Positions 1-64,000 of a stretch of 64,000 nucleotides of DNA are shown one piece after another. Each line of letters begins with the position of its first letter. Positions within the stretch are counted from its first letter, which is position 1. Both the position numbers and the translations under genes were made by a program. This stretch comes from a virus, in IMG/VR virus record IMGVR_UViG_3300035670_000075, positions 41,388 through 105,387 of that record. One strand, written 5' to 3'. The notes under the pieces are model-generated. The model was given only the letters and a program-made list of their open reading frames with translations. It had not been told where the DNA came from and did no database searches.

Positions 1-784
1 CAGACTGCAAATCTTTGGCGATTGGCGCTAACAGGTGCGGCATGTCATCGTAAAAACCAAGCTCTGCACCATTCTTCAGGTCGATGCCGACCATGCGGAA
101 AACGTTCGGTTTGTTATTACTGACCCATTGCACGATTGCACTGTTGAGGAAGTTTGACTTACCCCAACCCTTAGTTCCAGCAGCCAAATAAGATGCGTCA
201 CGACCGACGTAAATCTTTTTACCTTCAGCACTTTCGCCGAGGTAGATATTTAGCGGGTGTGGATCAGGATTTTGGTATTCAGCGTGGGCGGAAACTTCAT
301 TTGCTGCTGACTGCTCAACAACCTGCGCCACCTTTTCTTGTACAACCGCAACAGGCATCTGCTCACTTCTTTGTTGCATCTTCTTCAGTGCCGCCAAAGC
401 CTGCTGATACCTCGCGCTAACAGATTTGAGTTCGCCAGAAAGATGCTCGACTTGTGCGACGTACTTACGCTCAGCCTCGTTGCGCGCCGCTGCAATATCA
501 GCGGCGCGAGACTTCTTCAGCGCATCGAGTGCGCTTGAAGTCACCTTCAGTTGGCGCGTGACCGACTTGAAATCGGCTTCTAATTTATCGTAAGCCAGTC
601 TCAGGTCGGCAAAGCGGCTTTTAATCGCGTCAATCTTGCCTATCAGTTTGGTTTTCTCGCCATTCTTCCACTGACGCCACCGGGCGTCGTAGCGCTTCCA
701 TAGTTCTTTGTGAGCTATCAACGCTCCCCACATCGCCGTGGGGACGATAAAGAACGCTGCCAGTGTCCAGTTTGGATCAAGCAT
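1..784 (-). CDS. FtsK/SpoIIIE-type DNA translocase ATPase (partial, C-terminus beyond window)
   Basis: The first 261 residues are visible and the rest lies left of base 1. A hydrophobic N-terminus (about residues 5-22) is followed by a long charged coiled coil (about 35-150). Next comes a Walker A P-loop, GTKGWGKS, and then VGIDLKNG and MPHLLAPI, which match the order and spacing of the FtsK motor domain (Walker A, then the 'IDPK...PHLL.P' segment). FtsK/HerA motors pump double-stranded DNA. The ATG at 784 overlaps the stop of the upstream membrane-protein gene by 8 bases, so the two are translationally coupled. The substrate is unknown: conjugation-like transfer, packaging or plasmid-like maintenance are all possible. 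The family call is firm and the role is inferred. Confidence 0.8.
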   Translation of the reverse strand, partial: MLDPNWTLAAFFIVPTAMWGALIAHKELWKRYDARWRQWKNGEKTKLIGKIDAIKSRFADLRLAYDKLEADFKSVTRQLKVTSSALDALKKSRAADIAAARNEAERKYVAQVEHLSGELKSVSARYQQALAALKKMQQRSEQMPVAVVQEKVAQVVEQSAANEVSAHAEYQNPDPHPLNIYLGESAEGKKIYVGRDASYLAAGTKGWGKSNFLNSAIVQWVSNNKPNVFRMVGIDLKNGAELGFYDDMPHLLAPIAKDLQS

Positions 785-2561
785 TTGCTGCTCCTTCGAG
801 TTTGAAATTAGCCCACATTCCTGAGTCTATTTCCGGTTGGATTTTTTTAGTTCCGTAGCGCGATATATGCCCGTCATTGCATTTGAATGCTTCTTGAGCA
901 GTTGACGCTTTTTCGCCCAACACAACCATCCGGTAACGAAACTTGCACGTCCAGTCATTACAATTTTCAATGACACGTCCATTTTCGTCTAAACCAGGAT
1001 GCCCAAACCCTTTTCCAGTCACTTCATCCCACGACTGACTTAGCTTGGCGATTTCATCAGAAACCGATGCGGTTTCATGTGCCGATTCAACAACGCCAGC
1101 AGGCATTGCAAAATCACGTTGCGATGCACGGCTTAAAAAATCAATCACGTCAGCTTTCTGCTGGACTGGTTCAACATCTCCAAAACTAACGGCAACAGCC
1201 GTAGCGCCCTGGACTGGGTATTGAACCACTGCGTCATGACTTCCACCGTAGGCTGTTACACCAGCACTGGCAACCACTGGTGAAGATGTGGCGCTGAATC
1301 CGCCGCCGAACACGCTGCCTTGTGCGCTTGGTTGCTCTTTGGCGGGTTCTTTTCTGGTGGTTGGGCGTGGCGGTACGGGGTCGTTATCGCCATCATCATC
1401 GCCAATACTTGCCAATTTGTCTCTGGCTTTTTCAATTTGCCGAGAGAAAAATCTTTTTGCCGCGCCAGGCAGAATAGATGCTTCATTATCTGCAACCTCG
1501 TCAATAATAGTGCCGTCATCATCTCGCAAAAATCTTAACTGCCCCTTATACATGACATGCAGCGCCCATAAAATAGCGAAACTCGCCGTCATAGCCAATA
1601 GCGTAGAGACTCTTTCAGGTGACGTTCCTACCAACTCGCCAATGCGATGTATCGCAGGCATATAAACATCGCCACCTGCGCTCCCGCTTTTAATTACAGA
1701 CTGGTCGTATTCTCTCTGCGCAATAACAACCGCCTGCTCTGCCGCGTTCAACTGCTGAGCATACTGATGGTACATTGAATACTTACCAAGTTCAGCCTGT
1801 AATTGAGCTATCAGCGGTGAGGTTGTTTCTGCTGGCTTTGATTGCTTAATTCTGTTCCAGTCGTCGCATACAGCCTTCGCTGCTGATTTCATCAACCCAT
1901 AGGACGTTGTTTTAGGCGTACATGATTGGTCGGTGATTTGTCCTCTGGTAAACTCGGCGTTGTATTGAGCATTCCAAAATTCGGCAACCTGCTTATTGTA
2001 AACGATCATCTTGCTTTCATTTGCAGCGTTAAGACGCTCGCGTTCAGCATCTATTTGAGCTTGTATGCTGCTGTACTTGGATACGTTTTCAGATAACTCA
2101 GATTCGCTGAATTTCCCGCCAGCACCAACTTTACTCAGTTCATTAACTGGAACTCCCGCTATTCTTGCCATTTGATTTTTTGCGGCATCCAAGTTTGAGC
2201 TTGAAGCGGTAACACCGGCAGAGCTTACGATGCTTTTAACCCTGTAGTCATTGAATACATCGGTGAAAAATGATGTCATCGAGAACATGGTAATAACAAG
2301 CGTAAGCCCATTCACAATGCGCGCGCTATTGGCAAGTCCATGATCCCCGATTTCAAGCGCAATAATTTCAGTTGCAATTAGCATTCTTCTGATGTAAACC
2401 AGCCCAATTGCAAAGCCAATGAGGATTGCTTGCGTGAGTTCATCATCTGACATGCGCGCCCATGTGTACGCTTCAGCAGCGAATACCAAGATCAGCATCC
2501 CCCATATGGCTGTGCTGTAGTTTGCGGCTATATCAGTTCTCTGTCTGTTGGTAACTGCCAT
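777..2561 (-). CDS. Multi-pass membrane protein with coiled coil, unknown function
   Basis: 594 residues from the ATG at 2561, which follows AGGAG by 7 bases; a GTG at 2564 is the alternative. Hydrophobic segments lie near residues 18-36, 43-60, 80-104 and 320-340. A Glu/Ala/Asn-rich coiled coil lies near 165-215, and a Pro-rich linker near 385-410. The C-terminus (last about 90 residues) is a compact domain with an NDWTCKFRYRMVVLG segment. The start overlaps the stop of the lytic transglycosylase gene (TGATG) and the stop overlaps the FtsK-like gene, so the three form one operon. I do not recognise the family. An inner-membrane partner of the ATPase is plausible but inferred. Confidence 0.75.
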   Translation of the reverse strand: MAVTNRQRTDIAANYSTAIWGMLILVFAAEAYTWARMSDDELTQAILIGFAIGLVYIRRMLIATEIIALEIGDHGLANSARIVNGLTLVITMFSMTSFFTDVFNDYRVKSIVSSAGVTASSSNLDAAKNQMARIAGVPVNELSKVGAGGKFSESELSENVSKYSSIQAQIDAERERLNAANESKMIVYNKQVAEFWNAQYNAEFTRGQITDQSCTPKTTSYGLMKSAAKAVCDDWNRIKQSKPAETTSPLIAQLQAELGKYSMYHQYAQQLNAAEQAVVIAQREYDQSVIKSGSAGGDVYMPAIHRIGELVGTSPERVSTLLAMTASFAILWALHVMYKGQLRFLRDDDGTIIDEVADNEASILPGAAKRFFSRQIEKARDKLASIGDDDGDNDPVPPRPTTRKEPAKEQPSAQGSVFGGGFSATSSPVVASAGVTAYGGSHDAVVQYPVQGATAVAVSFGDVEPVQQKADVIDFLSRASQRDFAMPAGVVESAHETASVSDEIAKLSQSWDEVTGKGFGHPGLDENGRVIENCNDWTCKFRYRMVVLGEKASTAQEAFKCNDGHISRYGTKKIQPEIDSGMWANFKLEGAANA

Positions 2562-3661
2562 CACACTTCTCCTGTTTTGATTAATGGTTCTATGTCAGCG
2601 TAAACTTGTTGTGACTTAATAAATGACGCAAACTTGTTTGCTGCGTTTACGGTATTAAACTCAACGTGAATATGACCTCCTGTTGAGCCTTTTGATGATT
2701 GCTTATACTCATCAATTACATCAAAATCTTTATCTTTCATCCCGGCAGATAACAGCCATCCATTAATTTTGCTTGCATAGTTGGCGCTCTTGTCGTGCTC
2801 AGAGATTATGAAATCCAAAGCCAATCCATCCGTATGCAGGCTTTCTGGTTTTTTATTTTTGTGCCACGCATCATTGAGCGACGTAAACCTAATAAAAGAG
2901 CTATCAACATCGGCTTTCTGAATCATTCCAGCTAAAATCCAGATAGCCTCATGGCTATCTCCGCCTTCAACAGCCTGCCCGTATCGACCTCCTTTGATCA
3001 CTAGCTCGCTTTTTTGATACTGCCTAAAATCTGAGGTTATATTTGCAACGTAGGCTCTTGTTTCTTTGAATGGAGGAATCGTGTTTTGGTACTTGCGCAC
3101 GTTACCTTGTCCGGCGTTATATGCCGCCAAAGCCAAATCAACAGAGCCAAACATTTTCAGTAACTTGGCGAGATAAGATGCTCCGCAATCTAAATTTTTA
3201 TCTATGTCGAAAATGTATTCTTGCTCAAGACCGCATTCACCGCTTGCAGTAGCAGGCATCAACTGAGTTAAGCCTGAAGCACCTTTTGGTGAGCTAATGT
3301 TTTCAATCCATACCGATTCCTTCGTTATAAGCGAACGAAACAAATACTTGTCAATGCCGTGGCTATCAGCATAGCAATCTGCTTTATTGCGCTTTCCTTC
3401 CACTTCGGCGCAATTGCCAGTAATGGGCTTGTTATTTAACAAAAAATCAAACGACAACTCCTGTTTGGCAATGCTTGCAGAAGCACTTCTAATATAAAAA
3501 TCAAAGCCTGGAATACTCGGCATCTTGAGGAAATCGAAAGCCACCATGACAGCTATGATGCATAGTGCTGGCGCAATGTTGTACCGTAACGGATACCTGT
3601 CATTCCAAAAAACCTTAACCACGATTAAGGTGATAATTACTCCAAATATAGACTCGTTCAT
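2561..3661 (-). CDS. Lytic transglycosylase (SLT) fused to M15-type peptidase domain
   Basis: 366 residues with two hydrophobic segments at the N-terminus (about 5-20 and 28-45) that should anchor it in the inner membrane. Residues about 95-215 carry the SLT fold: a catalytic Glu in TKESVW, then GASGLTQLMPATA and LALAAYNAG. The last 100 residues carry HTDGLALDF and GGHIHVEF, the zinc-ligand pattern of M15 D,D-peptidases. It should cut both glycan strands and peptide cross-links of peptidoglycan. It heads the operon with the membrane protein and FtsK-like ATPase, which suggests local wall opening for a trans-envelope machine. The SLT call is firm and the M15 call is good. Confidence 0.85.
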   Translation of the reverse strand: MNESIFGVIITLIVVKVFWNDRYPLRYNIAPALCIIAVMVAFDFLKMPSIPGFDFYIRSASASIAKQELSFDFLLNNKPITGNCAEVEGKRNKADCYADSHGIDKYLFRSLITKESVWIENISSPKGASGLTQLMPATASGECGLEQEYIFDIDKNLDCGASYLAKLLKMFGSVDLALAAYNAGQGNVRKYQNTIPPFKETRAYVANITSDFRQYQKSELVIKGGRYGQAVEGGDSHEAIWILAGMIQKADVDSSFIRFTSLNDAWHKNKKPESLHTDGLALDFIISEHDKSANYASKINGWLLSAGMKDKDFDVIDEYKQSSKGSTGGHIHVEFNTVNAANKFASFIKSQQVYADIEPLIKTGEV

Positions 3662-3791
3662 TGTTTGATTCTTCTATGTGATTGATATATGATTTGCACA
3701 TATACTCGTATACCAAATACTATATCATAACGATATATGATGCAAGCATATATGCGTCACATATCGCCAAACGCGACACAAAGGATATACA
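3662..3791. promoter_or_regulatory. Divergent AT-rich control region with repeated GATATATGAT
   Basis: Intergenic DNA between the divergent transglycosylase operon and the RHH-like gene. It has two identical direct copies of GATATATGAT at 3684-3693 and 3732-3741, and related CATATAT or CACATAT words between and beside them. ATCAT/ATGAT arms around 3725-3741 form a small inverted repeat. This looks like an operator array for an RHH or similar repressor, possibly the adjacent RHH-like protein. No single promoter stands out. Confidence 0.45.
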
Positions 3792-4166
3792 ATGGCTGCG
3801 CAAGCTAAACTTACTGATGAGTTAAATCGTGATGAATGCCTCGGTGATGAGGTATTCATGGGGAGAGTTATCGCTGTGGCGGAAGGAAAACCGAAAGTAA
3901 AGCAGCTATCAGTGCCGGGTGTTCTTTTTGATGAATGCCAAGAATCGTCGAGAGCGCTTGGACTGCCGTTTAATGAGTGGATCGTTCAAGCCATGCGTGA
4001 CAAGCTTGCGCGTGAGCGCGGCGTATCTTTATTGACGGAACCCGATATAAAACTGATAGAGGAAACGGCGCGCAGAATGGCTGAGCAAGTCGGTGATGTA
4101 GTTGCGGAAAGAACCGCTGGTCAGTACGGAATGCTGATCGAGCTATGCAGGAATGGAAAAGACTAA
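3792..4166 (+). CDS. Small ribbon-helix-helix-like DNA-binding protein
   Basis: 124 residues; the ATG is preceded by AAGGA at 7 bases. Residues about 37-75 have the RHH pattern: a beta strand (VKQLSVPG) followed by two helices ending in FNEWIVQAMRDKLAR, as in Arc/CopG/HicB-type regulators. The remaining helices may oligomerise. It is transcribed away from the wall-hydrolase/FtsK operon across a control region with repeated sites, so regulation of that operon is a reasonable inference. No closer family is recognised. Confidence 0.6.
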   Translation: MAAQAKLTDELNRDECLGDEVFMGRVIAVAEGKPKVKQLSVPGVLFDECQESSRALGLPFNEWIVQAMRDKLARERGVSLLTEPDIKLIEETARRMAEQVGDVVAERTAGQYGMLIELCRNGKD

Positions 4167-4204
4167 AAAAAACGCCGCCATAAAAAAATCAGACGGCGCG
4201 AAGC

Positions 4205-4247
4205 GAGAAAAGAAAAGCAGTGCATAGCCTCCATGCCATGCACTGCT
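4205..4247 (-). terminator. Rho-independent terminator of the tail/late operon
   Basis: A perfect 10-bp stem (4216-4225 with 4238-4247, arm AGCAGTGCAT) has a 12-nt loop. On the minus strand it is followed by a T-rich tract, TTTTCTTTTC. It lies just past the tail tube stop at 4340. A weaker CGCCG/CGGCG hairpin at about 4172-4198 may end the plus-strand RHH gene. Confidence 0.8.
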
Positions 4248-4339
4248 GATACCTATAAGAACTCCATTTGAGCGCCATTCAGCCAGCGCACATCTTCGCC
4301 TGAAATCCATTGGCTAGGGTTCATGCTGGCTGTATTGAT

Positions 4340-5902
4340 TCACTCAAAAACGCTGATTTGACCGCAGAAGCTTACGCTGTTGCCGTCGCTGTCAGTTCCC
4401 GTCCACTTTGCCGCCGTCCATTCAGCTTCGGCGGTACGCGGGCCGTCGTTTTCACCGGCAGTCGGGGCGAAGCTCATGGTTACTTCAGCCGCGCTGAAGA
4501 TCACCAGTTTGCCTGCGCCAGCGCAATCTTTCTCCTGCAACTTCAGGTCGATGCGCGACTTACAGTTGCGTTTCATCCGGTCGTAATACTTCACGGAGTT
4601 ACCCACGAACAAGAACGTCACGCTGCCAGTCAGGTTGACATGATTCAGGTGAAAGTTGGTGTTGTAGTAACCCGCCAAGCTATCAGGGTTGTGTGCGTCA
4701 ACACCGCATTTGGTGGTGCGAATGCCAGCGTAGCGTTCTTGCATGTTCCACGAACCGCTGGTGATGCAGAACGCGCCTGTCGTGCCTTCGGCACTGGAGT
4801 TGGTCGTGAATACCATATTCGCGCCTACCAACGGATCGGTGATGGACGAGGCGGTGACGGTGGTGTGGTACGGGGCAGAAACGGCATCGTCTTCTTTGGG
4901 GTTGTAATCCAAATCGGAAGTAACTACCGCCGTAAAGTTGCCGGTAGCGGTGCTTTCGATGTCGCAAGACATTTCAAAACCGCTGATGGCAACACCGTTG
5001 ATCCGGCGATAGAACGGAATACCGGAGTCGGACTCGTTGACTTGAAAGGTTTTGAAGGTGTTGCTGTCGCGGATGTACTTCGCCCGCACAAACGTCACCG
5101 CCACACCAGCTTCAGCCAGCAATGCGCGCGGGCCTTTGACGGTAATCTTGTGTGCGCCAGGGGTGCTGGTATCTTTGTCTTCGACCAAGAAAGGCTCATC
5201 GTTGGCGGAGGCGTTAATTACCAATCCGCTCATCTTGATGAACTGACCGATACCCACGTTAGCCAACCAGCCGTCGGTTGCGCACGCAATGTGGTAAGTG
5301 TCCGGCGTGCCAGCGGTAACGGTGATAGTGACGGTACGCGACGCGCTTTCTTGCGCAACCCAACCCGTATTATTGGTCATCACGGAGGGGATGAAATCGT
5401 CGAACTTGTCGTCGAGGCGCAGCGAATCTTCAACGGAGAAGCCAACGTCAAAGCCGTTGACGACGCGATGACCGTAACGCAAATCTTCAGAGATAACCGC
5501 ACCGGCTTCGTCATCGTAGCTCGCGCTGTCTTCAATGCCGCCGCCCTTGTAAACCAGTTCCTTCACGGTAGGCGGGACGGTAATACTGATCAACGTGTCG
5601 GTACTGAATGCCGCACCGTCAACCGTCAGCACATGGGGGTCGGCGCTAGTATCCACCGCTACCACATAACGGGTTTCGCCAGCCAGGGTGCCGCCATTGA
5701 TAAGTACGGGATGACCGGCTACCAAGCCGTCAAACTTGCTCGGCGATGCGGCGGCAACGGTAATGTCGTTGTCATTCAGCGCGCCATCGACTGCGGTGAA
5801 CGTGCCGGTGCGGGTTTCCAGTTCGTACTGACCGCGATTGGTTTCTTCTTTGTACACCAAACCAACGCGAGCAGCGGTAGGGGTAGAGACTTGGGTTGTC
5901 AT
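4340..5902 (-). CDS. Phage tail tube protein with inserted beta modules
   Basis: 520 residues from the ATG at 5902, which follows AGAGGA by 9 bases; an in-frame start at 5941 lacks a ribosome site. The core (SEDLRYGHRVVNGFDVGFSV and later ISGFEMSCDIESTATGNF) has the alternating beta pattern of phage tail tube (Phage_tube_2-like) proteins. Residues about 43-112 and 190-275 are two copies of a small beta module carrying DTSADPHVLTV or a related string, also found in the tail terminator and connector. The protein is longer than usual tube subunits, in line with the insertions. It is separated from the rest of the late operon by a plus-strand cargo island. Confidence 0.75.
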   Translation of the reverse strand: MTTQVSTPTAARVGLVYKEETNRGQYELETRTGTFTAVDGALNDNDITVAAASPSKFDGLVAGHPVLINGGTLAGETRYVVAVDTSADPHVLTVDGAAFSTDTLISITVPPTVKELVYKGGGIEDSASYDDEAGAVISEDLRYGHRVVNGFDVGFSVEDSLRLDDKFDDFIPSVMTNNTGWVAQESASRTVTITVTAGTPDTYHIACATDGWLANVGIGQFIKMSGLVINASANDEPFLVEDKDTSTPGAHKITVKGPRALLAEAGVAVTFVRAKYIRDSNTFKTFQVNESDSGIPFYRRINGVAISGFEMSCDIESTATGNFTAVVTSDLDYNPKEDDAVSAPYHTTVTASSITDPLVGANMVFTTNSSAEGTTGAFCITSGSWNMQERYAGIRTTKCGVDAHNPDSLAGYYNTNFHLNHVNLTGSVTFLFVGNSVKYYDRMKRNCKSRIDLKLQEKDCAGAGKLVIFSAAEVTMSFAPTAGENDGPRTAEAEWTAAKWTGTDSDGNSVSFCGQISVFE

Positions 5903-6049
5903 AGCAAAAATCCTCTGATAGTGAAATTGATTGTCAATCAATGAGTTGACACGCCTTTCACTATAGGGGAAGATGCGTGTATTTAATGTATTTTTTGTGT
6001 TAAATGTAGCGCTAAGCGTTGTTGCATGTCATAAAATCGGGTAAACTAA
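5903..6049. promoter_or_regulatory. Divergent promoter region between tail tube and cargo island
   Basis: AT-rich spacer between the minus-strand tail tube gene and the plus-strand genes. A TTGACA-like box lies near 5932-5938 on the minus strand side, and GGGTAAACT lies just before the plus-strand gene. A CACTATAGGG string at about 5958 resembles the core of a T7 promoter but lacks its upstream half. Confidence 0.35.
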
Positions 6050-6340
6050 GTGTCAACAGAGAAAAACCACCAGTCCAACCCTGATGCGAAACTCAGGATG
6101 GAAAACTTGGGAGAGCCAATTAAAGAGTTTCGTATCCGTCCAGTGGCGGTCTATCTTTCTGACCGGCTTGGTATTTCGTACAAAGCCGCTTATATCAGGG
6201 TTTTGAGAGTGGTGCGTGAAAAGATGGTCGAGCACGATTATTTTGGCGCGCACGACAGGCTTATTCGCGCCGAATACAAAAAAATCGGCGGCACGATTTT
6301 GATCAGCCGCGAGGCTGTGGTGAAGTATTTTTTATCTTGA
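6050..6340 (+). CDS. Small protein of unknown function (cargo island)
   Basis: 96 residues if translation begins at the GTG at 6050. An internal ATG (residue 17, near 6098) preceded by CAGG is an alternative. The sequence is basic and helical, with YLSDRLGISYKAAYIRVLRVV resembling a helix-turn-helix, and ends in KIGGTILISREAVVKYFLS, a pattern common in helix-turn-helix DNA-binding proteins. It is first of four tightly spaced genes with the HU-like protein and Dam methylase. DNA binding is likely and the target is unknown. Confidence 0.55.
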   Translation: MSTEKNHQSNPDAKLRMENLGEPIKEFRIRPVAVYLSDRLGISYKAAYIRVLRVVREKMVEHDYFGAHDRLIRAEYKKIGGTILISREAVVKYFLS

Positions 6341-6344
6341 GGGC

Positions 6345-6665
6345 ATGAGAATGGAAAGAGGCACATTGATTCGTGAGTTGCAGAGAGTCATGCGTGATGA
6401 GAATGGCGACGAGGGTACGCCGACACAGGCGTTAATTGGCGATGTGTTTGATTCGCTGTGTACGTTTATGCATTCGCAATTGGCGGCTGGTGAAGACATT
6501 CGTTTCCCCGGCGTATGTCGCGTATTCGCCAAAGAGACGGTAAAGACATCACGCCAAAACCCGCGAACCAAAAAAAAGTTGCCAGGTCGCCGCAAGATGA
6601 TGCTGAAAGTTAAAGCTATCGGCGAACTTGCTGCCGAGTTTAATGAATCGGCGGTTGAGTTGTGA
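6345..6665 (+). CDS. HU/IHF-family DNA-binding protein
   Basis: 106 residues. The order ALIGDVFDSL, GEDIRFPGVCRVFAKET and RQNPRTKKKLPGRR matches the HU/IHF fold: helices, then the beta arm with the 'NPRT' signature. This family bends and compacts DNA. ATG codons at 6345 and 6351 both lie near GAGGG; the second has better spacing. It sits between an HTH-like gene and a small gene overlapping its stop. Phage HU homologues often act in replication or packaging, but no such role can be shown here. Confidence 0.8.
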   Translation: MRMERGTLIRELQRVMRDENGDEGTPTQALIGDVFDSLCTFMHSQLAAGEDIRFPGVCRVFAKETVKTSRQNPRTKKKLPGRRKMMLKVKAIGELAAEFNESAVEL

Positions 6666-6922
6666 AGTGGGCGCAAAGATACCCTACGGTTGGTGCTGTC
6701 GCCAAGGCATCGCTTGAAACGTTGCGTCAGTACGATACAAACCTGCCAGAACCAACAACGGATGTTGAGCGAACTGTGCGTAAGCGCATTACGCGCAGAA
6801 TCGACGACATGACGGCTCAGCAAGTCAGGGAGCAATCGCCGGATGTTGCTGACGCTTTCAACCGAATATTTGATAAGTTGGCGGATAAGGGTGTTAAAGT
6901 TCCCGGCGCGAGAAGGTTTTGA
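6662..6922 (+). CDS. Small protein of unknown function
   Basis: 86 residues from a GTG that overlaps the end of the HU-like gene by 4 bases. The sequence is charged, mostly helical, with no cysteines or membrane segment. Its stop overlaps the ATG of the Dam methylase (TGATG), so it is coupled to both neighbours. No family is recognised. Confidence 0.55.
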   Translation: MKWAQRYPTVGAVAKASLETLRQYDTNLPEPTTDVERTVRKRITRRIDDMTAQQVREQSPDVADAFNRIFDKLADKGVKVPGARRF

Positions 6923-7539
6923 TGGCGAGGCTTGATAAGCAGTTTGAATCTGCAACTGTCGAGTGGTCAACGCCGCCAGATATATTTAAGCCGCTTAATG
7001 ATGAATTCGGATTCACTCTTGATGTGGCGGCGAACAGCCAAAACACACAATGCAAGAATTTTATATCAAAAGAGCAAGATGGACTTGTTGCGGAGTGGAT
7101 CGGCGTCTGCTGGTGTAATCCGCCATACGGAAGAGACATAAAGAAGTGGGTTAAAAAAGCCGTAATCCACACATGGGATGGAGTTACAACGGTAATGCTT
7201 ATTCCTGTACGGTCTAATACCGTGTGGTGGCATCAGTTGTGTATCCCGTTTGGTGAAATAAGGTTTGTTAAAGGGCGACCGAAGTTTGGTGGCGCTGACA
7301 AAGGACTTCCGTGGCCGCTTGCGGTTGTTGTTTTTCGCGGTAAGCCTTCGATTATTGCTGAAGTCTTGACTTGCGATATTTGCGGAAAAGAAATCACCGA
7401 CTTTGACAACGACCTTTTCCATCACACCGGAAAACTGCACGGCGAGAAAAATTCACATATTCACCTGTGCGGCGGATGTCATAACCAGGCGCTAATGGAA
7501 ATTGACTTTGATTTGTTGATTCAGCAGGGGATTATTTGA
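6922..7539 (+). CDS. dam: Phage N6-adenine DNA methyltransferase (Dam type)
   Basis: 205 residues from the ATG at 6922. The N-terminus EWSTPPDIFKPLNDEF, then FTLDVAA and the catalytic CNPPYG motif, are those of the phage Dam family (PF05869), which methylates adenine using S-adenosylmethionine. The C-terminal extension (from about residue 150) has CDICGKEI and CGGCH, a probable zinc-binding knuckle not usual in the family. No restriction enzyme is nearby, so the likely use is protection of phage DNA. It is last gene of the cargo island and is followed by a GC-rich hairpin at about 7551-7567. Confidence 0.85.
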   Translation: MARLDKQFESATVEWSTPPDIFKPLNDEFGFTLDVAANSQNTQCKNFISKEQDGLVAEWIGVCWCNPPYGRDIKKWVKKAVIHTWDGVTTVMLIPVRSNTVWWHQLCIPFGEIRFVKGRPKFGGADKGLPWPLAVVVFRGKPSIIAEVLTCDICGKEITDFDNDLFHHTGKLHGEKNSHIHLCGGCHNQALMEIDFDLLIQQGII

Positions 7540-7835
7540 ATACTCTAATTCCCGCGCGCTGCGCGGGCGACGAGAAAAAACCACGCGCCCCAAAGACCTC
7601 GCGTGCGTGCTTGCACACGATAAAATGCACGCTGGCATCGTAATGCAACGGGCTTTGCTTTTTTGCCGAAACAAAGTCAAGGGGTTGTGCTAACAGCCCC
7701 GCCTAAATTCAATCACTCTCATTCCAACGCGGAGCGTGGTGAAGAGAAAATAAGAACCCTCCAGTCCTTTCAGGGTATGGTTTGCGCCCATGATAGCCAC
7801 CAGTTACGGGAATAACTGGTGGCTATCGAAAACGC
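7540..7835. other. Intergenic hairpin region between convergent genes
   Basis: No credible gene. It holds a GC-rich hairpin (CCCGCGC/GCGCGGG, about 7551-7567) after the Dam gene, a smaller ACCCT/AGGGT hairpin near 7757, and a perfect 15-bp stem at 7792-7806/7813-7827 (arm GATAGCCACCAGTTA, 6-nt loop). The last lies 9 bases past the tail terminator stop and may end that minus-strand transcript, although no T tract follows on either strand. Confidence 0.5.
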
Positions 7836-8507
7836 TCACCCCTTAACCAACTCCGCCCACCAGTTATACGAACAAATCCGCGTCCGATAACCGTCCTTGC
7901 GTTCATTGGTAGTTTCCACGCGGCGGCGCACGCCGTTACTAACGGTGAAATGCAATGAACCACATGTCCAGTCCTTGAAAATCGCATCGCAGCGGTCTTT
8001 GAAATCGAAACTGACAAACGCACTTTCAGGGACATGCAAGCGAATATCCAGCAAGCCTTCCAGCTTCCAACTCGGCGGCGAATAGCACAGATGCGATTCG
8101 CGCTCGCCGACCATCTCCAATTCCACATATGGCTTATCTTGCGGTAACTCGCCAACAATCCACTTGCCGCCTTCGTCCGTGGTGATGAAGTAAGCAGGCG
8201 TGTACCACATGAACAACTGCTCGTCACCATCGCCTGACGCGGATGTAACTGACTCTGCCACGGTGATGCTGAAGGGTGAAACTGACGTGTTGACAGCCGC
8301 GATGGTGAATAGCTTGCCGTTGTTCGCGCCAAGTCCGTCGCGCGACTCTAGCCAATGACCAGGCTCGAAGCCGTCGAACGCGCCGATGTCGCTTGACTGG
8401 AACTTGTTTGGCGCGACAGCATCGATGGTGCCGGATTGCAGCAGACCCCATCCGTCGATAAAACGCTGCTCTATATCGCCGACAATATCTGCGTGCTTAG
8501 TGTACAT
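7836..8507 (-). CDS. Tail terminator-like protein with inserted beta module
   Basis: 223 residues from the ATG at 8507. A longer frame to 8657 is open but its Arg-rich first 50 residues overlap the upstream gene and look spurious. The N-terminus (DIVGDIEQRFIDGW) and C-terminus (CDAIFKDWTCG...TRICSYNWW) look like tail terminator proteins (gpU/DUF4128 type), which cap the tail tube at the head end. Residues about 38-105 hold the AVNTSVSPFSITV module also seen in tail tube and connector. Position next to the tail chaperone fits. Confidence 0.6.
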   Translation of the reverse strand: MYTKHADIVGDIEQRFIDGWGLLQSGTIDAVAPNKFQSSDIGAFDGFEPGHWLESRDGLGANNGKLFTIAAVNTSVSPFSITVAESVTSASGDGDEQLFMWYTPAYFITTDEGGKWIVGELPQDKPYVELEMVGERESHLCYSPPSWKLEGLLDIRLHVPESAFVSFDFKDRCDAIFKDWTCGSLHFTVSNGVRRRVETTNERKDGYRTRICSYNWWAELVKG

Positions 8508-8562
8508 CGTGACTACCCCATACAGTAAAGCCGGGCAGGTATCTCTACCTGTCCGGCTTGGG

Positions 8563-8994
8563 TTAATGCTTCTTGCCGCGTGACGGCTTCGGCGCGCTCT
8601 TTGAACTCTTGCTTTTTGCCTTTTCCTTCTCGCTTTCGAGGCGGAGAAACGCGGCATCGACTGCGTGCATCACATCGGCAAATCCGGGGATCAAAACAGC
8701 GATGCTGATACTGAGTATCATATCGCTGAATAGCAGGTTAGCAAACTCCAGGTAAGCGCTAGGCGGTATCGGATTATGCCCAAAGCCGCCACCCGGATTT
8801 GAGTTGCGTAGCCAGTAATACGCTTTCAACAACTCCATGTCGATGAACGACATGTCAGGGCGCTTATCCTCGATTTCCTTGAGTTCGTCAGGGACAATGC
8901 CTGTCGCTTCGGCAATATCCCTGAGTGCCTTTAGATTACGCCCCTTGTTTGAGGCGTAATTTTCCTGCCACTCAAGAAACGCGATTACTTTTCC
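8563..8994 (-). CDS. Frameshift extension of tail assembly chaperone (gpT-like part of gpGT)
   Basis: The -1 frame is open from before the chaperone stop (8985-8987) through 8994 to a stop at 8563, about 143 codons, and it starts GKVIAFLEWQENYASNKGRN. An internal ATG at 8853 exists but has no clear ribosome site. A GGAAAAG string at 8994-8988, directly before the chaperone TAA, is a candidate slippery site. Lambda-like phages make gpG and a minor -1 fusion gpGT to build the tail around the tape measure. The extension ends in a Lys/Ser-rich tail. No tape-measure gene is evident downstream, which is odd. Confidence 0.6.
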   Translation of the reverse strand, partial: GKVIAFLEWQENYASNKGRNLKALRDIAEATGIVPDELKEIEDKRPDMSFIDMELLKAYYWLRNSNPGGGFGHNPIPPSAYLEFANLLFSDMILSISIAVLIPGFADVMHAVDAAFLRLESEKEKAKSKSSKSAPKPSRGKKH

Positions 8995-9833
8995 GTGGCT
9001 GCGTCAGCCTCGGCTTCGGCAACTTTGCGGAAGTTCTCGTTCTCGTTGGCTTTGTCGATGACTTCGCCACGGAAGTTGATGGCATTCGCCGCCAACAAGC
9101 CGACATTCGCCGGGGTGAATTCAAACGGCGTGGTCTTGGCAGCAGCAATCGCTTCGTCGCTCATGAAGTTGGCTTTGACGAACAAAAGGTCATTACCGGC
9201 TTCATTCAAAATAGACGCAGCCAGTTCACGGTCTTCATGAAGCAAATCCATCATGCTTTCGCTGGTGATTGGCAGCTTTTCGTCACCGCTACCCAAATTC
9301 CAGTCAGCGACCACTGCCAAAAGTTTTTCAACGGTTGCCTTGTCTTCGTCAGCCTGCTTGGGCGCGTCACCGACCGCCGTGCCGGACATCATCCGACTAT
9401 TGGACTGGTAGAACTGCTTGTGAGTTTCGGGCAGAGAAGAACTCCGTAGGGTGACTTCGATTTCAACAGACACACCATGCGCTTTGAACTTATGCGTTGT
9501 AGGCACGCCGGATTTGGCTTTATCTTCGTCCAACGTGACCATTGCAGCATCGTATTCACTCATGCGCCAGCTTTGCAGCGCCAAGCCGAAATATTCACGG
9601 CTGGCTTTTTCGCTGTCATCGAATGAGTCTTGCAGCTTGCCGTAAGTTTGCTTGCCGCCGCCCTTCATCATTTTTTCGTATTGCCGACCCTTGGCTGTTT
9701 GGCGCAGCTTTTCGGCGCGCGGGTCTTTGTTTAAGTTACGCAGGGTAACAGGGACATCAATAGCATTGATGTTAATGGTTACTTCGGATTGACGTGCGCT
9801 TTTCAGCAAATTGAAATCGATCAGTTTACCCAT
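8985..9833 (-). CDS. Tail assembly chaperone (gpG-like)
   Basis: 282 residues from the ATG at 9833 (MGKLIDFNLLKSAR). The frame is open further up to 9962 but overlaps the previous gene's control region. Acidic and helical, with a final Ala/Glu-rich stretch that runs into the stop next to a possible slippery sequence. Position between tail terminator and tail/lysis genes, and the overlapping -1 frame, identify it as the chaperone of the G/GT type. Chaperones of this type are not found in the finished virion. The specific family is inferred from architecture rather than a strong motif. Confidence 0.6.
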   Translation of the reverse strand: MGKLIDFNLLKSARQSEVTININAIDVPVTLRNLNKDPRAEKLRQTAKGRQYEKMMKGGGKQTYGKLQDSFDDSEKASREYFGLALQSWRMSEYDAAMVTLDEDKAKSGVPTTHKFKAHGVSVEIEVTLRSSSLPETHKQFYQSNSRMMSGTAVGDAPKQADEDKATVEKLLAVVADWNLGSGDEKLPITSESMMDLLHEDRELAASILNEAGNDLLFVKANFMSDEAIAAAKTTPFEFTPANVGLLAANAINFRGEVIDKANENENFRKVAEAEADAATEK

Positions 9834-9961
9834 TTTCTCACTCGCTTCTGTAATGTAAAAGTGTATTTTTAACCAAAAATTACGATGCGCGATGGCATCT
9901 TCAAAAAACAACCACGCCACCTCGCGCCAAATAACGCCTAGTGCGTGATAGGTTGTTACCA

Positions 9962-10432
9962 CTACTGTTCGGCGGCTTCTTCGCCTACCGCTTCCACCAC
10001 TTCTTCATGCTTTCTCACCAACGGCAAGATTGGGCCTTGCCAACCGCAATCTTCGTCTCCTTCGTAATTAACCAATGCGTATTGGATAACGCCAAGCTCG
10101 ACTGCGCTGCCTTTATTGGGGAACGCAACCGCGCCGTCGCCCTTGGTTTTTACGGTGACAGCGGTAATACCTGATGGCAGACCTTCGAGTACGCCTTTAG
10201 CGACATCCGTTGGCAGCGCCAAGAAATAAGTTCCAGGTTTAGTTGGGCGGTGAGTATCGAAGCAAATCACCTCGACGCCCATTGCCGACTGCATGATTGC
10301 CAACGAGTCGCGCATGACTTCATGCGCCTCTTCAGGCGTAAGTGCTTTTCCGCCTGGCGAGTTGTCGCTTAACGCAATCGCGATGTCTTTGCCATTTAAG
10401 AAAACGTCTTTAAGCGTGTTGATGATGCCCAT
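9962..10432 (-). CDS. Phage protein of unknown function
   Basis: 156 residues; the ATG at 10432 follows GGTGG by 4 bases. The N-terminal half is helical (LTPEEAHEVMRDSLAIMQS). The middle has beta segments (GTYFLALPTDVAKGV, GITAVTVKTKGDG), and the C-terminus is acidic. It lies between the lysis-like genes and the tail chaperone. No family is recognised; a virion accessory or assembly protein is possible. Confidence 0.6.
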   Translation of the reverse strand: MGIINTLKDVFLNGKDIAIALSDNSPGGKALTPEEAHEVMRDSLAIMQSAMGVEVICFDTHRPTKPGTYFLALPTDVAKGVLEGLPSGITAVTVKTKGDGAVAFPNKGSAVELGVIQYALVNYEGDEDCGWQGPILPLVRKHEEVVEAVGEEAAEQ

Positions 10433-10541
10433 ATAACCACCGAATTATCCTGTGTATATTGATGAATTTTATGTGTTTTTCCAAGTAAAATCAACACATT
10501 GTTACCTATAGTCGATTTAATGCGCTAGAGCTTACGTTAAC

Positions 10542-11057
10542 CTATCTATCATCCATCAGGCGATTGATTTTATCTTCGCTTTCTTGCTTTTTACGCATGT
10601 ACTCAGCACGCATTTGTTGTAACTCTTCGAGCGTCCAATCGCTGCTGCTGAAAAGATCGCGTGTTTTTTGGCTAAAATCGCTTTCGCTTATTTCGCTGTT
10701 TTTCTCGTCGCTGTTGCCATTGCTTTTGTCGCTAGGCTTGTCATCTTCTATGATCTTACCAAACCTAGACTCAAATAATTTTTTCAGCGCCCCGAATATG
10801 TAGGGGAGTCCAACATAACCAGCAAAAACAGACATGCCAGTAGTGAACACAGTGTCGTTTTTGAGTTCAGGGAAAACCACTACCGTAACCGCAGCAAAAG
10901 CAATTGCAGCAAAGCCACCGCCCAAAACTTTACCGATAATATTCCTGGTAGTTAGATTGCCCTCAGCATTGAATACTGCCCCCAATGCAGATAGTGCGCC
11001 GACCAGCCAAATCAAACCTACTCTTGTGATCTCGGCATAGATATTTGGCTCCTGCAT
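10542..11057 (-). CDS. Holin-like membrane protein
   Basis: 171 residues with three hydrophobic segments near 12-32, 42-62 and 72-92, then a long charged cytoplasmic tail rich in Ser, Asp, Glu and Lys. Size, three-helix topology and charged tail fit phage holins, which open the inner membrane for endolysins. It overlaps the upstream coiled-coil/membrane gene by 40 bases. No recognisable endolysin is directly adjacent; the SLT/M15 enzyme at 2561 is the only wall hydrolase in view. Another small membrane role cannot be excluded. Confidence 0.6.
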   Translation of the reverse strand: MQEPNIYAEITRVGLIWLVGALSALGAVFNAEGNLTTRNIIGKVLGGGFAAIAFAAVTVVVFPELKNDTVFTTGMSVFAGYVGLPYIFGALKKLFESRFGKIIEDDKPSDKSNGNSDEKNSEISESDFSQKTRDLFSSSDWTLEELQQMRAEYMRKKQESEDKINRLMDDR

Positions 11058-11371
11058 TGGTTTTCATCGCCCTGTGCTATTCTGTGTTCATGACTTCTTA
11101 ATTCTTGTTGAATAATCGATCTAGTTTCACGACCTGATGAAATATAATAGTCATTGGCTATGAAGCCTACCCATGCTGATATGCCTATCGAAACAATCAT
11201 CACAGCAATCATTACAACCCGGAAAAGCCGATTAAAACCACGCTCTATGTTGTAGTCTGAGTGCAACTGTGAAATTTCAAATTCCAGTCGCTCCATTCGC
11301 TCTTTGTTTAATTTGCTGTCTGCTTCGATGCGAGCCAAGCGACCCTCAATGCTTTCGGCAAAGTCACCCAT
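11018..11371 (-). CDS. Small coiled-coil protein with one membrane segment (XhlA-like)
   Basis: 117 residues; the ATG at 11371 follows GGAGA by 7 bases. Residues about 8-40 form a coiled coil (SIEGRLARIEADSKLNKERMERLEFE). A transmembrane helix lies at about 50-70, and the rest is polar. This arrangement recalls XhlA-type lysis accessory proteins that work with a holin, or an antiholin. The overlap with the holin-like gene supports a lysis role. The assignment rests on architecture. Confidence 0.5.
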   Translation of the reverse strand: MGDFAESIEGRLARIEADSKLNKERMERLEFEISQLHSDYNIERGFNRLFRVVMIAVMIVSIGISAWVGFIANDYYISSGRETRSIIQQELRSHEHRIAQGDENQCRSQISMPRSQE

Positions 11372-11933
11372 TCAATATCTCCACAAAACCGCCGTTTCCG
11401 TCTTCCATGTAATGCCACTGGTAATCTAAAGAGTCCCATCGCCATACATGTTGCCAACGGTTATCAACTACATAATCACCTTCGTAGGTGTGAACGACTA
11501 GCACCATATGGTATTCGGTACGTTCTCTATCTGCCCAACAGGTAGCTAATCGTAACTGGCTACGGTCAATACCTTCTAACATCAATAACAGTAATGCGAA
11601 TACTGCGTGTCCATCACAGTCATCAGCTATTTTGCCAGCAGGTGTTAAGTTTGGTACTTCCCAGTTGTCTATTTCACCATCAGGTGTGTAGATAAAGTTA
11701 CGAAATAGAAAACTTCTGACATCTTGAAGTATCGTTAAGATACTGGCGTTGTCGGAATGTAATTGATAACCCTCAATTCCGTTAAGACTGTATTTAAGGT
11801 AGGCAACGCGTAAACTTCGCTGGAAAGCTTTGTAGCGTTGATAATGTGAATCAGAAAGCCAATGCTTTTCGCCGGTTTGAATAAACGGTTCTACAGCGAA
11901 AAACTCTTTTAGCTTTCTAAACAGCCATTTCAT
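11364..11933 (-). CDS. Transglutaminase-like cysteine peptidase (BTLCP type)
   Basis: 189 residues. The catalytic triad order is visible: Cys in DDCDGHA, His in YHMVLVV and Asp in YVVDNR, as in bacterial transglutaminase-like cysteine proteinases (PF06035). The start overlaps the previous stop as TAATG. In phages, such enzymes are found next to tail-fibre genes and may process virion proteins or act on the host envelope. The substrate is not known. Confidence 0.75.
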   Translation of the reverse strand: MKWLFRKLKEFFAVEPFIQTGEKHWLSDSHYQRYKAFQRSLRVAYLKYSLNGIEGYQLHSDNASILTILQDVRSFLFRNFIYTPDGEIDNWEVPNLTPAGKIADDCDGHAVFALLLLMLEGIDRSQLRLATCWADRERTEYHMVLVVHTYEGDYVVDNRWQHVWRWDSLDYQWHYMEDGNGGFVEILNG

Positions 11934-12469
11934 TATGCAGTTCCGTCCATATCGTAAACTGGCATCATGGTGCGAATTTGGAAGTTATTAATCACTTCAC
12001 ATTCGGTTGTAAGATTAGCCAGGACGCTACCCAGCATGTAACCATGACATTCACAAGGGATTGCATAACGCCCGTCTGCTAAAGGGACTGGATAGAAGTT
12101 ACCGTAAGTAGAAGTTTCTACCCATTGCTTCCAGGTACGTTGCATATTGTCAGCATCAAATGAACCGTTAAATCCAAGTGGTACTAATGCTGTTTCATAG
12201 TCTTCAGCGGCAATTACAAAGAAGCATTTGAAGTTTTCCACTTCGCCACCGGATGCTACCACCGCTTGTACATGCGCGAAGTTAGGGGCAGATGTTTCTA
12301 ACGCTCTGTCCGGTAAATGGTAGGTTGTAGTGCCGGATGGTGATGAGTCTTTCAACACATCAAAAGTTACATTCACCCATAAGGCTAAATTGAATAACGC
12401 ACCACCAGGCTCTAAAGTAGCTGAAGGGGCGATGATTTTGAAATCACGTTGATAGTTGTCGATGTTCAT
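11933..12469 (-). CDS. Phage virion-associated protein, unknown
   Basis: 178 residues, beta-rich, with aromatic segments (TWKQWVETSTYGNFYPVPL) and CECHGY. It overlaps the fibre gene upstream by 4 bases (ATGA) and the peptidase downstream, so it belongs to the tail-fibre operon. No family is recognised. A fibre accessory or receptor-binding partner is an inference from position. Confidence 0.55.
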   Translation of the reverse strand: MNIDNYQRDFKIIAPSATLEPGGALFNLALWVNVTFDVLKDSSPSGTTTYHLPDRALETSAPNFAHVQAVVASGGEVENFKCFFVIAAEDYETALVPLGFNGSFDADNMQRTWKQWVETSTYGNFYPVPLADGRYAIPCECHGYMLGSVLANLTTECEVINNFQIRTMMPVYDMDGTA

Positions 12470-14385
12470 GATACTTTGTAGTTCCTTTCGCCGTCAGTGT
12501 TTACGTCTTTGGTGACGCCTGTGGTTGGTGACCCGAATGTAATTAAGGTGTCTTTAGGAATGCTTTTGTTTATTAGCTGTGCAGCACCTACTGAATTAAT
12601 CGCTAACTTAGTTTCAGCACCATTATGCCCGTTAATAGCCGGATTTGTTAGTGGATTACCGTCAGCAGCGGAAACACCGCTTAACAGCGCTGGAATTTTG
12701 ACTGCACCGCTTTGCCGGAATCCTTTAGTTAAATTCCAATGAAATGAACCTTGAGTAGTCCAAACAGGAGCGTTTACTAAAGTGGCGTGGTTACTGTTGT
12801 TGGTAACATTATATACAGTAGAACCAGAACCTTCTGACAATGTATAGCGTGTACCATCGCTTAACTGTAAGTCCCAGCAAGTACCGGCTGTGAAATCGAT
12901 TCTACCGGCTGAGATTGAAGGTGTTGCAGTGCCACCTTTTAATACAACAGTTTCAGTACCGATTAAATGTGGTGCTGAAATATATTGACTAACACCATCA
13001 AACTGCAAACAATTCGATTGCACCAACAATGCGTTGTAGGGTACTTTTCCGGTAAATTGCAGCGCATTGCCATAAGCATCCAGCGTGGCATTACGCGCCG
13101 GAATGAACGCGCCGACGTTGTTTGTTGAGAGCGTTTGTTGGTAGGCGGTTGCGACTGTACCCGCCTGAAATTGGATGTTTTCAATTTGAATTGTTGCTGT
13201 ACTGGATGCCGTGTCACCTCTCAACGACGCCAGAGAATCAACAAGGCAAATATAATTTACAGAGCTTTCCAAGCCTGTATTCAATCCAACAACAACGACG
13301 CGCCAATACGCCCCGGCGTCAGTGACGGAAACAGTAGGAAACGGTGTGGCGCTTTGTGTTGCGCCAGTCGCAACGTCTATATTTAGGTATGATGCGACGC
13401 CCCAGCCTGTATTGCTAAATATCTGTAAAATTCCAGATCCCTTTACTACGTTGCACGATAGAACGTAACTAGCTCCAATCGTAGGCAGTGGATTAACGCC
13501 AATAGAGATATATTTTTGCACTCCGCTCCCGGCATTGCCGGTTATCGTGTTTGCTGTTGCGGTGACGTTTAGTTTTATCCAGTTAGCCTGTGTAAAATCG
13601 CCTGAATTAGCGTAATAGTTCACGCCAACAGAATAGCCCAGTTGGTTGTTCGTGTCGTTCCCCGCGCCATCCGTAAACGTGGTATGTGTGACGCCGCCTA
13701 CGTGCGTACCGTGGTAGCCATTGCCGCTAATGTCGTAGGCTGTTGTTCCGCTGCCTGCTGCCATCGGGTAATTAGCACGTAAAACGCCATCGGTTTTTAT
13801 GCTGATGCTGTGAAGCGAGCCGTTAAAATACAGAAGCGGTGTTGAAAACGCGCGGAGACCAATTCTTGCGTTTGTCGTCGTGCTTATAGCGCCAGTATTG
13901 ACAATAGATTTAGTTTCTGAATCTACGGTTATAGTCAATAATCCTGATGCCCAAATAACGCTAAAACGATGCCATAAATTATCATTGTAGTTTGCGTCGG
14001 TTTGAATTGTTGGATTGATGTTGTTGTGATATACCGCCAATCTCCCCCCGTTAATCGCAACTAGCAGACCATCACCGCCGACATCCCTGCAATCGACAAT
14101 TACCCCCAAAACGCCTAACAATGTTCTAAAATGGCCTGTGATTTCATAGCTGGATGTCGCGTTTATTGCGAGCGGTAAATTAACATAACCAGTTGAGCCA
14201 TCAAACGTCAACGCCCGCCCAGGCTGCACCGCCCGCGCCGAGCCTTTCAATGCTGATTGGTCATAAACCGTACTATCAATTATATTCTGTCCGACTGTAC
14301 GCTTATGACTCAACAAACATTGAACAGCATTAGTTTCGGCTGAATAATTGACTGCAAGCCCTTGACGAATAACAGGCAATGTCAT
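12466..14385 (-). CDS. Tail fibre/adhesin with LamG (concanavalin-like) domains
   Basis: 639 residues from the ATG at 14385, which overlaps the preceding stop (ATGA); GGGGAA lies 9 bases upstream. The first third resembles a LamG/concanavalin A-like jelly roll (ALTFDGSTGYVNLPLAI, NLWHRFSVIWASGLLTITVD, GSLHSISIKTDG). A second partial repeat (CLQFDGVSQYISAPHLIGTE) follows near residue 470. Such domains bind glycans, so this is a likely receptor-binding fibre. Low-complexity Asn/Thr/Gly regions are typical of fibres. Confidence 0.75.
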   Translation of the reverse strand: MTLPVIRQGLAVNYSAETNAVQCLLSHKRTVGQNIIDSTVYDQSALKGSARAVQPGRALTFDGSTGYVNLPLAINATSSYEITGHFRTLLGVLGVIVDCRDVGGDGLLVAINGGRLAVYHNNINPTIQTDANYNDNLWHRFSVIWASGLLTITVDSETKSIVNTGAISTTTNARIGLRAFSTPLLYFNGSLHSISIKTDGVLRANYPMAAGSGTTAYDISGNGYHGTHVGGVTHTTFTDGAGNDTNNQLGYSVGVNYYANSGDFTQANWIKLNVTATANTITGNAGSGVQKYISIGVNPLPTIGASYVLSCNVVKGSGILQIFSNTGWGVASYLNIDVATGATQSATPFPTVSVTDAGAYWRVVVVGLNTGLESSVNYICLVDSLASLRGDTASSTATIQIENIQFQAGTVATAYQQTLSTNNVGAFIPARNATLDAYGNALQFTGKVPYNALLVQSNCLQFDGVSQYISAPHLIGTETVVLKGGTATPSISAGRIDFTAGTCWDLQLSDGTRYTLSEGSGSTVYNVTNNSNHATLVNAPVWTTQGSFHWNLTKGFRQSGAVKIPALLSGVSAADGNPLTNPAINGHNGAETKLAINSVGAAQLINKSIPKDTLITFGSPTTGVTKDVNTDGERNYKVS

Positions 14386-14828
14386 GACGTTAATTCCCCA
14401 AATACATCCCAAGTGTCAGTACGTACTTTAACCATACTAAACCTGGAATACTGTCGCAACGTCTTCTTATCAGCGTTACGAATAGTAACACCACCAGCAC
14501 CAGAAACGGTTACTTGACCGGCACCAATCTGAATACCACCGATAGCAGTACCGATTGGGAAAGCGACGGTAGCGTTCAACGGAATCTGTACAGCAATAGC
14601 AGCGGCGTTGTTAAATTCGATGGTCTTATTTGCATCAGTTAGAGCTAACGTGTAACTAACACCGGTTTCTTCTCGAATACTTTCCAGCATTAACTTAGAA
14701 GCAACGGTAGTGATCGCAGCAGCACCTTCACCGGTGCCACCGGAATTATGAACCAGTAAACGCCAACTGGTATCGAAGTCACCAGTGTTTAACGGCGTAG
14801 GGTATTGTTGATAGGCTGCTGTTCCCAT
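14382..14828 (-). CDS. Small fibre-like virion protein
   Basis: 148 residues from the ATG at 14828, with GGAG about 11 bases upstream. The pattern TLALTDANKTIEFNNAAAI, then GAGQVTVSGAGGVTIRNA and a final RFSMVKVRTDTWDVFGEL is that of phage tail-fibre or collar beta domains that end in 'y.l.G.L'. It is coupled to genes on both sides. A fibre or spike accessory is likely. Confidence 0.6.
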   Translation of the reverse strand: MGTAAYQQYPTPLNTGDFDTSWRLLVHNSGGTGEGAAAITTVASKLMLESIREETGVSYTLALTDANKTIEFNNAAAIAVQIPLNATVAFPIGTAIGGIQIGAGQVTVSGAGGVTIRNADKKTLRQYSRFSMVKVRTDTWDVFGELTS

Positions 14829-14832
14829 GATT

Positions 14833-16131
14833 CTAAATCTCCGCTCCGAATGCTGCACTGATAATCACATTGTCAGTGCCGGAAGTGCTATGTGTACAAA
14901 TCACAATGTCACCAGGGGTTAACATGTATTTACCTAATCCATCTAACGGATTAGTGAAATTCATTGTGGAATTGATCGGTACAATGGCTGACAAAAGCCG
15001 AAAACAACCAGCGCTGGTGAAATCGAAAGTAGTAGCACCACCTTCATTATTGACGATGTACTCTACTGCACCAGTTAATGAATCCGGTGTCCAAGACTGT
15101 CCTACGATGTTTGAAATCTTTGTGCTGTCTCTGGTAATCCACACTTCAAAACTGGATTCATCAACAGCAGTAGCACTGATCTGTGCCAGCATCACATCAA
15201 TCGTGTTTACCCAACTATTACCGTTATCATTAGTGCGGGTAGACGGAATACGGAAAGCCATTGCAGGCTCATTAACTGAAGTGCTGGCGATTAAGCCAGT
15301 AGTAATTGAAGTGTAGGTTAAGCCTTCTGCTTGCCCACCTTGAGAAGTGACATCCCAACAACCAACGTGAATAGTGGGGTTAGAAGTGTCTGCGTATTCA
15401 AATTCCCAGAACACGCCATTCTGTGAAGTACCTAATCCCCATCTTACTGCGCTACCAGTTCTGGCTAGACCACCTAAAGTGTGCGCCCCTTGTACCGCTT
15501 CATAGAACACCGGCATAGCAGGATTAGTAATGGTCAAAGCAGTGGTATTACCAAGCTTTTCAGCATGTGCAATTTCAGTTAAGTTACCGAAACCCCAGAA
15601 ATCGCCAGCACCACGCCACTGAAACACGCCATCAGTGACATTACCTTTAGAAAGGTCTAAGCCATGTCCGACAACTTCAGTTCTGGTATCAGTGACAGTA
15701 GTACCGACAATAGTGCGAAGTACCATATACAACTTACCAGTACCAGGACTGGTAATCCAGACTGAATCAGAATAACGATGTCCACGATTAGGTTGGTAAC
15801 GGTAATGCCGTTTAGTTTGACAGCGGTACAGATTACCGCCGGAAGCAGTCACTTTCAAACGTCCATTGTCGGAATAGATGAAAGCATCAGCAGAAGTGTC
15901 ATAAACTTCAGTGCCATTGATCATCTTCTTCCAATCAGCTTTAGGAACGGTGAAAGTGAATACACCAGCACCGAGGCTATGTGGTTGCACGAAAACTGGT
16001 TCACCCCAAGCAGAAGTTGCAAGGTCGTTTTTACCTAGCACACGTCTAGGGATGTATGGATCGTCAGTTGCACCAGTACCGAGAGCATCGAAATACTTGA
16101 CGACATCGTTTTCAGTTGCGGTAAATGTCAT
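14833..16131 (-). CDS. Large beta-rich virion protein (tail/fibre region)
   Basis: 432 residues; the ATG at 16131 follows GAGG by 5 bases. Almost wholly beta strands with many aromatic and Thr/Gly residues; the N-terminus (DVVKYFDALGTGATDDPYIPRR) looks like a virion attachment segment. The C-terminus (FRLLSAIVPINSTMNFTN and PGDIVICTHSTSGT) resembles fibre tips. Position between connector genes and the LamG fibre suggests a baseplate or fibre component. No named family is recognised. Confidence 0.55.
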   Translation of the reverse strand: MTFTATENDVVKYFDALGTGATDDPYIPRRVLGKNDLATSAWGEPVFVQPHSLGAGVFTFTVPKADWKKMINGTEVYDTSADAFIYSDNGRLKVTASGGNLYRCQTKRHYRYQPNRGHRYSDSVWITSPGTGKLYMVLRTIVGTTVTDTRTEVVGHGLDLSKGNVTDGVFQWRGAGDFWGFGNLTEIAHAEKLGNTTALTITNPAMPVFYEAVQGAHTLGGLARTGSAVRWGLGTSQNGVFWEFEYADTSNPTIHVGCWDVTSQGGQAEGLTYTSITTGLIASTSVNEPAMAFRIPSTRTNDNGNSWVNTIDVMLAQISATAVDESSFEVWITRDSTKISNIVGQSWTPDSLTGAVEYIVNNEGGATTFDFTSAGCFRLLSAIVPINSTMNFTNPLDGLGKYMLTPGDIVICTHSTSGTDNVIISAAFGAEI

Positions 16132-16139
16132 AGTTACCT

Positions 16140-16367
16140 CTACGTGACCGTGTTAAGCAGCCCATTTACCGTGCCGCTGTAAGTATCCATTGAGTAGCGC
16201 TGAGAAACATCATTCCACGCTACCGAAAGCCCACCCAACCATTCCATTCCCCATCCATCAATCCATAGCGCAGCAGCATTATCTACAGGCGGATTGACTA
16301 TGCTTATGCCGGGCTGAGAAGCCGTTACATATGGATACGGGTAGCCGGGCGACACCGATAGCTGCAT
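16140..16367 (-). CDS. Small virion-region protein, unknown
   Basis: 75 residues rich in Pro, Tyr, Trp and Gly, with no membrane helix. It sits between two structural genes with only a few bases on either side. It is probably a short structural or assembly protein, but nothing in it identifies a family. Confidence 0.45.
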   Translation of the reverse strand: MQLSVSPGYPYPYVTASQPGISIVNPPVDNAAALWIDGWGMEWLGGLSVAWNDVSQRYSMDTYSGTVNGLLNTVT

Positions 16368-16370
16368 GGA

Positions 16371-16703
16371 CTATTCTCGGCATGGATGAACGTATACGTT
16401 GCCGTTATCAGCGCCATCAAGCTTGATAAAAGCAAGTTTATGATTTTTGGGAATCCGCATTTGCCGTGTCAGCCCGCCCGTCAACACAGGCTGGCTTGTG
16501 GTGGCTGTAGGCGTGACGCCGTGAGTCCAGTGAACACTGGTCGTTGGCGTAATTTCTACTACCACATCGTCGCTGTGCAAATTTGCGTCAAGCCCATTGT
16601 CCGTCAAAAGTCCGGCAATGGTTTTGTTGCTCGGATGTGATGCCGTGTCAGCAAGACCAACAACTTCGCCCAGCGGGTACGGGGTGAGTAAATCCGATCT
16701 CAT
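16371..16703 (-). CDS. Small beta-rich virion protein
   Basis: 110 residues from the ATG at 16703, chosen because AGAGGA lies 7-8 bases upstream; the open frame continues to 16754 without a ribosome site. Thr/Asp-rich beta pattern, ending in LAFIKLDGADNGNVYVHPCRE. It overlaps the neighbouring gene by about 56 bases in another frame. A head or tail decoration role is possible but not shown. Confidence 0.5.
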   Translation of the reverse strand: MRSDLLTPYPLGEVVGLADTASHPSNKTIAGLLTDNGLDANLHSDDVVVEITPTTSVHWTHGVTPTATTSQPVLTGGLTRQMRIPKNHKLAFIKLDGADNGNVYVHPCRE

Positions 16704-16950
16704 GCGTTTGTCCTCTGTCATCTGACTGCGGAGTGTTAATTTTACGTGCCGCAACCAAGACTTTTACATTGCTGTGCGCTTTATCAGTCACAGCCCATCC
16801 GCCTCGTTCGACGCTGAATACCAGGTCGCCTGGATTGCAACCGCCTGATTTAATAATCTCCCACCCTGGAGGCGGATTGGTCGAACTGGCTACCAGTTCT
16901 GGCGGCAATGGATCGCCGGGTAAATCACCACCAGTCATCTCCACCATCAC
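16648..16950 (-). CDS. Small protein overlapping the connector gene, unknown
   Basis: 100 residues if begun at 16950; ATGs at 16947 and 16938 are also possible, the last overlapping the connector stop. Pro/Gly-rich N-terminus, then a beta core (GDLVFSVERGGWAVTDKA, VKVLVAARK). It overlaps genes at both ends in different frames, common in compact phage operons. No family is recognised. Confidence 0.45.
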   Translation of the reverse strand: MMVEMTGGDLPGDPLPPELVASSTNPPPGWEIIKSGGCNPGDLVFSVERGGWAVTDKAHSNVKVLVAARKINTPQSDDRGQTHEIGFTHPVPAGRSCWSC

Positions 16951-17959
16951 CAGCCTCGATTAATGAAGATTCAGCACACGCACTGGTGCCGTAACCGCGC
17001 ACTTCAGCGCACAGGTACGGCGATAGCAGGTGCAGAACCTCATCTGGAATATAAGAAAAACGGCTCAAGTCGGTGCTGTTAGATGTCTCGAACTCGACTT
17101 TTACCGCCTCGAATACATCGACTTTCTTGACGGGCAAATCTTTGCCAGCCGGTTGCGCTTCTTGTTCGGAGAACATATCGCCGCGCAGAAAATTAATTGC
17201 CAGTAATGCGTTGGCATCGCTAAAAGCTTTTGGCGTTACGCTACTGGCTGGCATCGTCGCGGCGCGGTCTTCGCAAATCGTGCTGCCGCGATATAACGAC
17301 CACTCACGCGGAAATGATAGTCCTGGCTCGTAATACATGGTTAGCGTGGCATTGGCTGTCTCGTCCACTGACGGCGCATTCACCACTGTCAACACATGTG
17401 GGTCGGCGCTGGTATTCAGGTCAACAACGGTAAACTTGCCGTTGTTACCATCATTACTGAAGCCAGTTAAATTCAGCGTGCCGTCTTGAGTGTAATCAGC
17501 CCAAGTAAAAGCATTGTCCGCTGCTGGCGCGGTAAAGCACGAATTGAGATTGTCCGCCGTCACGCTGCCGGTATAACTACGCGCACGAAGAGTCGGCGGC
17601 GTACCGCATATCGCCTCAAGCCCACTCAGGATTGATGCCGCGCGATTCAGTGATTGCTGAATTAATACGTTTTCCGCTGCTGCTTTTGCGTTTGCGCCAT
17701 CATTGATCGGCGCTGCCGTCCACGTCGCAAAATCTTTGAAATACCATGCGCCATCAGTACCGCCGTGAATCGCGGCGCGATTACTGGCTGACACTTGCGT
17801 TGTACCGAATACTCCGGCGACGTAATCGCCATTCGCATCAATCGCCCACGTCAGATACGAATAGCCGCCCCTGCGGGCGGCGTACATTCTGAAGTAATCG
17901 ACTGTCACCAGCGATGTTTGCGTGGGTGATAGTGCGGTTGCATCGAAGTAGACGGTCAT
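16925..17959 (-). CDS. Head-tail connector/adaptor (DnaT-like/gp6 type) with inserted beta module
   Basis: 344 residues; ATG with AAGG 6 bases upstream. The end region (LSFPREWSLYRG, AATMPASSVTPKAFSDANALLAINFLRG) matches phage connector proteins annotated as DnaT-like or gp6-like: an 'l.fPR' turn then helices. Residues about 150-212 hold the LNTSADPHVLTV module shared with tail tube and terminator. Position right after the capsid genes fits a head completion role. Family call moderate; the insertion is clear by eye. Confidence 0.6.
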   Translation of the reverse strand: MTVYFDATALSPTQTSLVTVDYFRMYAARRGGYSYLTWAIDANGDYVAGVFGTTQVSASNRAAIHGGTDGAWYFKDFATWTAAPINDGANAKAAAENVLIQQSLNRAASILSGLEAICGTPPTLRARSYTGSVTADNLNSCFTAPAADNAFTWADYTQDGTLNLTGFSNDGNNGKFTVVDLNTSADPHVLTVVNAPSVDETANATLTMYYEPGLSFPREWSLYRGSTICEDRAATMPASSVTPKAFSDANALLAINFLRGDMFSEQEAQPAGKDLPVKKVDVFEAVKVEFETSNSTDLSRFSYIPDEVLHLLSPYLCAEVRGYGTSACAESSLIEAGDGGDDWW

Positions 17960-17966
17960 ATCAACC

Positions 17967-18248
17967 TTAAGTCACCCGCAGCTTGGGGTCTGCTTTCAAT
18001 TCTGCCAACATACTTTCAGTCAGGTCGGCAAGTTGCAAAACCGTTGGTTTGCGTCCGAAGTTCATTCCGCAGCGCCAACGACTGTCTTGCATCGCGACCA
18101 CCGTGATTTCGGTTTGGCTTGATTGCGGTGATGGCTCTTTAGTTTCCGATGCTACTGACTGAAGCGCATCGACTTGATCTGGCTCGCCTGCTTGCGCGCT
18201 TTTGCGTCCACGGCGTTTTGCCGGTTCTTCAGTGAGTTCTTCGCTCAT
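17967..18248 (-). CDS. Small head-region protein (Mu gp35/HI1506-like)
   Basis: 93 residues from the ATG at 18248 (GGAG 6 bases upstream; ATG at 18251 possible). A charged, disordered N-terminus is followed by a compact end, RWRCGMNFGRKPTVLQLADL and ELKADPKLRV. This 'R.G..F...p..v...dLt...l..L..Dp.L.V' ending is typical of small Mu-like head-tail joining proteins. It lies between capsid and connector genes. Confidence 0.6.
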   Translation of the reverse strand: MSEELTEEPAKRRGRKSAQAGEPDQVDALQSVASETKEPSPQSSQTEITVVAMQDSRWRCGMNFGRKPTVLQLADLTESMLAELKADPKLRVT

Positions 18249-18299
18249 CATCGTCTCCAGTTTGTGACGCGGCGCAAACCTCGCGCCGCGTCATTCAGC

Positions 18300-19190
18300 T
18301 TAATCCAGGTACTCGGATACCAGGACTTCGACGTTGTTCCAGTCGGGGTTGGTTGCGCCACTTGCCAAACGCTCGACCTTGATGACCTCGTTCGCGGCAG
18401 ACTCGTTGCTCGGACCGCACACCAACAAGGTTGGGCGGATACCCAGCGGACGGCCTTTGTCGCTCTTCAGGGTTTTCATCGCGGCGCGCGCTGCGCGGTA
18501 GTTGGTGGCGTCTAAGGTAGCATTGCTACGATACGCCATTTGCCAAAAACCGTAACCGCCATTGACGCGAGCATCGACGCCGTACAGGTATTCGTTGCGA
18601 TGGAAAACGTTTTCATCGGTTTCGTCTACTTTGCTGACGAAGTTATAGCCCTTGCGCACCTGGAAGATAAACGGCTTCAACGGGCGACGGGTATCCAGCA
18701 AGAACCACGGCTTACCGGCACCGGATTGATAGTTGGAAGTGGCGACAATACTGCCTGCCTCACCAACCGGATGATCAGTATCGAAGAATGCCTGACCGTC
18801 GTAGCAGTTATTGGTCGTGCCGTTCACCAGCAAATCGAAAACGATTTGGTCTGGATGCGTTGCGGCGGCGTAACCCATTTCCTGCATCATCGGCGAGTAG
18901 ATGCCGTAGTTGTCATCTTCGATGTCGTCGCGCGACACACCAACTGTGGCTTCATGGCGCTTGTTGCTGATGGTGTAGTCATGTGCTGCCATGCTTTGAA
19001 TTTGGCGGTCGCCAATCCATTCGCGCATTTGCGGGAACTGACCCAGCCAGGCATAACGGTTTTGCGAGCTAGTGCTAGGCACCATCGTCGCCAGCATGTT
19101 CCAGCGCGATTCCGCCATGCGGAACCCCATGTTGAACGCGGCGTTGTAAGCGATAAACAGATCGCTCAGGTTACTGCGATTGATGATCAT
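18300..19190 (-). CDS. Major capsid protein (Mu gpT-like)
   Basis: 296 residues from the ATG at 19190, preceded by GGAGA at 5 bases. The sequence from MIINRSNLSDLFIAYNAAFN through WLGQFPQMREWIGDRQIQSM to FFDTDHPVGEAGS follows the Mu-like gpT family (PF10124), which has the HK97 capsid fold. It lies directly after the decoration and protease/scaffold genes, the usual Mu-type head order. High confidence. Confidence 0.9.
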   Translation of the reverse strand: MIINRSNLSDLFIAYNAAFNMGFRMAESRWNMLATMVPSTSSQNRYAWLGQFPQMREWIGDRQIQSMAAHDYTISNKRHEATVGVSRDDIEDDNYGIYSPMMQEMGYAAATHPDQIVFDLLVNGTTNNCYDGQAFFDTDHPVGEAGSIVATSNYQSGAGKPWFLLDTRRPLKPFIFQVRKGYNFVSKVDETDENVFHRNEYLYGVDARVNGGYGFWQMAYRSNATLDATNYRAARAAMKTLKSDKGRPLGIRPTLLVCGPSNESAANEVIKVERLASGATNPDWNNVEVLVSEYLD

Positions 19191-19200
19191 GTCTATCTCC

Positions 19201-19611
19201 TTACTTGATTTCGACCCAGACACCCGTGGTGTCTAAATCGACAATTTTGCCAGCGGCGGATCGCGTGCCAGTGCCGTCGGTTTTCGCAACGGTTTGGTCA
19301 TCGACGATATAGCAAGTGTCGCCAATTTGCGCTGCGGTGATTTCGTCAGCCGCCGCCGAGTTACCAAAGCGGAACACGCCTTTGCGTACCAGCACGTTGA
19401 CGGCACCATCAGCGCCAGCCGAGTTATCGACCGTTGCTTGGTAAACGCCATCTGCAATCAAGCCGGTTGCGGTGCTGCCGGGCGCGGAATAACCCGTCGC
19501 ATTCAACACGGCGATACCGCCTGCGTAGCAAGTGGTGGTCGCGGCAACCGGACGGTTGAACTCGTCGCCTTTGCGCTCAGGGGTGGCGCGGTCTGCGGTT
19601 AAAGCTGCCAT
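19201..19611 (-). CDS. Head decoration/stabilising protein (DUF2190-like)
   Basis: 136 residues, small beta protein: AGGIAVLNATGYSAPGSTAT, VLVRKGVFRFGNSAAADEI, GDTCYIVDDQTVAKTDGTGT, then GKIVDLDTTGVWVEI. This is the pattern of phage capsid decoration or DUF2190 proteins encoded next to the capsid gene. ATG at 19611 with GGGG 7 bases upstream. Role inferred from family and position. Confidence 0.7.
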   Translation of the reverse strand: MAALTADRATPERKGDEFNRPVAATTTCYAGGIAVLNATGYSAPGSTATGLIADGVYQATVDNSAGADGAVNVLVRKGVFRFGNSAAADEITAAQIGDTCYIVDDQTVAKTDGTGTRSAAGKIVDLDTTGVWVEIK

Positions 19612-19614
19612 GTG

Positions 19615-20235
19615 TTAGCCCCCCATCAGCAGGTTGTTTTTGGAGCGCACTTGCTGTGCGGATTTTTTGAACGCATCAGCATCCAAGCCCATTTGACGCG
19701 CGATGGTAGACTGCGCGATGGTCAAGCCGCTGTCTTCGTCGTATTCGTGGACGCCGCCGGTTTGAGAAGCTGCAAACGCACGCATCGGCGTACATGCCGC
19801 CAAATACTCTTTCAGTCCGTCGATGTTTTGCGCACCCATGCGCTTAGCCCAGGTGACTTCGGCTTGGCTGACCAGCTTGCCGCTGGCTTGAGCTTCGGCA
19901 ATCAGGGATTCCAACTCGCGGGCTTTCGCGTCGCGCTCTTGGGCTTCCAGTTTTTCCGTCAGCTTGGCGATGATTTCTTTCTGCTCCATCAGCACACTCT
20001 GATCGGGCAGAACATCATTACCTTTGGTAGTTGCGGCGGGGGCAGCAGTGGATTGTTTATCGGCAAGAATTGCCGCGATTTTTTCGTCTTGCGCTTTCAA
20101 GTTGGCTTGCATCGTTTCGATAGCGGAGGATGCTTTGGCGGACTTGGCGATCAGATTACCGACCGCCTCAGCCACCGCGTCATCGCCAGCATCTTCCGGC
20201 AGGCCAAGCGCAGTTTTCATTGCTTGATAGTCCAT
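19615..20235 (-). CDS. Nested scaffold protein (internal start of the protease gene)
   Basis: In frame with the protease gene, the ATG at 20235 (MDYQAMKTALGLPED) is preceded by a perfect AGGAG at 8 bases. It would make a 206-residue scaffold without protease, as lambda C/Nu3 or Mu I/Z do. The coiled coil, flexible Thr/Ala linker and basic C-terminus fit a scaffold. The strong internal ribosome site is seen directly; the function is inferred from those systems. Confidence 0.7.
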   Translation of the reverse strand: MDYQAMKTALGLPEDAGDDAVAEAVGNLIAKSAKASSAIETMQANLKAQDEKIAAILADKQSTAAPAATTKGNDVLPDQSVLMEQKEIIAKLTEKLEAQERDAKARELESLIAEAQASGKLVSQAEVTWAKRMGAQNIDGLKEYLAACTPMRAFAASQTGGVHEYDEDSGLTIAQSTIARQMGLDADAFKKSAQQVRSKNNLLMGG

Positions 20236-21084
20236 TGAATGACTCCTGTTTTGAGTTTGCTTGGATTGACTGGGTGATAACTCGCTGATCACGGATTCCA
20301 GGCTACCCAACCTGTCCGCCAGCCCTGCTTCAACAGCCTTGGCTCCCGTCAGGATGCCGCCGCCACCGAATCTATTAAGAACTGTGTCGATTGATACGCC
20401 ACGGTTTCGCGCCACATCACGCACGAACACATCGGCTAAATCGTCCACGTTTTGTTGAATTTGCGAGCGCCCGTCTTCCGTCGCCGGATCGGGGCGTTTA
20501 TTCGGGGATTGCGATGACACGATTTCGTGCTCAACAACGCCAAGCCCCTCTTTCATCTTCCGGCTGTCAACATAAGTAGCAACAACACCGATAGAACCCA
20601 GTTGCGCGGTTTTATCAACCACGATGTCGCCCTTCTTGACTGCGCTGGACAGCCAGTACGCAGCACTTGCCGCCATGCCACCAACGTAGGCTATGATTCG
20701 CTTCTGCTTGGCGTAGGCGCGAATGTGGGACGCCAACTCGCTAATCCCGGTGACATGCCCGCCTGGGCTGTCAACCAATAACACGATGCCGTTGACTTCC
20801 GGGTTATCGACCGCAGCGGAGATGTCTTTTGCCAACACTTCGACCGACGTTGCGCCGCTGATTTCCGTCATTAAATTGGCTTTGGGGAAAATCGCGCCTT
20901 CAATTGGAATGATTGCAACGCCATCCCGATAGGTGACAGTGCGTGTATATTGCAGCGGCTCGCCACCACGCATCAGAACTGAGTGGTACTCGTTCTCGCG
21001 CTGCGCAATCGTGCGAATCATCTCCAGCCATTCGGCTGTAATCAGCCACGGCGCGGAGTCGATGAGGTGAATTAACGGTTTCAT
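19615..21084 (-). CDS. Head maturation protease (S49/ClpP-like) fused to scaffold
   Basis: 489 residues from the ATG at 21084. The N-terminal half is a serine protease of the SppA/S49 type: LLVDSPGGHVTG, catalytic Ser in GGMAASAAYWLSS, then AQLGSIGVVATY. The C-terminal part is a coiled-coil scaffold (about 285-489), with an Ala/Gln/Lys-rich rod and a positively charged end. An in-frame start at 20235 gives a separate scaffold. Such fusions, as in Mu and lambda, place the protease inside the procapsid. The first head gene on the minus strand after the cassette island. Confidence 0.85.
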   Translation of the reverse strand: MKPLIHLIDSAPWLITAEWLEMIRTIAQRENEYHSVLMRGGEPLQYTRTVTYRDGVAIIPIEGAIFPKANLMTEISGATSVEVLAKDISAAVDNPEVNGIVLLVDSPGGHVTGISELASHIRAYAKQKRIIAYVGGMAASAAYWLSSAVKKGDIVVDKTAQLGSIGVVATYVDSRKMKEGLGVVEHEIVSSQSPNKRPDPATEDGRSQIQQNVDDLADVFVRDVARNRGVSIDTVLNRFGGGGILTGAKAVEAGLADRLGSLESVISELSPSQSKQTQNRSHSMDYQAMKTALGLPEDAGDDAVAEAVGNLIAKSAKASSAIETMQANLKAQDEKIAAILADKQSTAAPAATTKGNDVLPDQSVLMEQKEIIAKLTEKLEAQERDAKARELESLIAEAQASGKLVSQAEVTWAKRMGAQNIDGLKEYLAACTPMRAFAASQTGGVHEYDEDSGLTIAQSTIARQMGLDADAFKKSAQQVRSKNNLLMGG

Positions 21085-21100
21085 GTATCGGATAATAACC

Positions 21101-21129
21101 TGTTTATTTTTGCAAGTCATTGTTATAAT
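21101..21129 (+). promoter_or_regulatory. Promoter of the plus-strand cargo island
   Basis: TATAAT at 21124-21129 within TGTTATAAT, 17 bases from a TGTTTA box at 21101-21106. It would drive the RHH-like gene at 21181 against the late transcript. Confidence 0.55.
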
Positions 21130-21180
21130 GGTAAAAATAGCCTGCTAGGTAGCTATGTATAAACTATAGAGGATTATGCG

Positions 21181-21402
21181 ATGACAGATTTGCCAGTAAA
21201 CGAAGATAAACCAGCGAAGCCAGTGACAGCAGAACAGCAGGTGGTGCAGCTTAATGTGCGCGTGCCGCTGCACATGAGAATAAAGCTGTCTGCGCTGTCA
21301 GAAATAAATGGCGTTGACATGCAGGAACTTGTGCAGCAGTGGATTGCAGAGAAGTTGATTGAAAGCGAGGACGAGGTGCGGAAGTTTTTAAGTTTTCGTT
21401 GA
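21181..21402 (+). CDS. Small RHH-like DNA-binding protein
   Basis: 73 residues. QVVQLNVRVPLHMRIKLSAL then GVDMQELVQQWIAEKLI has the strand-helix-helix pattern of ribbon-helix-helix (Arc-like) regulators. A TATAAT promoter lies 50 bases upstream. The gene points against the surrounding head operon, as phage cargo genes often do. The target is unknown; local control of the cassette island is possible. Confidence 0.6.
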   Translation: MTDLPVNEDKPAKPVTAEQQVVQLNVRVPLHMRIKLSALSEINGVDMQELVQQWIAEKLIESEDEVRKFLSFR

Positions 21403-21480
21403 TTTTTGTTGTGTTTATTTGTGTTAACGTGTAAACTATTGCTACTTGTTGCTTGATACAAAAAACAGGAGTGATCTGAT

Positions 21481-21849
21481 ATGGCAATGAACAAAACAGA
21501 AAAAGCTAAAATGCAAGAGCTTGAAGAGCAGATTCAGATTGCGCTGGCGCTACGCTGGACGGAAAAAGTGCTGCCTGACGTGGAAAAGCCCGAATCGTTT
21601 TCAAATAAAATAGCGAGAGGCTTTCTTTTCAACGCTTATACAGGTCAAGTAGATGAGATGTGGTCAGAATCTATACGCCACGGATATGCTACATCGCCTC
21701 AGCGCGGCTCTCAGGGCGGCATCAGCATGTACAGCACAAGGCTGTTGGCGTTAAAAGCGCTGCGCCACGCGGTAGAAGTGCGCAGTGCTGAGGCTCTGCG
21801 CGGCATTGATAAGAGAATTGCTGCTGAGTTGGCAGCGGATAATAAGTAA
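21481..21849 (+). CDS. Cargo-island protein of unknown function
   Basis: 122 residues; the ATG follows AGGAG by 9 bases; ATG at 21487 is an alternative. Mostly helical, with SIRHGYATSPQRGSQGGIS and a final Ala/Arg/Glu helix. It lies between the RHH-like gene and the first cassette boundary. The upstream gap holds GTTAACGTGTAAACT at about 21423, related to promoter-like words elsewhere in the window. No family is recognised. Confidence 0.55.
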   Translation: MAMNKTEKAKMQELEEQIQIALALRWTEKVLPDVEKPESFSNKIARGFLFNAYTGQVDEMWSESIRHGYATSPQRGSQGGISMYSTRLLALKALRHAVEVRSAEALRGIDKRIAAELAADNK

Positions 21850-21920
21850 AATATTTCTACTGGAGTCTAGGTTGCAATGGATACCATTCTTGTGTTGTGC
21901 ATCTTTATTTGTGGAACGGT

Positions 21921-21944
21921 GTCGGCTGTACCGCTAAGTTAGGG
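21921..21944 (+). repeat. Truncated attC site (right half only)
   Basis: GTCGGCTGTACCGCTAAG then GTTAGGG at 21938-21944 looks like the L' and R' boxes of the attC sites further right (compare GTCGGCCTTGACCGCCAAG-GTTAGGC at 40034). No matching left half is found upstream, so the site is probably decayed or cut. It marks the left end of a cassette. Confidence 0.5.
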
Positions 21945-21950
21945 GTTATT

Positions 21951-22133
21951 ATGAATGAGAAAGAGTTGCTTGAGATAATCAACGCATACAAAAACGATAT
22001 TTTATCCAACGATGGAGATAAAGCAGATCGTTTTTTAATGATGCTTGCAAAAGAAGTTGAACGTCAAACACGCCATAAAGCAGTGAAAATTGCTTACGAT
22101 ATGGCAGAGAAAATTAGCGATCTGAACTCCTAA
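21951..22133 (+). CDS. Integron-type cassette protein, unknown
   Basis: 60 residues from the ATG at 21951. The only ribosome-site candidate is the AGGGG that forms the end of the truncated attC. Helical and acidic (ELLEIINAYKNDILSNDGDK, MAEKISDL). Its stop codon lies in the left box (TAACGCC) of the next attC, the standard layout of an integron cassette. Function unknown. Confidence 0.6.
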   Translation: MNEKELLEIINAYKNDILSNDGDKADRFLMMLAKEVERQTRHKAVKIAYDMAEKISDLNS

Positions 22134-22226
22134 CGCCGAGCTAAGCCTACCGGTGCTGCCGGTCAACTTGAACCAAAACCGAAAAATCTCGGCGGCACCG
22201 GGTCGGCCTTGAGCGATAAGTTATGG
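22131..22226 (+). repeat. attC recombination site (complete)
   Basis: Left box TAACGCC at 22131, right box GTTATGG at 22220, and between them an imperfect long inverted repeat: GCCTACCGGTGCTGCCG pairs with the CGGCGGCACCGGGTCGGC side, with a central spacer. Length 96 bases is within the attC range. It separates two small cassette genes inside the phage head operon. Confidence 0.8.
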
Positions 22227-22420
22227 CAGATATTACAATGTGCATCAATCAAGCATGTGATATGCGTGAAGACTGCTATAGAGCAAAAGCGACACCTGCT
22301 GTTTTCCAAAGTTTGTGTTTTTTTGCTCCGATAAACGGTAATTGCGAGAATTATATTGAGTATAAGCAGCACACTAAAAAAGCAAAAAATACTGGTATTT
22401 GTAGCCATAACGCTTTATAG
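22223..22420 (+). CDS. Cysteine-rich small protein (cassette gene)
   Basis: 65 residues starting inside the attC right box (GTTATGGCAG). Cysteines occur in pairs: MCINQACDMREDCYR, SLCFFAPINGNCENY, then GICSH. The spacing resembles small cysteine-rich proteins common in phages and mobile elements, possibly zinc-binding. No attC follows it before the portal-side genes, so this is the last cassette of the island or its site has been lost. Confidence 0.6.
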   Translation: MADITMCINQACDMREDCYRAKATPAVFQSLCFFAPINGNCENYIEYKQHTKKAKNTGICSHNAL

Positions 22421-22498
22421 CCAGAAAAACTTCCGCCATATTAGATAATAGCCATTAAATACGGAGACAATGAATATTTTTTAGCTTGGTATGAAGCG

Positions 22499-22669
22499 CT
22501 ATGATTTACCTACAACAACAAGCTCACTCCACGCAACCCAATCAGCATCAAACACCATTCCATTGCCATCAACAACACCGACCAACGCCGACGTATTGAT
22601 ATTATCAACATCCTGCACATGCAGGATGTTACCGTTTCGCATGACATCCATGCCAATCTTAACCACCAC
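22499..22669 (-). CDS. Very small head-region protein
   Basis: 56 residues from a GTG at 22669 that overlaps the previous stop, with GGGG about 8 bases upstream; an ATG at 22651 gives 50 residues. Valine-rich beta sequence (GNILHVQDVDNINTSALVG, VFDADWVAWSELVV). It continues the packaging operon on the minus strand. Function unknown. Confidence 0.4.
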   Translation of the reverse strand: MVVKIGMDVMRNGNILHVQDVDNINTSALVGVVDGNGMVFDADWVAWSELVVVGKS

Positions 22670-22898
22670 TCGCAAACCCCGCGTAATTTCTAGCCTTCTC
22701 AGCCGCAAGCCTTTCAATCTGCTTGCGCCTACGCTCTGCTTCCAACTCCGCTGTCCCATCTGGCACAACCAAATAAGCTTGCTGCTTTACGTCATCCCAC
22801 ATCATCCTTGCGGGGTCGAATGCCGCTGGACTGATGGGGATTATCTTCTCGTTCTGCTTTGGTTGTCTGCCGATAACATCAGGAAAATCACTCGCCAT
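22659..22898 (-). CDS. Small head-region protein downstream of portal
   Basis: 79 residues; the ATG overlaps the end of the portal gene by 11 bases. Contains FDPARMMWDDVKQQAYLVVP and a charged helix (ELEAERRRKQIERLAAEK). Position between portal and head protease suggests an assembly or connector accessory. No family is recognised. Confidence 0.5.
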   Translation of the reverse strand: MASDFPDVIGRQPKQNEKIIPISPAAFDPARMMWDDVKQQAYLVVPDGTAELEAERRRKQIERLAAEKARNYAGFASGG

Positions 22899-24294
22899 TC
22901 AAATCTTCCTCTTCCACGTCGCTTTCGTTGTCATCGTCACTTACCGGATCGATTGAGTCATCCGTCATGTCATCTTCAGGCTGACTATCAACTGACGGAT
23001 CTTGTGGCGGCATTTCCACATCGCTTTCGCCACCGCCAATATCCTCGTAATCATCGCCGTAACGCTCGGCCACTGATTCCGGCTTCAACCTGTACCCCAT
23101 AGCGAACAACTCTTTATCGCGGGCAACGCGCTTGTCCTCGTCTTCAGTAGCAGAAATATCGAAGAAGATTTGCGGCACGCGGCGCAGGTCGCTGGTTCCG
23201 GTATTGAGCAACATCAGCATCGTCAACAATTGATGCCGAGTGGTTGGCTCGTATTGACGGAAATCTGAAACTGCCAAGTCCCACATTTCCGTGTTGCGCA
23301 TATCGCCACCGGAGAATACCCCAGTACGCTCCGCAAAAGCCTTTTCAGAACCAGTCAGCAGGCGGCGAGCCAGTGACCCAAACATATTGTACCAATTGAT
23401 GAAGCTTGCCGTTTGACCTTTTACCGCATCAAGCTCTTTGATGTTCATGCGCTCAGGCATAATGCCGTAAGCCTTTTCGATCATCATTGCCATTGCCGAC
23501 TTGAGTTTGCGCTGGTCGGTTTTCGATGTGCCTTCAGGGAATGTGGCGAACAGTTTTGGTATACCGTAATTGTGTAGGAACGCTTGTCCGTCGCCATGGG
23601 TTTCCATGCGCGATAACCACGCCCAAATCAGCGCCATGAACAAGCCTGACTCATGCGGATAGCCTGGCACTGCTTGGTGCTTATGCACGACCCATCCAAA
23701 CGGCCAAAATGGTTCGTCACCGCCAAGCCGTGTTTTGTAGCGCAACACGTTTTTGTTTTTACGCCACGGCGTCGCGACAGAGATATTGCGCTGCTGAAAT
23801 TCAGGAACCCACACGCCGTCGATTTTCTTCCACCCGCTGCCGCCTTCCTCGTCGGCAATTTCCATCAGCGAAAACCCGGCACCGATACCGGCAGACAAGC
23901 CAAGCAGATAGTCGTCGAAGTTTTTGATTTGCGCCAGGATGTCGCGCAAGATTTTTACGTTCTTTTTGTCTTCGCGCTTCGCCAGTCCACGGTCTACCAC
24001 AAATCCGTTTTCATCGCGGTAGCTGTCCCAGGTGTAAATGTCGAACGACACTGACAGCGGTGCGGTCGCCCGCATGTTAAAGCCCCACATGATGTCGGGG
24101 TCAAAGCGCAGCATCATCCACCACAGGCGGGATAATCTTGTCAGGTCGCCGTCATTGGCTTCGCCGATGATGTTGTAGATGTCGGTTGGGCGTAGATTAC
24201 GGTAAATCTCGCTGTAATCATTCTGCGCCAAACCGAATGAGATGGCTTCGCCGTCGCTTTCGGTTTGCGATTCTTTCAGTGCTTTAATCGCCAT
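22888..24294 (-). CDS. Portal protein (DUF935, Mu gp29-like)
   Basis: 468 residues from the ATG at 24294, just after the terminase stop. DPDIMWGFNMRATAPLSVSF, WVVHKHQAVPGYPHESG, FLHNYGIPKLFATFPEGTS and FSGGDMRNTEMWDLA follow the DUF935 portal family. The portal forms the dodecameric DNA gate at one capsid vertex. The last about 70 residues are very acidic. It is placed between large terminase and head protease as in Mu. Confidence 0.9.
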   Translation of the reverse strand: MAIKALKESQTESDGEAISFGLAQNDYSEIYRNLRPTDIYNIIGEANDGDLTRLSRLWWMMLRFDPDIMWGFNMRATAPLSVSFDIYTWDSYRDENGFVVDRGLAKREDKKNVKILRDILAQIKNFDDYLLGLSAGIGAGFSLMEIADEEGGSGWKKIDGVWVPEFQQRNISVATPWRKNKNVLRYKTRLGGDEPFWPFGWVVHKHQAVPGYPHESGLFMALIWAWLSRMETHGDGQAFLHNYGIPKLFATFPEGTSKTDQRKLKSAMAMMIEKAYGIMPERMNIKELDAVKGQTASFINWYNMFGSLARRLLTGSEKAFAERTGVFSGGDMRNTEMWDLAVSDFRQYEPTTRHQLLTMLMLLNTGTSDLRRVPQIFFDISATEDEDKRVARDKELFAMGYRLKPESVAERYGDDYEDIGGGESDVEMPPQDPSVDSQPEDDMTDDSIDPVSDDDNESDVEEEDLNGE

Positions 24295-24296
24295 TG

Positions 24297-25919
24297 CTAC
24301 CAATCCTCTTCTTCATATTCATCACCACCGACACCGCCAGTTACAGGTTCAAAGCCGTAATCTTCAAAACCAAGCCCAAGTTCCGACATGTACTTTAGCG
24401 CTTGCGTCATCGAATCAACTTGGTCTTTGAATTGACTCGACGGGAAATTCATCATTTCTTCCTCGAACAACGCCAGCCAAGGCGCATTTTCAGGCAGGAA
24501 AACATTTCCCGCGACGAACTGTGCGGAGATTGATTCTGCGCGCGCCAATTTATCTCCCTGCACATAAAACACGTTACCGCGTTCAACGCGGTTGTCGCTC
24601 GCCTTCTTTGCCACCGGCATCACCGGGACAATATTGAGTGACGGTCGCCGGTCTACACCGAGTTCGTTCAACATCAATCTCCATTCAGCCTCGCGCATTG
24701 AGCGCAGTTGCGAGATAAGTTCCGTCCCGTTTGCCTTGTCCTCAATTAAGATGGCGTCTGGCTTGAACGCATCGGCGCGGGTAATCACCGCCCGCAGCAA
24801 ATCAGAGAACTCGACGCGCTGCCGGTAAACGTCCAGTAGGTAATAGCCGTTGCGCGTTTTTGCCCACTCGGTACACACCGAATATGCGTTACCATCTTTT
24901 TTGCTTTTCGCCGTATCCCACGATGCAACACGCTGGATAATATCACCTATAGAGGATTGATTTCTATATCGCTTGATGTTTACCGCCTTAAATAATCCGC
25001 CACCACGCGGCACTGGACGCTGTTGATGCTGTGCGGCGTAGTTGTATGAACCGAGTTTTAGCTTCTGCCCGTCGATAAACTTGCGGTCGAAGCCGCGCTC
25101 CGGCCACAACAACTCGCCTTCCTGCGTGCGTGGGTCAATAAAGCCGAGCGGGTTGTGGATCATCACCTGCGGTTCGTACTCGGAGGGGATTTTTAGCACT
25201 ACCCAGTTATCCGGCGAGTTGTCCATGAGATATTGCGCAATATCGCGGGTATCGAGGCGCTGCATGATAAGTATTTTGGCGTGTTTTTGCGGGTTGTTGA
25301 TACTTGCTTCCCACGAATTGCGCCACCATTCCACGACATTATCAAAGTCGGCATTGCTGAGTTGACCGATTTTGCGCGAGTCCATGAGGTCGTCGGCAAC
25401 GTTGTAATCACCGCCGTTGCCAAGGATGCCAGAGCCTACCGAAGTGGCGTAGCGGAATCCGCTGTTGTCGTTTTCGTATTTTGACTTGGTATTCTGATCG
25501 CCTGTCAACACGAATTTGTCACCCCAGTAGCGTTGATACAGAGGTGACTGGATGATACGCCGCGAGTCAACGCTATCGCGCAAAGACAGACTGGCGCTGT
25601 GGCTGGCGTAGAGAAACTTGGAGGACGGTACTTTCGTCCACCACCAGGGCGTGAGGCACGCGGATGCCAGCAAAGACTTGGTGTGGCGGCGCGGGATGTT
25701 GATCATGAGGTTGGTAATCTCGAATCGCAGTGCGGCTTCGAGATGCTCACCCACAGCGTAGTGGTGCCAGTTCAACTGCAAGTCCTCGCCACGTACCGCT
25801 TGCCACATCACCCGCATGAACTCGACAAGACTGCGCTCAGCCAGTTCGCGAACGAGGATGTCGCGGTCGGTGCTGAGTAGTTTTTTGGCGAGCGGAGATA
25901 GTCTTGGTTGTTTTTGCAT
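24297..25919 (-). CDS. terL: Terminase large subunit
   Basis: 540 residues. The N-terminal ATPase has INIPRRHTKSLLAS as the Walker A-like adenine-binding loop and NVADDLMDSRK around Walker B. The C-terminal nuclease has ASWDTAKSKKDGNAYSVC, LIEDKANG and a final Asp/Ser segment near FKDQVDSMTQALKYM. These are typical of TerL with the RNase H-like domain (Terminase_6C). It cuts and pumps phage DNA into the procapsid. It is first gene of the late minus-strand operon, but its small subunit partner lies 15 kb away. Confidence 0.9.
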   Translation of the reverse strand: MQKQPRLSPLAKKLLSTDRDILVRELAERSLVEFMRVMWQAVRGEDLQLNWHHYAVGEHLEAALRFEITNLMINIPRRHTKSLLASACLTPWWWTKVPSSKFLYASHSASLSLRDSVDSRRIIQSPLYQRYWGDKFVLTGDQNTKSKYENDNSGFRYATSVGSGILGNGGDYNVADDLMDSRKIGQLSNADFDNVVEWWRNSWEASINNPQKHAKILIMQRLDTRDIAQYLMDNSPDNWVVLKIPSEYEPQVMIHNPLGFIDPRTQEGELLWPERGFDRKFIDGQKLKLGSYNYAAQHQQRPVPRGGGLFKAVNIKRYRNQSSIGDIIQRVASWDTAKSKKDGNAYSVCTEWAKTRNGYYLLDVYRQRVEFSDLLRAVITRADAFKPDAILIEDKANGTELISQLRSMREAEWRLMLNELGVDRRPSLNIVPVMPVAKKASDNRVERGNVFYVQGDKLARAESISAQFVAGNVFLPENAPWLALFEEEMMNFPSSQFKDQVDSMTQALKYMSELGLGFEDYGFEPVTGGVGGDEYEEEDW

Positions 25920-25926
25920 TGCTGTA

Positions 25927-25947
25927 GTTTACATTATTCGTGTAAAC
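25927..25947. promoter_or_regulatory. Operator-like inverted repeat GTTTACA-N7-TGTAAAC
   Basis: A perfect 7+7+7 palindrome lies 8 bases upstream of the terminase start and before the plus-strand early region. Half sites (GTTTACA) recur at 38410, 41601, 41612 and others. It is probably the binding site of a dimeric regulator that switches between late (left) and early (right) transcription. Confidence 0.5.
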
Positions 25948-25991
25948 GTATACTATTAACATACTCTTTGGCGATAAAAGAGCCTCCAATT

Positions 25992-26019
25992 AAGCCTGCC
26001 TCGCGGCGGGCTTTTTTTT
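25992..26019 (+). terminator. Intrinsic terminator or attenuator ahead of the early operon
   Basis: Stem GCCTGCC (25994-26000) with GGCGGGC (26005-26011), one G-T pair, 4-nt loop, followed by eight T. There is no gene before it on the plus strand since the divergent control region, so it may attenuate a leader transcript starting near 25950. Confidence 0.65.
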
Positions 26020-26127
26020 GCCTGTTGGTTGGTGATTTTTTGTTAACGAGGTATTTATTTCCTATAGGGAATGGTGTAAACTTGCTGTATACACAATCAA
26101 AAAGACAACTGCGAGGCTCTATATTCC

Positions 26128-26988
26128 ATGAGTTTTATAACTCCACCCATCAAAATCCAAGGACGCAAAACAGCCCTGCTTGGCGAGATAGCCAAGTCAA
26201 TGCCGCAGCGCATCGACGGCATCTACTACGAGCCTTTTCTTGGCTCCGCTGCGGTGGCGGTTAATTTTGCCAATCGCGCCAAACAGGGGGCGAGACTGTC
26301 TGATGCAAATATTTGCATTGCGGAGTTCTATCAAAGTCTAGTTTACGGGCGCGTGTCGCCAATGCACTTCGGTCAACACTTGCTGCACGAAGGCAAGGAG
26401 TTGGCAAGAATTGGCGAGAGGCATTACTACAGTGTACGCGAGCGGTTCAATAGCAACTGCAACGTCAACGAACTTGCGCTTGATTTGCTGTTCCTGAATC
26501 GCACCTGCTACAACGGATTGATGCGCTTCAATCGTAGTGGCGACTTCAATGTGCCGTTCTGCAAAAATCAAAACAGATTGTCAGCTAAGTTTTGCGCCAG
26601 CGTAGAACATTCTGCCGAACAAACGATGGCGGCTTTATCTGGAGGCGAGATTGAGCATTGCGACTGGGAGAATTCAATAAATACCGCTGGCAACGGCGAT
26701 TTTATATTCCTAGACCCACCGTATCTTGGGCTTGAGGCAAATTACATTGCGTCAGGCTGGAGCGAAAAAGACGAAAACGACTTGTACGCCTTCTGTCTCA
26801 ATACGCCAGCGAAATTCATGCTGACAACCTGGGCGGAAAAGCATGGCGGCAAGCCTGCGCGTAATGAGTTCTTCTACTCGCGGTGGGCGAAGAATTTCAA
26901 TGTTCGCGAAGTCGAGCACCAATATATCGTCGGCCCGAAAGCGATTAATCGCGGACGGGTTGTTGAGGCGATTGTTACTAACTACTAA
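26128..26988 (+). CDS. D12-class DNA adenine methyltransferase
   Basis: 286 residues. The SAM-binding segment YYEPFLGSAAVAVNF and the catalytic FLDPPYLGL identify a D12 (MethyltransfD12) N6-adenine methylase; the family usually methylates GATC-like sites. NRTCYNGLMRFNRSGDFNVP is also a family signature. It is first gene of the early plus-strand operon, next to the sliding clamp, and has no restriction partner, so it is probably a self-protection enzyme. Confidence 0.9.
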   Translation: MSFITPPIKIQGRKTALLGEIAKSMPQRIDGIYYEPFLGSAAVAVNFANRAKQGARLSDANICIAEFYQSLVYGRVSPMHFGQHLLHEGKELARIGERHYYSVRERFNSNCNVNELALDLLFLNRTCYNGLMRFNRSGDFNVPFCKNQNRLSAKFCASVEHSAEQTMAALSGGEIEHCDWENSINTAGNGDFIFLDPPYLGLEANYIASGWSEKDENDLYAFCLNTPAKFMLTTWAEKHGGKPARNEFFYSRWAKNFNVREVEHQYIVGPKAINRGRVVEAIVTNY

Positions 26989-26998
26989 CGAGTCAAAC

Positions 26999-28090
26999 AT
27001 GAAATTTACAATCGAAAATCACCTGTTACAAAAAGCCGTCCAAAGCGCAATGAGCGCGATTGAGCGCAAAACAACACTGCCAATTCTCGGCAATATCCTG
27101 CTCAAACTTGAAGGCGGCAAACTTACGTTATTCACCAGTAATAGCGAGCAAGAAGCATCGGTACTTATCGATGATGTTTACGGTGAAGATGGTGAAATCA
27201 CTGTTCCAGCAGAAAAGCTATTCAGCATTTTACGGAGCACAGACAAGCAATCTCATGTCGAGTTTAATCTGAGCGGCGTAAAAGCCAACCTGAAGATTGG
27301 ACGCAGCAAGTTTGTGTTGGCAACGCTGCCAGCGGATGATTACCCATCTGCCGATAGCGGTATTAAATGGCTGGCTGAGTTCGTAATTTCATCCGAGGCG
27401 TTGAAAGCTTGTATGAGCAGAGCGTCTTTCGCAATGGCGCAGCAAGACGTGCGGTACTATCTGAATGGGATGCTGTTTGAGTTGCGCGACAATTTGATGA
27501 CGTGCGTTGCCACGGACGGGCATCGCTTAGCGCTCGCTGGCGCTGATGTAGATAGTACGGCAGAAGTCAGTGTTATCATCCCGCGTAAGATGGTCACTGA
27601 ATTTGTCCGAGTAATTACTGGTGATACTGTGACCGTTCGCGTTTCCAGTAACCATATTCAATTCTCTGTCGGCAACACCACGTTCACCAGCAAGCTGATT
27701 GACGGCAACTTTCCTGATTATCATGGCGTTATTCAAGTTCCTCAGTCACGACCGCTAGTATGTGGTACGGATGCAATCAAATCAGCGCTGAGCCGGGTAA
27801 GCATCCTGTCCAGCGACAAATACAAAGGCGTGCGCTTTAACTTGACGGACGACTCAATCCAGCTTAGCTCCAACAATATTGAGCAAGAAGAAGCAGAAGA
27901 ATTTGTTGTGGTTGAGTACCGTGGCGATGAGATTGAGGTCGGCTTTAACGTCGGCTATCTGCTTGATGCACTCAATGCCGTCGAAACTGAAAAAGTGGAA
28001 ATGCACTTCGGCGACAGCAATAGTTCCATGCTGCTGATGCCTGAAGGTGATTACAGCGTTAAGTATGTCATTATGCCGATGCGGTTATGA
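26999..28090 (+). CDS. dnaN: DNA polymerase III beta subunit (sliding clamp)
   Basis: 363 residues from the ATG at 26999, close to the bacterial clamp length. MKFTIENHLLQKAVQ, KTTLPILGNILLK, VATDGHRLALA and the final YSVKYVIMPMRL are classic DnaN features. The clamp holds the replicative polymerase on DNA. Phages rarely carry a bacterial-type clamp; no polymerase gene is in view, so it probably recruits host Pol III. The longer upstream open frame is not a plausible start. Confidence 0.95.
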   Translation: MKFTIENHLLQKAVQSAMSAIERKTTLPILGNILLKLEGGKLTLFTSNSEQEASVLIDDVYGEDGEITVPAEKLFSILRSTDKQSHVEFNLSGVKANLKIGRSKFVLATLPADDYPSADSGIKWLAEFVISSEALKACMSRASFAMAQQDVRYYLNGMLFELRDNLMTCVATDGHRLALAGADVDSTAEVSVIIPRKMVTEFVRVITGDTVTVRVSSNHIQFSVGNTTFTSKLIDGNFPDYHGVIQVPQSRPLVCGTDAIKSALSRVSILSSDKYKGVRFNLTDDSIQLSSNNIEQEEAEEFVVVEYRGDEIEVGFNVGYLLDALNAVETEKVEMHFGDSNSSMLLMPEGDYSVKYVIMPMRL

Positions 28091-28091
28091 C

Positions 28092-29237
28092 ATGGTTTAT
28101 TACAATGAATTTGACCCCGAAGCTGCGCAATGGCTGCGTAATTTAATCGTCGCAGGGGTGATTCCGTGCGGCGATGTGGACGAGAGGAGTATTGTTGATG
28201 TCAGCCCAAATGACCTTGCCGGGTATGAGCAGTGTCACTTCTTTGCCGGAATTGGCGGATGGGCTTACGCGCTTAGGCTTGCAGGATGGGGAGATTCTAA
28301 CGTATGGACAGGAAGCCCGCCGTGCCAGCCTTTTAGCGCAGCAGGAAAAGGACTTGGCGCGCAAGACGAGCGCAACCTGTGGTACGCATTCTACCGCCTC
28401 ATCCGCGAGTGTAAACCTGCAACGCTCTTTGGAGAGCAGGTTGCGCAAGCAATTGGCTACGACTGGCTCGACACTGTATCGACTGACTTGGAACAAGAAG
28501 GTTACGCGGTCGGGGCGGCAGTATTGCCAGCTTGCAGCGTCGGCGCACCGCACAAACGCGAAAGACTGTGGTTCGTGGCCGACAACCAAAGTGCAGAATC
28601 AGAATGCACCTGGCGAGCACGGCAACGGTGGACAAGACCTTCAGACGGTGGCGGAATATACGAACTGGAGCACGCCGATAGTCAACGACGAGAAGATGAG
28701 TACGCATTGCAACGGCGGCACTCGCAAGGATGGAAGCAAGGCTATATTTCTGAAGCTTCCGGGAATGGCTTAACTCACGACTTGGCCGATAGCGGCAACC
28801 AGAGATTACAAGGGGGGGTATCAAAACGGCAGAATTCGCAACGACAAGTTATCGACAGACGCATTGGATATAACTGCTCAACTCACAATATGGCCGACAG
28901 CCAGATCGACGGATTACAAGATGGGCAAGACCGGAACTGGAGACGGGAGGGAGTTTGCGGACAATCTATGTCAGGCATCCTTGAAGACGGGTCTGACGGA
29001 CTCACTCGCGGATTCTGGAGTAATGCCGATTGGGTGTACTGCCGAGACGAAAAGTACCGCCCAATTGAACCCGGACTTAAGCCGTTGGCTCATGGGGTAT
29101 CCGGTAGAGTGGCTATTGGCAGCGCCGGTAAAACTTATTGGTACACGCGAAAATCAGCGCTCAAAGGATTCGGCAATGCCATCGTACCGCAAGTGGCTGC
29201 GGAATTTATTAAAGCATTCATGACGAGAGACGAATAA
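28092..29237 (+). CDS. DNA (cytosine-5) methyltransferase
   Basis: 381 residues; ATG at 28092, just past the clamp stop. Motifs are in order: I (FFAGIGGWAYAL), IV with catalytic Cys (GSPPCQPFSAAGKG), VIII (HKRERLWFV), a long variable target-recognition region, and X (FGNAIVPQVAAEF). It methylates cytosine at C5. From 28198 to 29223 the same DNA encodes a second protein in the +1 frame. The variable region is rich in Asn, Gln and Asp (LADSGNQRLQGG), probably because it is constrained by the other frame. Confidence 0.9.
   Translation: MVYYNEFDPEAAQWLRNLIVAGVIPCGDVDERSIVDVSPNDLAGYEQCHFFAGIGGWAYALRLAGWGDSNVWTGSPPCQPFSAAGKGLGAQDERNLWYAFYRLIRECKPATLFGEQVAQAIGYDWLDTVSTDLEQEGYAVGAAVLPACSVGAPHKRERLWFVADNQSAESECTWRARQRWTRPSDGGGIYELEHADSQRREDEYALQRRHSQGWKQGYISEASGNGLTHDLADSGNQRLQGGVSKRQNSQRQVIDRRIGYNCSTHNMADSQIDGLQDGQDRNWRREGVCGQSMSGILEDGSDGLTRGFWSNADWVYCRDEKYRPIEPGLKPLAHGVSGRVAIGSAGKTYWYTRKSALKGFGNAIVPQVAAEFIKAFMTRDE
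28198..28773 (+). CDS. Overlapping phage protein in second frame of the C5 methylase gene
   Basis: 191 residues fully inside the methylase gene in the +1 frame. Its ATG at 28198 has its own strong ribosome site (GAGGAG, 8 bases). The sequence (ASVNLQRSLESRLRKQL, GSTLYRLTWNKKVTRSGRQY, SWPTTKVQ) follows a protein family I recall as encoded beside or over C5 methylases in other phages. A TAA at 28771 ends it, yet the same frame stays open and family-like to 29223. Function unknown; a partner of the methylase is a guess. Confidence 0.65.
   Translation: MSAQMTLPGMSSVTSLPELADGLTRLGLQDGEILTYGQEARRASLLAQQEKDLARKTSATCGTHSTASSASVNLQRSLESRLRKQLATTGSTLYRLTWNKKVTRSGRQYCQLAASAHRTNAKDCGSWPTTKVQNQNAPGEHGNGGQDLQTVAEYTNWSTPIVNDEKMSTHCNGGTRKDGSKAIFLKLPGMA
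28774..29223 (+). pseudogene. Continuation of the overlapping protein after an in-frame TAA
   Basis: In the same frame as the preceding feature, 150 codons are open after the TAA. They encode TTWPIAATRDYKGGYQNGR, IWPTARSTDYKMGKTG and QLNPDLSRWLMGYPVEWLL. The repeated 'WP.a..RDYK.G' units and the 'LNP..SRWLMG.P.EW' ending are the expected C-terminal half of the same family. So either a nonsense change split the gene, the stop is read through, or this is a sequencing error. The overlapping methylase frame is intact. Confidence 0.55.
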
Positions 29238-29749
29238 TGAAAGAATCCCCAATCATCTTCTCACCCGCAATGATCGCCGCGCTGCTACGCGGCGACAAAC
29301 ACCAGACTCGCCGCCTGCGCAATATCAATGGCGATATTTTATGGGTGCGTGAATCGGTTTGGATTTACGGAAAGTGGGTAAGAAACGGTGTATCTCCAGA
29401 AGGTAGATATAAATTTAGCTTTAAGGTACACGAAAGCAAACAAGTCAGTTACGACACGCCGACAGGCGCACTGGCTGACAAGATGCTTGGTAATCTCGGC
29501 TGGAAGCATGTGCCGTCGATTCATATTCCGCGATGGGCTTCGCGGATTACATTGCACGTTTCAGAAAGAAGGATTGAACGCTTAAAAGAAATATCCGTTG
29601 CCGACGCTATTGCGGAAGGCATCGATAAAAACGCGGTAGACCCACGCCGCGAATTTGCGCATTTATGGGAACAAATTCACGGACTTGGCGCTTGGGCTGA
29701 AAACCCCGTGGTTCAAGTCATCACTTTCACTGTTAAAAAAGGAAATTAG
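29237..29749 (+). CDS. Phage ASCH/PUA-like small protein
   Basis: 170 residues. PIIFSPAMIAALLRGDKHQTRR, DILWVRESVWIY, SIHIPRWASRITLHVSERR and EGIDKNAVDPRREF follow a widespread phage protein with a PUA/ASCH-like fold that probably binds RNA or modified nucleotides. It begins at the methylase stop and is followed by ssb. The biochemical role is not established. Confidence 0.7.
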   Translation: MKESPIIFSPAMIAALLRGDKHQTRRLRNINGDILWVRESVWIYGKWVRNGVSPEGRYKFSFKVHESKQVSYDTPTGALADKMLGNLGWKHVPSIHIPRWASRITLHVSERRIERLKEISVADAIAEGIDKNAVDPRREFAHLWEQIHGLGAWAENPVVQVITFTVKKGN

Positions 29750-29750
29750 T

Positions 29751-30209
29751 ATGGCGCGCGGATTAAACAAAGTCATGCTCATCGGCAACTTGGGCGGCGA
29801 CCCTGATGTTCGCTCTAGCGCTGGCGGCATGACTATCGCCAAGTTTAGCTTGGCAACAAGCAGTTCACGCAAAGACCAGCAAACAGGTAATTGGATTGAA
29901 GAAACCGAATGGCACCGCGTCGCGCTGTTCGGCAGGCTAGCCGAGGTAGCACAGCAATACCTGCGCAAAGGCTCAAAAGTTTACATCGAAGGACGCATAA
30001 AAACGAATAAGTGGCAGGATCAGGACGGAAATGACCGCTATACCACTGAAGTTATCGGCAATGAAATGCAAATGCTTGATGGTCGTGGCAGTGGTGGCAG
30101 CAGTAGTCATCATGACGACCAAGCATATGAATCGCCGCAGCAACCAGAGCTGCAATCTCAGCAACCGCCTCCAGCGCCTAACGACTTCGACGACGACATT
30201 CCATTTTAA
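29751..30209 (+). CDS. ssb: Single-stranded DNA-binding protein
   Basis: 152 residues from the ATG at 29751 (AAAGGAAA upstream). ARGLNKVMLIGNLGGDPDVR, KFSLATSS, EWHRVALFGRLAEVAQQYL and VYIEGRIKTNKWQDQDG form the OB fold of bacterial SSB. A Gln/Pro-rich linker leads to the acidic tip NDFDDDIPF that recruits partner proteins. It protects single strands during phage replication. High confidence. Confidence 0.95.
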   Translation: MARGLNKVMLIGNLGGDPDVRSSAGGMTIAKFSLATSSSRKDQQTGNWIEETEWHRVALFGRLAEVAQQYLRKGSKVYIEGRIKTNKWQDQDGNDRYTTEVIGNEMQMLDGRGSGGSSSHHDDQAYESPQQPELQSQQPPPAPNDFDDDIPF

Positions 30210-30225
30210 GTTTAAGGAAACACCA

Positions 30226-30711
30226 ATGATCAAGCTTGATGTGAAGATAACCAACAAAGAGTTTTTCGCTGGACGAGACTTGCCAAACTACGCCACACCA
30301 GGCGCAGCGGCAATCGACCTGGTTGCGGCGATTGACAATAAGGTAGTCGTTCGCGGCGGAGCAGTTGAGATTATTCCAACTGGTATTGCCGTTGATATGA
30401 GTAAGCAAGGAACTGCTGACGAGGTTATGTCATTAGCCGCACTGATACTGCCGCGCTCAGGTATTGCCGTCAATCACGGTATCGTGCTCGGCAACTCGGT
30501 TGGGCTGGTTGATTCTGATTACCAAGGCGAAATCAAGGTGGCGGTATGGAACCGCAATATTCCAGGCAGCGGTGATTTTACGATCAACCCCGGCGACCGC
30601 ATCGCGCAAATGACATTTGTGCCAGTTGTGAGTGTGGCACTGAACGTGGTGGACGAGTTCGACTCACAGACGCTTCGCGGTGGCGGTGGGTTTGGGCATA
30701 CAGGGGTTTGA
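30226..30711 (+). CDS. dut: dUTP diphosphatase (dUTPase)
   Basis: 161 residues from the ATG at 30226 (AAGGAAA upstream). The five trimeric-dUTPase motifs are seen: AAIDLVAA, PRSGIAV, GLVDSDYQGEI, GDRIAQM and RGGGGFGHTG. It hydrolyses dUTP to dUMP, keeping uracil out of DNA and feeding ThyA, which is encoded further along with dCTP deaminase. Confidence 0.95.
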   Translation: MIKLDVKITNKEFFAGRDLPNYATPGAAAIDLVAAIDNKVVVRGGAVEIIPTGIAVDMSKQGTADEVMSLAALILPRSGIAVNHGIVLGNSVGLVDSDYQGEIKVAVWNRNIPGSGDFTINPGDRIAQMTFVPVVSVALNVVDEFDSQTLRGGGGFGHTGV

Positions 30712-30712
30712 T

Positions 30713-31126
30713 ATGACACAAAAACTCACTCTCGGTGATGTAACCGTACCTAAAGACTGGATGCTGACAACAGACAAGAAATGCCTATCAAGTGGTCTGT
30801 CAGCATATTACTCAGCAATGAGCCACTTGTACGATGCTGAAAATGATGACAACAAGGAAAGAAGCCAATACAAGTACGCGATGGCATTGTCGAGCTTTAG
30901 CCGCTGCTTTGGTTATCTATCAAGATTCGAGGTGAACGTCATACCTGAAGAGCTTGATGCCAGCGACGAAAACCCGTTTTCTTATCTTAAAGTTGGCGAA
31001 ATGAAAACATTATGCGAACAATTTGATGCTGTGCTGTCAACGTACATTGCACCGGCATCGAAAGCGGTAATGCGCAAAAAATCCACAACCCAAAAAGGAA
31101 AGCACAATGCAAAGACCGGAAATTGA
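30713..31126 (+). CDS. Phage protein of unknown function
   Basis: 137 residues; the ATG lies at the dut stop and the end overlaps the reductase gene by 20 bases. Helical, with KKCLSSGLSAYYSAMSHLYD, AMALSSFSRCFGYLSRFEV and a basic tail. No motif is recognised. Its place between dUTPase and ribonucleotide reductase suggests a replication or nucleotide role. Confidence 0.55.
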   Translation: MTQKLTLGDVTVPKDWMLTTDKKCLSSGLSAYYSAMSHLYDAENDDNKERSQYKYAMALSSFSRCFGYLSRFEVNVIPEELDASDENPFSYLKVGEMKTLCEQFDAVLSTYIAPASKAVMRKKSTTQKGKHNAKTGN

Positions 31127-33755
31127 TTTCCAAAACACTCATGCTACGGCGGTAAAAGTCCTTGAGCGCCGTTACTTGAAAAAAGATGCCGACGGCAAGC
31201 CGGTAGAGAAACCTGAGGATATGTTCTGGCGTGTGGCGCAGAATATCGCACAGGCTGAATCAAGCTTTGAAAGCATCGAACAGTGGGCTGATACATTCTA
31301 CAAAATGATGGTACGCTGCGAATTTATGCCAAATTCACCGACTTTGATGAATGCCGGGCGCGACCTGCAACAACTGTCAGCCTGCTTCGTCCTGCCGGTT
31401 GGCGATTCGATGGAAGAAATCTTTGAAACACTGAAGCACACCGCGCTTATCCATAAGTCAGGCGGCGGCACCGGGTTTTCCTTTACGCGCCTGCGCCCGA
31501 AGAATGACCGCGTGCAATCTACCCACGGCGTATCCAGCGGCCCGGTATCGTTCATGAAGATTTTTGACGCCGCCACCGAGCACGTCAAGCAGGGCGGCAC
31601 GCGGCGCGGCGCGAACATGGGTATTTTGCGTGTTGACCACCCGGATATTTTGGAGTTCGTCGAATGCAAAGCCAATGGCGGCATTCAGAATTTCAATATT
31701 TCCGTCGCCATTACCGATAAATTCATGACCGCGATTGATAACGGCGGTGAATACGCACTGATCAATCCCCGCGACGGTAGCGAGCATAGCAAACTGAACG
31801 CCCGCGAAGTGTTCGGCAAAATCATCGACTTGGCGTGGAAAACCGGCGACCCTGGCTTGGTGTTCATCGACCGCATCAATGCCGCCGCGCCGACTCCGGC
31901 GCACGGCTTCATTGAAGCCACCAATCCGTGCGTGACTGGCGATACGCTGGTGATGACCGTTGATGGCGCGGTAACGGTGCGCTCTATCGTCGGCAAGCAG
32001 GTTACGCTACTGGTCAACGGGGACGAGCACCGCACTACGCAAATCGGGTTCTATGAAACTGGGGTAAAGAAGGTTTTTCGACTCGCTCTGGAAGACGGCA
32101 AGACGGTTAAGCTGACCGAGAACCACATGGTTATGGTGTACCGCGCTAACAAGCAGTTGTGGGTGGAAGCCAAAGACATCAAGACTGGCGATAAAGTCCG
32201 CGTACACGACCACGAAGAAGGCAAACTGCGCTACTCGCGCTTCCTCAGTTTGATCCCATGCGGTGAGGAAATGGTGTACGACGTACAGGTTCCTGGCGTC
32301 AACGCATTCGATGCCAACGGCATTTACGTCCACAACTGCGGTGAGTTGCCGCTGCAACCCAACGACGCTTGTACACTCGGCAGCATCAATGTCGCCAAGT
32401 TTGTTGACGAGAATGGTGATATTGATTGGGTACAGTTGAAAATCTGCGTGCAACACTCAGTACGCTTTCTCGATAACGTGCTGGACATGAACCACTACCC
32501 GCTGCCGCAAATCGCCGACATGACCCGTGGCAACCGCAAAATTGGCTTGGGCGTGATGGGCTTCGCTGACCTGCTGATTGAGATGGGCATTCCCTACGAC
32601 AGCAAAGAAGCCGTCAAAGTAGCTCACAACGTTATGGGCTGCATCAATGACACCGCTGACGCCTACAGCCGCGTACTCGGCGCTGAGCGTGGCGAGTATC
32701 CGTTCTGCGAAAAACCTGAGCACCGAGGTCGCCGCAATGCCACTGTCACCACCATCGCGCCGACGGGTACGATTTCCATGATTGCGGGGTGCTCCAGTGG
32801 TATTGAGCCGCTGTTCGCGCTTGCTTACGTCAAAAATGTGATGGACAACACGCCGCTTGTCGAAACTAATGCGGCATTTGAAGCCACAGCAAAAGCATTT
32901 GGTTTCTATAGCGACGAGTTGATGCGCAAGGTCGCCGAACATGGTGGTGTTCATGATATGGACGAAGTGCCGGAAGATGTGCGCAAGGTATTTGTGACTT
33001 CTCATGACATCGTTCCGCATTGGCACGTTGCCATTCAAGCGGCGTTTCAAGCGCATACCGAAAACAGCGTGTCGAAAACCATCAACTTAGCCAACAGTGC
33101 CACCAGAACTGACGTGCGCGAAGCGTATGAAATGGCGTGGAAAACTGGATGCAAAGGCATCACCATTTACCGTGACGGCTGCAAGGATACGCAAGTGCTG
33201 TACACTGGCACCAAAGACCCGAACAAGAAGCCTGAAGCGGTTGCCGGTACACCGGAAGTGACGGCGCACATCCATCCACGCAAGCGTCCTGGTGTTTTGT
33301 CTGGTGAAACACAAAAAGTCGGTACAGGTTGCGGTAGCCTGTATGTAACGGTCAACCAGGAAGAAGGTCAGCCAGTGGAAGTGTTTGCGCAAATGGGCAA
33401 AAGTGGTGGTTGCGCCACTGCACAAACACAGGCGATTACCCGCCTGGCGTCAATCGCGCTGCGTGCCGGTGTTGACAGCAAGGAAATCGCGGAACAGTTG
33501 ACAGGCATTCGTTGCCCTGCGCCGCAGTGGGGTGTTGGCGGCATGATTCTGTCTTGCCCTGATGGTATCGGCAAGGTGTTGTCTGGTTTAAGTTTGACCG
33601 CAGAGTTGCCTATGGGTGACAAAGCTGATAAACTGGTTAACAACAGTCTGAGCGGTGACATTGTTGGCATGTGTCCAGATTGCGGTCATGTGCTGGAGTT
33701 CGTCGAAGGCTGTTCGGTGTGCAAGTCGTGCGGGTTTTCTAAGTGCGGCGGGTAA
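31107..33755 (+). CDS. nrdJ: Class II ribonucleotide reductase (adenosylcobalamin-dependent) with mini-intein
   Basis: 882 residues including an intein at 275-410. Catalytic features: QQLSACFVLPVGDS, HKSGGGTGFSF, GTRRGANMG, the active-site NP-CGELPL split by the intein, and APTGTISMIAGCSSGIEP. The end is a zinc ribbon (MCPDCGHVLEF, CSVCKSCGFSKCGG) typical of NrdJ. It reduces ribonucleotides with B12 and needs no second subunit. Splicing would leave about 746 residues. It is the key enzyme of the phage dNTP pathway here. Confidence 0.93.
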   Translation: MQRPEIDFQNTHATAVKVLERRYLKKDADGKPVEKPEDMFWRVAQNIAQAESSFESIEQWADTFYKMMVRCEFMPNSPTLMNAGRDLQQLSACFVLPVGDSMEEIFETLKHTALIHKSGGGTGFSFTRLRPKNDRVQSTHGVSSGPVSFMKIFDAATEHVKQGGTRRGANMGILRVDHPDILEFVECKANGGIQNFNISVAITDKFMTAIDNGGEYALINPRDGSEHSKLNAREVFGKIIDLAWKTGDPGLVFIDRINAAAPTPAHGFIEATNPCVTGDTLVMTVDGAVTVRSIVGKQVTLLVNGDEHRTTQIGFYETGVKKVFRLALEDGKTVKLTENHMVMVYRANKQLWVEAKDIKTGDKVRVHDHEEGKLRYSRFLSLIPCGEEMVYDVQVPGVNAFDANGIYVHNCGELPLQPNDACTLGSINVAKFVDENGDIDWVQLKICVQHSVRFLDNVLDMNHYPLPQIADMTRGNRKIGLGVMGFADLLIEMGIPYDSKEAVKVAHNVMGCINDTADAYSRVLGAERGEYPFCEKPEHRGRRNATVTTIAPTGTISMIAGCSSGIEPLFALAYVKNVMDNTPLVETNAAFEATAKAFGFYSDELMRKVAEHGGVHDMDEVPEDVRKVFVTSHDIVPHWHVAIQAAFQAHTENSVSKTINLANSATRTDVREAYEMAWKTGCKGITIYRDGCKDTQVLYTGTKDPNKKPEAVAGTPEVTAHIHPRKRPGVLSGETQKVGTGCGSLYVTVNQEEGQPVEVFAQMGKSGGCATAQTQAITRLASIALRAGVDSKEIAEQLTGIRCPAPQWGVGGMILSCPDGIGKVLSGLSLTAELPMGDKADKLVNNSLSGDIVGMCPDCGHVLEFVEGCSVCKSCGFSKCGG
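31929..32336 (+). other. Mini-intein inside nrdJ
   Basis: Residues 275-410 interrupt the conserved NP-CGE active site. Block A begins CVTGDTLVMTVDG with the nucleophilic Cys. Block B has LTENHMVMV (Thr-x-x-His). The C-terminal block runs VYDVQVPGVNAFDANGIYVHN and ends in Asn before the +1 Cys. At 136 residues there is no room for a homing endonuclease, so it can splice but not home. The site matches known reductase intein insertion points. Confidence 0.92.
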
Positions 33756-33784
33756 TACCTTAAACATACATCACATAATTAACC

Positions 33785-33808
33785 ACTCCCGCTTCGGCGG
33801 GAGTTTTG
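33785..33808 (+). terminator. Intrinsic terminator after nrdJ
   Basis: Stem ACTCCCGC (33785-33792) with GCGGGAGT (33797-33804), 4-nt loop and TTTT. It is the first of two similar short hairpins flanking the next small gene. Confidence 0.7.
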
Positions 33809-33817
33809 CGAGGCTAT

Positions 33818-34045
33818 ATGCGGATTGTTCACCAAGGCGATGAGATCGTTGGCTATGTTAATTACGATGGCAGAGGCAAAAAAGAAGTTGTAAGAATCTT
33901 GATTCAAGGCAAAGACATGAGCATTACAACCCCTGAGTTGTTGCCGAATAATCCTGACGAAGAAAACCTTATCGCTGCATGTTTTAACTCCGCTTTCTTA
34001 AAAGCATCTGAAGTTATACTCAACAAAAGCGTTATAAGACTTTAG
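33818..34045 (+). CDS. Small phage protein, unknown
   Basis: 75 residues from the ATG at 33818, with GAGG 5 bases upstream; a TTG at 33806 is less likely. Beta-rich start (RIVHQGDEIVGYVNYDGRGK), then a helical acidic part. It lies between two terminator-like hairpins, so it may be a separately controlled unit. No family is recognised. Confidence 0.5.
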   Translation: MRIVHQGDEIVGYVNYDGRGKKEVVRILIQGKDMSITTPELLPNNPDEENLIAACFNSAFLKASEVILNKSVIRL

Positions 34046-34055
34046 ACCAATCAAC

Positions 34056-34079
34056 ATACCGCGCTTCTGCGGTATTTTA
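34056..34079 (+). terminator. Terminator-like hairpin
   Basis: Stem ATACCGC (34056-34062) with GCGGTAT (34069-34075), then TTTTAG. It lies between the small gene at 33818 and the Csx16-like gene. Confidence 0.55.
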
Positions 34080-34090
34080 GCGAGAACACA

Positions 34091-34396
34091 ATGGAACTTT
34101 CACATAAAGAAGCAGTAATCGTAACCGATTACCAAAACGTAATAGAGTGGCTTCGCCGACAAGGAGTTACGGCTGAAGTTGTTCCTGAAACTCCAGACAA
34201 GATTCGTGGTAAACACGTCATCGGCGATTTACCACCTCATCTGGCGACGGAGTGCTTTACGATTACAGCAATCGCTTTCGATAAGCCACCTATTAAGCGC
34301 CTCTCATACCTCAGCGCGGATGAGATGGAAGCGCACGGCGCACGACTGGAAACGTTTGTGGTGCGGCGCGTGGCTACGCCGGTTTTTTCGTCATGA
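34091..34396 (+). CDS. Csx16-like protein (candidate ring nuclease/anti-CRISPR)
   Basis: 101 residues. The pattern AVIVTDYQNVIEWLRRQG, GKHVIGDLPPHLATEC, then a Pro-Pro-x-x-RLSYLSADEM segment and HGARLETFVV follows Csx16 (VVA1548 family): 'vTrH..aieWl', 'GD.viG.LP..la', 'RG.els...m...gArLe.y'. Csx16 proteins occur with type III CRISPR loci and have been linked to degradation of cyclic oligoadenylate messengers. Carried by a phage it could blunt type III immunity. The usual 'GD' is replaced by GK. Family call from memory and by eye; function inferred. Confidence 0.6.
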   Translation: MELSHKEAVIVTDYQNVIEWLRRQGVTAEVVPETPDKIRGKHVIGDLPPHLATECFTITAIAFDKPPIKRLSYLSADEMEAHGARLETFVVRRVATPVFSS

Positions 34397-34704
34397 AAAT
34401 ACCCGACGACACATGGGATTTTATCTCGCAAACACTGCTCAAACTCAAAGAAGAGCGAGACAGGTTCGATGAAGCCAACGATGGCTTATTAATAGCGCCT
34501 GAATCTCCGCTGATAGAGCCGCTGAGCAACATCGAAGCACTGCTGGTTGATGCGCTGGACAGGATGATTGGCAATGGCGATAGTGATATAGAGTATTTTG
34601 TGTACGAGTGCAAGTTTGGCAGTAGCCCGCATAAAGCTGGCAAAGACCACGACATGAGAGAAATCAAAACGCTTGACGACTTGCGTTGGTTGATTGAGTT
34701 ATAA
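34393..34704 (+). CDS. Small acidic phage protein, unknown
   Basis: 103 residues; the start overlaps the Csx16-like stop (ATGA), so the two are coupled. Helical and acidic (TWDFISQTLLKLKEERDRFD), with a middle IEALLVDALDRMIGNGDSD and an end LDDLRWLIEL. The coupling to a possible anti-CRISPR makes it worth testing as a partner. No family is recognised. Confidence 0.55.
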   Translation: MKIPDDTWDFISQTLLKLKEERDRFDEANDGLLIAPESPLIEPLSNIEALLVDALDRMIGNGDSDIEYFVYECKFGSSPHKAGKDHDMREIKTLDDLRWLIEL

Positions 34705-34743
34705 AGTTAATCTAACACCAAATAAATAAACGAGGACTTTTTT

Positions 34744-34977
34744 ATGATTGCAGATTTTATTGACCAGACAAAATTACCGTGGGTAATTGTTTGGCTTGAC
34801 TGGAATTTATTTAACTACTACTTGTCACTTATTGTTTTTATATTACTGGCAATGTCGCACTATTGGTACAAGATGCCATTTCATACTATTCATGGATTAT
34901 TAACTCTTCCTGTATTCGTGGGTTTTTGCGCTTGGGTAGTGTATTGCGCATTTACCGAAGGGTACTCTGTCGGTTAA
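34744..34977 (+). CDS. Small membrane protein
   Basis: 77 residues with two hydrophobic helices, about 24-42 and 50-70; GAGG lies 8 bases before the ATG. Very rich in Trp, Phe and Tyr. Such two-helix proteins are common in phage early regions, and their functions are mostly unknown; superinfection exclusion is a possibility only. Confidence 0.55.
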   Translation: MIADFIDQTKLPWVIVWLDWNLFNYYLSLIVFILLAMSHYWYKMPFHTIHGLLTLPVFVGFCAWVVYCAFTEGYSVG

Positions 34978-35011
34978 TTTTATTAGTCAAATATAAATAT
35001 CAGGGGAAATC

Positions 35012-35575
35012 ATGGGGATTAAAAACGACAGATGGATTATCGACCAAGCAGCGCAAGGCATGATCAGACCTTTCGAGCAAAAGCAAGTCTCCAGATCGGC
35101 AGACAGCAGCAGACTGATCAGCTATGGCACATCAAGCTACGGTTATGACGTGCGCTGTGGCGACCATTTTAAGGTATTCACCAACATCAACACGACAATA
35201 GTTGATCCCAAAGCATTCGACCATGACTGTTTTGTTGAGCGTGTTGGCAATATCTGCATTATCCCGCCAAACTCATTTGCGCTGGCGCACACCGTAGAAT
35301 GGTTTCGCATTCCGCGCGACGTGCTGGTAGTTTGCCTCGGCAAATCAACATACGCCCGCGCAGGCATTATTGTAAACGTAACGCCGCTTGAACCAGAATG
35401 GGAAGGGCAAGTCACCTTGGAATTTTCCAACACCACACCATTGCCAGCCAAGATTTACGCCAACGAAGGCGTGGCGCAAATGATATTCATCGGTGCCGAT
35501 GAGGTTTGCGAAACATCGTACAAAGACCGATTGGGGAAATACATGGGTCAGCGTGGCGTGACCCTGCCAAGATAA
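35012..35575 (+). CDS. dcd: dCTP deaminase
   Basis: 187 residues; ATG with AGGGGA 6 bases upstream. [59 protein letters not shown] and GVAQMIF follow bacterial Dcd. It deaminates dCTP to dUTP, which the phage dUTPase turns into dUMP for ThyA; all three enzymes are encoded here. A strong family match. Confidence 0.95.
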
Positions 35576-35580
35576 ATGCT

Positions 35581-35763
35581 ATGACACACCAACCAAAAGG
35601 CGGTATGTGCGCAAGCTGCATACGCGCCATGAATGATTGCTCGCAACTTATCTTTTACGCCATGCCGGTTATAGGCATTGCCGATAAAGTTAAGATTGTC
35701 AGATGCACCAGTTATCAACGCAAGAAGGATTTGAAGCGTGAACCAACCAACCAGAGCAATTGA
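35581..35763 (+). CDS. Small cysteine-containing phage protein
   Basis: 60 residues from the ATG at 35581. KGGMCASCIRAMNDCSQLIF has closely spaced cysteines, and VKIVRCTSYQRK ends the core. Similar short Cys-rich proteins occur in many phages; a zinc or iron site is possible. It overlaps the next gene by 26 bases. Confidence 0.5.
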   Translation: MTHQPKGGMCASCIRAMNDCSQLIFYAMPVIGIADKVKIVRCTSYQRKKDLKREPTNQSN

Positions 35764-35965
35764 AGTTCCAATTTACACCGACCCGTTCGGTTGTCCACGA
35801 TGTCAAGGAATTGATCAAGGCATCAAGCAAGGTGATTGCCTGTTTGTCATGCAAGCCAATACGCAAAATGCGTATTGCAGGCTGACTAATGTACATCTTG
35901 AAAGAGATGATGCCGGTGGGCTTGTTGCGCCAATGAATTGTCCGTTGTGGATTGTGGGGGCTTGA
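35738..35965 (+). CDS. Small phage protein, unknown
   Basis: 75 residues from a GTG at 35738 with AAGGA upstream. GCPRCQGIDQGIKQGDCLF carries a Cys-x-x-Cys pair; the end is MNCPLWIVGA. It lies between dcd and a methylase gene. No family is recognised. Confidence 0.45.
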   Translation: MNQPTRAIEVPIYTDPFGCPRCQGIDQGIKQGDCLFVMQANTQNAYCRLTNVHLERDDAGGLVAPMNCPLWIVGA

Positions 35966-35966
35966 T

Positions 35967-36680
35967 ATGGACAGGTATAAAAGAAAAGAGATTATAGGAG
36001 ACGCAACGCTGTATTTAGCTGATTGTCTTGACGTTCTCCCTGCGATGAAAAAAGGTGATGCTGATATGCTTCTGGCAGACCCCCCATATGGAATTGAGTT
36101 TGTAGGAAGGGGCGGAGTCCACGAAATGATAAAAAACGATCATCGTGGATTTGACGTTTCTCCATATATAGAAGCTGCTCTCAAAGTATTAAAAAGAGGT
36201 CGTCACGTTTATATTTTTGGTGAATTAGATATTGATAATCTTCAGCTTTGCTCGAAAGCAGAGTTAATATGGGATAAAGAGATTTTTGGACTTGGAAATT
36301 TAGAAATACCGTGGGGAAAGCAGCACGAACGCATAACCTTTGCTGTTCATGAAATAAGCAAAAAAAACCGTGATAAAGGTTTTGGCGCTCTATCAGCACG
36401 AATCAGGCGTGGAAGCATACTAAGAAGCTTACGCCCGCACAGCGGAGGGGCGGTAAACCACCCAACAGAAAAACCAATTGATATTTTATGCCAAATGATC
36501 GAAAGCAGTTCAATGATTGGTGAAACCATATTAGACCCTTTTATGGGTAGCGGAAGCAGTATTGTAGCTGCCATTTGCGAAGGTCGCAAAGCTATAGGCA
36601 TTGAAATTGACGAAAAACACTTTGATACTGCGTGCCGCCGTGTTGATGATGCCACAAAGCAGAAGTCTCTTTTTTACTGA
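35967..36680 (+). CDS. Site-specific DNA methyltransferase (N4/N6 class)
   Basis: 237 residues from the ATG at 35967. The catalytic DPPY (LLADPPYGIEF) comes before the SAM-binding DPFMGSGSS (TILDPFMGSGSSIVA), the order of beta-class N6-adenine or N4-cytosine enzymes. NHPTEKPIDILCQMI is the usual helper segment. AT-richer than neighbours, suggesting separate acquisition. It is the fourth solitary methylase of the window. Confidence 0.88.
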   Translation: MDRYKRKEIIGDATLYLADCLDVLPAMKKGDADMLLADPPYGIEFVGRGGVHEMIKNDHRGFDVSPYIEAALKVLKRGRHVYIFGELDIDNLQLCSKAELIWDKEIFGLGNLEIPWGKQHERITFAVHEISKKNRDKGFGALSARIRRGSILRSLRPHSGGAVNHPTEKPIDILCQMIESSSMIGETILDPFMGSGSSIVAAICEGRKAIGIEIDEKHFDTACRRVDDATKQKSLFY

Positions 36681-36720
36681 TTTTAGCTTTATAACTACTT
36701 ACTTAAAAGGTCGGTTAGGC

Positions 36721-36894
36721 ATGAGAAAGCTACTGTTTTTATGGGCTGTTATTGCTTCAGTATGGGGATGGTGGAATCACGATGCCTACAACAACTTACG
36801 TAACAAAATGATTGCACAGGAAGATAAGTGCGGAATCGCTGACGTTGCTGCGAGTAAGTTTCGCCAGGTTAAATCTTGGTTTAATGGAGAGTAA
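36721..36894 (+). CDS. Small signal/anchor peptide protein
   Basis: 57 residues from the ATG at 36721. A hydrophobic N-terminus (KLLFLWAVIASVWGWW) is followed by a polar domain with one Cys. Probably a membrane-anchored or secreted small protein. Immediately precedes thyA. Function unknown. The GTTAGGC just before the ATG is not part of an attC, as no stem is present. Confidence 0.45.
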   Translation: MRKLLFLWAVIASVWGWWNHDAYNNLRNKMIAQEDKCGIADVAASKFRQVKSWFNGE

Positions 36895-36897
36895 ACA

Positions 36898-37689
36898 ATG
36901 CACCAATACCTCGACTTCCTCCGCCACATCAGAAACAATGGCGTAACCAAAGCTGACCGCACCGGAACCGGAACCACCAGCGTATTCGGCTACCAGATGC
37001 GATTCAACTTGCGCCACGGCTTCCCCCTGGTGACAACGAAGCATGTCCACTTACGCAGCATTATTTATGAATTGCTGTGGTTTTTGCGCGGTGATACCAA
37101 CGTCAATTACCTACGCGACAACGGCGTGACGATTTGGGACGAATGGGCTGACGCCGACGGCAATTTAGGCCCGGTGTACGGTGCGCAATGGCGTAGCTGG
37201 CCGTCAGAGCATGGCGAGCATATCGACCAACTCGCCGAAGTTCTACACGACATCAAAAAGAATCCAGATTCCCGCCGTCTCATCGTCAGCGCATGGAACG
37301 TCGCGGAACTGAAACACATGGCGCTACCGCCGTGTCACATGCTGTTTCAGTTCTATGTCGCCAACGGCGCGCTGAGTTGCCAAGTTTACCAGCGATCAGC
37401 CGATGCGTTCCTGGGCGTTCCGTTCAACATCGCGTCTTATGCGCTGCTAACACACATGGTAGCGCAGCAATGCAACTTGCGCGTTGGCGAACTCATTTGG
37501 ACAGGTGGTGACTGCCATATTTACAGTAACCACACAGACCAAGTTGAATTACAACTATCTCGCCAACCACTAGAGCTTCCTCGGCTTGAACTGCGTAAAG
37601 CGCGTGATTTATTTTCCTATGACTACAGTGATGTGGTTATACACGACTACAGACCGCATCCACGGATATTTGCTGAGGTGGCAGTATGA
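36898..37689 (+). CDS. thyA: Thymidylate synthase
   Basis: 263 residues, one short of the Escherichia coli enzyme. [28 protein letters not shown], catalytic Cys in [32 protein letters not shown] and [10 protein letters not shown] are hallmarks. It converts dUMP to dTMP with methylene-tetrahydrofolate, completing the route from dCTP deaminase and dUTPase. Very high confidence. Confidence 0.97.
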
Positions 37690-38408
37690 GTATGAGTACG
37701 AGTATCGGGCTATGCGGCGCACACCGAACTGGCAAGACCACGCTGGCTCGGCGCTATGCCGAGATAAATAATATTCCGTTCGTGCAAATCAGTACCAGCG
37801 ACGTGTTCGAGCGTCATGGCTTAGACCCGGCAAAGCCCATGAGCTTTTCGATGCGCCTGTGGATTCAGGGCTTGATTCTCGCCGAGGCGAAAGCCGTGTG
37901 GGAAGGTACTCAACATTTCATCACCGACCGCACGCCAATCGACTTCATGGCGTACACGCTTGCTGACATACAGGGTGACACCGAAGTTGACGCGCCAGCA
38001 CTGAAAGAATACATGGCGCAATGCTTCGATGCATTGAGCAAATACTTCAGTCACCTGGTTGTCATCCAACCAGGTATTCCGCTGGTATTTGAGCAGGGCA
38101 AAGCGGCACTCAACAGCGCCTATATCGAACACCTCAATACGCTGACGCTTGGGCTATGTCACGACAGCAGAAATCTGGCTGGAGTCAGCGTCATGAGACG
38201 CGGTATGACAGATATTCAAAGCCGCGAGATGTGGCTTTCTAATGTCGTAGCATTCGGTGTGCGGAATGGTGACGGTAGACAACCTTCATTGATTGACAGG
38301 CTTGTTGCGGCAGAAGAAAAGCTGCGGCACTTGCAGTCAATTGTGACCACGGAGCATGAATCAAAAGGTGAGTTCATTGCTCGCGTAAGAGGCGTGTTGA
38401 AAAATTAG
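37686..38408 (+). CDS. P-loop nucleotide kinase-like protein
   Basis: 240 residues; the ATG overlaps the thyA stop. [18 protein letters not shown] is a Walker A loop, and [17 protein letters not shown] matches the second conserved region of deoxynucleoside kinase/NadR-like AAA_28 proteins. Next to ThyA it may be a (deoxy)nucleotide kinase making dTDP or dTTP, but the substrate cannot be read from the sequence. NTP binding is firm. Confidence 0.75.
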
Positions 38409-38410
38409 TG

Positions 38411-38439
38411 TTTACAAATTGGTTTTAATTTTGTTAACA
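38411..38439 (+). promoter_or_regulatory. Candidate promoter, TTTACA box
   Basis: TTTACA at 38411-38416 and TTAACA/TAACAT at 38434-38440, 17-18 bases apart. A second possible -10, TATATA at 38483-38488, sits just before the structured RNA. The same GTTTACA word appears in other control regions of the window. Confidence 0.4.
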
Positions 38440-38487
38440 TATGTCTATGCGTATTTATTTCTGATTACATTTTTAGATAGTGTATAT

Positions 38488-38604
38488 AAAAAAGAGTGGC
38501 CGCGACTGAAAAACTCTGTACCTCAAATTGGGAACTCAATTTGGAAATGCGGGAGACGGAATCATGAATTCACCACCGATTGCCGGGTACGCTCACTCTT
38601 TTTT
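38488..38604 (+). ncRNA. Candidate structured small RNA
   Basis: About 117 bases close on themselves: AAAAAAGAGTG at 38488-38498 pairs fully with CACTCTTTTTT at 38594-38604. Inside, GTACC (38518) pairs with GGTAC (38586), CAAATTG (38524) with CAATTTG (38537), and CGGAATC with GATTGCCG. The 3' arm ends in six T and would work as a terminator. No convincing gene overlaps it. It lies between the kinase and DUF5131 genes. The class is not recognised. Confidence 0.55.
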
Positions 38605-38640
38605 ATGTGCATTAACTGAGATATTTGCATCGAGGATGAA

Positions 38641-39477
38641 ATGTCTAACATCGCATGGACACAAAAAACACTAAACTCAGCGACAGGCTGCACCGAAACA
38701 TCGCCTGGTTGCAAATGGTGTTACGCTAAGCTTCTGATGGAGCAGAGACTTGCTAAAATGCCGCACTTGGAAAAGTACGCCGGACGAAAGTTTCATGACG
38801 TGCAGTTTCACGAAGAAGAACTGCAAACGCTTTACAAAACACGCAAGCCGACTGTGTTCTTCCTGAACAGCATGTCAGACACTCTTCATGAGCGATTTGG
38901 CGAGCACGAAATATTAAAGACGCTGATCGCAATAGCAGATAACCCGCGCCATACTGTACAAGTTCTTACGAAGCGCGCTGAGCGCATAGAGCTTCTTGAG
39001 TCTGTATGGAGAAACCACGCTGGCGACAAATTGCCACGCAACATATGGCTTGGTGTAACCGTTGAAAATGCTGATTACATTGGCAGGATAGAGCATCTTC
39101 GCAACTCTAGCGCTGCCGTGAAATTTATATCGCTTGAGCCGCTGCTTAGCGATATACCGAACGTCGATTTAAGCGGGATTGATTGGGCGATTGTCGGCGG
39201 AGAGTCTGGACGCAAAGCCCGTGCAATGCATCCGAATTGGGTGCGCAATATCTTGCGCCAGTGCCGCGAGAATAACGTAGCATTCTTCTTCAAACAATGG
39301 GGAACTTACGCGCCAATAATCGGTGATCATATCAATCCTGGTGCGTGTAAAAAAACGCCTATCCATCTCGCACACGGTCATGCGTTTGAGAAAATGCGGA
39401 CGCCGAGATATGCTGTTTTGGATGGTGTTGTTTTGCAGGAGTATCCAAGGCATAGTGAGGAAAAGTTATCATGCTGA
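38641..39477 (+). CDS. DUF5131 (phage Gp37/Gp68) radical-SAM-like protein
   Basis: 278 residues. SNIAWTQKTLNSATGCTE then SPGCKWCYAK gives the three-Cys set of DUF5131 proteins, related to radical SAM enzymes. TVFFLNSMSDTLHE, VLTKRAERI, NIWLGVTVENADY, FISLEPLL and VGGESGRKARAM are family segments. Often encoded in phages; a role in nucleic-acid modification or repair is suspected but unproven. Confidence 0.88.
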   Translation: MSNIAWTQKTLNSATGCTETSPGCKWCYAKLLMEQRLAKMPHLEKYAGRKFHDVQFHEEELQTLYKTRKPTVFFLNSMSDTLHERFGEHEILKTLIAIADNPRHTVQVLTKRAERIELLESVWRNHAGDKLPRNIWLGVTVENADYIGRIEHLRNSSAAVKFISLEPLLSDIPNVDLSGIDWAIVGGESGRKARAMHPNWVRNILRQCRENNVAFFFKQWGTYAPIIGDHINPGACKKTPIHLAHGHAFEKMRTPRYAVLDGVVLQEYPRHSEEKLSC

Positions 39478-39732
39478 ATTTGGATGACATGACCATAAGA
39501 TGAATCAGTAACAGAAATTCTTGAATATCGCTCACCGTGGAAAACAAAGCGAGCGGTAAAAAAAAAAGGCAAGTGGCTAAGCCGTCATGAGAAGCGCCCG
39601 CCGAGCGCTTGAAATTGCCACATCGGTACGAAGCATCACTGGCTCCAATAGGCAAAGGCGTCTTGAAATGCCGGTGTGTTGCGGTTCGATTCCGTGACTG
39701 TGCTTTTTTTATAGCTATAAGAAGTCAGCAAA
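39478..39732 (+). other. Structured non-coding stretch with tRNA-like end
   Basis: No gene. At about 39582-39635 a multibranched fold is possible (GGCAA/TTGCC, GGCT/AGCC, AAGCGC/GCGCTT). At 39632-39704 a tRNA-like unit follows: a CTTGAAA loop as in tRNA-Ser(UGA) anticodon loops, GGTTCGATTCC as the T arm, an acceptor with about 5 pairs (AGCAT side), and a run of T. Stems are too poor for a working tRNA, so it may be a decayed tRNA. Confidence 0.4.
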
Positions 39733-39936
39733 ATGCATCTCTATTACTGTGGACGTAAAAAATGGCGCGGTTATATGAATCGCGTAACTGAAGCTAGTAT
39801 GCTTGATGCTTTACCATTCGGGAAATTAATTGCGCGGGTAAAAAAGCATCAGGTTTATTTTGTATGTCGTGATGTTTCAAGAAGTCAGCAGGCAATTAAA
39901 TTGAAAAGATTTTGGCGGGCTTCGCGCAGTGAATAA
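39733..39936 (+). CDS. First cassette protein, unknown
   Basis: 67 residues, strongly basic (GRKKWRGYMNRV, KLKRFWRASRSE). It ends a few bases before the left box of the first attC site, so it is the first cassette-like gene. No attI site or integrase is seen upstream. Function unknown; nucleic-acid binding would fit the charge. Confidence 0.5.
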   Translation: MHLYYCGRKKWRGYMNRVTEASMLDALPFGKLIARVKKHQVYFVCRDVSRSQQAIKLKRFWRASRSE

Positions 39937-39939
39937 AGA

Positions 39940-40034
39940 TAACGCCCGAACTCAGGCGACCATTGCCGCCTATGAGCTTTAATTAACCAATTTAAACCGG
40001 CGGCAATGGGTCGGCCTTGACCGCCAAGTTAGGC
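39940..40034 (+). repeat. attC site 1
   Basis: TAACGCC at 39940 and GTTAGGC at 40028. The stem GGCGACCATTGCCGCC pairs with GGCGGCAATGGGTC with one extra G, the unpaired base expected in attC folds. 95 bases. Confidence 0.85.
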
Positions 40035-40053
40035 TTTTGCCTTTAGGATACAT

Positions 40054-40299
40054 ATGAACACAGACGATATAATGAATGAATCTGAGAAGCTTACAGAGGA
40101 ACTTGTAAAATATCTAGCAAAACGTAAAACAAACCGCGCAGTTGCGATCACGTCATTAGTAGATTGCTGCGTTTTTATCGCTACCGAGTCGAAAGATGAA
40201 AAAGTCATTTTCACAATACTTGATATGATTCATAAAAGAGTAGACTCAATTGCCAATGAGCTTTTTGCAGAGCGTAGCATATGGAAAGTTAAAGCCTAA
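40054..40299 (+). CDS. Cassette protein 2, unknown
   Basis: 81 residues; AGGA before the ATG. Helical (EKLTEELVKYLAKRKTNRAV, IFTILDMIHKRVDSIANELF). The stop lies in GCCTAAC, a typical left box, but instead of a full attC a hairpin follows (40308-40348). The sequence resembles short helical regulators, but no family is recognised. Confidence 0.55.
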   Translation: MNTDDIMNESEKLTEELVKYLAKRKTNRAVAITSLVDCCVFIATESKDEKVIFTILDMIHKRVDSIANELFAERSIWKVKA

Positions 40300-40352
40300 C
40301 TTGTAGATAGGCAGAATGTTGAATAACTGTTATTTAACATTCTGCCTATTAC
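40297..40352. repeat. Hairpin repeat, copy 1 (second copy at 45821-45875)
   Basis: TAACTTGTA followed by a perfect 13-bp stem, TAGGCAGAATGTT (40308-40320) with AACATTCTGCCTA (40336-40348). It lies between convergent genes and can act as a two-way terminator. The same about 50 bases recur in the same orientation at 45821. Confidence 0.7.
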
Positions 40353-40354
40353 CA

Positions 40355-40915
40355 TCACTGCAACGTCACATCATCAGCACCAAGTCTATCTTGGATGCCT
40401 ATTAACAAAGCCAATTCATCCTGGCTCAACTGCTTCACAAGCTCGCGTTCGTCTTTGACTTTCAACTCACCACTAACTTCAGACCTGCTATCTACGCTAA
40501 GCCTGTCGAAGCGCCCAAACTCATCGCGGTAACGTCGCTCCAACAGCCATGCAATCGGTTGCCACGGTGGAGGCGCGGCTTTCTGAATGACCTCGCGGCT
40601 GAGTAGGTTGCCGTCTGCGTCGTAGCGGCGCTTTTCTTCTATAATCACTTGCTTCTGCGTTGAAGCGTCTAGCATCTTTCTAAGCAGGCTTTTCTTGTAC
40701 TCAAGCTTTGCTTTTTTTATAGTCTCTGAAAACTCCGAAAACACAGGAGACTTTCTTTCATCTCCGCTTTTCATCCAATCATAAAAAGCAGCTTCACTAA
40801 CGCCAGCAGCAGTGCAAGCATCTGCATTTGAAAGCCCTGCCTTAAAAGCCTCCACCAGTATCGCTATAATGTCAGGCGTGAATACCCTCTTCCGCCCGGT
40901 CTTACTCTTCGCCAC
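40355..40915 (-). CDS. Terminase small subunit-like protein
   Basis: 186 residues. A helix-turn-helix at the N-terminus (VFTPDIIAILVEAFKAG, ADACTAAGVSEAAFYDWM) is followed by charged helices and a final acidic helix, the usual plan of phage small terminase subunits that recognise the packaging site. It overlaps the ParB-like gene by 14 bases. Unusually it is about 15 kb from the large subunit and on the other side of the early operon. Confidence 0.65.
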   Translation of the reverse strand: MAKSKTGRKRVFTPDIIAILVEAFKAGLSNADACTAAGVSEAAFYDWMKSGDERKSPVFSEFSETIKKAKLEYKKSLLRKMLDASTQKQVIIEEKRRYDADGNLLSREVIQKAAPPPWQPIAWLLERRYRDEFGRFDRLSVDSRSEVSGELKVKDERELVKQLSQDELALLIGIQDRLGADDVTLQ

Positions 40916-41579
40916 TTTGTCTCACCACCTTCTTTCTCTTCTGCACATCGGGGTAGCGCAGAATAATTCCATCTAATTCAGTTTCAAATGCCAGCAAGTC
41001 ATCCATTGGTACACTGACTGTTATCTTAGCAACTTGCTCCATATTGTCGCCGCCACCATCGCCACCGAAGTCATTGCCATCACCGCCGAAGCCATCACCA
41101 AATCCGCTGTTTTGCAAACTCGCAAACAACGCGCCAGTGTCAACTTCAAGTGCCTTCAGTGCATCGGAAAAGCCAGCCTCCAACGCACTCAAGTCCCACT
41201 CGCCACTCACACCTGGTAGTGGGTTGTCGAGCAGTAAGATTTGCTCCTCTTGCGCCGGGGTCAGCCCGCTGCACACAACGGCTGGAGCGTGAGTAACACC
41301 CATGTACAGCACAGCATCGACACGCAAATGCCCGGCGCACGACATCAACTTGCCAGTCCTATCTGACAATATCGGCAATCGATTCATAAACAACTCAGGA
41401 GACTGTTTAATCCCCTCTGCGAGATTATGAATCTCTACCTTGCCGTACTTGCGCGGATTGGCGCTGCCATTGACAGATGTATAGGGGACTATCTCTCTGT
41501 AATCAACCGTCAGCAACTCGCACTTGGCGGAAGCGGTTATTACGTCCAAAAGCTGTTTTTCTGTTTTTTGCTGCGACAT
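40902..41579 (-). CDS. ParB-like nuclease-domain protein
   Basis: 225 residues. DYREIVPYTSVNGSANPRKYGKVEIHNLAEGIKQ, then ILSDRTGKLMSCAGHLRVDAVLYMGV have the order of the ParB N-terminal domain ('G.rR..A....g' becomes GHLRVDA). Phage versions sit before terminase genes and may mark or nick DNA. A Gly/Asp-rich linker (about 158-175) and a small C-terminal domain follow. Reads away from a control region with repeated GTTTACA. Confidence 0.65.
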   Translation of the reverse strand: MSQQKTEKQLLDVITASAKCELLTVDYREIVPYTSVNGSANPRKYGKVEIHNLAEGIKQSPELFMNRLPILSDRTGKLMSCAGHLRVDAVLYMGVTHAPAVVCSGLTPAQEEQILLLDNPLPGVSGEWDLSALEAGFSDALKALEVDTGALFASLQNSGFGDGFGGDGNDFGGDGGGDNMEQVAKITVSVPMDDLLAFETELDGIILRYPDVQKRKKVVRQSGEE

Positions 41580-41667
41580 CTTGCGTTAACGCCGTTGTTT
41601 GTTTACAATATGTTTACATAATCTAATATAGATAGATTATACACAGAATTCACACAGGATAACAAAG
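41580..41667. promoter_or_regulatory. Divergent control region with repressor-like half sites
   Basis: TGCGTTAAC at 41582-41590 matches the half site of the operator at 55738. Two GTTTACA direct repeats at 41601 and 41612 are one helical turn apart. It separates the ParB-like and Cas4-like genes. Confidence 0.5.
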
Positions 41668-43173
41668 ATGGGCGGCAGCATAATCACCAAAACCATGTTC
41701 ATGTCAGGCGTGCAATGCACGCTAAAACTATGGCACGAACAGCATGCCGACAGCAGAGAACCGCCGTCAGAAAGCACGCTGCGCGCAATGGCAGAAGGCA
41801 ATGAAGTCGGCGCACTGGCGCGTGCGCAATATCCTGGCGGCGTATTTATCGCCGAAACAAACTACGAAGCCGCTGCCGCTGCGACGCGCGAGGCATACGA
41901 AAACGGCGCGTCGGTAATCTACGAAGCGGCATTTTTGGTAGATGATATGTACGCCAAAGTCGATATTTTGCATATCGACGAGGAAGGCAACGCAACCATC
42001 ATTGAAGTAAAAGCCACTACGTCGGTAAAACCTGAGCATCTTCCAGACGTAGGCTTCCAATGGCACGTTGTCGTAGCGTCTGGTATCAACGTGACTAACG
42101 TATACCTGATGATTCTCGACGACACCAAGCTGTGTCCGTCTGATAACTACTTCAAACTGGAAGATGTCGCAGAGAAAGCGCAAATCTGGAAAGACGCTGC
42201 ACAGTCAAAATCGGTTGCGCTGATGAAAACAGCCAATCAAGCAACACAGCCAACACAACAAATAGGATCACACTGCAACACGCCGTATGACTGCCAATTC
42301 ACCGATAAATGTTGGGCGCATGTACCTGATGAGAATAGCATATTTACAATCCCATTCCTGCGTGGGAGAAAAAAACAAGACCTGATCGACGCAGGAATAT
42401 TCCATATCAACCACTTGCCAACTGAATTTGAGGCAACTGCGGCGCAACAGGTGTGGATTGATGTGGCAACCAGTGGCAAGCCAATCGTCAACATTGCCGG
42501 AATCAAAGACGAGCTATCGCAACTGGAATACCCGCTGGCTCACTTCGATTTTGAGACAATGGCATACGCCATCCCAAGATTTGCCGGGATGAAGCCGTAT
42601 CAGCAGTTCCCATTCCAATTTTCACTGCATGTGCAGAGAAAAAATGGGAAAATAACCCATCAAGAATATTTACATGTCACTCGCGACGACCCGCGAAAAC
42701 ACATTGCAGAAGCCATGCTTGCTTCTATTCCAGACGGCGGACATATCATCACCTGGAACAAACATTTCGAGTCTGGACGCATCATGGAAATGGCAGCGTG
42801 GCTGGAGTCAACCGGAGAAATCTCAAAAGCCAACCAGATGCGCAAGTTCAACGACCGCCTGTGGGACTTGGCTGAGATATTCCGCATCAAAGGCACTGGC
42901 GAAGTGCTGTGGCTGCACCCCGACATGCAGGGGCGCTACAGTATCAAATATGTTCTTCCAGTGATTGCGCCGCACTTGAGCTACAAGGGCATGAAAGTCG
43001 CCAAGGGCGATGAAGCAATGAACGCCTGGGCAAAGCTGATCATGCTTCCAGACGGCAGCGCCGAGAAGCAGGAATTGACATCGGCATTGCTTGCATACTG
43101 CAAGCAGGACACATACGCGATGGTGGTTATTTTGGATTATCTGTGGAGTCTTGTATGGAAAAGCGGTTTGTAG
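41668..43173 (+). CDS. DUF2779-type protein: Cas4-like nuclease plus DEDD exonuclease domain
   Basis: 501 residues. The N-terminal part has a PD-(D/E)XK core (YAKVDILHIDEEG, ATIIEVKATTS) and cysteines (Cys17 in GVQCTLKLWH, then CNTPYDCQFTDKCW), which fit a Cas4/AddB iron-sulphur nuclease. The C-terminal part starts HFDFETMAYAIPRF, a DEDD exonuclease-like motif of DUF2779, with HIITWNKHFESGR and YSIKYVLPVIAPHLSY further on. Probably a DNA end-processing enzyme in recombination or repair. Confidence 0.8.
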   Translation: MGGSIITKTMFMSGVQCTLKLWHEQHADSREPPSESTLRAMAEGNEVGALARAQYPGGVFIAETNYEAAAAATREAYENGASVIYEAAFLVDDMYAKVDILHIDEEGNATIIEVKATTSVKPEHLPDVGFQWHVVVASGINVTNVYLMILDDTKLCPSDNYFKLEDVAEKAQIWKDAAQSKSVALMKTANQATQPTQQIGSHCNTPYDCQFTDKCWAHVPDENSIFTIPFLRGRKKQDLIDAGIFHINHLPTEFEATAAQQVWIDVATSGKPIVNIAGIKDELSQLEYPLAHFDFETMAYAIPRFAGMKPYQQFPFQFSLHVQRKNGKITHQEYLHVTRDDPRKHIAEAMLASIPDGGHIITWNKHFESGRIMEMAAWLESTGEISKANQMRKFNDRLWDLAEIFRIKGTGEVLWLHPDMQGRYSIKYVLPVIAPHLSYKGMKVAKGDEAMNAWAKLIMLPDGSAEKQELTSALLAYCKQDTYAMVVILDYLWSLVWKSGL

Positions 43174-43397
43174 TAACTAAAGGCAACGGGACATTCAAAG
43201 CTGGCGATAGAATAGTCTTTTACAAAAATGGGGACATAGGTTGCGCACAGGCTGGTGGATGGGTTGATAATAAGGACGCAGAAGAAGCTACAAAAGGTAT
43301 GGAATACAGACCTGATGTTGAGTTTGCGAAAAAGAAGATTAAACGCCTATCGGAAGAGATTGCAGAGTTGCGCAGAGAATATGGTGTTACTGAATAA
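43155..43397 (+). CDS. Small protein with coiled-coil end, unknown
   Basis: 80 residues from the ATG at 43155, overlapping the end of the nuclease gene. A beta-rich first half (RFVVTKGNGTFKAGDRIVFY, GDIGCAQAGGWV) resembles SH3-like folds. The last 25 residues are a charged helix. Function unknown. Confidence 0.5.
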   Translation: MEKRFVVTKGNGTFKAGDRIVFYKNGDIGCAQAGGWVDNKDAEEATKGMEYRPDVEFAKKKIKRLSEEIAELRREYGVTE

Positions 43398-43423
43398 TGT
43401 TATTTTCCTTTGGAGTGAAAAAC

Positions 43424-43657
43424 ATGCTTACGACTGTTAGGGCTAGAGTTTGCAGAGTTGGTGAATGGGCAGTGTTCCGCACAAAACAGCATGGATTGGT
43501 CATGCAAATGGGCGACGGTTATATGAAAGCGCCTCTGCAAAAAAAGAATATGTTTAAGTTAAATATCAGCGGTAATACGCCATGCCTGGTAAGGTCGCGA
43601 TGCGATATTAAAACTAACGCCAAAGCTCAGGCGACAACCGCCGTCTGTGAACCATAA
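43424..43657 (+). CDS. Cassette protein, unknown
   Basis: 77 residues from the ATG at 43424 with GGAG 8 bases upstream. Beta pattern RVGEWAVFRTKQHGLVMQMGDG. The frame runs into the attC site, so the last about 13 residues (NAKAQATTAVCEP) are encoded by the recombination site itself, common for integron cassettes. Its left boundary is not marked by an attC. Confidence 0.5.
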   Translation: MLTTVRARVCRVGEWAVFRTKQHGLVMQMGDGYMKAPLQKKNMFKLNISGNTPCLVRSRCDIKTNAKAQATTAVCEP

Positions 43658-43708
43658 ACAACCAAAAAGCCTAACGGCAGCGGGTCGCGCTCAAGTGTGA
43701 AGTTAGGC
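43614..43708 (+). repeat. attC site 2
   Basis: CTAACGCC at 43614 and GTTAGGC at 43702. The AAAGCTCAGGCGAC side pairs imperfectly with GTCGCGCTCAAGTGTG, and GCCGTC with GGCAGC around a long spacer. Confidence 0.75.
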
Positions 43709-43722
43709 TGTGGAGATAAGCC

Positions 43723-44010
43723 ATGACTGAGATTGTAAAAGGAATGAAAATTACGCCTTGGGGTACTAAAGATAACCCTCTTATGCAGGGAATGTTTGTT
43801 GGTTGCGTACAATGGGCGATTGGTGATAAAGATATAGTTGAATCGTTCAAGAAAGATACAGGTAATGACCTGAACTCGTTAAGATTTTCAGGTATTGATG
43901 GAATGATTGATGAAGCTACAGGAAGGGCTGGAGAGATGTTTGCAGCCTTTGCGGATTATGTGGCTGAAAATATCTGGGGTGATGAAAACTCGGATATTGA
44001 TGCAGCCTAA
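43723..44010 (+). CDS. Cassette protein 3, unknown
   Basis: 95 residues; GGAG 8 bases upstream. Aromatic and acidic, with KITPWGTKDNPLMQGMFVGC, QWAIGDKDIVESFKKDTGND and a helical end. The stop lies in the next attC left box. No family is recognised. Confidence 0.55.
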   Translation: MTEIVKGMKITPWGTKDNPLMQGMFVGCVQWAIGDKDIVESFKKDTGNDLNSLRFSGIDGMIDEATGRAGEMFAAFADYVAENIWGDENSDIDAA

Positions 44011-44103
44011 CGCCAGAATTAACCCGACATGCGCCGCCAATTAACTAAAACCAAGTCATAAAAGCCCGACGGCGCATGGTCGGACTTGATGGCAAAGTTA
44101 TAC
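44005..44103 (+). repeat. attC site 3
   Basis: GCCTAAC at 44005 and GTTATAC at 44097. CCCGACATGCGCCG pairs with CGGCGCATGGTCGG with one extra base; about 99 bases. Confidence 0.8.
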
Positions 44104-44112
44104 GGAGACTAT

Positions 44113-44418
44113 ATGAGCAAGCAACAATGGGGACATGGATACCACCGTGGTTTTAATAAAGGATACGCAAAGGCGAAGCGCGAAGAGGAAACAAAGCGCG
44201 CTTTCAAAGAAAATAAACATGCTCATTGGGTTGAGATTACTCATTACGGAAGCGAAGGCGTTGAGCCAAAAGACCGCATGTTATGCGGTGATGTTGGTGG
44301 TAGCTGTATAAGCGGAAGCGGTGAAAGCATATGTGCTGGCTATCGCGGTGAAAATGAAACAGGTACACATGTGATATGCGCTGAAAAACCAAGAGCGTAT
44401 AAGCATGATTCCGTATAA
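44113..44418 (+). CDS. Cassette protein 4, unknown
   Basis: 101 residues; GGAG upstream of the ATG. Basic N-terminus (GHGYHRGFNKGYAKAKREEE), and later MLCGDVGGSCISGSGESIC with three close cysteines. Its stop is in the next attC left box. Function unknown. Confidence 0.55.
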   Translation: MSKQQWGHGYHRGFNKGYAKAKREEETKRAFKENKHAHWVEITHYGSEGVEPKDRMLCGDVGGSCISGSGESICAGYRGENETGTHVICAEKPRAYKHDSV

Positions 44419-44511
44419 CGCCAGAACTCAGGCGACCATTGCCGCCTGCAAACTTAAACTTTAGCCAGTTCACTCCGGCGGCAATGGGTCGCCTGGAGTG
44501 ACAAGTTATAT
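44414..44511 (+). repeat. attC site 4
   Basis: TAACGCC at 44416 and GTTATAT at 44505. Its stem GGCGACCATTGCCGCC/GGCGGCAATGGGTC is the same as in attC site 1, so the two are closely related. Confidence 0.85.
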
Positions 44512-44524
44512 TGAGGTAACAAAT

Positions 44525-44794
44525 ATGATTAAAAATCTCAGAAATGATTTTATTGAACTGATGTCAGAGTCATATGTAAAAATGCCAAGGCACGACAGAA
44601 TATGTCTGCTCCATGCAATGGACGCACCTGACAATAACCCAGCGACAGGGCTGCCATTTCAAACAGTAGGCGAACTGTTTGGTTCAATGAGTGACGAATC
44701 TTTGGCAACAGTCTATCGCGATATGCGTGATAACGAATTATTAGCAAGTCGGGACAGCTACAGAAAATATGAAGAAGCCATTAAAAATTTGTGA
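44525..44794 (+). CDS. Cassette protein 5, unknown
   Basis: 89 residues; GAGG upstream. Helical (IKNLRNDFIELMSESYVKMP, ICLLHAMDAPDNNPATG, LATVYRDMRDNELLASR). Ends just before attC site 5. No family is recognised. Confidence 0.55.
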   Translation: MIKNLRNDFIELMSESYVKMPRHDRICLLHAMDAPDNNPATGLPFQTVGELFGSMSDESLATVYRDMRDNELLASRDSYRKYEEAIKNL

Positions 44795-44795
44795 A

Positions 44796-44898
44796 TATAA
44801 CGCCAAAGCTCACGCGACCAATACCGCCCGCGATGAGCTTTAATCCGGCACTAAATTTTGTGGGCGGTATTGGGTCGCCGTGGAGCGTAAAGTTAGGT
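44796..44898 (+). repeat. attC site 5
   Basis: TAACGCC at 44798 and GTTAGGT at 44892. GCGACCAATACCGCCC pairs with GGGCGGTATTGGGTCGC with one extra G. Confidence 0.85.
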
Positions 44899-44903
44899 GC
44901 TTA

Positions 44904-45059
44904 ATGAATAAGAATATGAGAGCGGTAGCAAGGAAATCATGCTGGATGGCTAATGGTTTTTTCGGTTCAAACCGCAAAGAAGCCGTTCAAAAAGCAATAG
45001 AAAACGGAGTTAAACCCGAAAACATAAAAGCTAAAAAAGTATATCCATCTGGCAAATGA
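44904..45059 (+). CDS. Cassette protein 6, very small
   Basis: 51 residues, basic: NKNMRAVARKSCWMANGFFG, SNRKEAVQKAIENGVKPEN and a Lys-rich end. The ATG lies 5 bases after the attC right box, and the stop precedes attC site 6. The size is small but the cassette layout supports it. Function unknown. Confidence 0.5.
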   Translation: MNKNMRAVARKSCWMANGFFGSNRKEAVQKAIENGVKPENIKAKKVYPSGK

Positions 45060-45067
45060 ATTTTACA

Positions 45068-45164
45068 CCTAACGCCTGAGCTAAGCCGCGCTGCGCCGCG
45101 ATGAACTTTATATTAACCTGCTCAAGCCCGACGGCGCAGCGTCGGCTTGAGCGCAAAGTTAGAG
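45068..45164 (+). repeat. attC site 6
   Basis: CCTAACG at 45068 and GTTAGAG at 45158. CTGAGCTAAGCCG pairs with CGGCTTGAGCG and GCTGCGCCG with CGGCGCAGC. A textbook site. Confidence 0.88.
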
Positions 45165-45170
45165 GTTGAC

Positions 45171-45305
45171 ATGGATAGAATCAAGGTAACAAAAGATTGC
45201 ATTAAAGTATATGAGCAGCAAAAAGGTTCAAAAGAATCTTCTTACTTATCAAGAAGAAGACTTCTAATTTCTTTGAAATCGTCATCATCAAGAAAGAAAA
45301 ACTGA
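45171..45305 (+). CDS. Short cassette gene 7, probably cut by the GNAT gene
   Basis: 44 residues: MDRIKVTKDCIKVYEQQKGS, then a Ser/Arg-rich tail whose codons are antisense to the end of the GNAT gene. The first half looks coding; the second looks accidental. No attC follows. Probably a cassette truncated when the reverse-oriented GNAT DNA arrived. Confidence 0.35.
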   Translation: MDRIKVTKDCIKVYEQQKGSKESSYLSRRRLLISLKSSSSRKKN

Positions 45306-45811
45306 CATGATTTTGATTTCTTTTTATTTGACATAATCGTTAATCCTTTATATATGCTTAACGATTGTGTCTTTTTGGCATCTGCACTTGATAATATGCT
45401 AACTTTATTAAATCCGTTTTTTTCAAAAAAATGTTCTTTACCAATTGAAGATATGAAACATATAGGAGAGAATCTTTCTTTCACTGTGCTAAGCACAAGA
45501 CTACCAATACCTTCCATTCTGTATTTTTCTTCAACATATATGCGATGTAGATAGAATTTATCTCCAGGAAAATGAATAACCATAGCATAAGATATTGGGT
45601 TTCCTTCATAAAGGTAAGCTATGATTTTCAAATTACCAACACGAAATAACTCTTTAAATATATTTGATATATAATTTAAAGCATTATCATAATTTATGTT
45701 TTTATCAATTGATAGCCCAATAATCATTGGAGTTATAAGAGCATCCTGAAGCATTATCTCCGATTCTATTTTTATTATCTGGTTTATATCTGATTGACTA
45801 AGCTCACTCAT
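45242..45811 (-). CDS. GNAT acetyltransferase-like protein
   Basis: 189 residues. FYLHRIYVEEKYRMEGIGSLVLS is the acetyl-CoA-binding motif A of the GNAT fold, and the EHFFEKNGFNKVS segment the C-terminal strand. The DNA is much more AT-rich than its neighbours. On its own strand GTTAGAGG lies just before the start, the same box that ends attC sites, so it may be a cassette inserted backwards. The acceptor is unknown; toxin or drug targets are possible. Confidence 0.7.
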   Translation of the reverse strand: MSELSQSDINQIIKIESEIMLQDALITPMIIGLSIDKNINYDNALNYISNIFKELFRVGNLKIIAYLYEGNPISYAMVIHFPGDKFYLHRIYVEEKYRMEGIGSLVLSTVKERFSPICFISSIGKEHFFEKNGFNKVSILSSADAKKTQSLSIYKGLTIMSNKKKSKSCQFFFLDDDDFKEIRSLLLDK

Positions 45812-45820
45812 ATTTACCTC

Positions 45821-45875
45821 TAACTTGTAACTAGGCAGAATGTTAAATAACTGTTATTCAACATTCTGTATAATA
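45821..45875. repeat. Hairpin repeat, copy 2
   Basis: Same order as copy 1: TAACTTGTA, then CTAGGCAGAATGTT (45831) and AACATTCTG (45860). Here it lies upstream of two divergent genes, so it is not simply a terminator. Confidence 0.65.
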
Positions 45876-45880
45876 CAACC

Positions 45881-46207
45881 ATGTCACAATCATTCCTATC
45901 AGCCAACGCCAGGGCGCAGCGCAGGCACAAAGCCAAACGCGCTGCGCTAGGCTTCTCTCAGCTTAATTTCTGGATTCACGAAAAAGACCGTGACATTCTG
46001 GCTTCGGCACTGAAAAAATACAACGCTGACAAGCTTGAAACGCTGGAGCGGCGCATGAGCTTAATCATTCGTGTCGCCAACGACGAAACTGAAATAACAC
46101 TGCACGAAGCATCAGAAATACAACAAAAGATGTTTCCAGAAAATAAACCGCTACCAATAAAAAAAACATGGTGGCAGAAAACCAAAGCATGGCTTGGCGT
46201 TAACTAA
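45881..46207 (+). CDS. Small basic protein, unknown
   Basis: 108 residues. Basic N-terminus (ARAQRRHKAKRAALGFS), then QLNFWIHEKDRDILASAL, which has a strand-helix look of RHH proteins, and a Trp/Lys-rich end. It lies between the hairpin repeat and the recombinase gene. DNA binding is likely from composition; no family is named. Confidence 0.5.
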   Translation: MSQSFLSANARAQRRHKAKRAALGFSQLNFWIHEKDRDILASALKKYNADKLETLERRMSLIIRVANDETEITLHEASEIQQKMFPENKPLPIKKTWWQKTKAWLGVN

Positions 46208-46310
46208 CAATTTTAACGCGCAAGTCATTGATTAAGATAGTATATTACTAGACATAGCACGCAAAATAATTTACATTATTTTATATGTATTATTTTTATA
46301 GTTGACACAG

Positions 46311-47387
46311 ATGGAAACTGAAGATTTAGAAGAAAATCATGAATCGGATACGCGCGAAAGACTTCTCAAGAAATACGCCGCAAAATCCATACGGAAAAAG
46401 ACGCGGCAAGACTACGAATCAAGACTTAGGCTTTATCAAGCGTCAGGTAGAAAACTTCCAGCAACTGACGTTGAAATCGTAGAATACATCGAATCGGCAA
46501 AAGTCATGTCGCGTAAGAAAAACGGCGAATACATTACCAAAGACAGCTTGCTTGCTGTGTCATCAGTCCAATCAATAGTTGCTGCTTTGTCGTGGTGGCA
46601 TCAAGAAAATAACCACCAAGACCACACAAATAGCGCGCTGGTTAAAAAAGCCATTGCAGCAATCAAGCGCGAACGCGCAAAACCGCAAGCGCAAGCGCGA
46701 GCAATAAAAACTGAAGAAATTGCAGCAATCACTGAAACGCTACTCGAACTACAAACAACCCAAAATGCCGCAGACAATCTCCGCGCAATCCGCGATCTGG
46801 CTTTTATCCTCGCGCTGTTTTACACCGGGTGCAGAGAAAGCGAAATCCGTCACCTCAGAGTTGATGATCTGGAGTTTACAGATGACGGTCTAATCGTAAA
46901 AATCAGAAAGTCAAAAACAGACGACGGAACTGGAAGAAACACGCCAATCCCATACCGCGATGCTAACGGACAAAAAATACTCGCGGCATACGCGATCTCT
47001 GATTGGATTGAAAAGGCTGGAATAAAGTCTGGCTTCGTATTCAGAACAGTAGACCAATACGCTGTCGTCGGTCGTGGGAAAAAGCCGCTAGACTATGGGT
47101 TTTCTTCACGGACACTACTCAAATACGCAGAGATGTCAGGCGTATCAATAGACGGAATCAGCACACACTCATTCAGAGCCGGGTGCGCAACAGCACTAAA
47201 TTTAAGCGGCGCAGGTATTGCCGAGATAGCGCAGCACTTAGGTCATCGCTCAACGGCGTCAACGATGAAATACTTACGCGCCGACGCATCAACCAGACTT
47301 AAAGACGCACCAACACGGAAAATTGCGCAGCCAAAGAAAACTTTTACGCAGATAGTTTTCACGTTTATTGCACGTTTATTTTCGTGA
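46311..47387 (+). CDS. Tyrosine recombinase (not IntI type)
   Basis: 358 residues from the ATG at 46311; a TTG at 46302 is possible. Core residues: Arg in GCRESEIRHL, His-x-x-Arg in HSFRAGCATAL, Gly-His in HLGHRS and the Tyr nucleophile in STMKYLRA. The N-terminal domain is a SAM-like fold typical of core-binding domains. The extra helix and motifs of integron integrases are not seen. It points toward the tmRNA-like attachment site. It may be a second integrase or a resolvase of the element. Confidence 0.8.
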   Translation: METEDLEENHESDTRERLLKKYAAKSIRKKTRQDYESRLRLYQASGRKLPATDVEIVEYIESAKVMSRKKNGEYITKDSLLAVSSVQSIVAALSWWHQENNHQDHTNSALVKKAIAAIKRERAKPQAQARAIKTEEIAAITETLLELQTTQNAADNLRAIRDLAFILALFYTGCRESEIRHLRVDDLEFTDDGLIVKIRKSKTDDGTGRNTPIPYRDANGQKILAAYAISDWIEKAGIKSGFVFRTVDQYAVVGRGKKPLDYGFSSRTLLKYAEMSGVSIDGISTHSFRAGCATALNLSGAGIAEIAQHLGHRSTASTMKYLRADASTRLKDAPTRKIAQPKKTFTQIVFTFIARLFS

Positions 47388-47531
47388 TGTTGTTTTGCAA
47401 TTAAAAAACAATAACTTATGAAATAAAGCCAAGTGTTCGATTCCCGCCGCCTCCACCAATAACCCTGCGCTATCCGGCGTTATGACGGCAATTTAACACC
47501 TCATAACGCCGCATATCCCCTCGTAAACATT
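47388..47531. other. Intergenic junction between convergent recombinases
   Basis: Contains a TTGTTTT/AAAACAA hairpin after the left gene, the tRNA/tmRNA 3'-end match at 47433-47458, and an 11-bp stem CGGCGTTATGA (47475-47485)/TCATAACGCCG (47501-47511) before the integrase stop. The last could be a terminator or an integrase arm site. Confidence 0.6.
47433..47458 (+). other. Attachment site core: 3' end of a tmRNA/tRNA gene
   Basis: The 26 bases GTGTTCGATTCC-CGCCGCCTCCACCA match the T loop, T stem and acceptor with CCA of a tRNA-like 3' end. They agree best with the end of tmRNA (ssrA), a common integration target. No 5' part of such a gene lies upstream. Placed 74 bases from the integrase stop, it is the expected attP, or attL/attR if integrated. 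Confidence 0.75.
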
Positions 47532-48668
47532 TCACGATTTTTGCACGTCGAGTGATTCCAGCATGGCTTTGAATTTGTCTCCGGCGTTGGGTGCTGCGGT
47601 TGGCATCCAGCGCGCGTAGAATTTGCGGATCATTGCCCAGTCAGAGTGTCCCATCACGCTTGCGATCCATGCCGGGTTTTCGCCAGCGGTGAGCATCATG
47701 CAGGCGAATGTGTGGCGGGTTTGATAGGGGTAGCGGTAGCGTACTCCGGCGCGCTTCAGAGTTGGACGCCAGACGAATTCCCGTATAGTTTTGTCGTTGC
47801 TGTACGGTTTGTTGGTTTTGGGGTCGAAGAAGATTTGTGCGGCGTGGTGGTAGGTGTGTGATTTTTGTGCAATCACGGCTTCTAACGCGGGGTCGAACAA
47901 GGGGACTTCGCGGCGGCCTGATTTGGTTTTTGGTTCTTTGGTGATTTTGCGTGATTGACTGAGGCGGATGAATACGCGGCGGTTGGGTTCGTCAAAGTCT
48001 TCCCACCGTAGCGCTAGGAGTTCGCCTGTGCGTAGTCCGGTGAAGAAGGCGAAGCGGATGAGGTTGCGGTGTTGTTCGTACTCGCAGGCGGCGAGGATTT
48101 GTTGAATCTCTTGCGGGGTGAATGGATCGGGTTCTTGCGTGGTGGTTTTGAGGTTTTTGATTTTGTCGGCTGGATTGCGTTCAATGGTGCCGTCAATGTA
48201 GGCGTCTTCGAGCATTCCGCGCAGCGGGATCATGATGTTGTTGATGCGCTTGTTGCTGATGACCAGTCCGGCGATCCAGTCTTTGATGTGGGCTGTTTTG
48301 AGGTCTTTGAGCTTGATATGACCGAACTGAGTTTTCAGGTGGTGATCAATCGCGCTTTGGTAATCGCGGATCGTGGTGTGTGATTTGCCGTGGCTGTTGT
48401 TTCGCAGCCAGGCGTCCAGCGCCTCGGCAATGGTTATTGCGGTAGGCGCGTAGTCGTCGAATAGGGTTGCGCGTTTTGAGTTGGGGAAATGTTTGCGGTA
48501 GCTGAATGTGCCTACTGCTATTTCATGCTCGATGGCAGCGGCAAGACGCTCGCCGTGTTTTCTATTGGTCAGCGTGTCTTTCAGGCGCAGGCTCTCGCGG
48601 CATTGCACGCCGTTGAGGACGAACCCGATCCACAGCCTGTCGCCGTCTCTTGTGTAGATTTTCGCCAT
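47532..48668 (-). CDS. int: Phage integrase (tyrosine recombinase)
   Basis: 378 residues from the ATG at 48668. The N-terminus (AKIYTRDGDRLWIGFVLNG) is the arm-type DUF3596 domain. The catalytic part has TGLRTGELLALRW, YQTRHTFACMM, MGHSDWAMIRKFYARW. The first His of box II is Tyr, as in this family. It overlaps the excisionase gene by about 107 bases, the usual int-xis layout, and its stop faces the attachment site. Confidence 0.9.
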   Translation of the reverse strand: MAKIYTRDGDRLWIGFVLNGVQCRESLRLKDTLTNRKHGERLAAAIEHEIAVGTFSYRKHFPNSKRATLFDDYAPTAITIAEALDAWLRNNSHGKSHTTIRDYQSAIDHHLKTQFGHIKLKDLKTAHIKDWIAGLVISNKRINNIMIPLRGMLEDAYIDGTIERNPADKIKNLKTTTQEPDPFTPQEIQQILAACEYEQHRNLIRFAFFTGLRTGELLALRWEDFDEPNRRVFIRLSQSRKITKEPKTKSGRREVPLFDPALEAVIAQKSHTYHHAAQIFFDPKTNKPYSNDKTIREFVWRPTLKRAGVRYRYPYQTRHTFACMMLTAGENPAWIASVMGHSDWAMIRKFYARWMPTAAPNAGDKFKAMLESLDVQKS

Positions 48669-48852
48669 GTGCGCTGGTATTTCCCCACATCCAGTTACGA
48701 ATCGCATCTAAATCATACACGATTCGTTTGCCGTCAGGGGCTTTTTTCCAATGCACGCCTTCCAGCCAATGCCCAAGTCGGCGATGAGACTCTTGGGATT
48801 TTTGGCTGTAGCCTGTTTCGCGCGCCAATACGTCACCGAGTACCGGCGTCAT
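48562..48852 (-). CDS. xis: Excisionase-like protein
   Basis: 96 residues from the ATG at 48852 (GGAG 8 bases upstream). LGDVLARETGYSQKSQESHR, LGHWLEGVHWKKAPDGKRIV and YDLDAIRNWMWG have the winged-helix pattern of phage excisionases that bend attachment-site DNA. The start overlaps the preceding stop (ATGA), and the body overlaps int. Family inferred from size, position and motif. Confidence 0.65.
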   Translation of the reverse strand: MTPVLGDVLARETGYSQKSQESHRRLGHWLEGVHWKKAPDGKRIVYDLDAIRNWMWGNTSAHGENLHKRRRQAVDRVRPQRRAMPREPAPERHADQ

Positions 48853-49061
48853 ACTTTCTTCTCCAGCCAGTTTGCGTCCAGGCGCAACGTTTTGCCGACT
48901 GCATCGGAAACCGTAATCATCCACCCGCTCTCGCAATTAACAACTTGCTCTGCATTGGTAACGACACAAGGTTCTTTTAGTTTTTTAGCCGGTTTCTCAT
49001 GCTGATTCCAGCGTGCAGGTGAAACGCTATCCCCGATGCTGTATGGTTGCTGATTACTCAT
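48849..49061 (-). CDS. Small protein, unknown
   Basis: 70 residues from the ATG at 49061. Start and stop overlap both neighbours by 4 bases. CVVTNAEQVVNCESGWMITV then GKTLRLDANWLEKK looks like a small SH3-like beta protein. It belongs to the int-xis operon. Function unknown. Confidence 0.55.
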   Translation of the reverse strand: MSNQQPYSIGDSVSPARWNQHEKPAKKLKEPCVVTNAEQVVNCESGWMITVSDAVGKTLRLDANWLEKKV

Positions 49062-49459
49062 ACCATCTCCACATAACATTCGCCGCTGGCGGGCGGTTTT
49101 GCGTAGGTGACGCGGATTTTCCCCGCCGCTTCAAGTTGCGCCAGCGCGCCACACACGTCGGTATCTTTCCATGAGTTATAGCTTGCTACCAACTCGTCGT
49201 AAGTAGCTTTGCCTCTGGAGATGAAACACATCAAGCGCCGTTGCAGTTCGGCGAATTCCTGCCTGGTAATTCGCTGCGGACGCTCAGCTTTGAGTCCGTA
49301 GACAATGGCTGCTTTATTTTCTTTCACCCAACAGAGAAATTGTTCTGACGGCGGATTATCCACACTGTAATCAATCCGTATGCCGTCGTCTCCAATCAGG
49401 ACGAGGGTGAATCCCTTGTCACGGATTTGTTTCAATGCCGCTGCAATTGAACCTGACAT
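49058..49459 (-). CDS. TubC-N-like small protein
   Basis: 133 residues from the ATG at 49459; GGAGGTG lies 5 bases upstream. The N-terminal half (AAALKQIRDKGFTLVLIGDD, NPPSEQFLCWVKENKAAIVY) resembles the TubC N-terminal docking domain, found in many phage proteins. The rest is a helix-rich domain resembling a winged helix. Coupled to the RecD2-like gene. The role is unknown. Confidence 0.55.
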   Translation of the reverse strand: MSGSIAAALKQIRDKGFTLVLIGDDGIRIDYSVDNPPSEQFLCWVKENKAAIVYGLKAERPQRITRQEFAELQRRLMCFISRGKATYDELVASYNSWKDTDVCGALAQLEAAGKIRVTYAKPPASGECYVEMV

Positions 49460-51621
49460 CACTCACCTCCATGCAGCAAATAACCCAACATCGTCGTCCG
49501 CATCGCTGGTCGGTTGTTTTTCACCGCCCTCTCGATCAGCGTCGTGTCGCCAACGCAATAGCAGCGAACTTTTGGGCGCGTAACCCCGGTGTAGAACAGT
49601 TGCCGGTATAGCATGTTGGTGTGTGAACGACTCAGCACAAAAATCCCGGTGTTGTACTCTCCGCCCTGGACTTTGTGGATGGTTTTGCACCAGGCGTGAG
49701 TTAACTGGTCAAACTTGTCGCTACCGTAGTTAGACACGCGACCATCTTCCCACTGCACTTGGATTTGCTGGTAGTGCCGTCCGTCGTCGCCCTGCACGGC
49801 ACCGGCTGAGACGATAATGCCAGTATCGCCGTTTAGCGCGTCGATCTCCGGATCATTCTTGAGATTCATTACTTTATCGCCAACGCTCATCAGTGACCCA
49901 TTGGCAAAAACGCCGGAATCGCTTGGGTTGATCGCGTTTTTAATAAGTTTGTTGATGGCATGAACGCCGCACTCGCCATCGTACATCGGCGCAAGCACTT
50001 GGATTTGGCTGATGTCGATGCCGCTTGCCAGCGCCTTCTGCACAATCGCCAGCACGTAGCGCGCGGCGTTGCTATCAATGGGCTGATGCAGCATGAAAAA
50101 ATCGCCGCCTACTTGCGGCATCTCGCCGCGTTTGATTGCCGCCGCGTTGACGGCGATCATCGAATCTTCGGCTTGGCGGTGGATGGTTTCGAGTCGCGTT
50201 GTCGGTATACCTGAATCAATCAGGTCTTTGAGCACATTGCCTGCGCCTACCGATGGCAGTTGATCAACGTCGCCAACCAGAACAATTCGGCACTCGCTCG
50301 GTACAACATCGAGCATGTCAGCACACAGTTTGGCATCGATCATTGATGCCTCGTCAATACAGATTACGTCTGCGCCACCAAGTTCTTCTAGTAGCGCCTC
50401 GGTGTAAATGCGCCGATGGATGGTCGTTGCCTCGCGGCGGGTACTCTCGGTCATGCGCAACGCGGCCTTGCCAGTCGGAGCAGCAAGGATGATGTTTGCG
50501 CCAGGCATTGCCTGTTCAATGGCGTTGAGCGCGGCATTGGTTGTATAGGTTTTGCCCACACCAGGCCCGCCAGTCAGTATGCATATCCGGTGATTCAGCA
50601 CCATTTCGACGCCACGGCGTTGATCGTCGTCGAGGTCGGCGGGGATGTCGGCACGCAGAACTTCAGGAGTCGCCGCTAAGCGGCGCTTGATGTCGTCGGC
50701 AATGCGGGTTTCCGCTGCGTACAGAGACTCTAGCGCGAATAAAACCTGCCCGCCAATATCTACCCGCACCACATGCTCTAAAAACGCCTTAGAAGCCGTT
50801 TTAGGCGCTATTTTGGTTTTGTCGATACAAAGCACCTTCTTGGCGCAGTAATCAATCAGTTCGATTTCCGTTGCGGCTGTATGCCCATTTTGAGCAAACA
50901 GCGACAAAGCGTATTCCAGCCCAGCAATGATGCGATGCTCGCTTTCTTTCTCGATCCCGCAGTCCAGCGCCACTTCGTCAGCCTTGGCAAAGCCGATGCC
51001 GTAAACCTGTGTCAACAGGTATGGGTTGGCTTTAATCTCGGCAAAGGTAAATGCCGCACGTTCATCGGTTTTATCCAGTAGCTCCAAGCATTTGTGCGAG
51101 TCTTTTCCGCCCATACCGTGCGCTTGCAGGAATACCAGCAGCTTGTCTGCATCATCTTCGCTGGTGACAGCACGGTGGATGTCATCAACCATCTGCTGCG
51201 TCACGCCGTCAACTTCCAGTAAACGCTCTGGATGACTTTTCGCTATAGGGAATATCCCGCGCCCGAATTTAGCGGCAATGGCATTGGCTTTCACCTCACC
51301 AATTCCGGCGATGTTGCGTTTCAGCCAACCGATAATGCCAGCGTTGTCGAGCGGGGTTTTCTTGCGCACGGAGAAGGCTTTGAACTGACGCCCAAATTTA
51401 TCGCTATTGACCCAGTTGCCAAGCGCAGTGATTTTGTCACCTTCTTCAAGGTCTTGGGGCAGGTTTGAACAGGCGACTTTGTGCTTGCTGGTCAGGGCGA
51501 TGACGCCCCAGGTGTCTTTGCGGGTAAGGATTTTCTGTACAGTCCCAAGCAGTGTTTCTTGTTCTGGTGCAGGGGATTTTCTTGCGTTGACTGGTGTTTT
51601 TTCTTGTGCGACTGCTGGCAT
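49459..51621 (-). CDS. RecD2-like DNA helicase
   Basis: 720 residues from the ATG at 51621 (GGAGG 5 bases upstream). An OB-like start, helix-hairpin-helix units (GIGEVKANAIAAKFGRG, VYGIGFAKADEVALDCG), Walker A (TGGPGVGKTYTT), Walker B (VICIDEASMID), GDVDQLPSVGAG and the C-terminal KTIHKVQGGE follow RecD2/SF1B helicases moving 5' to 3'. Located next to primase and SF3 helicase genes, it probably acts in phage replication or recombination. Confidence 0.92.
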   Translation of the reverse strand: MPAVAQEKTPVNARKSPAPEQETLLGTVQKILTRKDTWGVIALTSKHKVACSNLPQDLEEGDKITALGNWVNSDKFGRQFKAFSVRKKTPLDNAGIIGWLKRNIAGIGEVKANAIAAKFGRGIFPIAKSHPERLLEVDGVTQQMVDDIHRAVTSEDDADKLLVFLQAHGMGGKDSHKCLELLDKTDERAAFTFAEIKANPYLLTQVYGIGFAKADEVALDCGIEKESEHRIIAGLEYALSLFAQNGHTAATEIELIDYCAKKVLCIDKTKIAPKTASKAFLEHVVRVDIGGQVLFALESLYAAETRIADDIKRRLAATPEVLRADIPADLDDDQRRGVEMVLNHRICILTGGPGVGKTYTTNAALNAIEQAMPGANIILAAPTGKAALRMTESTRREATTIHRRIYTEALLEELGGADVICIDEASMIDAKLCADMLDVVPSECRIVLVGDVDQLPSVGAGNVLKDLIDSGIPTTRLETIHRQAEDSMIAVNAAAIKRGEMPQVGGDFFMLHQPIDSNAARYVLAIVQKALASGIDISQIQVLAPMYDGECGVHAINKLIKNAINPSDSGVFANGSLMSVGDKVMNLKNDPEIDALNGDTGIIVSAGAVQGDDGRHYQQIQVQWEDGRVSNYGSDKFDQLTHAWCKTIHKVQGGEYNTGIFVLSRSHTNMLYRQLFYTGVTRPKVRCYCVGDTTLIERAVKNNRPAMRTTMLGYLLHGGE

Positions 51622-51642
51622 GATGCCTCCGTTTTGCTTCAA

Positions 51643-52006
51643 GTTATTGAAAGTTAAAATTTATTTATTTATTTAATTTATTATTATTTTTATAAGTATA
51701 TGATTGATGTAATGTTTATGCTTTTGTCGCAGACTTGATGCAGAGTTGTGCAACTAAGTCATTGAATGTAGTAATGATGCAAATATTCACGCATTTTTTC
51801 TCGCGTATGAGTTTATTTTTTTTTGATGCGCCAAGCGTCGTGTTTTCACATGTACGCGCACGGGAGGTTTTTACATCAAAAAACTGCTTCATTACTACAA
51901 TCAATAACTTAGTTGCACGGCTTTGCGACATCTTTGCGACAAAACCACTTTTATTACTTCTTTCAATCAGTTGCGATTTCATTTTTAGGCTTTGTTTACG
52001 GTGAGG
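51643..52006. other. AT-rich intergenic region with large inverted repeat (candidate origin)
   Basis: No gene in 360 bases. Arms 51748-51777 and 51889-51918 (30 bases, 2 mismatches, GTGCAACTAAG at the base) flank 111 bases. TTTGTCGCA near 51723 and TTTGCGACA twice near 51922-51942 form an outer set of repeats. The left end is pure A/T. Its place between helicase genes fits a replication origin with iterons, or a long structured RNA. Confidence 0.5.
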
Positions 52007-53857
52007 CTATTCAACATAGCAGGATAAAACTCTGTTTACATTATCGGCTTGGTTATTTTCATTGTCAACTAACCCAAAGCTGTAAGCTATAGGGGATATT
52101 GAATCGCCGTTTTCAGTAATCCTGACACCAAAAATCTTACTCCTGCCGCGAACTCTATCAAAGCACACGCCTTTCAATCCGCGCACATCGCGTAACAATG
52201 TGACAAGTTTGCGGCTAAAGTTCTGGACGTTGTATCGCTTGATTTCAAACTCTGACTCATTGCTTTCGTGCGCCCATTGCAGGAAACTTGGCAGCAAGTG
52301 CGTATCATAAAATTCGTAAGTAACACTGCGGTCATCCGCCGACATCAGCTTTTTAACACCAACTTGAACGCCGTCACCGTATTCTGTTCTATTCCAGTCG
52401 TTGTCAGGATACCCTTTCGGCGGCTCTACATACGCCAGCTTGTCATGCGCCCACCGCGCTAAAATGTTGCCGGACAATAGGCTTTCCATTTCATCCTGTT
52501 TAATTTCGTCTGATTTATCGTTGGCAGCATCGGTCAAAATATCCATTGCTTGTTGCTCGGATATTTTCAATACCTTGTTAATCAGCCCAGGTAACTCAGG
52601 TCTTAAGATGGGCTTGAGGTCTTTTTGGGTTTCTGAAACGTGATGAAAATACAGCACAATTAGGCGTCGCAACAAGCCAACATCGTCGGTATTTAGCACG
52701 CTATTTCCGGCGCAGGCCATAATTCCTTTGTGCCTAATCATTGCGTCGCGTGCCAGTGAGTTGATGTGCTTCAACTTGAACGGCATATCCTCGCCTGAAG
52801 ACAATAGTTTGAGCATTGGCAATGATCCAGCAACCTTATCGTAATCGGCTTCGTCAATGATGATTGCCCGCATATCCTTGAAATTAGTCGCCTCATGCTT
52901 ATCATTCTCAAGCCCTCTTAGCGTTGTACCCATATAATTACCAACGCCAACGAGGTCTTTGAAAATACCCATCACCGTACCCTTGCCTGCTCTTGGCGGG
53001 CCTGCCATGTACAATATTTTCTGATAGCGGTTCAAGTCACCAGACAGCATTAAGCGCATAAACGCCAAAAGAATCATTACCTTGCCTGGGACTGGACGCT
53101 TCTTCAAATCGGCAGTTGCTTCACTTAAAAATTTATCAATTGTTGGGCATGTCGCGTCCGGATCGTAATCAAACCCTAATTGCCAAGTGAAAAAATAATT
53201 CGGGTCATGCGGGCCGAGCTTGCCTGTGCTAAGACTGTAAACACCATTGGCAAATGGCACTAAGTCAGGATCGCTATTCCATTTATCACGCCATAACTTA
53301 CCAGCAAGAAATCTGGCTACGCCGTCAGGCGTTGACGCGCCATAACCGCTGCCGTAACCAGGGTTTGATGCGCAGAATTCCTTTATTTTTTCATCTACCA
53401 AATTAAACACCATAGGCTGTTTAATTTTTCCAACGACTTCCCATACACCGCTACCGTTGTAGCGCATAAACGTGTCAGTCACCGGATCAACGGCAATCTC
53501 ATTATCACACCTGTCGGCGATGGCTTCCGCGATTTGGCTTTGGCTATACGTCAAACTAGCCTGAAATTCTAACTGTTGCTGGCTATTGGTATCATCGTTA
53601 CCTAATTCATGCCGCACCTTTTTCAGAAAAGCATTGAGGTCGCGCGCCGTCACGCCATTGAGCTTAGCCGCCATCTTAGGGGTCAGCGTTTTTACGTCAA
53701 GGTCATCAATGGTGCTGTCAGCCGCCATTTCAGCGATAATCTGACGCGCAAAAGCGAGATCGTCTTGTTGTAATTCCTCATCTACCATCACCTGATAGCG
53801 ACTTTTGCGCTGAGACTTGGTTTCCAGTGATGCGATACTTAATGTTCCATTACTCAT
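52007..53857 (-). CDS. Phage/plasmid primase-family SF3 helicase (D5/P4 alpha-like)
   Basis: 616 residues. The N-terminal half is the D5_N-type region (VPFANGVYSLSTGKLGPHDP, FTWQLGFDYDPDATCP). The SF3 helicase has Walker A (MAGPPRAGKGTVMG), Walker B (AIIIDEADYDK) and the motif C-like IMACAGNSVLN. In P4-type systems such a helicase opens the origin. The start overlaps the primase stop (ATGA), so the two may act as a split P4 alpha pair. Confidence 0.9.
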   Translation of the reverse strand: MSNGTLSIASLETKSQRKSRYQVMVDEELQQDDLAFARQIIAEMAADSTIDDLDVKTLTPKMAAKLNGVTARDLNAFLKKVRHELGNDDTNSQQQLEFQASLTYSQSQIAEAIADRCDNEIAVDPVTDTFMRYNGSGVWEVVGKIKQPMVFNLVDEKIKEFCASNPGYGSGYGASTPDGVARFLAGKLWRDKWNSDPDLVPFANGVYSLSTGKLGPHDPNYFFTWQLGFDYDPDATCPTIDKFLSEATADLKKRPVPGKVMILLAFMRLMLSGDLNRYQKILYMAGPPRAGKGTVMGIFKDLVGVGNYMGTTLRGLENDKHEATNFKDMRAIIIDEADYDKVAGSLPMLKLLSSGEDMPFKLKHINSLARDAMIRHKGIMACAGNSVLNTDDVGLLRRLIVLYFHHVSETQKDLKPILRPELPGLINKVLKISEQQAMDILTDAANDKSDEIKQDEMESLLSGNILARWAHDKLAYVEPPKGYPDNDWNRTEYGDGVQVGVKKLMSADDRSVTYEFYDTHLLPSFLQWAHESNESEFEIKRYNVQNFSRKLVTLLRDVRGLKGVCFDRVRGRSKIFGVRITENGDSISPIAYSFGLVDNENNQADNVNRVLSCYVE

Positions 53858-54987
53858 GCTGCTTTCCGCTTGTTATATTGATGCCACTCCGCAATATCGG
53901 CAAAGTCGCATTTACGTGGGTTTCCGCCCGTGGCTTTAGACCACATATGCACGTCAGTCGGTGACGGTTGCACGATTTCCACGGCAATTTTAGGGCGCTC
54001 CTCGGTAATGACGCGATACAAAGCTCTTGCTGCGAACATTCCAGCGCCCTCCGGTTTGCTTTCTGTAGGTTGGTCGGTATCCGCCAAAATAAACAGTTTG
54101 CGGATATTGATTAACCCTATATCAATCAGCTTAAAAATTAATAGATAGGACAAGCTTAATTGCCTATCGTTATAACACGCCCACACCGGCAACTGTGGGT
54201 AATCCTTGTGTACCGCCAACGCCGATTCGATACCTTCTGCAACGCCCAGTATGTCAGTCGCCGGATAGAGTTGACAGGCAATGCCGTCACCCCACTGGTC
54301 ATCTTGTCCGAGGATTTTCTTGGCGGACGACACAGGCGCTTTGCCGCGCCCGTCAGCCTGCAAAAACGTTCTATGCAGCGCCGACCAACCGTGCGGGTTC
54401 TCGAACCACGCCGTCATGACGGGGAAAAATTCGCCGCTATCGGAATGCTTCAGATGTTCATGCAATCTGAGATTATCCGGCAATCTATCTGGCGGCAGCA
54501 CGCCGCGTGACTTCAAATAGTTGATCAGGAGTTGATGACCAGGCTTTGACTCGCCCCACAGCCTTTTAATGTAGGTGGCGCGACTTTTGGTTTTTTTTTC
54601 CGCCGTCACAGGTGGTGGAGGCGTGGGAAGAATTCTGCGTGGGCGAGGGTTTAGTTTATCCGCAAACGGATTGGTAATACCAAAATAATCAGCGAAGAAG
54701 TCGTTGGCTTCTTTGTTACTGCCAAGGTAATCGGAAATAAATTTTGATGTATTGAGATAAAAAGTTTTAGGGTTGCATCCGCGACAGCCGAATGCACCAA
54801 CGTTGCCTTTATGTTTGTTGAAATGAAAACGATCTTTGCCACCACATATCGGGCATGGAATAGGCTTGCCGTCCCATTGCGAATCTACCGCGCCAACAGC
54901 AACCAGTAAATCAAGCGGGCTAGTTTGCTCGACGCGCTGATTTATCGCGGCGTAAAAATCTCTGACCTCGTTTTCGCGGTCATTCAT
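53854..54987 (-). CDS. DNA primase (zinc finger + Toprim)
   Basis: 377 residues from the ATG at 54987 (GGAGG 5 bases upstream). IPCPICGGKDRFHFN and FGCRGCN form the zinc-binding domain of phage primases. GVAEGIESALAV and LFILADTD are Toprim metal sites. A Pro-rich linker lies at about 115-130. It makes primers for lagging-strand synthesis and pairs with the SF3 helicase. Confidence 0.9.
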   Translation of the reverse strand: MNDRENEVRDFYAAINQRVEQTSPLDLLVAVGAVDSQWDGKPIPCPICGGKDRFHFNKHKGNVGAFGCRGCNPKTFYLNTSKFISDYLGSNKEANDFFADYFGITNPFADKLNPRPRRILPTPPPPVTAEKKTKSRATYIKRLWGESKPGHQLLINYLKSRGVLPPDRLPDNLRLHEHLKHSDSGEFFPVMTAWFENPHGWSALHRTFLQADGRGKAPVSSAKKILGQDDQWGDGIACQLYPATDILGVAEGIESALAVHKDYPQLPVWACYNDRQLSLSYLLIFKLIDIGLINIRKLFILADTDQPTESKPEGAGMFAARALYRVITEERPKIAVEIVQPSPTDVHMWSKATGGNPRKCDFADIAEWHQYNKRKAA

Positions 54988-55124
54988 AAAAGCCTCCAAC
55001 TAGCTATCGCAGTTCGTTGTACTGCACGGTTTTATTATGGGTTGTGGTAACGCTGGTGTTGGCAGTATCACCAACAGTCCGGGCTTTTCTTTGGCATGTA
55101 AAGGCACTTGAAGCGCTGTCAGTA

Positions 55125-55478
55125 TCAGAGCAATAGTGCAGAAGCATTTAATTTCTGTAAGAAATCCCATATCGCTCTAACCTTCTGCTCCGGCATATTT
55201 GACAACAGCAAAACCAGCTTATCCAAAAAACCGCCTGTTTGCGCTTGACTCAAATTTTGAGTTATGCAAACAGGTTGTTTTTGGTTATCATCAATATACG
55301 TTGATGTTAACCCTGCGCTCATGCCTTGTTTTTCGACAAGGTATTGCTCAATCACAAAGCGCAGATAATCTGACCTGGACATGCCCGACATGGATACTAC
55401 ATTGGCAAGAAAATCATCTACCGGCTCAGACAGGTACACTTGCTGTCTGATGCTGGTTGATTTTCCTGCCCGGTGCAT
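55125..55478 (-). CDS. RHH-like regulator
   Basis: 117 residues. RQQVYLSEPVDDFLANVVS and GMSRSDYLRFVIEQYLVEK follow the strand-helix-helix of CopG/Arc proteins. The rest is polar with a final helix. It is second gene of the early-left operon starting at the operator at 55737. Probably a regulator or partition-like accessory. Confidence 0.65.
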   Translation of the reverse strand: MHRAGKSTSIRQQVYLSEPVDDFLANVVSMSGMSRSDYLRFVIEQYLVEKQGMSAGLTSTYIDDNQKQPVCITQNLSQAQTGGFLDKLVLLLSNMPEQKVRAIWDFLQKLNASALLL

Positions 55479-55486
55479 TACGCCGC

Positions 55487-55726
55487 CTACGACTCTGGCA
55501 GTTGAACAGACTCAGCCTTCTCCTTGGCTTGCGCGACAATCGCTTTCATCGTGTCGTGAATTGACTCGGTCAGCGGGCTGTTTTTACCGCTTCGAGGAAT
55601 TTCCAAGACAGCACATGCCATCACATATTCGAGTTCTGTTTCAGGGTCAATGCGCGTGCCGTAATGACCCTTCGGCACGTAGTCCAATTTCTTGCCCATG
55701 TGGGCAATCAGTTTATCTAAATTCAT
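55487..55726 (-). CDS. Small phage protein, unknown (early left)
   Basis: 79 residues from the ATG at 55726 with GGAG 7 bases upstream. KLIAHMGKKLDYVPKGHYGT then ELEYVMACAVLEIPRSGKNS and a helical end. It is first gene leftward of the operator, where Cro-like proteins often sit, but no helix-turn-helix is evident. Confidence 0.5.
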   Translation of the reverse strand: MNLDKLIAHMGKKLDYVPKGHYGTRIDPETELEYVMACAVLEIPRSGKNSPLTESIHDTMKAIVAQAKEKAESVQLPES

Positions 55727-55736
55727 CACTCGCTCC

Positions 55737-55770
55737 ATGCGTTAACAATTTAAGCTTAATGTTAACGCAT
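55737..55770. promoter_or_regulatory. Repressor operator palindrome
   Basis: ATGCGTTAAC (55737-55746) and GTTAACGCAT (55761-55770) form a perfect 10-bp inverted repeat around 14 AT-rich bases with AAGCTT at the centre. It lies between divergent early-left and repressor-like genes. Half sites also occur at 41582 and 63132. Confidence 0.65.
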
Positions 55771-55817
55771 TTCCCCTGTAATTGCAAACACATTTCACAT
55801 GATAAAGAGGTGTCAAC

Positions 55818-56435
55818 ATGAGTGTCAACGACGAAACCGACGACGAAAGAAAACGTCCGCCAAATCAAAAAGTTGTCGAGATAGGTAAAAAGATGGTGCG
55901 CTTTCTCAAGCACACCAGCCACAACCAATCCGATCTTGCACGCACCAGTGGGCTATCACGAACCTATATTTCCAATGCGCTGCGCTGGCCGAACATGAAT
56001 ACCAGCCGCAAGCCGAATATCGAAATGATTCACGGCATTATCGAGTTGGTGAAGCAGGACGGCGGCAATCCAGAACGTTGGCTGAACTGGCTGATCCTGG
56101 GCGGCGTGGATGCGCAAATGCCTGACCTGGTGCTGGAGAAGTCAGGTAACTACAAGGTTGAAACTAAACAGGCGCAAGGCGCTGGCGAACTGCTCGCCTG
56201 TCAACACGGCGTCGAATGCGAGTTCACCGCGTTCTGCGACAAGAAGCCGCCAACCTGCGCCAAGCTTAAAGACCTGCCCATGCCGCCAGTCGATAATGCC
56301 GAACTGGTAGCACAGGTGGAGGAACTGGAAAATCAAATTGCCGCCCTGCGTGATGAGTTGAGCGGCAAGTATGCGGAATTGAAAAAGCGCGTTGACACAA
56401 TGGAGGTTGTCGTCAAGCGCGGTATGGGGTTGTGA
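55818..56435 (+). CDS. Phage repressor-like HTH protein
   Basis: 205 residues; AGAGGTG precedes the ATG. A Cro/CI-type helix-turn-helix at about 40-56 (QSDLARTSGLSRTYISNALR) is followed by a middle region with four cysteines (CQHGVECEFTAFCDKKPPTC), and a C-terminal coiled coil (AELVAQVEELENQIAALRDE). No LexA-like protease motif is seen, so induction would differ from lambda. Divergent from the early operon across a palindromic operator. Likely the lysogeny regulator. Confidence 0.7.
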   Translation: MSVNDETDDERKRPPNQKVVEIGKKMVRFLKHTSHNQSDLARTSGLSRTYISNALRWPNMNTSRKPNIEMIHGIIELVKQDGGNPERWLNWLILGGVDAQMPDLVLEKSGNYKVETKQAQGAGELLACQHGVECEFTAFCDKKPPTCAKLKDLPMPPVDNAELVAQVEELENQIAALRDELSGKYAELKKRVDTMEVVVKRGMGL

Positions 56436-56441
56436 AACAAC

Positions 56442-56513
56442 TCTCGTTCCCACGCCACTATTCTCGTTCCCACGCGCCGAGTGGGAACGAGAAGTGATCG
56501 GCGCGTGGGAACT
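56442..56513. repeat. GTTCCCACGC palindromic repeat cluster
   Basis: TCTCGTTCCCAC (56462-56473) with GTGGGAACGAGA (56481-56492) is a perfect 12-bp stem, with further half copies at 56442 and 56501. REP-like elements of this kind recur at 57091-57113 and 57729-57840. Confidence 0.75.
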
Positions 56514-56517
56514 AGAT

Positions 56518-56979
56518 TTATCGTGGCATCGCGCCCTGCACCGCCTTAATACCATCCAGCGCCGAAGCAATATCCGCTTGCAAATGCTGGATCGCCTCCA
56601 GCAACGCGCCTTTGGCTGACTTCGGCAGTTTTTCGCCAAGCGCCGTTGCCGAGCCGCTCAGATTACCAAGGTCGTCGCTCAACTCGCCCAGCGTCAACTT
56701 AAATTCTGTATTGGCGTTGCAATACGCCAAATAGAATTTAACATGCGTTGACACCTCGCCCTGGATATACGGATTCATCAATATGAATCCCGCAATGTTG
56801 ATGTAGTAGCCGTCATTGCCCGGCGTAATGGCGACGTGCTGTAGGTCTTGCGGCGACAGTTTTGCCAGCAGCTTGCCGACCGAGGCATTGACGTTGCCGA
56901 GGTCGCGCTTGAATTCGCACGCAATGGTGCGGGTGTGGGTGACGGCAACGCCGTCTTTTAGTTCAACTAACTCTCGCAT
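56518..56979 (-). CDS. Possible Rha-like regulatory protein
   Basis: 153 residues. The N-terminus MRELVELKDGVAVTHTRTIA, then FKRDLGNVNASVGKLL, recalls the start of phage Rha regulators ('v.v.dg.v.tsSr.vA..F.K.H..Vl..I'), but the match is weak. The rest is a beta-helical middle and Ala-rich helices. TGTAAAC lies at its ribosome site. It is flanked by repeats. Confidence 0.4.
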   Translation of the reverse strand: MRELVELKDGVAVTHTRTIACEFKRDLGNVNASVGKLLAKLSPQDLQHVAITPGNDGYYINIAGFILMNPYIQGEVSTHVKFYLAYCNANTEFKLTLGELSDDLGNLSGSATALGEKLPKSAKGALLEAIQHLQADIASALDGIKAVQGAMPR

Positions 56980-57090
56980 GTTTACACCTGTTGTTACTGT
57001 GATTTTCCTTTAGTGTATGTCATTTTTTGCGTGTATTCAACATGTGATAAATATGTGGTTTACTCATATATTGACATATCATCAACCATC

Positions 57091-57223
57091 GTTCCCGCTC
57101 GGCGCGTGGGAACGCGGAAAAACATTGTCTGAATCAGGATTTTCAGGATTAAAAGATTCACAGGATAAACAATGCGCTTTAATCCTGAAAATCTTAAAAT
57201 CCGGTAAATCCTGATTCAGACAA
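57091..57223. repeat. Palindrome plus long hairpin element
   Basis: GTTCCCGC/GCGTGGGAAC at 57091-57113, then a 99-bp near-perfect hairpin. Outer arms TTGTCTGAATCAGGATTT (57125-57142)/57206-57223 are perfect over 18 bases, and TTTTCAGGATTAAA/TTTAATCCTGAAAA form the inner arms. This resembles dispersed repeats of sulphur and nitrogen bacteria, possibly a MITE-like or REP element. Confidence 0.7.
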
Positions 57224-57307
57224 TAAGTATTTTCGCAGCCTCCCCGCATGGCAACAAAAATAAAAAATGCTGTATCATGACAACTCCAATCACAACAGGA
57301 GTTATCC

Positions 57308-57706
57308 ATGAACAAGCTATTTGCACTACTCATTGCAGCCACCCTGTCAGGCTGTGTCACCGTGCCGTCCGGTGCGCCGGTTAAACAACTGCTCGGCAAA
57401 CTGAAAGTAACCAAGTCCACCAACGGCGTCGCCTGCAAAATCGACGCGACGGTGGAAAATCTCAATCAACACCAACTTAAGCCAGTGTTGGAGTGGGTGA
57501 TTTATGACGTGGACGGCAATACCATGACCAGCGGCACGACCCCGTATGATCTGATTGACGCCGGGAAGAACCAGCAGAAAATGCTAACGCTGGTCATGGG
57601 CAGTTGCGACAGGCTCGGCAAGCTGGCGGTGAATAGTGCGCGAATGCGCGGGCTTGACGGTATCCCGATTGCTGGCGTAGAGGGCATGAATGCGGTGTGG
57701 AAGTAG
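57308..57706 (+). CDS. Small lipoprotein
   Basis: 132 residues; CAGGAG 7 bases before the ATG. A signal peptide with lipobox LSGC (NKLFALLIAATLSGC) gives a lipid-anchored protein. The rest is a beta domain (LKVTKSTNGVACKIDATVEN, VLEWVIYDVDGNTMTSGTTP). Flanked by repeats on both sides. It could be an exclusion factor at the envelope, as some phage lipoproteins are, but that is speculation. Confidence 0.7.
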   Translation: MNKLFALLIAATLSGCVTVPSGAPVKQLLGKLKVTKSTNGVACKIDATVENLNQHQLKPVLEWVIYDVDGNTMTSGTTPYDLIDAGKNQQKMLTLVMGSCDRLGKLAVNSARMRGLDGIPIAGVEGMNAVWK

Positions 57707-57718
57707 GTATTTTTTTCG

Positions 57719-57840
57719 TTCCCAATCATCTCGTTCCCACGCGCCGCGTGGGAATGCCGAAGCACCGCGCTGCGGTGCGTACCGTAAGCCGCTCCGCAGC
57801 GCGGAGATTCCGCGTTCCCACGCAGCGCGTGGGAACGAGA
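57719..57840. repeat. GTTCCCACGC repeat cluster
   Basis: Three nested hairpins: TCTCGTTCCCACGC with its inverted partner, GCACCGCG/CGCGGTGC-type arms, CTCCGC/GCGGAG, and GCGTTCCCACGC/GCGTGGGAACG. Same family as at 56442. Confidence 0.75.
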
Positions 57841-57963
57841 TGTGATGCTATATAAATACGTCATCTCACCATATATCCATATCATACATAAAATCTTCTT
57901 GAAATCACCTCGTAAATTGCGTAAAATTTTCAGCATCAAATGGCAACAAGCACAGGTGCAAAT

Positions 57964-58704
57964 ATGCAAAATTTTCCGCAAATCAATTTCGCCGATGTGG
58001 TCGGCGAACTCCTAGAAAAATACAAAACCCCCTACGCAGTCGGCGTGGAGATGCAGCGCCTAAACTCCGCAGTCGGCGGGCGTAGCTACGGCTCGGCGGT
58101 CAAGCGACTGCACAGTGGCGAGGTAAAAGAACCCGGCTTCACGGCGGGCGTTACGTTGCTGCTGTTGGCGGGAAGGCAGGTTGAAATCAGTCGGCGGGGC
58201 GGCGACAGCACTGCCAGTCCTCAAAGGACTGGCAGTGCTGGTGGTGATGAAATCACCCGTCGGTGGGACGGCGACGCCATGCGGCGGTTGCGGGAGTCGT
58301 GTTCGGTGGATGGTTGGTGGAACTTGAGCGGCGGCGAGTTCGCGGCGTTGATTGCCGAGAAGGGCGGGCGTGACATTTACCGCGCCACTAGCGTATGGCA
58401 AATAGAATCTGGTATTGCACCAGTGCCGCAATGGGTTAGCGCGGCGCTAGATAAGATACAAGCCGATGTCGATAGCGGGAAAATACCGCGTTCGACACGG
58501 GTACGCAGTTCGCTGCACAAGTCCAGCGAACCAACCAATTTAGTGCAGCAAGTTTTGCAGGCAACCGGCATGAGTATGGAAGCACTCGGCGGGAAAATGA
58601 ACCCACCCATCACGCGGGCGGCGATTTCGACAATGGCAAGAAGCGGGAAAATCCCTAAGCGGCATATTGAGGTATTGCAAAGCCTATTAACTAAGTCGGC
58701 GTAG
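57964..58704 (+). CDS. Protein with two HTH-like parts and palindrome-encoded linker, unknown
   Basis: 246 residues from the ATG at 57964 (ATG at 57940 possible). The N-terminal third (FADVVGELLEKYKTPYAVGV) and the C-terminal third (VLQATGMSMEALGGKMNPPI, ISTMARSGKIPKRHIEVLQS) both resemble helix-turn-helix regions. Residues about 82-95 (DSTASPQRTGSAGG) are encoded by a perfect 15-bp inverted repeat, likely an inserted element. Followed by a strong terminator. Confidence 0.5.
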   Translation: MQNFPQINFADVVGELLEKYKTPYAVGVEMQRLNSAVGGRSYGSAVKRLHSGEVKEPGFTAGVTLLLLAGRQVEISRRGGDSTASPQRTGSAGGDEITRRWDGDAMRRLRESCSVDGWWNLSGGEFAALIAEKGGRDIYRATSVWQIESGIAPVPQWVSAALDKIQADVDSGKIPRSTRVRSSLHKSSEPTNLVQQVLQATGMSMEALGGKMNPPITRAAISTMARSGKIPKRHIEVLQSLLTKSA

Positions 58705-58737
58705 TCTTGTAACACCAACTGTATAGGCGGCGTGAGT

Positions 58738-58779
58738 AGCGCCAGTCTGATGACTTGTTATCAGACTGGCGCTTTTTTT
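58738..58779 (+). terminator. Strong intrinsic terminator
   Basis: Perfect 14-bp stem AGCGCCAGTCTGAT (58738-58751) with 58760-58773, 8-nt loop, then seven T. Confidence 0.9.
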
Positions 58780-58978
58780 GTGTGCGCGAAATCACCCGGC
58801 GGCTACCCTGGTAGTGCGCGGAAGCGCTGCAAAGATGGCAAAATATAGCGTAAATACCTAGTATTTTAGTCAAGAAAAAAAATCCCGAAAAACCCTAGTA
58901 TATAGGCATTTTTTTTAATGTTATCAAATACTTATAAAAATGCGTCTTTTTTAGTGTTTTGTGACATAGACAAATATC

Positions 58979-59023
58979 TTGACACTATATATAGTGAGCA
59001 CACTATTTAATTATAGTGTGCTC
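58979..59023 (+). promoter_or_regulatory. Promoter with two palindromic operators
   Basis: TTGACA at 58979-58984 and a weak -10 near 59004 (TATTTA). CACTATATATAGTG (58983-58996) is a perfect palindrome overlapping the -35. GAGCACACTAT (58996-59006)/ATAGTGTGCTC (59013-59023) is a second one over the -10 and start, so the promoter is likely tightly controlled. Confidence 0.6.
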
Positions 59024-59922
59024 TATAAAAGTTTGATGTAGTCGCTAGCGCGTGGCTTTTGTCGCGTGGCTTGGGTGCGATTACTTCTTTTATGCCTTAG
59101 TGCTCAAACTTAATAGCGCAGTGCTCTATAAAAATTTGATTTTGCTTGATTGCTTGCGATTTTTCCCAAACTGAAAATTCCGACTATATGCGTTTATCGC
59201 ATGGTGACGGCTTGGCAGATCGAACAAGTGAAGGTGAGCAGTATACATAGCTGTTTAAGGGTATAGGCCATACCCTTAATATTCCGCAAGTGCCTAGCCT
59301 GAATTAACAGGGAGTAGGGATAAAACAGCGTTGAAACATAGCAAACCAGACCGGGAATAGTGAAAAAAACGACAGATCAGGCAGATGAAAAACATTATAG
59401 ATTGCTATTTAACAATTTGCATATACAGTACAACGAACCGAGACGGAACGTAGCGGGGCGTGTGCCTGTAGGTTAGCGCGGCTTTCGCCCGTGGCGTTTT
59501 GCGCCCTGGCGATTGCGTTTACGTGCCTACCTTTGGTGGTATGGGTTGGGGCTATTGCCTGTCGTCCAGCTTTATACCTACAGGATAACGGATTGCGTGA
59601 TGTTGTGCAAGTCACGCAAAGACACACGCCTTATGATACCCGGCGATAGTCGCGCCCATACTTCACTTTAGATCAGCGCGGAGTCGGGGAAGTCTTGTCA
59701 GAAATGGCAAGCGTCCATGATGTCTCAGTGAAGGGATATTCGTTGCCCGCTTATATTCCTTGCCTGTGAAGGTCAATCGTAAATATAAGTAACCGACTGA
59801 TAATCGGATAATCCGGCTATGTGAAACACCATAGCGGCGGGGGCTGTTTGCGTCTAGCAACAGCTTACTTAGGGTACGGATTTTTCTCTACAACCCCGTG
59901 ATGTTTTGCGGGGTTGTTTCTC
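59020..59922 (+). ncRNA. Candidate large structured non-coding RNA
   Basis: About 900 bases with no credible gene lie between a regulated promoter and a terminator. Many hairpins are exact: TTAAGGGTAT/ATACCCTTAA (59255-59279), TTGCGTGA/TCACGCAA (59593-59619), GCTATG/CATAGC near 59815. A long-range helix CCTGTAGGT (59465)/ACCTACAGG (59576) closes a 120-nt domain. GTGCTCTATAAAA.TTTGAT occurs twice (59018, 59121). This layout recalls the large phage RNAs GOLLD and ROOL, but I cannot match a class. Confidence 0.5.
59890..59922 (+). terminator. Terminator of the non-coding region
   Basis: ACAACCCCG (59890-59898) with CGGGGTTGT (59909-59917), 10-nt loop, followed by TTCTC. Confidence 0.65.
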
Positions 59923-59980
59923 AATAGCATTCTACAGAGTGTTATTGAGTAAACAATCCCACCACACAGAGAGAAATCCC

Positions 59981-60184
59981 ATGAAAAAATCCTATTCCAG
60001 CGTAGGCGATCTTGCGCCTGAAGTGTTGGCAATCTATGCCACGCCGAAAGGCAAAAAAGACTCACTCCAAGAAATTCACCGCCGTCGCCGCAATGCGCCT
60101 GCTTGGGCGCGGCGTGAGTTTGACAAGGCTTTTCCCAAACTTGCGCCGCAAATTAAGCGCACGCAAGGCTATGTAAGGAGTTAA
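59981..60184 (+). CDS. Small basic protein, unknown
   Basis: 67 residues from the ATG at 59981 (AGAGAG upstream). KKSYSSVGDLAPEVLAIYAT, then a basic segment IHRRRRNAPAWARREFDKAF. Short basic helical proteins like this often bind nucleic acid. It starts a run of small plus-strand genes. Confidence 0.55.
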   Translation: MKKSYSSVGDLAPEVLAIYATPKGKKDSLQEIHRRRRNAPAWARREFDKAFPKLAPQIKRTQGYVRS

Positions 60185-60188
60185 TGCC

Positions 60189-60398
60189 ATGAATCGCTTA
60201 TATGTTCGCCTTTGGATGTTAAGCCGTCGCTATAAAATCGAATGGGTAAAAAGCATTGGGTGGGCTGTTACGCATAAGCCTAAATTAGGTGGCGTATACA
60301 CCATTCATGCCTTGCCTGAACAATTTGCTGACGCTTGGCAAAGCATTGATGATGATGAAGATTTGCAGTTAGCATTATCATGTTTTTGCCCACGATAA
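60189..60398 (+). CDS. Small protein, unknown
   Basis: 69 residues; AAGGAG 9 bases before the ATG. Aromatic (RLWMLSRRYKIEWVKSIGWA), with an acidic end (WQSIDDDEDLQLALSCF). Follows the previous gene by 4 bases. No family is recognised. Confidence 0.5.
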   Translation: MNRLYVRLWMLSRRYKIEWVKSIGWAVTHKPKLGGVYTIHALPEQFADAWQSIDDDEDLQLALSCFCPR

Positions 60399-60460
60399 AC
60401 CGTATGCTATAGCGAGTTTCCAAAAGCTCGCTATGTCATGCGCTTTGCGCAGTAGTCCGT

Positions 60461-60493
60461 ACCCGCTTGGACAATCCAAGCGGGTATTTTTTT
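60461..60493 (+). terminator. Intrinsic terminator
   Basis: Perfect 10-bp stem ACCCGCTTGG (60461-60470)/CCAAGCGGGT (60476-60485), 5-nt loop and a run of T. Confidence 0.9.
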
Positions 60494-60516
60494 GTCCGTA
60501 AAAAAAGGAGTTCACC

Positions 60517-61941
60517 ATGAACAAACGTCCCGTACCCAACACCGCAGATCAAGCCATGACCGCAATTGCATCGTGGGAAACCACGATCAAAAGCTTGCAT
60601 GAAGGCACCGCTAAAGCGTTAGCTATGGAAAGCGGCAAGCCGCGTAAAAACGCGCTTATCGCCCAACAGAAAAAGCTCGGCGAAATAGCTGAACTGAAGC
60701 GCAAAGCACGCGCTTTGTGCAGCAAGGCTATCAAAGCCGATCCGACGTTGATCGATCTGGTGGCGAACGACAAACAGCCCGGCAGTATTTGGGCGGATGT
60801 TTTGAAGCTGTCGAAAGCAAAATGCGGCAAAGTGAACTATGCCACGGCAATCAAAAATGCCTTGTCAGAACAGCGCAAGCCGCAGGAAGAAAAAGCCAGT
60901 AATGAAGCGGCGGATTATGCCGTGATGAAAATGGAACTGCGCCAAGTAACGGTTGCAGAATTCGCGGGCGAACTTCACAGCAGTATCGTGATCCCGCCAT
61001 ATCAGCGCCGCTATATCGTCAAAGAAGATTGGCAACGCAACTTGGTTGAAAGCGCCGTCAATCAACATCCGATTGGCGTTTTGACCGTGTTTAAGGACAA
61101 GCACGACAAAAAGCTTGGTGATGGTCAACAGCGCGCGACCACTTTGGTTAATCGCTATAACCTGCCGGGCAATATGTCGGGTGAAGACTTCGCCAAACTG
61201 TCGGCGTATCGCCTGATGATTGTCGAATACAGCATGGCGGACGGTTCCGCCGTGCCGCTGAACTTACAGCAAAAAATATTCGACGACATGCAGCGCGGCA
61301 ATCCGTTATCGCTCGGCGAACGCTTACCGGGCATGAAAGGACTGGAATGGAACAGCCGCGCCGAGATTGTTGTGGGCGGCGACGCTTACAAAGACCACTG
61401 CTTGACGCTGAAATCTGACCGTAAGCAGGACATCCAGCTTTACGGTTTAGTCCAGGCGGTTGGCTACGGTCAATGGCTTTCCTTTGAAAATGAGGAAAGC
61501 TTTATCCGTGATAACGTCGCCACCAGTGAAGACATGGACGCCGTGCAAGAGCAATTCGCCGCGACGGAAATGGCGTGGTTGATCGCCAACGAACTCGGCA
61601 GTATTGCCTTCCAAACCAAAGGCAAAAACGACAAGCCGACGTTTAACCGTTGGTTAGCCTCTGCGGTGATTGGGTCTATCGTAAAGGCAATTACCGAAAA
61701 TACCGACGGCAAAGTATTTTGTGATGAAATATTCGTAACCAAAGCTAAAGAAGGGCTGCGGACGTTGCTTGGCAATGATCGCTTCCGTATGACCATTGAA
61801 AAATACGACGGCGAAGAAATCCAGCCCGGCAACCCTGCTGGCTTCAAGCGCCGTATGAGCATGGTTAGCGAAGTTATCAATGCCGCATTCAGCGCCCAAA
61901 TGGATGCCGTTATCAAGCAAGAAGAAGCGGTTGCCGCCTAA
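60517..61941 (+). CDS. DUF262-domain protein (GmrSD/ParB-like)
   Basis: 474 residues; AAGGAG before the ATG. A helical N-terminus (about 1-140), then SSIVIPPYQRRYIVKEDWQ, HPIGVLTVFKDKHDKKLGDG and GQQRATTLVNRYNLP, the DUF262 core with its 'DGQQR' motif. DUF262 proteins bind nucleotides and occur in type IV restriction enzymes and other phage-defence systems. No GmrD-type HNH domain is visible, so it may be a stand-alone regulator or a defence remnant. Confidence 0.75.
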   Translation: MNKRPVPNTADQAMTAIASWETTIKSLHEGTAKALAMESGKPRKNALIAQQKKLGEIAELKRKARALCSKAIKADPTLIDLVANDKQPGSIWADVLKLSKAKCGKVNYATAIKNALSEQRKPQEEKASNEAADYAVMKMELRQVTVAEFAGELHSSIVIPPYQRRYIVKEDWQRNLVESAVNQHPIGVLTVFKDKHDKKLGDGQQRATTLVNRYNLPGNMSGEDFAKLSAYRLMIVEYSMADGSAVPLNLQQKIFDDMQRGNPLSLGERLPGMKGLEWNSRAEIVVGGDAYKDHCLTLKSDRKQDIQLYGLVQAVGYGQWLSFENEESFIRDNVATSEDMDAVQEQFAATEMAWLIANELGSIAFQTKGKNDKPTFNRWLASAVIGSIVKAITENTDGKVFCDEIFVTKAKEGLRTLLGNDRFRMTIEKYDGEEIQPGNPAGFKRRMSMVSEVINAAFSAQMDAVIKQEEAVAA

Positions 61942-61949
61942 CCCAACCA

Positions 61950-62045
61950 AGATTGCCCGCCACGGCGGGCAATCATCCGCCAGCGCATTTACGAGTGCGT
62001 TGGCGGATGATTTTATCAACGCCGCCTTATGGCGGTTTTTTTATG
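61950..62045 (+). terminator. Tandem hairpins ending in a terminator
   Basis: GATTGCCCG/CGGGCAATC, then a long stem CATCCGCCA.CGCA/TGCGTTGGCGGATG, then CCGCC/GGCGG followed by seven T at about 62035-62041. Confidence 0.8.
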
Positions 62046-62059
62046 CCTGGGAGAGTATC

Positions 62060-62392
62060 ATGCCCAAGAAAAACGTAATACAGGAAGTCGAATATCTGCC
62101 TGACGCACTGAAAATCATTGGCGGCGGTAAATCCATCGTGATCGGCGAGGCAGGCGGTATCAACTGGCCGTTTACCACCGAGATCGATGCCGCCGACATA
62201 GACGCCGCTTGGCGTACTGAGCTTAGCCGCGTCACCGGCATTCCCGCCGACCGGATTGAATGCGTAACCCCCGCAAGCGGTTGGGGCGCGCGCTATTTTG
62301 ATCTGCGCCACAATGGGCGGGAACGCCCGTGGCGACTGTTTGAAACAAAAGCCGCCGCCCGCAATTGGTTGCGGGATCACAAAGAGAATTAA
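62060..62392 (+). CDS. Small phage protein, unknown
   Basis: 110 residues from the ATG at 62060 (GGGAGAG upstream). EYLPDALKIIGGGKSIVIGE, then FTTEIDAADIDAAWRTELSR and a Trp/Arg-rich end (GWGARYFDLRHNGRERPWRL). Compact alpha-beta protein with no family recognised. Its own terminator follows. Confidence 0.55.
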   Translation: MPKKNVIQEVEYLPDALKIIGGGKSIVIGEAGGINWPFTTEIDAADIDAAWRTELSRVTGIPADRIECVTPASGWGARYFDLRHNGRERPWRLFETKAAARNWLRDHKEN

Positions 62393-62395
62393 GCC

Positions 62396-62428
62396 ACCCG
62401 CCACGCCGCAAGGTATGGCGGGTTTTTT
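62396..62428 (+). terminator. Intrinsic terminator
   Basis: ACCCGCCA (62396-62403) with TGGCGGGT (62416-62423), then TTTTT. Confidence 0.85.
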
Positions 62429-62446
62429 ATTGTCTGGAGGAAAAAC

Positions 62447-62650
62447 ATGCAGCCTTACGGCGTTAGTGCGGAGTGGTGTCGCCGCCGGAATAATCGTGAA
62501 TTGTGGAAAGGCACCAACGAATTAAACCGATCATCGATACCTAAGTTCCAAAGGCAACCCTCTCGCGCAAGGCAAGAGGCAAAGAGCTTTATCAGAAAAG
62601 AGTTAAATTATGATCAAGACCACGAAACAGCAACGCCAAGCGTTGCTTAA
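62447..62650 (+). CDS. Small basic protein, unknown
   Basis: 67 residues; the ATG follows GGAGG by 7 bases. Arg/Asn-rich (VSAEWCRRRNNRELWKGTNE, FQRQPSRARQEAKSFIRKEL). It overlaps the next gene by 41 bases in another frame. The good ribosome site is the main support. Confidence 0.4.
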   Translation: MQPYGVSAEWCRRRNNRELWKGTNELNRSSIPKFQRQPSRARQEAKSFIRKELNYDQDHETATPSVA

Positions 62651-62798
62651 AATCTATCGCCGCCATAACAGCGGCGAATCATACCTAGCCTTCCGCCGCA
62701 AAGTTCAGCCGACAATCGGCTGCAATGATGCGGTCGCCGTGCCGATAGGCGGTGTTATGTGGGTGTGCGTAGAGAAAGACGGTTACGCGCACTCATGA
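62610..62798 (+). CDS. Small protein, unknown
   Basis: 62 residues. KTTKQQRQALLKIYRRHNSG, then CNDAVAVPIGGVMWVCVEKDGY, a short alpha-beta pattern seen in many phage hypothetical proteins. Its stop overlaps the next start (ATGA), which supports it. Confidence 0.55.
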   Translation: MIKTTKQQRQALLKIYRRHNSGESYLAFRRKVQPTIGCNDAVAVPIGGVMWVCVEKDGYAHS

Positions 62799-63136
62799 GA
62801 ATGTGGATGCTCCCGCCCGCTTGCCTGTGCCGCAAGCACCTGCTTGGCGAACACGGCGAAATCCACAAGCACCGCCACAACTTCGAGAAGCGTCACCGCA
62901 TGGACGGGCGCTTCTCGCCGGTTGTGCAAATCGAACCCGCCGCAATGCTCCGCCGCCATGACGAACTGGCGGCAGAGATGCTGCGGCGCGGCTACAATCA
63001 CCAATCGACGTTCACCATGCCGGATATTTCATATCTTCCGGCATGGCAACAATTCGCACTGGTTGACACCGCCGAATCACGCCGCGACTTGGCGCAGCGG
63101 TGTCCTGAATGCGCTCGTCTGTTGACAAGCGGTTAA
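62795..63136 (+). CDS. Endonuclease V-like pyrimidine dimer glycosylase family protein
   Basis: 113 residues from the ATG at 62795. RMWMLPPACLCRKHLLGEHG then EIHKHRHNF is the start of the Pyr_excise family (T4 endonuclease V-like), with the 'HLLGEH.E.H' signature. The C-terminus has CPECARLL, a possible zinc or structural pair. Homologues cut DNA at UV dimers, but this version is shorter than T4 DenV and may have another substrate. Confidence 0.7.
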   Translation: MRMWMLPPACLCRKHLLGEHGEIHKHRHNFEKRHRMDGRFSPVVQIEPAAMLRRHDELAAEMLRRGYNHQSTFTMPDISYLPAWQQFALVDTAESRRDLAQRCPECARLLTSG

Positions 63137-63202
63137 CGCACTTGCATACACGGCTTTTGCTAGTGTATGCTGGTGTTTACGGTTTTTTTGTTGGAGGATG
63201 TT

Positions 63203-63580
63203 ATGCTGGTTATCAATGGGTGCAACTTCAAAGAAGCTCTGAGGAATAGCCAAGATCAATCGGAAGTAGATGCGATCCTGGAATATTTCAAAGGGTGCAA
63301 AATTGGCGGAAAATCGCCGCGTGCGCTGTATATTTACGACAACGAAGGCGAAACCGCCGACCGCTATACAGCGGTATACAAGGGCGCACCTGGGACACGC
63401 GAGCCTAACGTATGGGATGCACGGGGAATGAATGCCTCGCCGTATCACCCTCAAGGCATTGGCATGTTTTGCTCAGCCATGCTTGGCAATCATCTTGGGC
63501 GCAAGATTGGGTTTCTGGATTTACCAGAAGACTGCCGCCTGTTGGTCGCATCGGACATTAAGGACTACAGCCATGAGTGA
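63203..63580 (+). CDS. Small phage protein, unknown
   Basis: 125 residues from the ATG at 63203 (GGAGG 6 bases upstream). MLVINGCNFKEALRNSQDQS, then ALYIYDNEGETADRYTAVYK and GMNASPYHPQGIGMFCSAML. This recalls a family of small phage proteins whose function is unknown. GTTAACGCA, the repressor half site, lies 70 bases upstream at 63132, and GTGTTTACG near 63174. Confidence 0.55.
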   Translation: MLVINGCNFKEALRNSQDQSEVDAILEYFKGCKIGGKSPRALYIYDNEGETADRYTAVYKGAPGTREPNVWDARGMNASPYHPQGIGMFCSAMLGNHLGRKIGFLDLPEDCRLLVASDIKDYSHE

Positions 63581-63863
63581 TCATGGAATTGAAGCCTATT
63601 TTAAGAAAAACCGCATTGCCCACGAAGGCGGGCTGATGGGTATTGACTCAGCGGTGTTTGTCGCCGCTGAGCATATTGATCGTGGCATCAATCCTGATGA
63701 CGTGATTAAGATTTTGCGCGAAGAACACGCGCAGGCGCTCGACGGTAGTGATACCGTCGAGTTTGAAATTGTAAGCATGGCGCAAGATATTGTCTGCGCC
63801 TACCGGGATGGGGGATTGTGGAATGGGCCGACAAGCTTTGAGTGCTTGTTGGTGGCGAACTAA
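63573..63863 (+). CDS. Small phage protein, unknown
   Basis: 96 residues from the ATG at 63573, overlapping the previous stop by 8 bases. GIEAYFKKNRIAHEGGLMGI, then DDVIKILREEHAQALDGSDT; acidic and helical. A hairpin follows (63862-63883). No family is recognised. Confidence 0.5.
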   Translation: MSDHGIEAYFKKNRIAHEGGLMGIDSAVFVAAEHIDRGINPDDVIKILREEHAQALDGSDTVEFEIVSMAQDIVCAYRDGGLWNGPTSFECLLVAN

Positions 63864-63883
63864 TCACCGCAGGCGCGGTGATT
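63862..63883 (+). terminator. Terminator-like hairpin
   Basis: AATCACCGC (63862-63870) with GCGGTGATT (63875-63883), 4-nt loop; a weak T stretch follows 12 bases later. Confidence 0.5.
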
Positions 63884-63907
63884 CCGCATTAAATTTTTGC
63901 GCCGCGT

Positions 63908-63938
63908 AAAGCGGTCGGACTGAAGCGCCAAGTTAGGT
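63908..63938 (+). repeat. attC-like right half near the window edge
   Basis: AAAGCGGTCGGACTGAAGCGCCAA followed by GTTAGGT (63932-63938) resembles the right half of the other attC sites. No partner left half is evident. AGCGCCAA and TTGGCGCT flank the box as an 8-bp inverted repeat. Confidence 0.4.
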
Positions 63939-63957
63939 TTGGCGCTTGGAGGTTATT

Positions 63958-64000
63958 ATGAGGGTAAGGACGGCTGGAAAGCCACAGTTTGCCGGGGATA
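63958..64000 (+). CDS. Start of a gene cut by the window edge
   Basis: ATG at 63958 with GGAGG 5 bases upstream; only MRVRTAGKPQFAGD is visible. It lies right after an attC-like box, as a cassette gene would. Confidence 0.4.
   Translation, partial: MRVRTAGKPQFAGD

Follow-up and report, generated by a model that had tools for sequence, protein, structure and literature searches.

Integrase-less clusters of attC sites have already been described in phages, where 17 CALINs were reported (Qi et al. 2023, PMC9892861); when six attC sites from other phages were assayed with IntI1, five proved active (PMC9892861). The cluster of phage TJE1 is bordered by a hairpin with GTTRRRY, and off-target recombination was suggested (Qi et al., PMC9892861). 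Furthermore, IntI inserts cassettes at attG, a G|TT target distinct from both attI and attC (Loot et al. 2024, as cited in passages of PMC12901181 and PMC12444791), and according to the passages of PMC12444791 that deal with attG, such insertions are scattered across many E. coli loci.

Here, we analysed a window of 64,000 nucleotides (positions 41388-105387 of a virus record 105,387 bases long), in which three cassette clusters with one, five and two cassettes, eight in total, lie within a phage genome. By definition the element is a phage CALIN, a kind known since 2023; the first-pass annotation correctly took the clusters to be phage-borne, while its remark that such clusters are rarely described is superseded by the published CALINs (PMC9892861). 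Like those of Tetrasphaera phage TJE1, Pseudoalteromonas phage H101/PH101 and Polaribacter phage P12002L (PMC9892861), the element combines attC clusters with small unknown genes in a tailed phage with no nearby integrase, and as in TJE1 a cluster abuts a GTTRRRY hairpin (PMC9892861). It differs from these phage CALINs (PMC9892861) in its seven sites at three loci, one of them in the structural module, and in an entry hairpin that is repeated at two arrays. Moreover, its genes are mostly inverted with respect to attC, whereas the weak matches of our covariance model R2 (described below) to TJE1 have the normal orientation. We found no description, in the literature examined, of a single phage with multiple such loci, of a recurring entry hairpin or of mostly inverted genes, and consider these the less usual features of the element.

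In their stem, boxes and extrahelical bases the sites resemble class 1 or Xanthomonadales-type attC sites (aadA1, aadA2, cmlA1; PMC8352920), which R2 likewise finds. In contrast to class 1 sites, they have longer loops (~97-104 bases versus 62 bases for aadA1), are not accompanied by resistance genes and carry the gene on the other strand. Compared with attG as presented in the passages cited above, the target here belongs to a phage, and both copies of a repeated hairpin appear to have served. A bacterial array in a Giesbergeria MAG (L016, NZ_JAQUCA010000049.1) contains one attC that is 70-77% identical to the phage sites and scores 105.7 bits with our model R1, close to the values of the phage sites themselves; some of its genes are inverted as well, but it is located on a bacterial contig with its own IntI. 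One inverted cassette gene of this array (1396-1665, plus strand) is similar to Ead/Ea22-like proteins of phages (PHROG E 4e-7; the Pfam match stays below the cut-off) and, judged by this resemblance, is perhaps a phage gene turned cassette. A full-site attC pattern, which does match in the window, was found in none of 2.9 million viral contigs. A shorter pattern matched three viral contigs, none of them with a model match, and 44 bacterial contigs, among which only L016 had model-confirmed sites in the stretch fetched.

The attC sites and their phage setting

The element is an uncultivated tailed phage for which neither INPHARED nor IMG/VR offered a close relative: a DNA search of INPHARED and a search of IMG/VR with three proteins revealed no relatives, and a search with the large terminase subunit (TerL) yielded distant matches only (<37% identity). 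The genes for the head protease (19615-21120), the portal (22888-24303) and TerL (24297-25919) form a minus-strand block (19615-25919) that encloses one cassette cluster, array C (21938-22411). The gene for the small terminase subunit (TerS, 40355-40915, minus strand) and ParB-like genes (together 40355-41579, minus strand) separate the other two, array A (40028-40300) and array B (43619-45824). The arrays are thus surrounded and separated by phage genes. The window further encodes two tyrosine recombinases, a ribonucleotide reductase and a thymidylate synthase. The TerS and TerL genes are ~14 kb apart, which is unusual for tailed phages. Ahead of array A we noted a tRNA-like stretch (39555-39710) with the T-arm motif GGTTCGATTCC, for which ARAGORN calls no tRNA, and a DUF5131 gene (38641-39477) with strong matches to the PADLOC candidate families PDC-M41B and PDC-M30B (E ~1e-76) and a weak match to radical SAM mobile pair protein A.

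The first-pass annotation had listed six attC sites, at 39940, 43614, 44005, 44414, 44796 and 45068. A covariance model built from these six (R1) assigned 99-119 bits to all of them and revealed a seventh site, absent from that list, at 22120-22244 (80 bits, E ~1e-19); R1 gave no attC match in the 41 kb of the record outside the window. For a second model (R2) we used 35 matches, all from bacterial genomes and including some duplicates. Attention had been drawn beforehand to attC models scoring none of the six as evidence against the claim; R2 scored all six. On the 105-kb record it recovered exactly the seven phage sites on the plus strand (34.8-66.7 bits, E 6e-6 to 1e-13) and otherwise gave only two weak matches, which mirror a4 and a6 on the reverse strand. 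Annotated class 1 plasmid attC sites, used as a control, score about 56-72 bits with R2, and this control weighs most because the rows of R2 were first picked by R1. Individually, and all with minus-strand canonical polarity, the sites are a1 (39937-40034; R1 106 bits, R2 35.5 bits), a2 (43612-43708; 99 and 34.8 bits), a3 (44005-44103; 111 and 48.8 bits), a4 (44413-44511; 119 and 56.8 bits), a5 (44795-44898; 104 and 51.5 bits), a6 (45067-45164; 104 and 66.7 bits) and a7 (22128-22226; 80 and 44.4 bits), the last located between the head-protease and portal genes. In addition, the R''-L'' half of a truncated attC (21912-21944, minus strand) gave no full model match; its R'' pairs with the start of cassette c8.

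The sites also display the structural hallmarks of attC. R'' and R' boxes (RYYYAAC / GTTRRRY type) are present at both ends and are complementary within each cassette, and the imperfect stem has its extrahelical bases confined to one arm. Both-side, that is compensatory, changes occur in 11 of 25 modelled pairs. Pair covariation amounts to 0.324 versus 0.126 in shuffles, with none of 500 shuffles as high, and is destroyed by sliding the partner. A strict attC pattern matches five times in the window and not once in 100 shuffles. Rfam contains no family that matches at threshold; a weak mir-31 match (40298-40359) corresponds to the palindrome described below. By several sequence-based tests the six reported sites and the seventh are thus confirmed as genuine attC sites, and the earlier proposal that they stem from one lineage is supported.

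Polarity and closure of the cassettes

The gene of a normal cassette reads into R''-L'', the 5' arm, which also bears the extrahelical bases. In a plasmid class 1 array the genes are on the plus strand and the R2 matches on the minus strand. In the window the R2 matches are on the plus strand, the strand of the open reading frames, and the extra bases are found on the plus-strand 3' arm; the canonical attC direction is therefore the minus strand. Three bacterial arrays (G001, G003 and G137) concur, with R1 matches on the intI strand and intI facing away from the array. Hence, the polarity is minus although seven of the eight cassette genes are on the plus strand, and it follows that the genes are mostly inverted in their cassettes and that the sites at 39940 and 43614 go with the cassettes to their right, the reverse of the gene-to-site assignment made at first.

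The closure of the cassettes was examined by delimiting eight units at the recombination points and comparing the first and last bases of each. In all eight, start and end are reverse complements over 6-10 bases, and the pairing of each start with its own end is the unique maximum among 40,320 permutations of starts to ends. Read on the minus strand, everything closes. Array A consists of one cassette, c1, with site a1, its ends pairing over 10 bases. Array B comprises five cassettes, in minus (canonical) order GNAT, c6, c5, c4 and c3 with sites a6, a5, a4, a3 and a2, all of them R2 sites, a2 marking the distal end; their own ends pair over 8-10 bases. Array C comprises c9 with a7, and c8 with the truncated site. 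Read on the plus strand, no cassette start occurs within 4 kb of a1 or a2, and the two units ending in a hairpin lack an R' box. The genes to the left of these two sites therefore belong to the phage and are not the cassettes they had been taken to be. Left of array B these are two small backbone genes (43155-43397 and from 43397, together 43155-43610, plus strand), the first of which shares 45% identity with a homologue in phage MW202423. Moreover, ~3.3 kb of phage genes lie between the first site and the second, so that the single array proposed initially resolves into three places of insertion. All cassettes in arrays A and B are complete, whereas array C has ragged edges and one truncated attC (c8). 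Five attC sites (a2-a6) are found within 1.6 kb, whereas two neighbouring sites suffice for a CALIN. The GC content of the arrays is 0.40-0.41 (cassettes 0.28-0.45, GNAT 0.28) versus 0.47-0.49 in the flanking phage DNA, which counts for a foreign origin.

The plus-strand reading frames c1 (40054-40299, 81 aa), c3 (43723-44010, 95 aa), c4 (44113-44418, 101 aa), c5 (44525-44794, 89 aa), c6 (44904-45059, 51 aa), c8 (21951-22133) and c9 (22223-22420) fill their units. Most of them start 12-26 bases past GTT; a Shine-Dalgarno-like motif (GGAG or GAGG) accompanies several starts, and in four cases the stop is inside the R'' box. The only gene in normal orientation encodes a GNAT acetyltransferase (45242-45811, minus strand; PF13508 E 5e-7, phrog_10454 E 2e-22) and starts a few bases past ACAAG|TTAGAGG. 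c3 matches phrog_5692, of unknown function (E 3e-5), and c9 likewise matches a phage family of unknown function; c4, c5 and c6 match no family. The share of inverted genes, 7 of 8 here versus 5 of 27 clear cassettes in reference arrays (4 from a plasmid and 23 from bacterial loci), differs with p 0.0008 in a post hoc comparison by the longest-ORF rule. The cassette proteins gave no match in plasmids, the proteins of the cassette regions gave a single match in phages, to the backbone gene left of array B, and neither plasmids nor phages yielded an identical cassette. PADLOC detected no clear defence gene among the cassettes.

The entry hairpin and the neighbouring recombinases

Arrays A and B, read on the minus strand, begin after two copies of one ~50-base palindrome, located at 40301-40350 (copy A) and 45825-45870 (copy B), both on the minus strand, and with the sequence CAGAATGTTRAATAACAGTTATTYAACATTCTGCCTAnnTACAAG|TTAG. 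The copies agree through TACAAGTTAG / GTTAG and diverge immediately after. Because all cassettes begin with TTA, divergence at exactly this point is what insertion at G|TT predicts. When the flanks of the two empty sites were joined, their likeness beyond GTTA was not significant (p 0.69). The hairpin is absent from array C, and we found the palindrome neither elsewhere in the record nor in 2.9 million viral contigs, nor in 369 genomes of one class or in plasmids. Measured against attI, a hairpin with ACAAG|TTAG heads two arrays but has no intI alongside. We also considered the hairpins as truncated attC sites of plus-strand cassettes; this idea was dropped, as the attC polarity contradicts it and two sites would be left without a cassette.

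In line with the first-pass annotation, we detected no integron integrase: in the 105-kb record, which is linear and may be incomplete, nothing matches TIGR02249 above its cut-off. An intI gene with the IntI-specific insertion, the mark of a complete integron, is thus lacking. The two tyrosine recombinases, which had rightly been assigned to other types, reach 28-31 bits versus a cut-off of 265. One is a phage integrase with an Arm-DNA-binding domain (47532-48707, minus strand). The other (46302-47387, plus strand, 361 aa) is Cre-like, its closest solved sequences being Cre (E ~1e-6), and lacks the IntI-specific insertion, that is, the stretch present at that place in the IntI of L016. Between hairpin B and this recombinase lies a small reading frame (45881-46207) for which no family was found. 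A distant homologue of the Cre-like recombinase adjoins two attC sites of normal orientation in a bacterial locus (L094; G353:C2, ~272 kb), in a genome with IntI on another contig. From its position, the hairpin may be a site of the neighbouring Cre-like recombinase, which would not exclude its foot from serving as a cassette target.

Routes of cassette entry

We consider it probable that a host integron integrase put the cassettes into attG- or attI-like sites at the hairpin foot of a phage that lacks IntI. During infection or lysogeny, the host enzyme would recombine cassettes, by the folded attC strand, into the phage genome, the targets being double-stranded attG/attI-like ACAAG|TTA at the foot of a hairpin present twice. 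Repeated insertion at one hairpin copy would have given rise to the five cassettes of array B, and array C would represent one further such insertion site in the structural module. The orientation of entry would be set by the site; since phage transcription there presumably runs on the plus strand, cassettes with inverted genes would be those expressed and kept. As to which enzyme acted, where the cassettes came from and why inverted genes were retained, this is the most likely interpretation of the observed sites, polarity and closed units. All eight bacterial genomes matched by R1 carry a full-length IntI, versus a base rate of 138 of 369 genomes in the class, and we regard this co-occurrence as support rather than proof. 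As searches of INPHARED and IMG/VR revealed no relative with an empty site, the insertion was not directly seen.

An unlikely, though still the next best, explanation holds that the arrays were acquired when the phage recombined, homologously or illegitimately, with a host integron at hairpins in which GTTRRRY occurs fortuitously, with no action of IntI on the phage. This route was proposed by Qi et al. for TJE1, whose cluster edge has a terminator hairpin with an inverted GTTRRRY, and the truncated attC of c8 and the ragged edges of array C fit it. The same route leaves unaccounted for that two separate arrays stop matching at the same point, G|TTAG, and that all cassettes of A and B are complete, as such events would seldom do so twice.

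That the Cre-like recombinase itself handles the cassettes, so that hairpin, recombinase and array B would form a non-canonical phage integron, appears highly improbable. The recombinase lacks the insertion needed to read folded attC, scores 28 bits against the TIGR02249 cut-off of 265 and has Cre as its closest solved relatives. Furthermore, only one of 20 bacterial homologue loci adjoins attC sites, and array A has no adjacent recombinase. What remains in its favour is the integron-like layout, with the recombinase transcribed away from the hairpin and the cassettes on the opposite side, and the small reading frame in between, which sits like cra in lox-cra-cre of P1. Host chromosome or a metagenome mis-assembly is equally hard to credit: an uncultivated contig without close relatives might invite this suspicion, but phage structural genes flank and separate the arrays, array C lies between protease and portal, and false joins would be needed separately at three loci.

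If, as we favour, a host integrase inserted the cassettes, the same sites should allow host IntI to excise them again, and the phage would move cassettes between integrons; the earlier suggestion that the phage may serve as a vehicle for cassettes is plausible. A more far-reaching and quite doubtful version is that the phage keeps its own cassette docking sites: the twice-present hairpin foot would substitute for attI and be served by host-supplied IntI, amounting to an integron in trans, with inverted genes expressed by phage transcription and cassettes shuttled between bacterial integrons.

Integron cassettes are, according to literature cited in passages of PMC12444791, a main accessory-gene store of bacteria and include many anti-phage systems. 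The inverted genes raise the question of how cassettes are selected, or made, inside a foreign transcription unit. The analysis provides the exact junction sequence, which can be tested with IntI1. Taken together, three sites of cassette uptake, two of which lie at hairpins of one kind, suggest that cassette traffic genuinely reaches phage genomes and is carried by them.

What the first reader, a model, noticed from the sequence alone, without database searches (positions are those of the whole stretch)
58979..59922. About 0.9 kb promoter-to-terminator region with no gene: candidate large structured RNA
A TTGACA promoter overlaid by two perfect palindromes opens a stretch with no plausible gene, at least five clean hairpins, a long-range 9-bp helix and a terminator at 59890-59922. 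Large ornate RNAs (GOLLD, ROOL) of this size are known in phages and prophages, and their functions are still debated. This may be a new member or a new class.
Basis: partly seen in the sequence, partly recalled or inferred. Interest (0 to 1): 0.78.

Follow-up and report, generated by a model that had tools for sequence, protein, structure and literature searches.

The report
Orphan gene-free stretch in a phage
A poorly known, probably temperate phage carries an unusually long (about 0.9-kb) stretch with no protein gene, opened by a promoter-like site with two matched palindromes and closed by a hairpin; it probably makes a long untranslated RNA, but no relative could be found, so whether that RNA has a conserved structure remains unproven.

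Summary
The anatomy is largely real; the "large ornate RNA" reading is plausible but unproven. Window 58705-59905 is the longest ORF-poor gap in the 64 kb (1,201 bp; next 576). It is non-coding by stops and codon usage. A promoter-like site is present, but the best match is TAGACA-17-TATAGT (58967-58995), not TTGACA at 58979. Two palindromes sharing the half-site CACTAT/ATAGTG cover it and the expected start; such a pair occurs 0.03 times per 64-kb shuffle. The end hairpin (59890-59917) is real, but its U-tract is weak. Between those ends, structure is not above ordinary phage DNA: core fold z = -2.25, hairpin counts near chance, and the "9-bp long-range helix" is expected 1.9 times by chance. 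A transcribed ~0.8-kb ncRNA of phage ICP1 scores the same (z = -2.09), so stability cannot decide. ROOL and GOLLD models do not match; no Rfam family does. No homologue appeared in phage, plasmid or IMG/VR searches; gammaproteobacterial genomes could not be searched, so covariation is untested. Most likely reading: an orphan phage long non-coding RNA under a dedicated repressor. Main rival: a long leader attenuating two small downstream genes.

The parts
57940..58704 (+). Upstream 254-aa protein with weak helix-turn-helix resemblance in the middle (HTH_31) and at the C-terminus (carph-isopro domain); candidate regulator of the palindromic promoter
   Evidence: Matches far below curated cut-offs: HTH_31 E 0.017, residues 111-171; carphisopro E 0.0074, residues 203-248. 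AlphaFold2 from the single sequence failed (pLDDT 37). Its role as regulator is inference from position.
58738..58773 (+). Strong intrinsic terminator of the upstream gene, isolating the unit
   Evidence: 16-pair stem followed by TTTTTT
58841..59030 (.). AT-rich stretch (26% GC in 180 bp) with an IHF-consensus match TATCAAATACTTA at 58922-58934
   Evidence: among the lowest-GC stretches of the window; IHF match is consensus only (8 matches on both strands of the window)
58967..58995 (+). Best promoter-like site TAGACA-17-TATAGT (10 of 12)
   Evidence: 3.7 sites of this quality expected by chance in 2 kb
58983..58996 (.). Palindrome 1, CACTATATATAGTG, overlapping the -10 element: operator-like
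58996..59023 (.). Palindrome 2, GAGCACACTATttaattATAGTGTGCTC, same half-site, at the predicted start; operator and/or 5'-terminal hairpin of the transcript
   Evidence: paired same-half-site palindromes 2 in 60 shuffles of 64 kb
59000..59922 (+). Candidate untranslated RNA, about 0.92 kb
   Evidence: longest ORF-poor gap, no coding signal; transcription itself not shown
59019..59038 (+). Copy 1 of a 20-nt direct repeat GTGCTCTATAAAAGTTTGAT (19 of 20 identical), start of the transcript
   Evidence: family D1; exact 20-nt boundaries read
59122..59141 (+). Copy 2 of the repeat, GTGCTCTATAAAAATTTGAT; both copies can pair with TCAAACTT at 59104-59111, possible alternative pairing
   Evidence: function is inference
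59255..59279 (+). Perfect 10-bp hairpin TTAAGGGTAT-aggcc-ATACCCTTAA
   Evidence: P 0.88
59539..59661 (+). Predicted interrupted ~18-bp long-range helix 59539-59546/59654-59661 and 59550-59559/59642-59651
   Evidence: P mostly 0.93-0.99; 59530-59670 z -2.78 on +, -1.08 on -
59694..59711 (+). 7-bp hairpin CUUGUCA-GAAA-UGGCAAG with a GNRA tetraloop
   Evidence: P 0.99
59890..59922 (+). Terminator-like hairpin (12 pairs) with a weak U-tract, possible partial terminator
   Evidence: not listed by the terminator scan
59981..60184 (+). 67-aa ORF downstream, no promoter of its own found between 59923 and 59980
   Evidence: codon score 0.131; promoter scan
60189..60398 (+). 69-aa ORF with Shine-Dalgarno TAAGGA
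60459..60487 (+). Strong intrinsic terminator ending the 67-aa/69-aa pair, where a read-through transcript would stop
   Evidence: 13 pairs then TTTTTT

Best explanation
A phage gene for a long untranslated RNA of about 0.92 kb. It starts at about 59000 from a promoter that a phage DNA-binding protein blocks by binding two palindromes with the same half-site, is capped by a 7-11-bp hairpin at its 5' end and ends at the hairpin 59890-59917. When the repressor is lifted (for example on induction) the RNA accumulates and acts as an RNA, in trans, like the abundant long RNA of phage ICP1; some transcripts read through into the two small downstream genes. Shown: no coding capacity, paired palindromes beyond chance, end hairpins. 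Inferred: transcription, repression, accumulation, action in trans. What the RNA acts on is not indicated by any data here: it has no antisense match to the rest of the record above chance, so a structural or protein/ribosome-binding role is more likely than base-pairing to phage mRNAs.
For: Longest ORF-poor gap in the window, twice the next; non-coding by stops, codon usage and absence of ribosome sites; isolated upstream by a strong terminator; promoter-like site with its predicted start exactly where the second palindrome begins; paired palindromes 0.03 per 64 kb by chance; the + strand folds better than the - strand in 59420-59675 (z -3.01 vs -0.95), 59530-59670 (-2.78 vs -1.08) and 59680-59800 (-2.86 vs -1.17); the transcribed ICP1 RNA, same size and also in a phage without tRNAs, has the same whole-region z (-2.09 vs -2.25 here).
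Against: Core folding z -2.25 lies inside the spread of ordinary segments of the same phage; hairpin counts in the core are near chance; no homologue and no covariation; the terminator has a weak U-tract and was not picked by the scan; promoter-like sites of this quality are common by chance; no transcription data.
Confidence: 0.42

Rival explanations
1. Long 5' leader. The 0.9-kb stretch is the untranslated leader of the 67-aa and 69-aa genes, and the hairpin at 59890-59917 is an attenuator that a phage factor or a switch in the leader's folding relieves, as at lambda PR'-tR'. The terminator at 60459-60487 ends the full transcript.
For: No promoter-like site between 59923 and the ATG at 59981; weak U-tract at 59890 versus strong terminators at 58738 and 60459; a repeated 20-mer whose two copies can compete for the same partner TCAAACTT.
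Against: 0.9 kb is far longer than known attenuator leaders (established knowledge); promoter scans miss phage-specific promoters; nothing known about the two downstream proteins.
Confidence: 0.27
2. A DNA-level region: replication origin or other protein-binding DNA, or degenerated sequence left by gene loss, with no functional RNA. AT-rich DNA, an IHF-like site and palindromes lie beside a replication module (primase-helicase genes at 52007-54999).
For: 26% GC over 180 bp at 58841 and IHF-consensus match; D5-type helicase and Toprim/zinc-ribbon primase 4-7 kb away; interior structure not above ordinary DNA.
Against: No iterons and no DnaA box in the region; no GC-skew turning point of the record here; six-frame search of the longer remaining ORFs found no decayed gene; the AT-rich part is only the first 200 bp, leaving 0.8 kb unexplained.
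Confidence: 0.22
3. One or more very short proteins are encoded in the stretch and the rest is spacer.
For: ORFs of 30-72 aa exist on both strands, three with slightly positive codon scores (0.03-0.04).
Against: Scores below every control gene tested in the neighbourhood (0.08-0.24), no ribosome-binding site with an ATG, no family match.
Confidence: 0.06

Closest known systems
ICP1 long noncoding transcript between gp139 and gp140 (Vibrio phage ICP1, HQ641347; PMC7567579)
   Same: About 0.8 kb in a ~1-kb ORF-less gap of a large phage, no tRNA genes in the phage (none here either, although this record has a tmRNA), closes with a GC-rich terminator hairpin, same folding z-score (-2.09 vs -2.25), no Rfam family above its gathering score.
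   Different: No sequence similarity (best blastn E 0.65); ICP1's RNA is transcribed by RNA-seq, this one is not tested; different gene neighbours; ICP1 is lytic, this phage carries integrases.
GOLLD RNA (Rfam RF02032)
   Same: Size range and phage location.
   Different: No match to the model in the whole 105-kb record at E up to 10; no tRNA genes nearby.
ROOL RNA (Rfam RF03087)
   Same: Phage location; rough size (0.6 kb vs 0.9 kb).
   Different: No match at E up to 10; no tRNA island.
Phage K lnc001/lnc002 (PMC9241854)
   Same: Long abundant untranslated transcripts in intergenic regions of a phage, unrelated in sequence to GOLLD/ROOL.
   Different: Beside tRNA genes; virulent staphylococcal phage; no similarity found (one search covers the GenBank phage collection).

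Membership tests
GOLLD RNA | Match to the covariance model of the conserved 3' region (RF02032) | tested here: not met
   No match at E up to 10 in G000; none in lax cmscan of 58700-60200. No positive control genome scored over the cut-off, so sensitivity to very diverged members is not calibrated.
GOLLD RNA | Usual location beside tRNA genes | tested here: not met
   No tRNA in the window or the rest of the record; only a tmRNA about 62 kb away
ROOL RNA | Match to covariance model RF03087 | tested here: not met
   No match at E up to 10 (nothing rang in the control genomes either)
GOLLD/ROOL-like ornate RNA in general | Conserved base pairs with compensatory changes | not testable with these tools
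   No homologue found
GOLLD/ROOL-like ornate RNA in general | Homo-oligomeric cage | not testable with these tools
   needs cryo-EM or mass photometry
Phage long noncoding transcript (ICP1 kind) | Long ORF-less stretch without coding signal | tested here: met
Phage long noncoding transcript (ICP1 kind) | Discrete abundant transcript | not testable with these tools
   no RNA data
Group I or II intron, tmRNA, other Rfam RNA | Match to an Rfam model | tested here: not met
Replication origin with iterons | Iterons or DnaA boxes | tested here: not met

The most novel reading that the evidence does not exclude
A new class of large structured phage RNA, unrelated in sequence to GOLLD, ROOL and the ICP1 RNA, encoded by an isolated, probably temperate phage and switched by a dedicated two-palindrome repressor, possibly assembling into multimers as GOLLD and ROOL do.
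Probability: 0.2. Interest if true: 0.75.

Novelty: new member of a known kind. Interest (0 to 1): 0.4.

Why it matters
The most abundant transcripts of several phages are long RNAs of unknown function. A candidate in a probably temperate phage with a recognisable regulated promoter would allow induction, deletion and repressor tests that are hard in lytic phages. It also illustrates that folding energy cannot separate such RNAs from ordinary phage DNA: a transcribed one (ICP1) and this candidate score alike.

Tried and rejected
Rfam at gathering and lax thresholds: nothing. blastn (distant) of the region in 50,697 phage and 72,556 plasmid records: nothing. Relatives through proteins in IMG/VR: the 474-aa, 254-aa, 616-aa, terminase and 67-aa proteins: none; the single hit for the 67-aa protein (L013) is 14 residues inside an unrelated long ORF, rejected. 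Two 16-mers of the region in IMG/VR: six loci, each only 16-17 identical bases, rejected as chance. Pattern for the GDGQQRATT motif of the 474-aa protein: none. 292 genomes of that locus's phylum gave three short, scattered matches to different parts, rejected as chance. Antisense match to other parts of the record: nothing above chance. Origin of replication: no iterons, DnaA boxes or skew turn. Structure of the upstream protein from one sequence: unusable.

Full report
What the window is. It is bases 41388-105387 of a 105,387-base IMG/VR virus record. The record carries a large terminase, a ribonucleotide reductase, two tyrosine integrases, a RecD-like helicase and a D5-type primase-helicase module, so it is a tailed and probably temperate phage. 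It is isolated: its terminase is at most 37% identical to GenBank phages and none of five proteins tried had a relative in IMG/VR by the exact-octapeptide scan. The integrase is closest to gammaproteobacterial ones (44% to a Pseudomonas plasmid-borne one), and a short repeat element matches a Thiodictyon plasmid, so the host is probably a gammaproteobacterium; this is inference.

The observation. 58705-59905 is the longest stretch without an ORF of 80 aa or more in the window, 1,201 bp against 576 for the next. Every frame of 59003-59889 has 10-20 stops and a negative codon score, while neighbouring short genes score positive. No ATG-started ORF of at least 20 aa has a ribosome-binding site of even 4 bases, and seven candidate ORFs match no Pfam or PHROGs family below E 0.1. 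The gene-free claim stands.

The promoter end. The only forward promoter-like site is TAGACA-17-TATAGT at 58967-58995; chance gives 3.7 sites of this class in 2 kb, so the match alone means little. What raises it above chance is the pair of palindromes with the same half-site CACTAT/ATAGTG: spacing 2 at 58983 and spacing 6 at 59001, the latter with arms extended to 11 bp. Such pairs occur once in the window and in total twice in 60 dinucleotide shuffles of the 64 kb. Palindrome 1 covers the -10 and palindrome 2 the expected start, the usual placing of repressor operators. Because the predicted +1 is at about 59000-59002, palindrome 2 would also be the 5' hairpin of the RNA; both roles are possible. 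The gene directly upstream (57940-58704) has weak helix-turn-helix resemblance in two places, which makes it a candidate regulator; that is inference. The operator motif occurs nowhere else in the window or the rest of the record, so it looks dedicated to this unit.

The far end. The hairpin 59890-59917 is predicted with P 0.97, but is followed only by TTCTC, and the terminator scan did not list it although it listed 58738-58773 and 60459-60487. Read-through into the 67-aa and 69-aa genes is therefore likely, and these have no promoter-like site of their own. This is the basis of the leader rival.

The interior. The whole 926 nt folds with z -3.28 (20 shuffles), but that includes both end hairpins. 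The core 59025-59885 has z -2.25 on the + strand and -1.78 on the complement; 30 comparison folds of 861 nt elsewhere in the window range from +0.85 to -7.64, and many are comparable. 300-nt windows in the interior lie between about -1 and -1.7 on the + strand. Counts of perfect hairpins in the core are near chance. The best predicted long-range element is instead the interrupted ~18-bp helix 59539-59559/59642-59661. Sub-segments chosen after seeing the fold give z near -3 on the + strand and near -1 on the - strand (59420-59675, 59530-59670, 59680-59800), mild and post hoc support for a + strand RNA.

A calibration. Phage ICP1 makes an abundant ~800-nt transcript in a ~1-kb ORF-less gap between gp139 and gp140, in a phage without tRNA genes (PMC7567579). 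Its gap (HQ641347, L023:4098-5108) was fetched and folds with z -2.09 sense and -1.69 antisense, the same as here. Folding energy therefore neither supports nor refutes the RNA reading. The two are not related by sequence (best E 0.65).

Family membership. ROOL (RF03087) and GOLLD (RF02032) find nothing in the record at E up to 10, and no Rfam family reaches threshold in the window (lax). These searches had no positive control over the cut-off, so a very diverged member is not strictly excluded. There are no tRNA genes in the record.

Homologues. None were found in phages, plasmids or IMG/VR. The genome collection was reached only for one cyanobacterial-phylum neighbourhood, which is not the likely host. 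Absence of homologues is therefore a limit of the search as much as a property of the region, and covariation remains untested.

Judgement. A transcribed untranslated unit is the simplest account of a long gap with a doubly palindromic promoter-like site and an end hairpin. I put 0.42 on a stand-alone long RNA, 0.27 on a long leader with attenuation, 0.22 on a DNA-level or decayed region, and 0.06 on short proteins. A new class of ornate RNA is possible (about 0.2) but rests on no direct evidence yet.

Noticed in passing
L003:18578-18914 (record G000 position 38578-38914): A complete tmRNA gene (Rfam tmRNA, 161 bits; tag ANDERYAVAA) inside the phage record: either phage-encoded or a copied/host ssrA attachment site.
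   Followed up: no
31107-33755: Ribonucleotide reductase large subunit interrupted by an intein-like insert: Intein_splicing and Hint matches at residues 315-380 between two parts of the barrel domain; closest to B12-dependent enzymes.
   Followed up: partly
56445-56493, 57106, 57732-57837, and L002:52, 671, 6310: REP-like palindromic elements with CGTTCCCACGC...GCGTGGGAACG in phage intergenic DNA; a 31-bp match in a Thiodictyon plasmid hints at a gammaproteobacterial host.
   Followed up: partly
46302-48707: Two convergent tyrosine integrase genes side by side (46302-47387 + and 47532-48707 -).
   Followed up: no
51643-52006: AT-rich non-coding gap (24% GC near 51641) with nested inverted repeats such as AGTAATGATGCA...; the segment 51400-52261 has z -7.6 on + and -5.7 on -, much more structured than the region in question.
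   Followed up: no
59917-59952: Imperfect palindrome TTTCTCAATAGCATTCT-AC-AGAGTGTTATTGAGTAA just before the 67-aa gene: possible operator or hairpin of its own.
   Followed up: no
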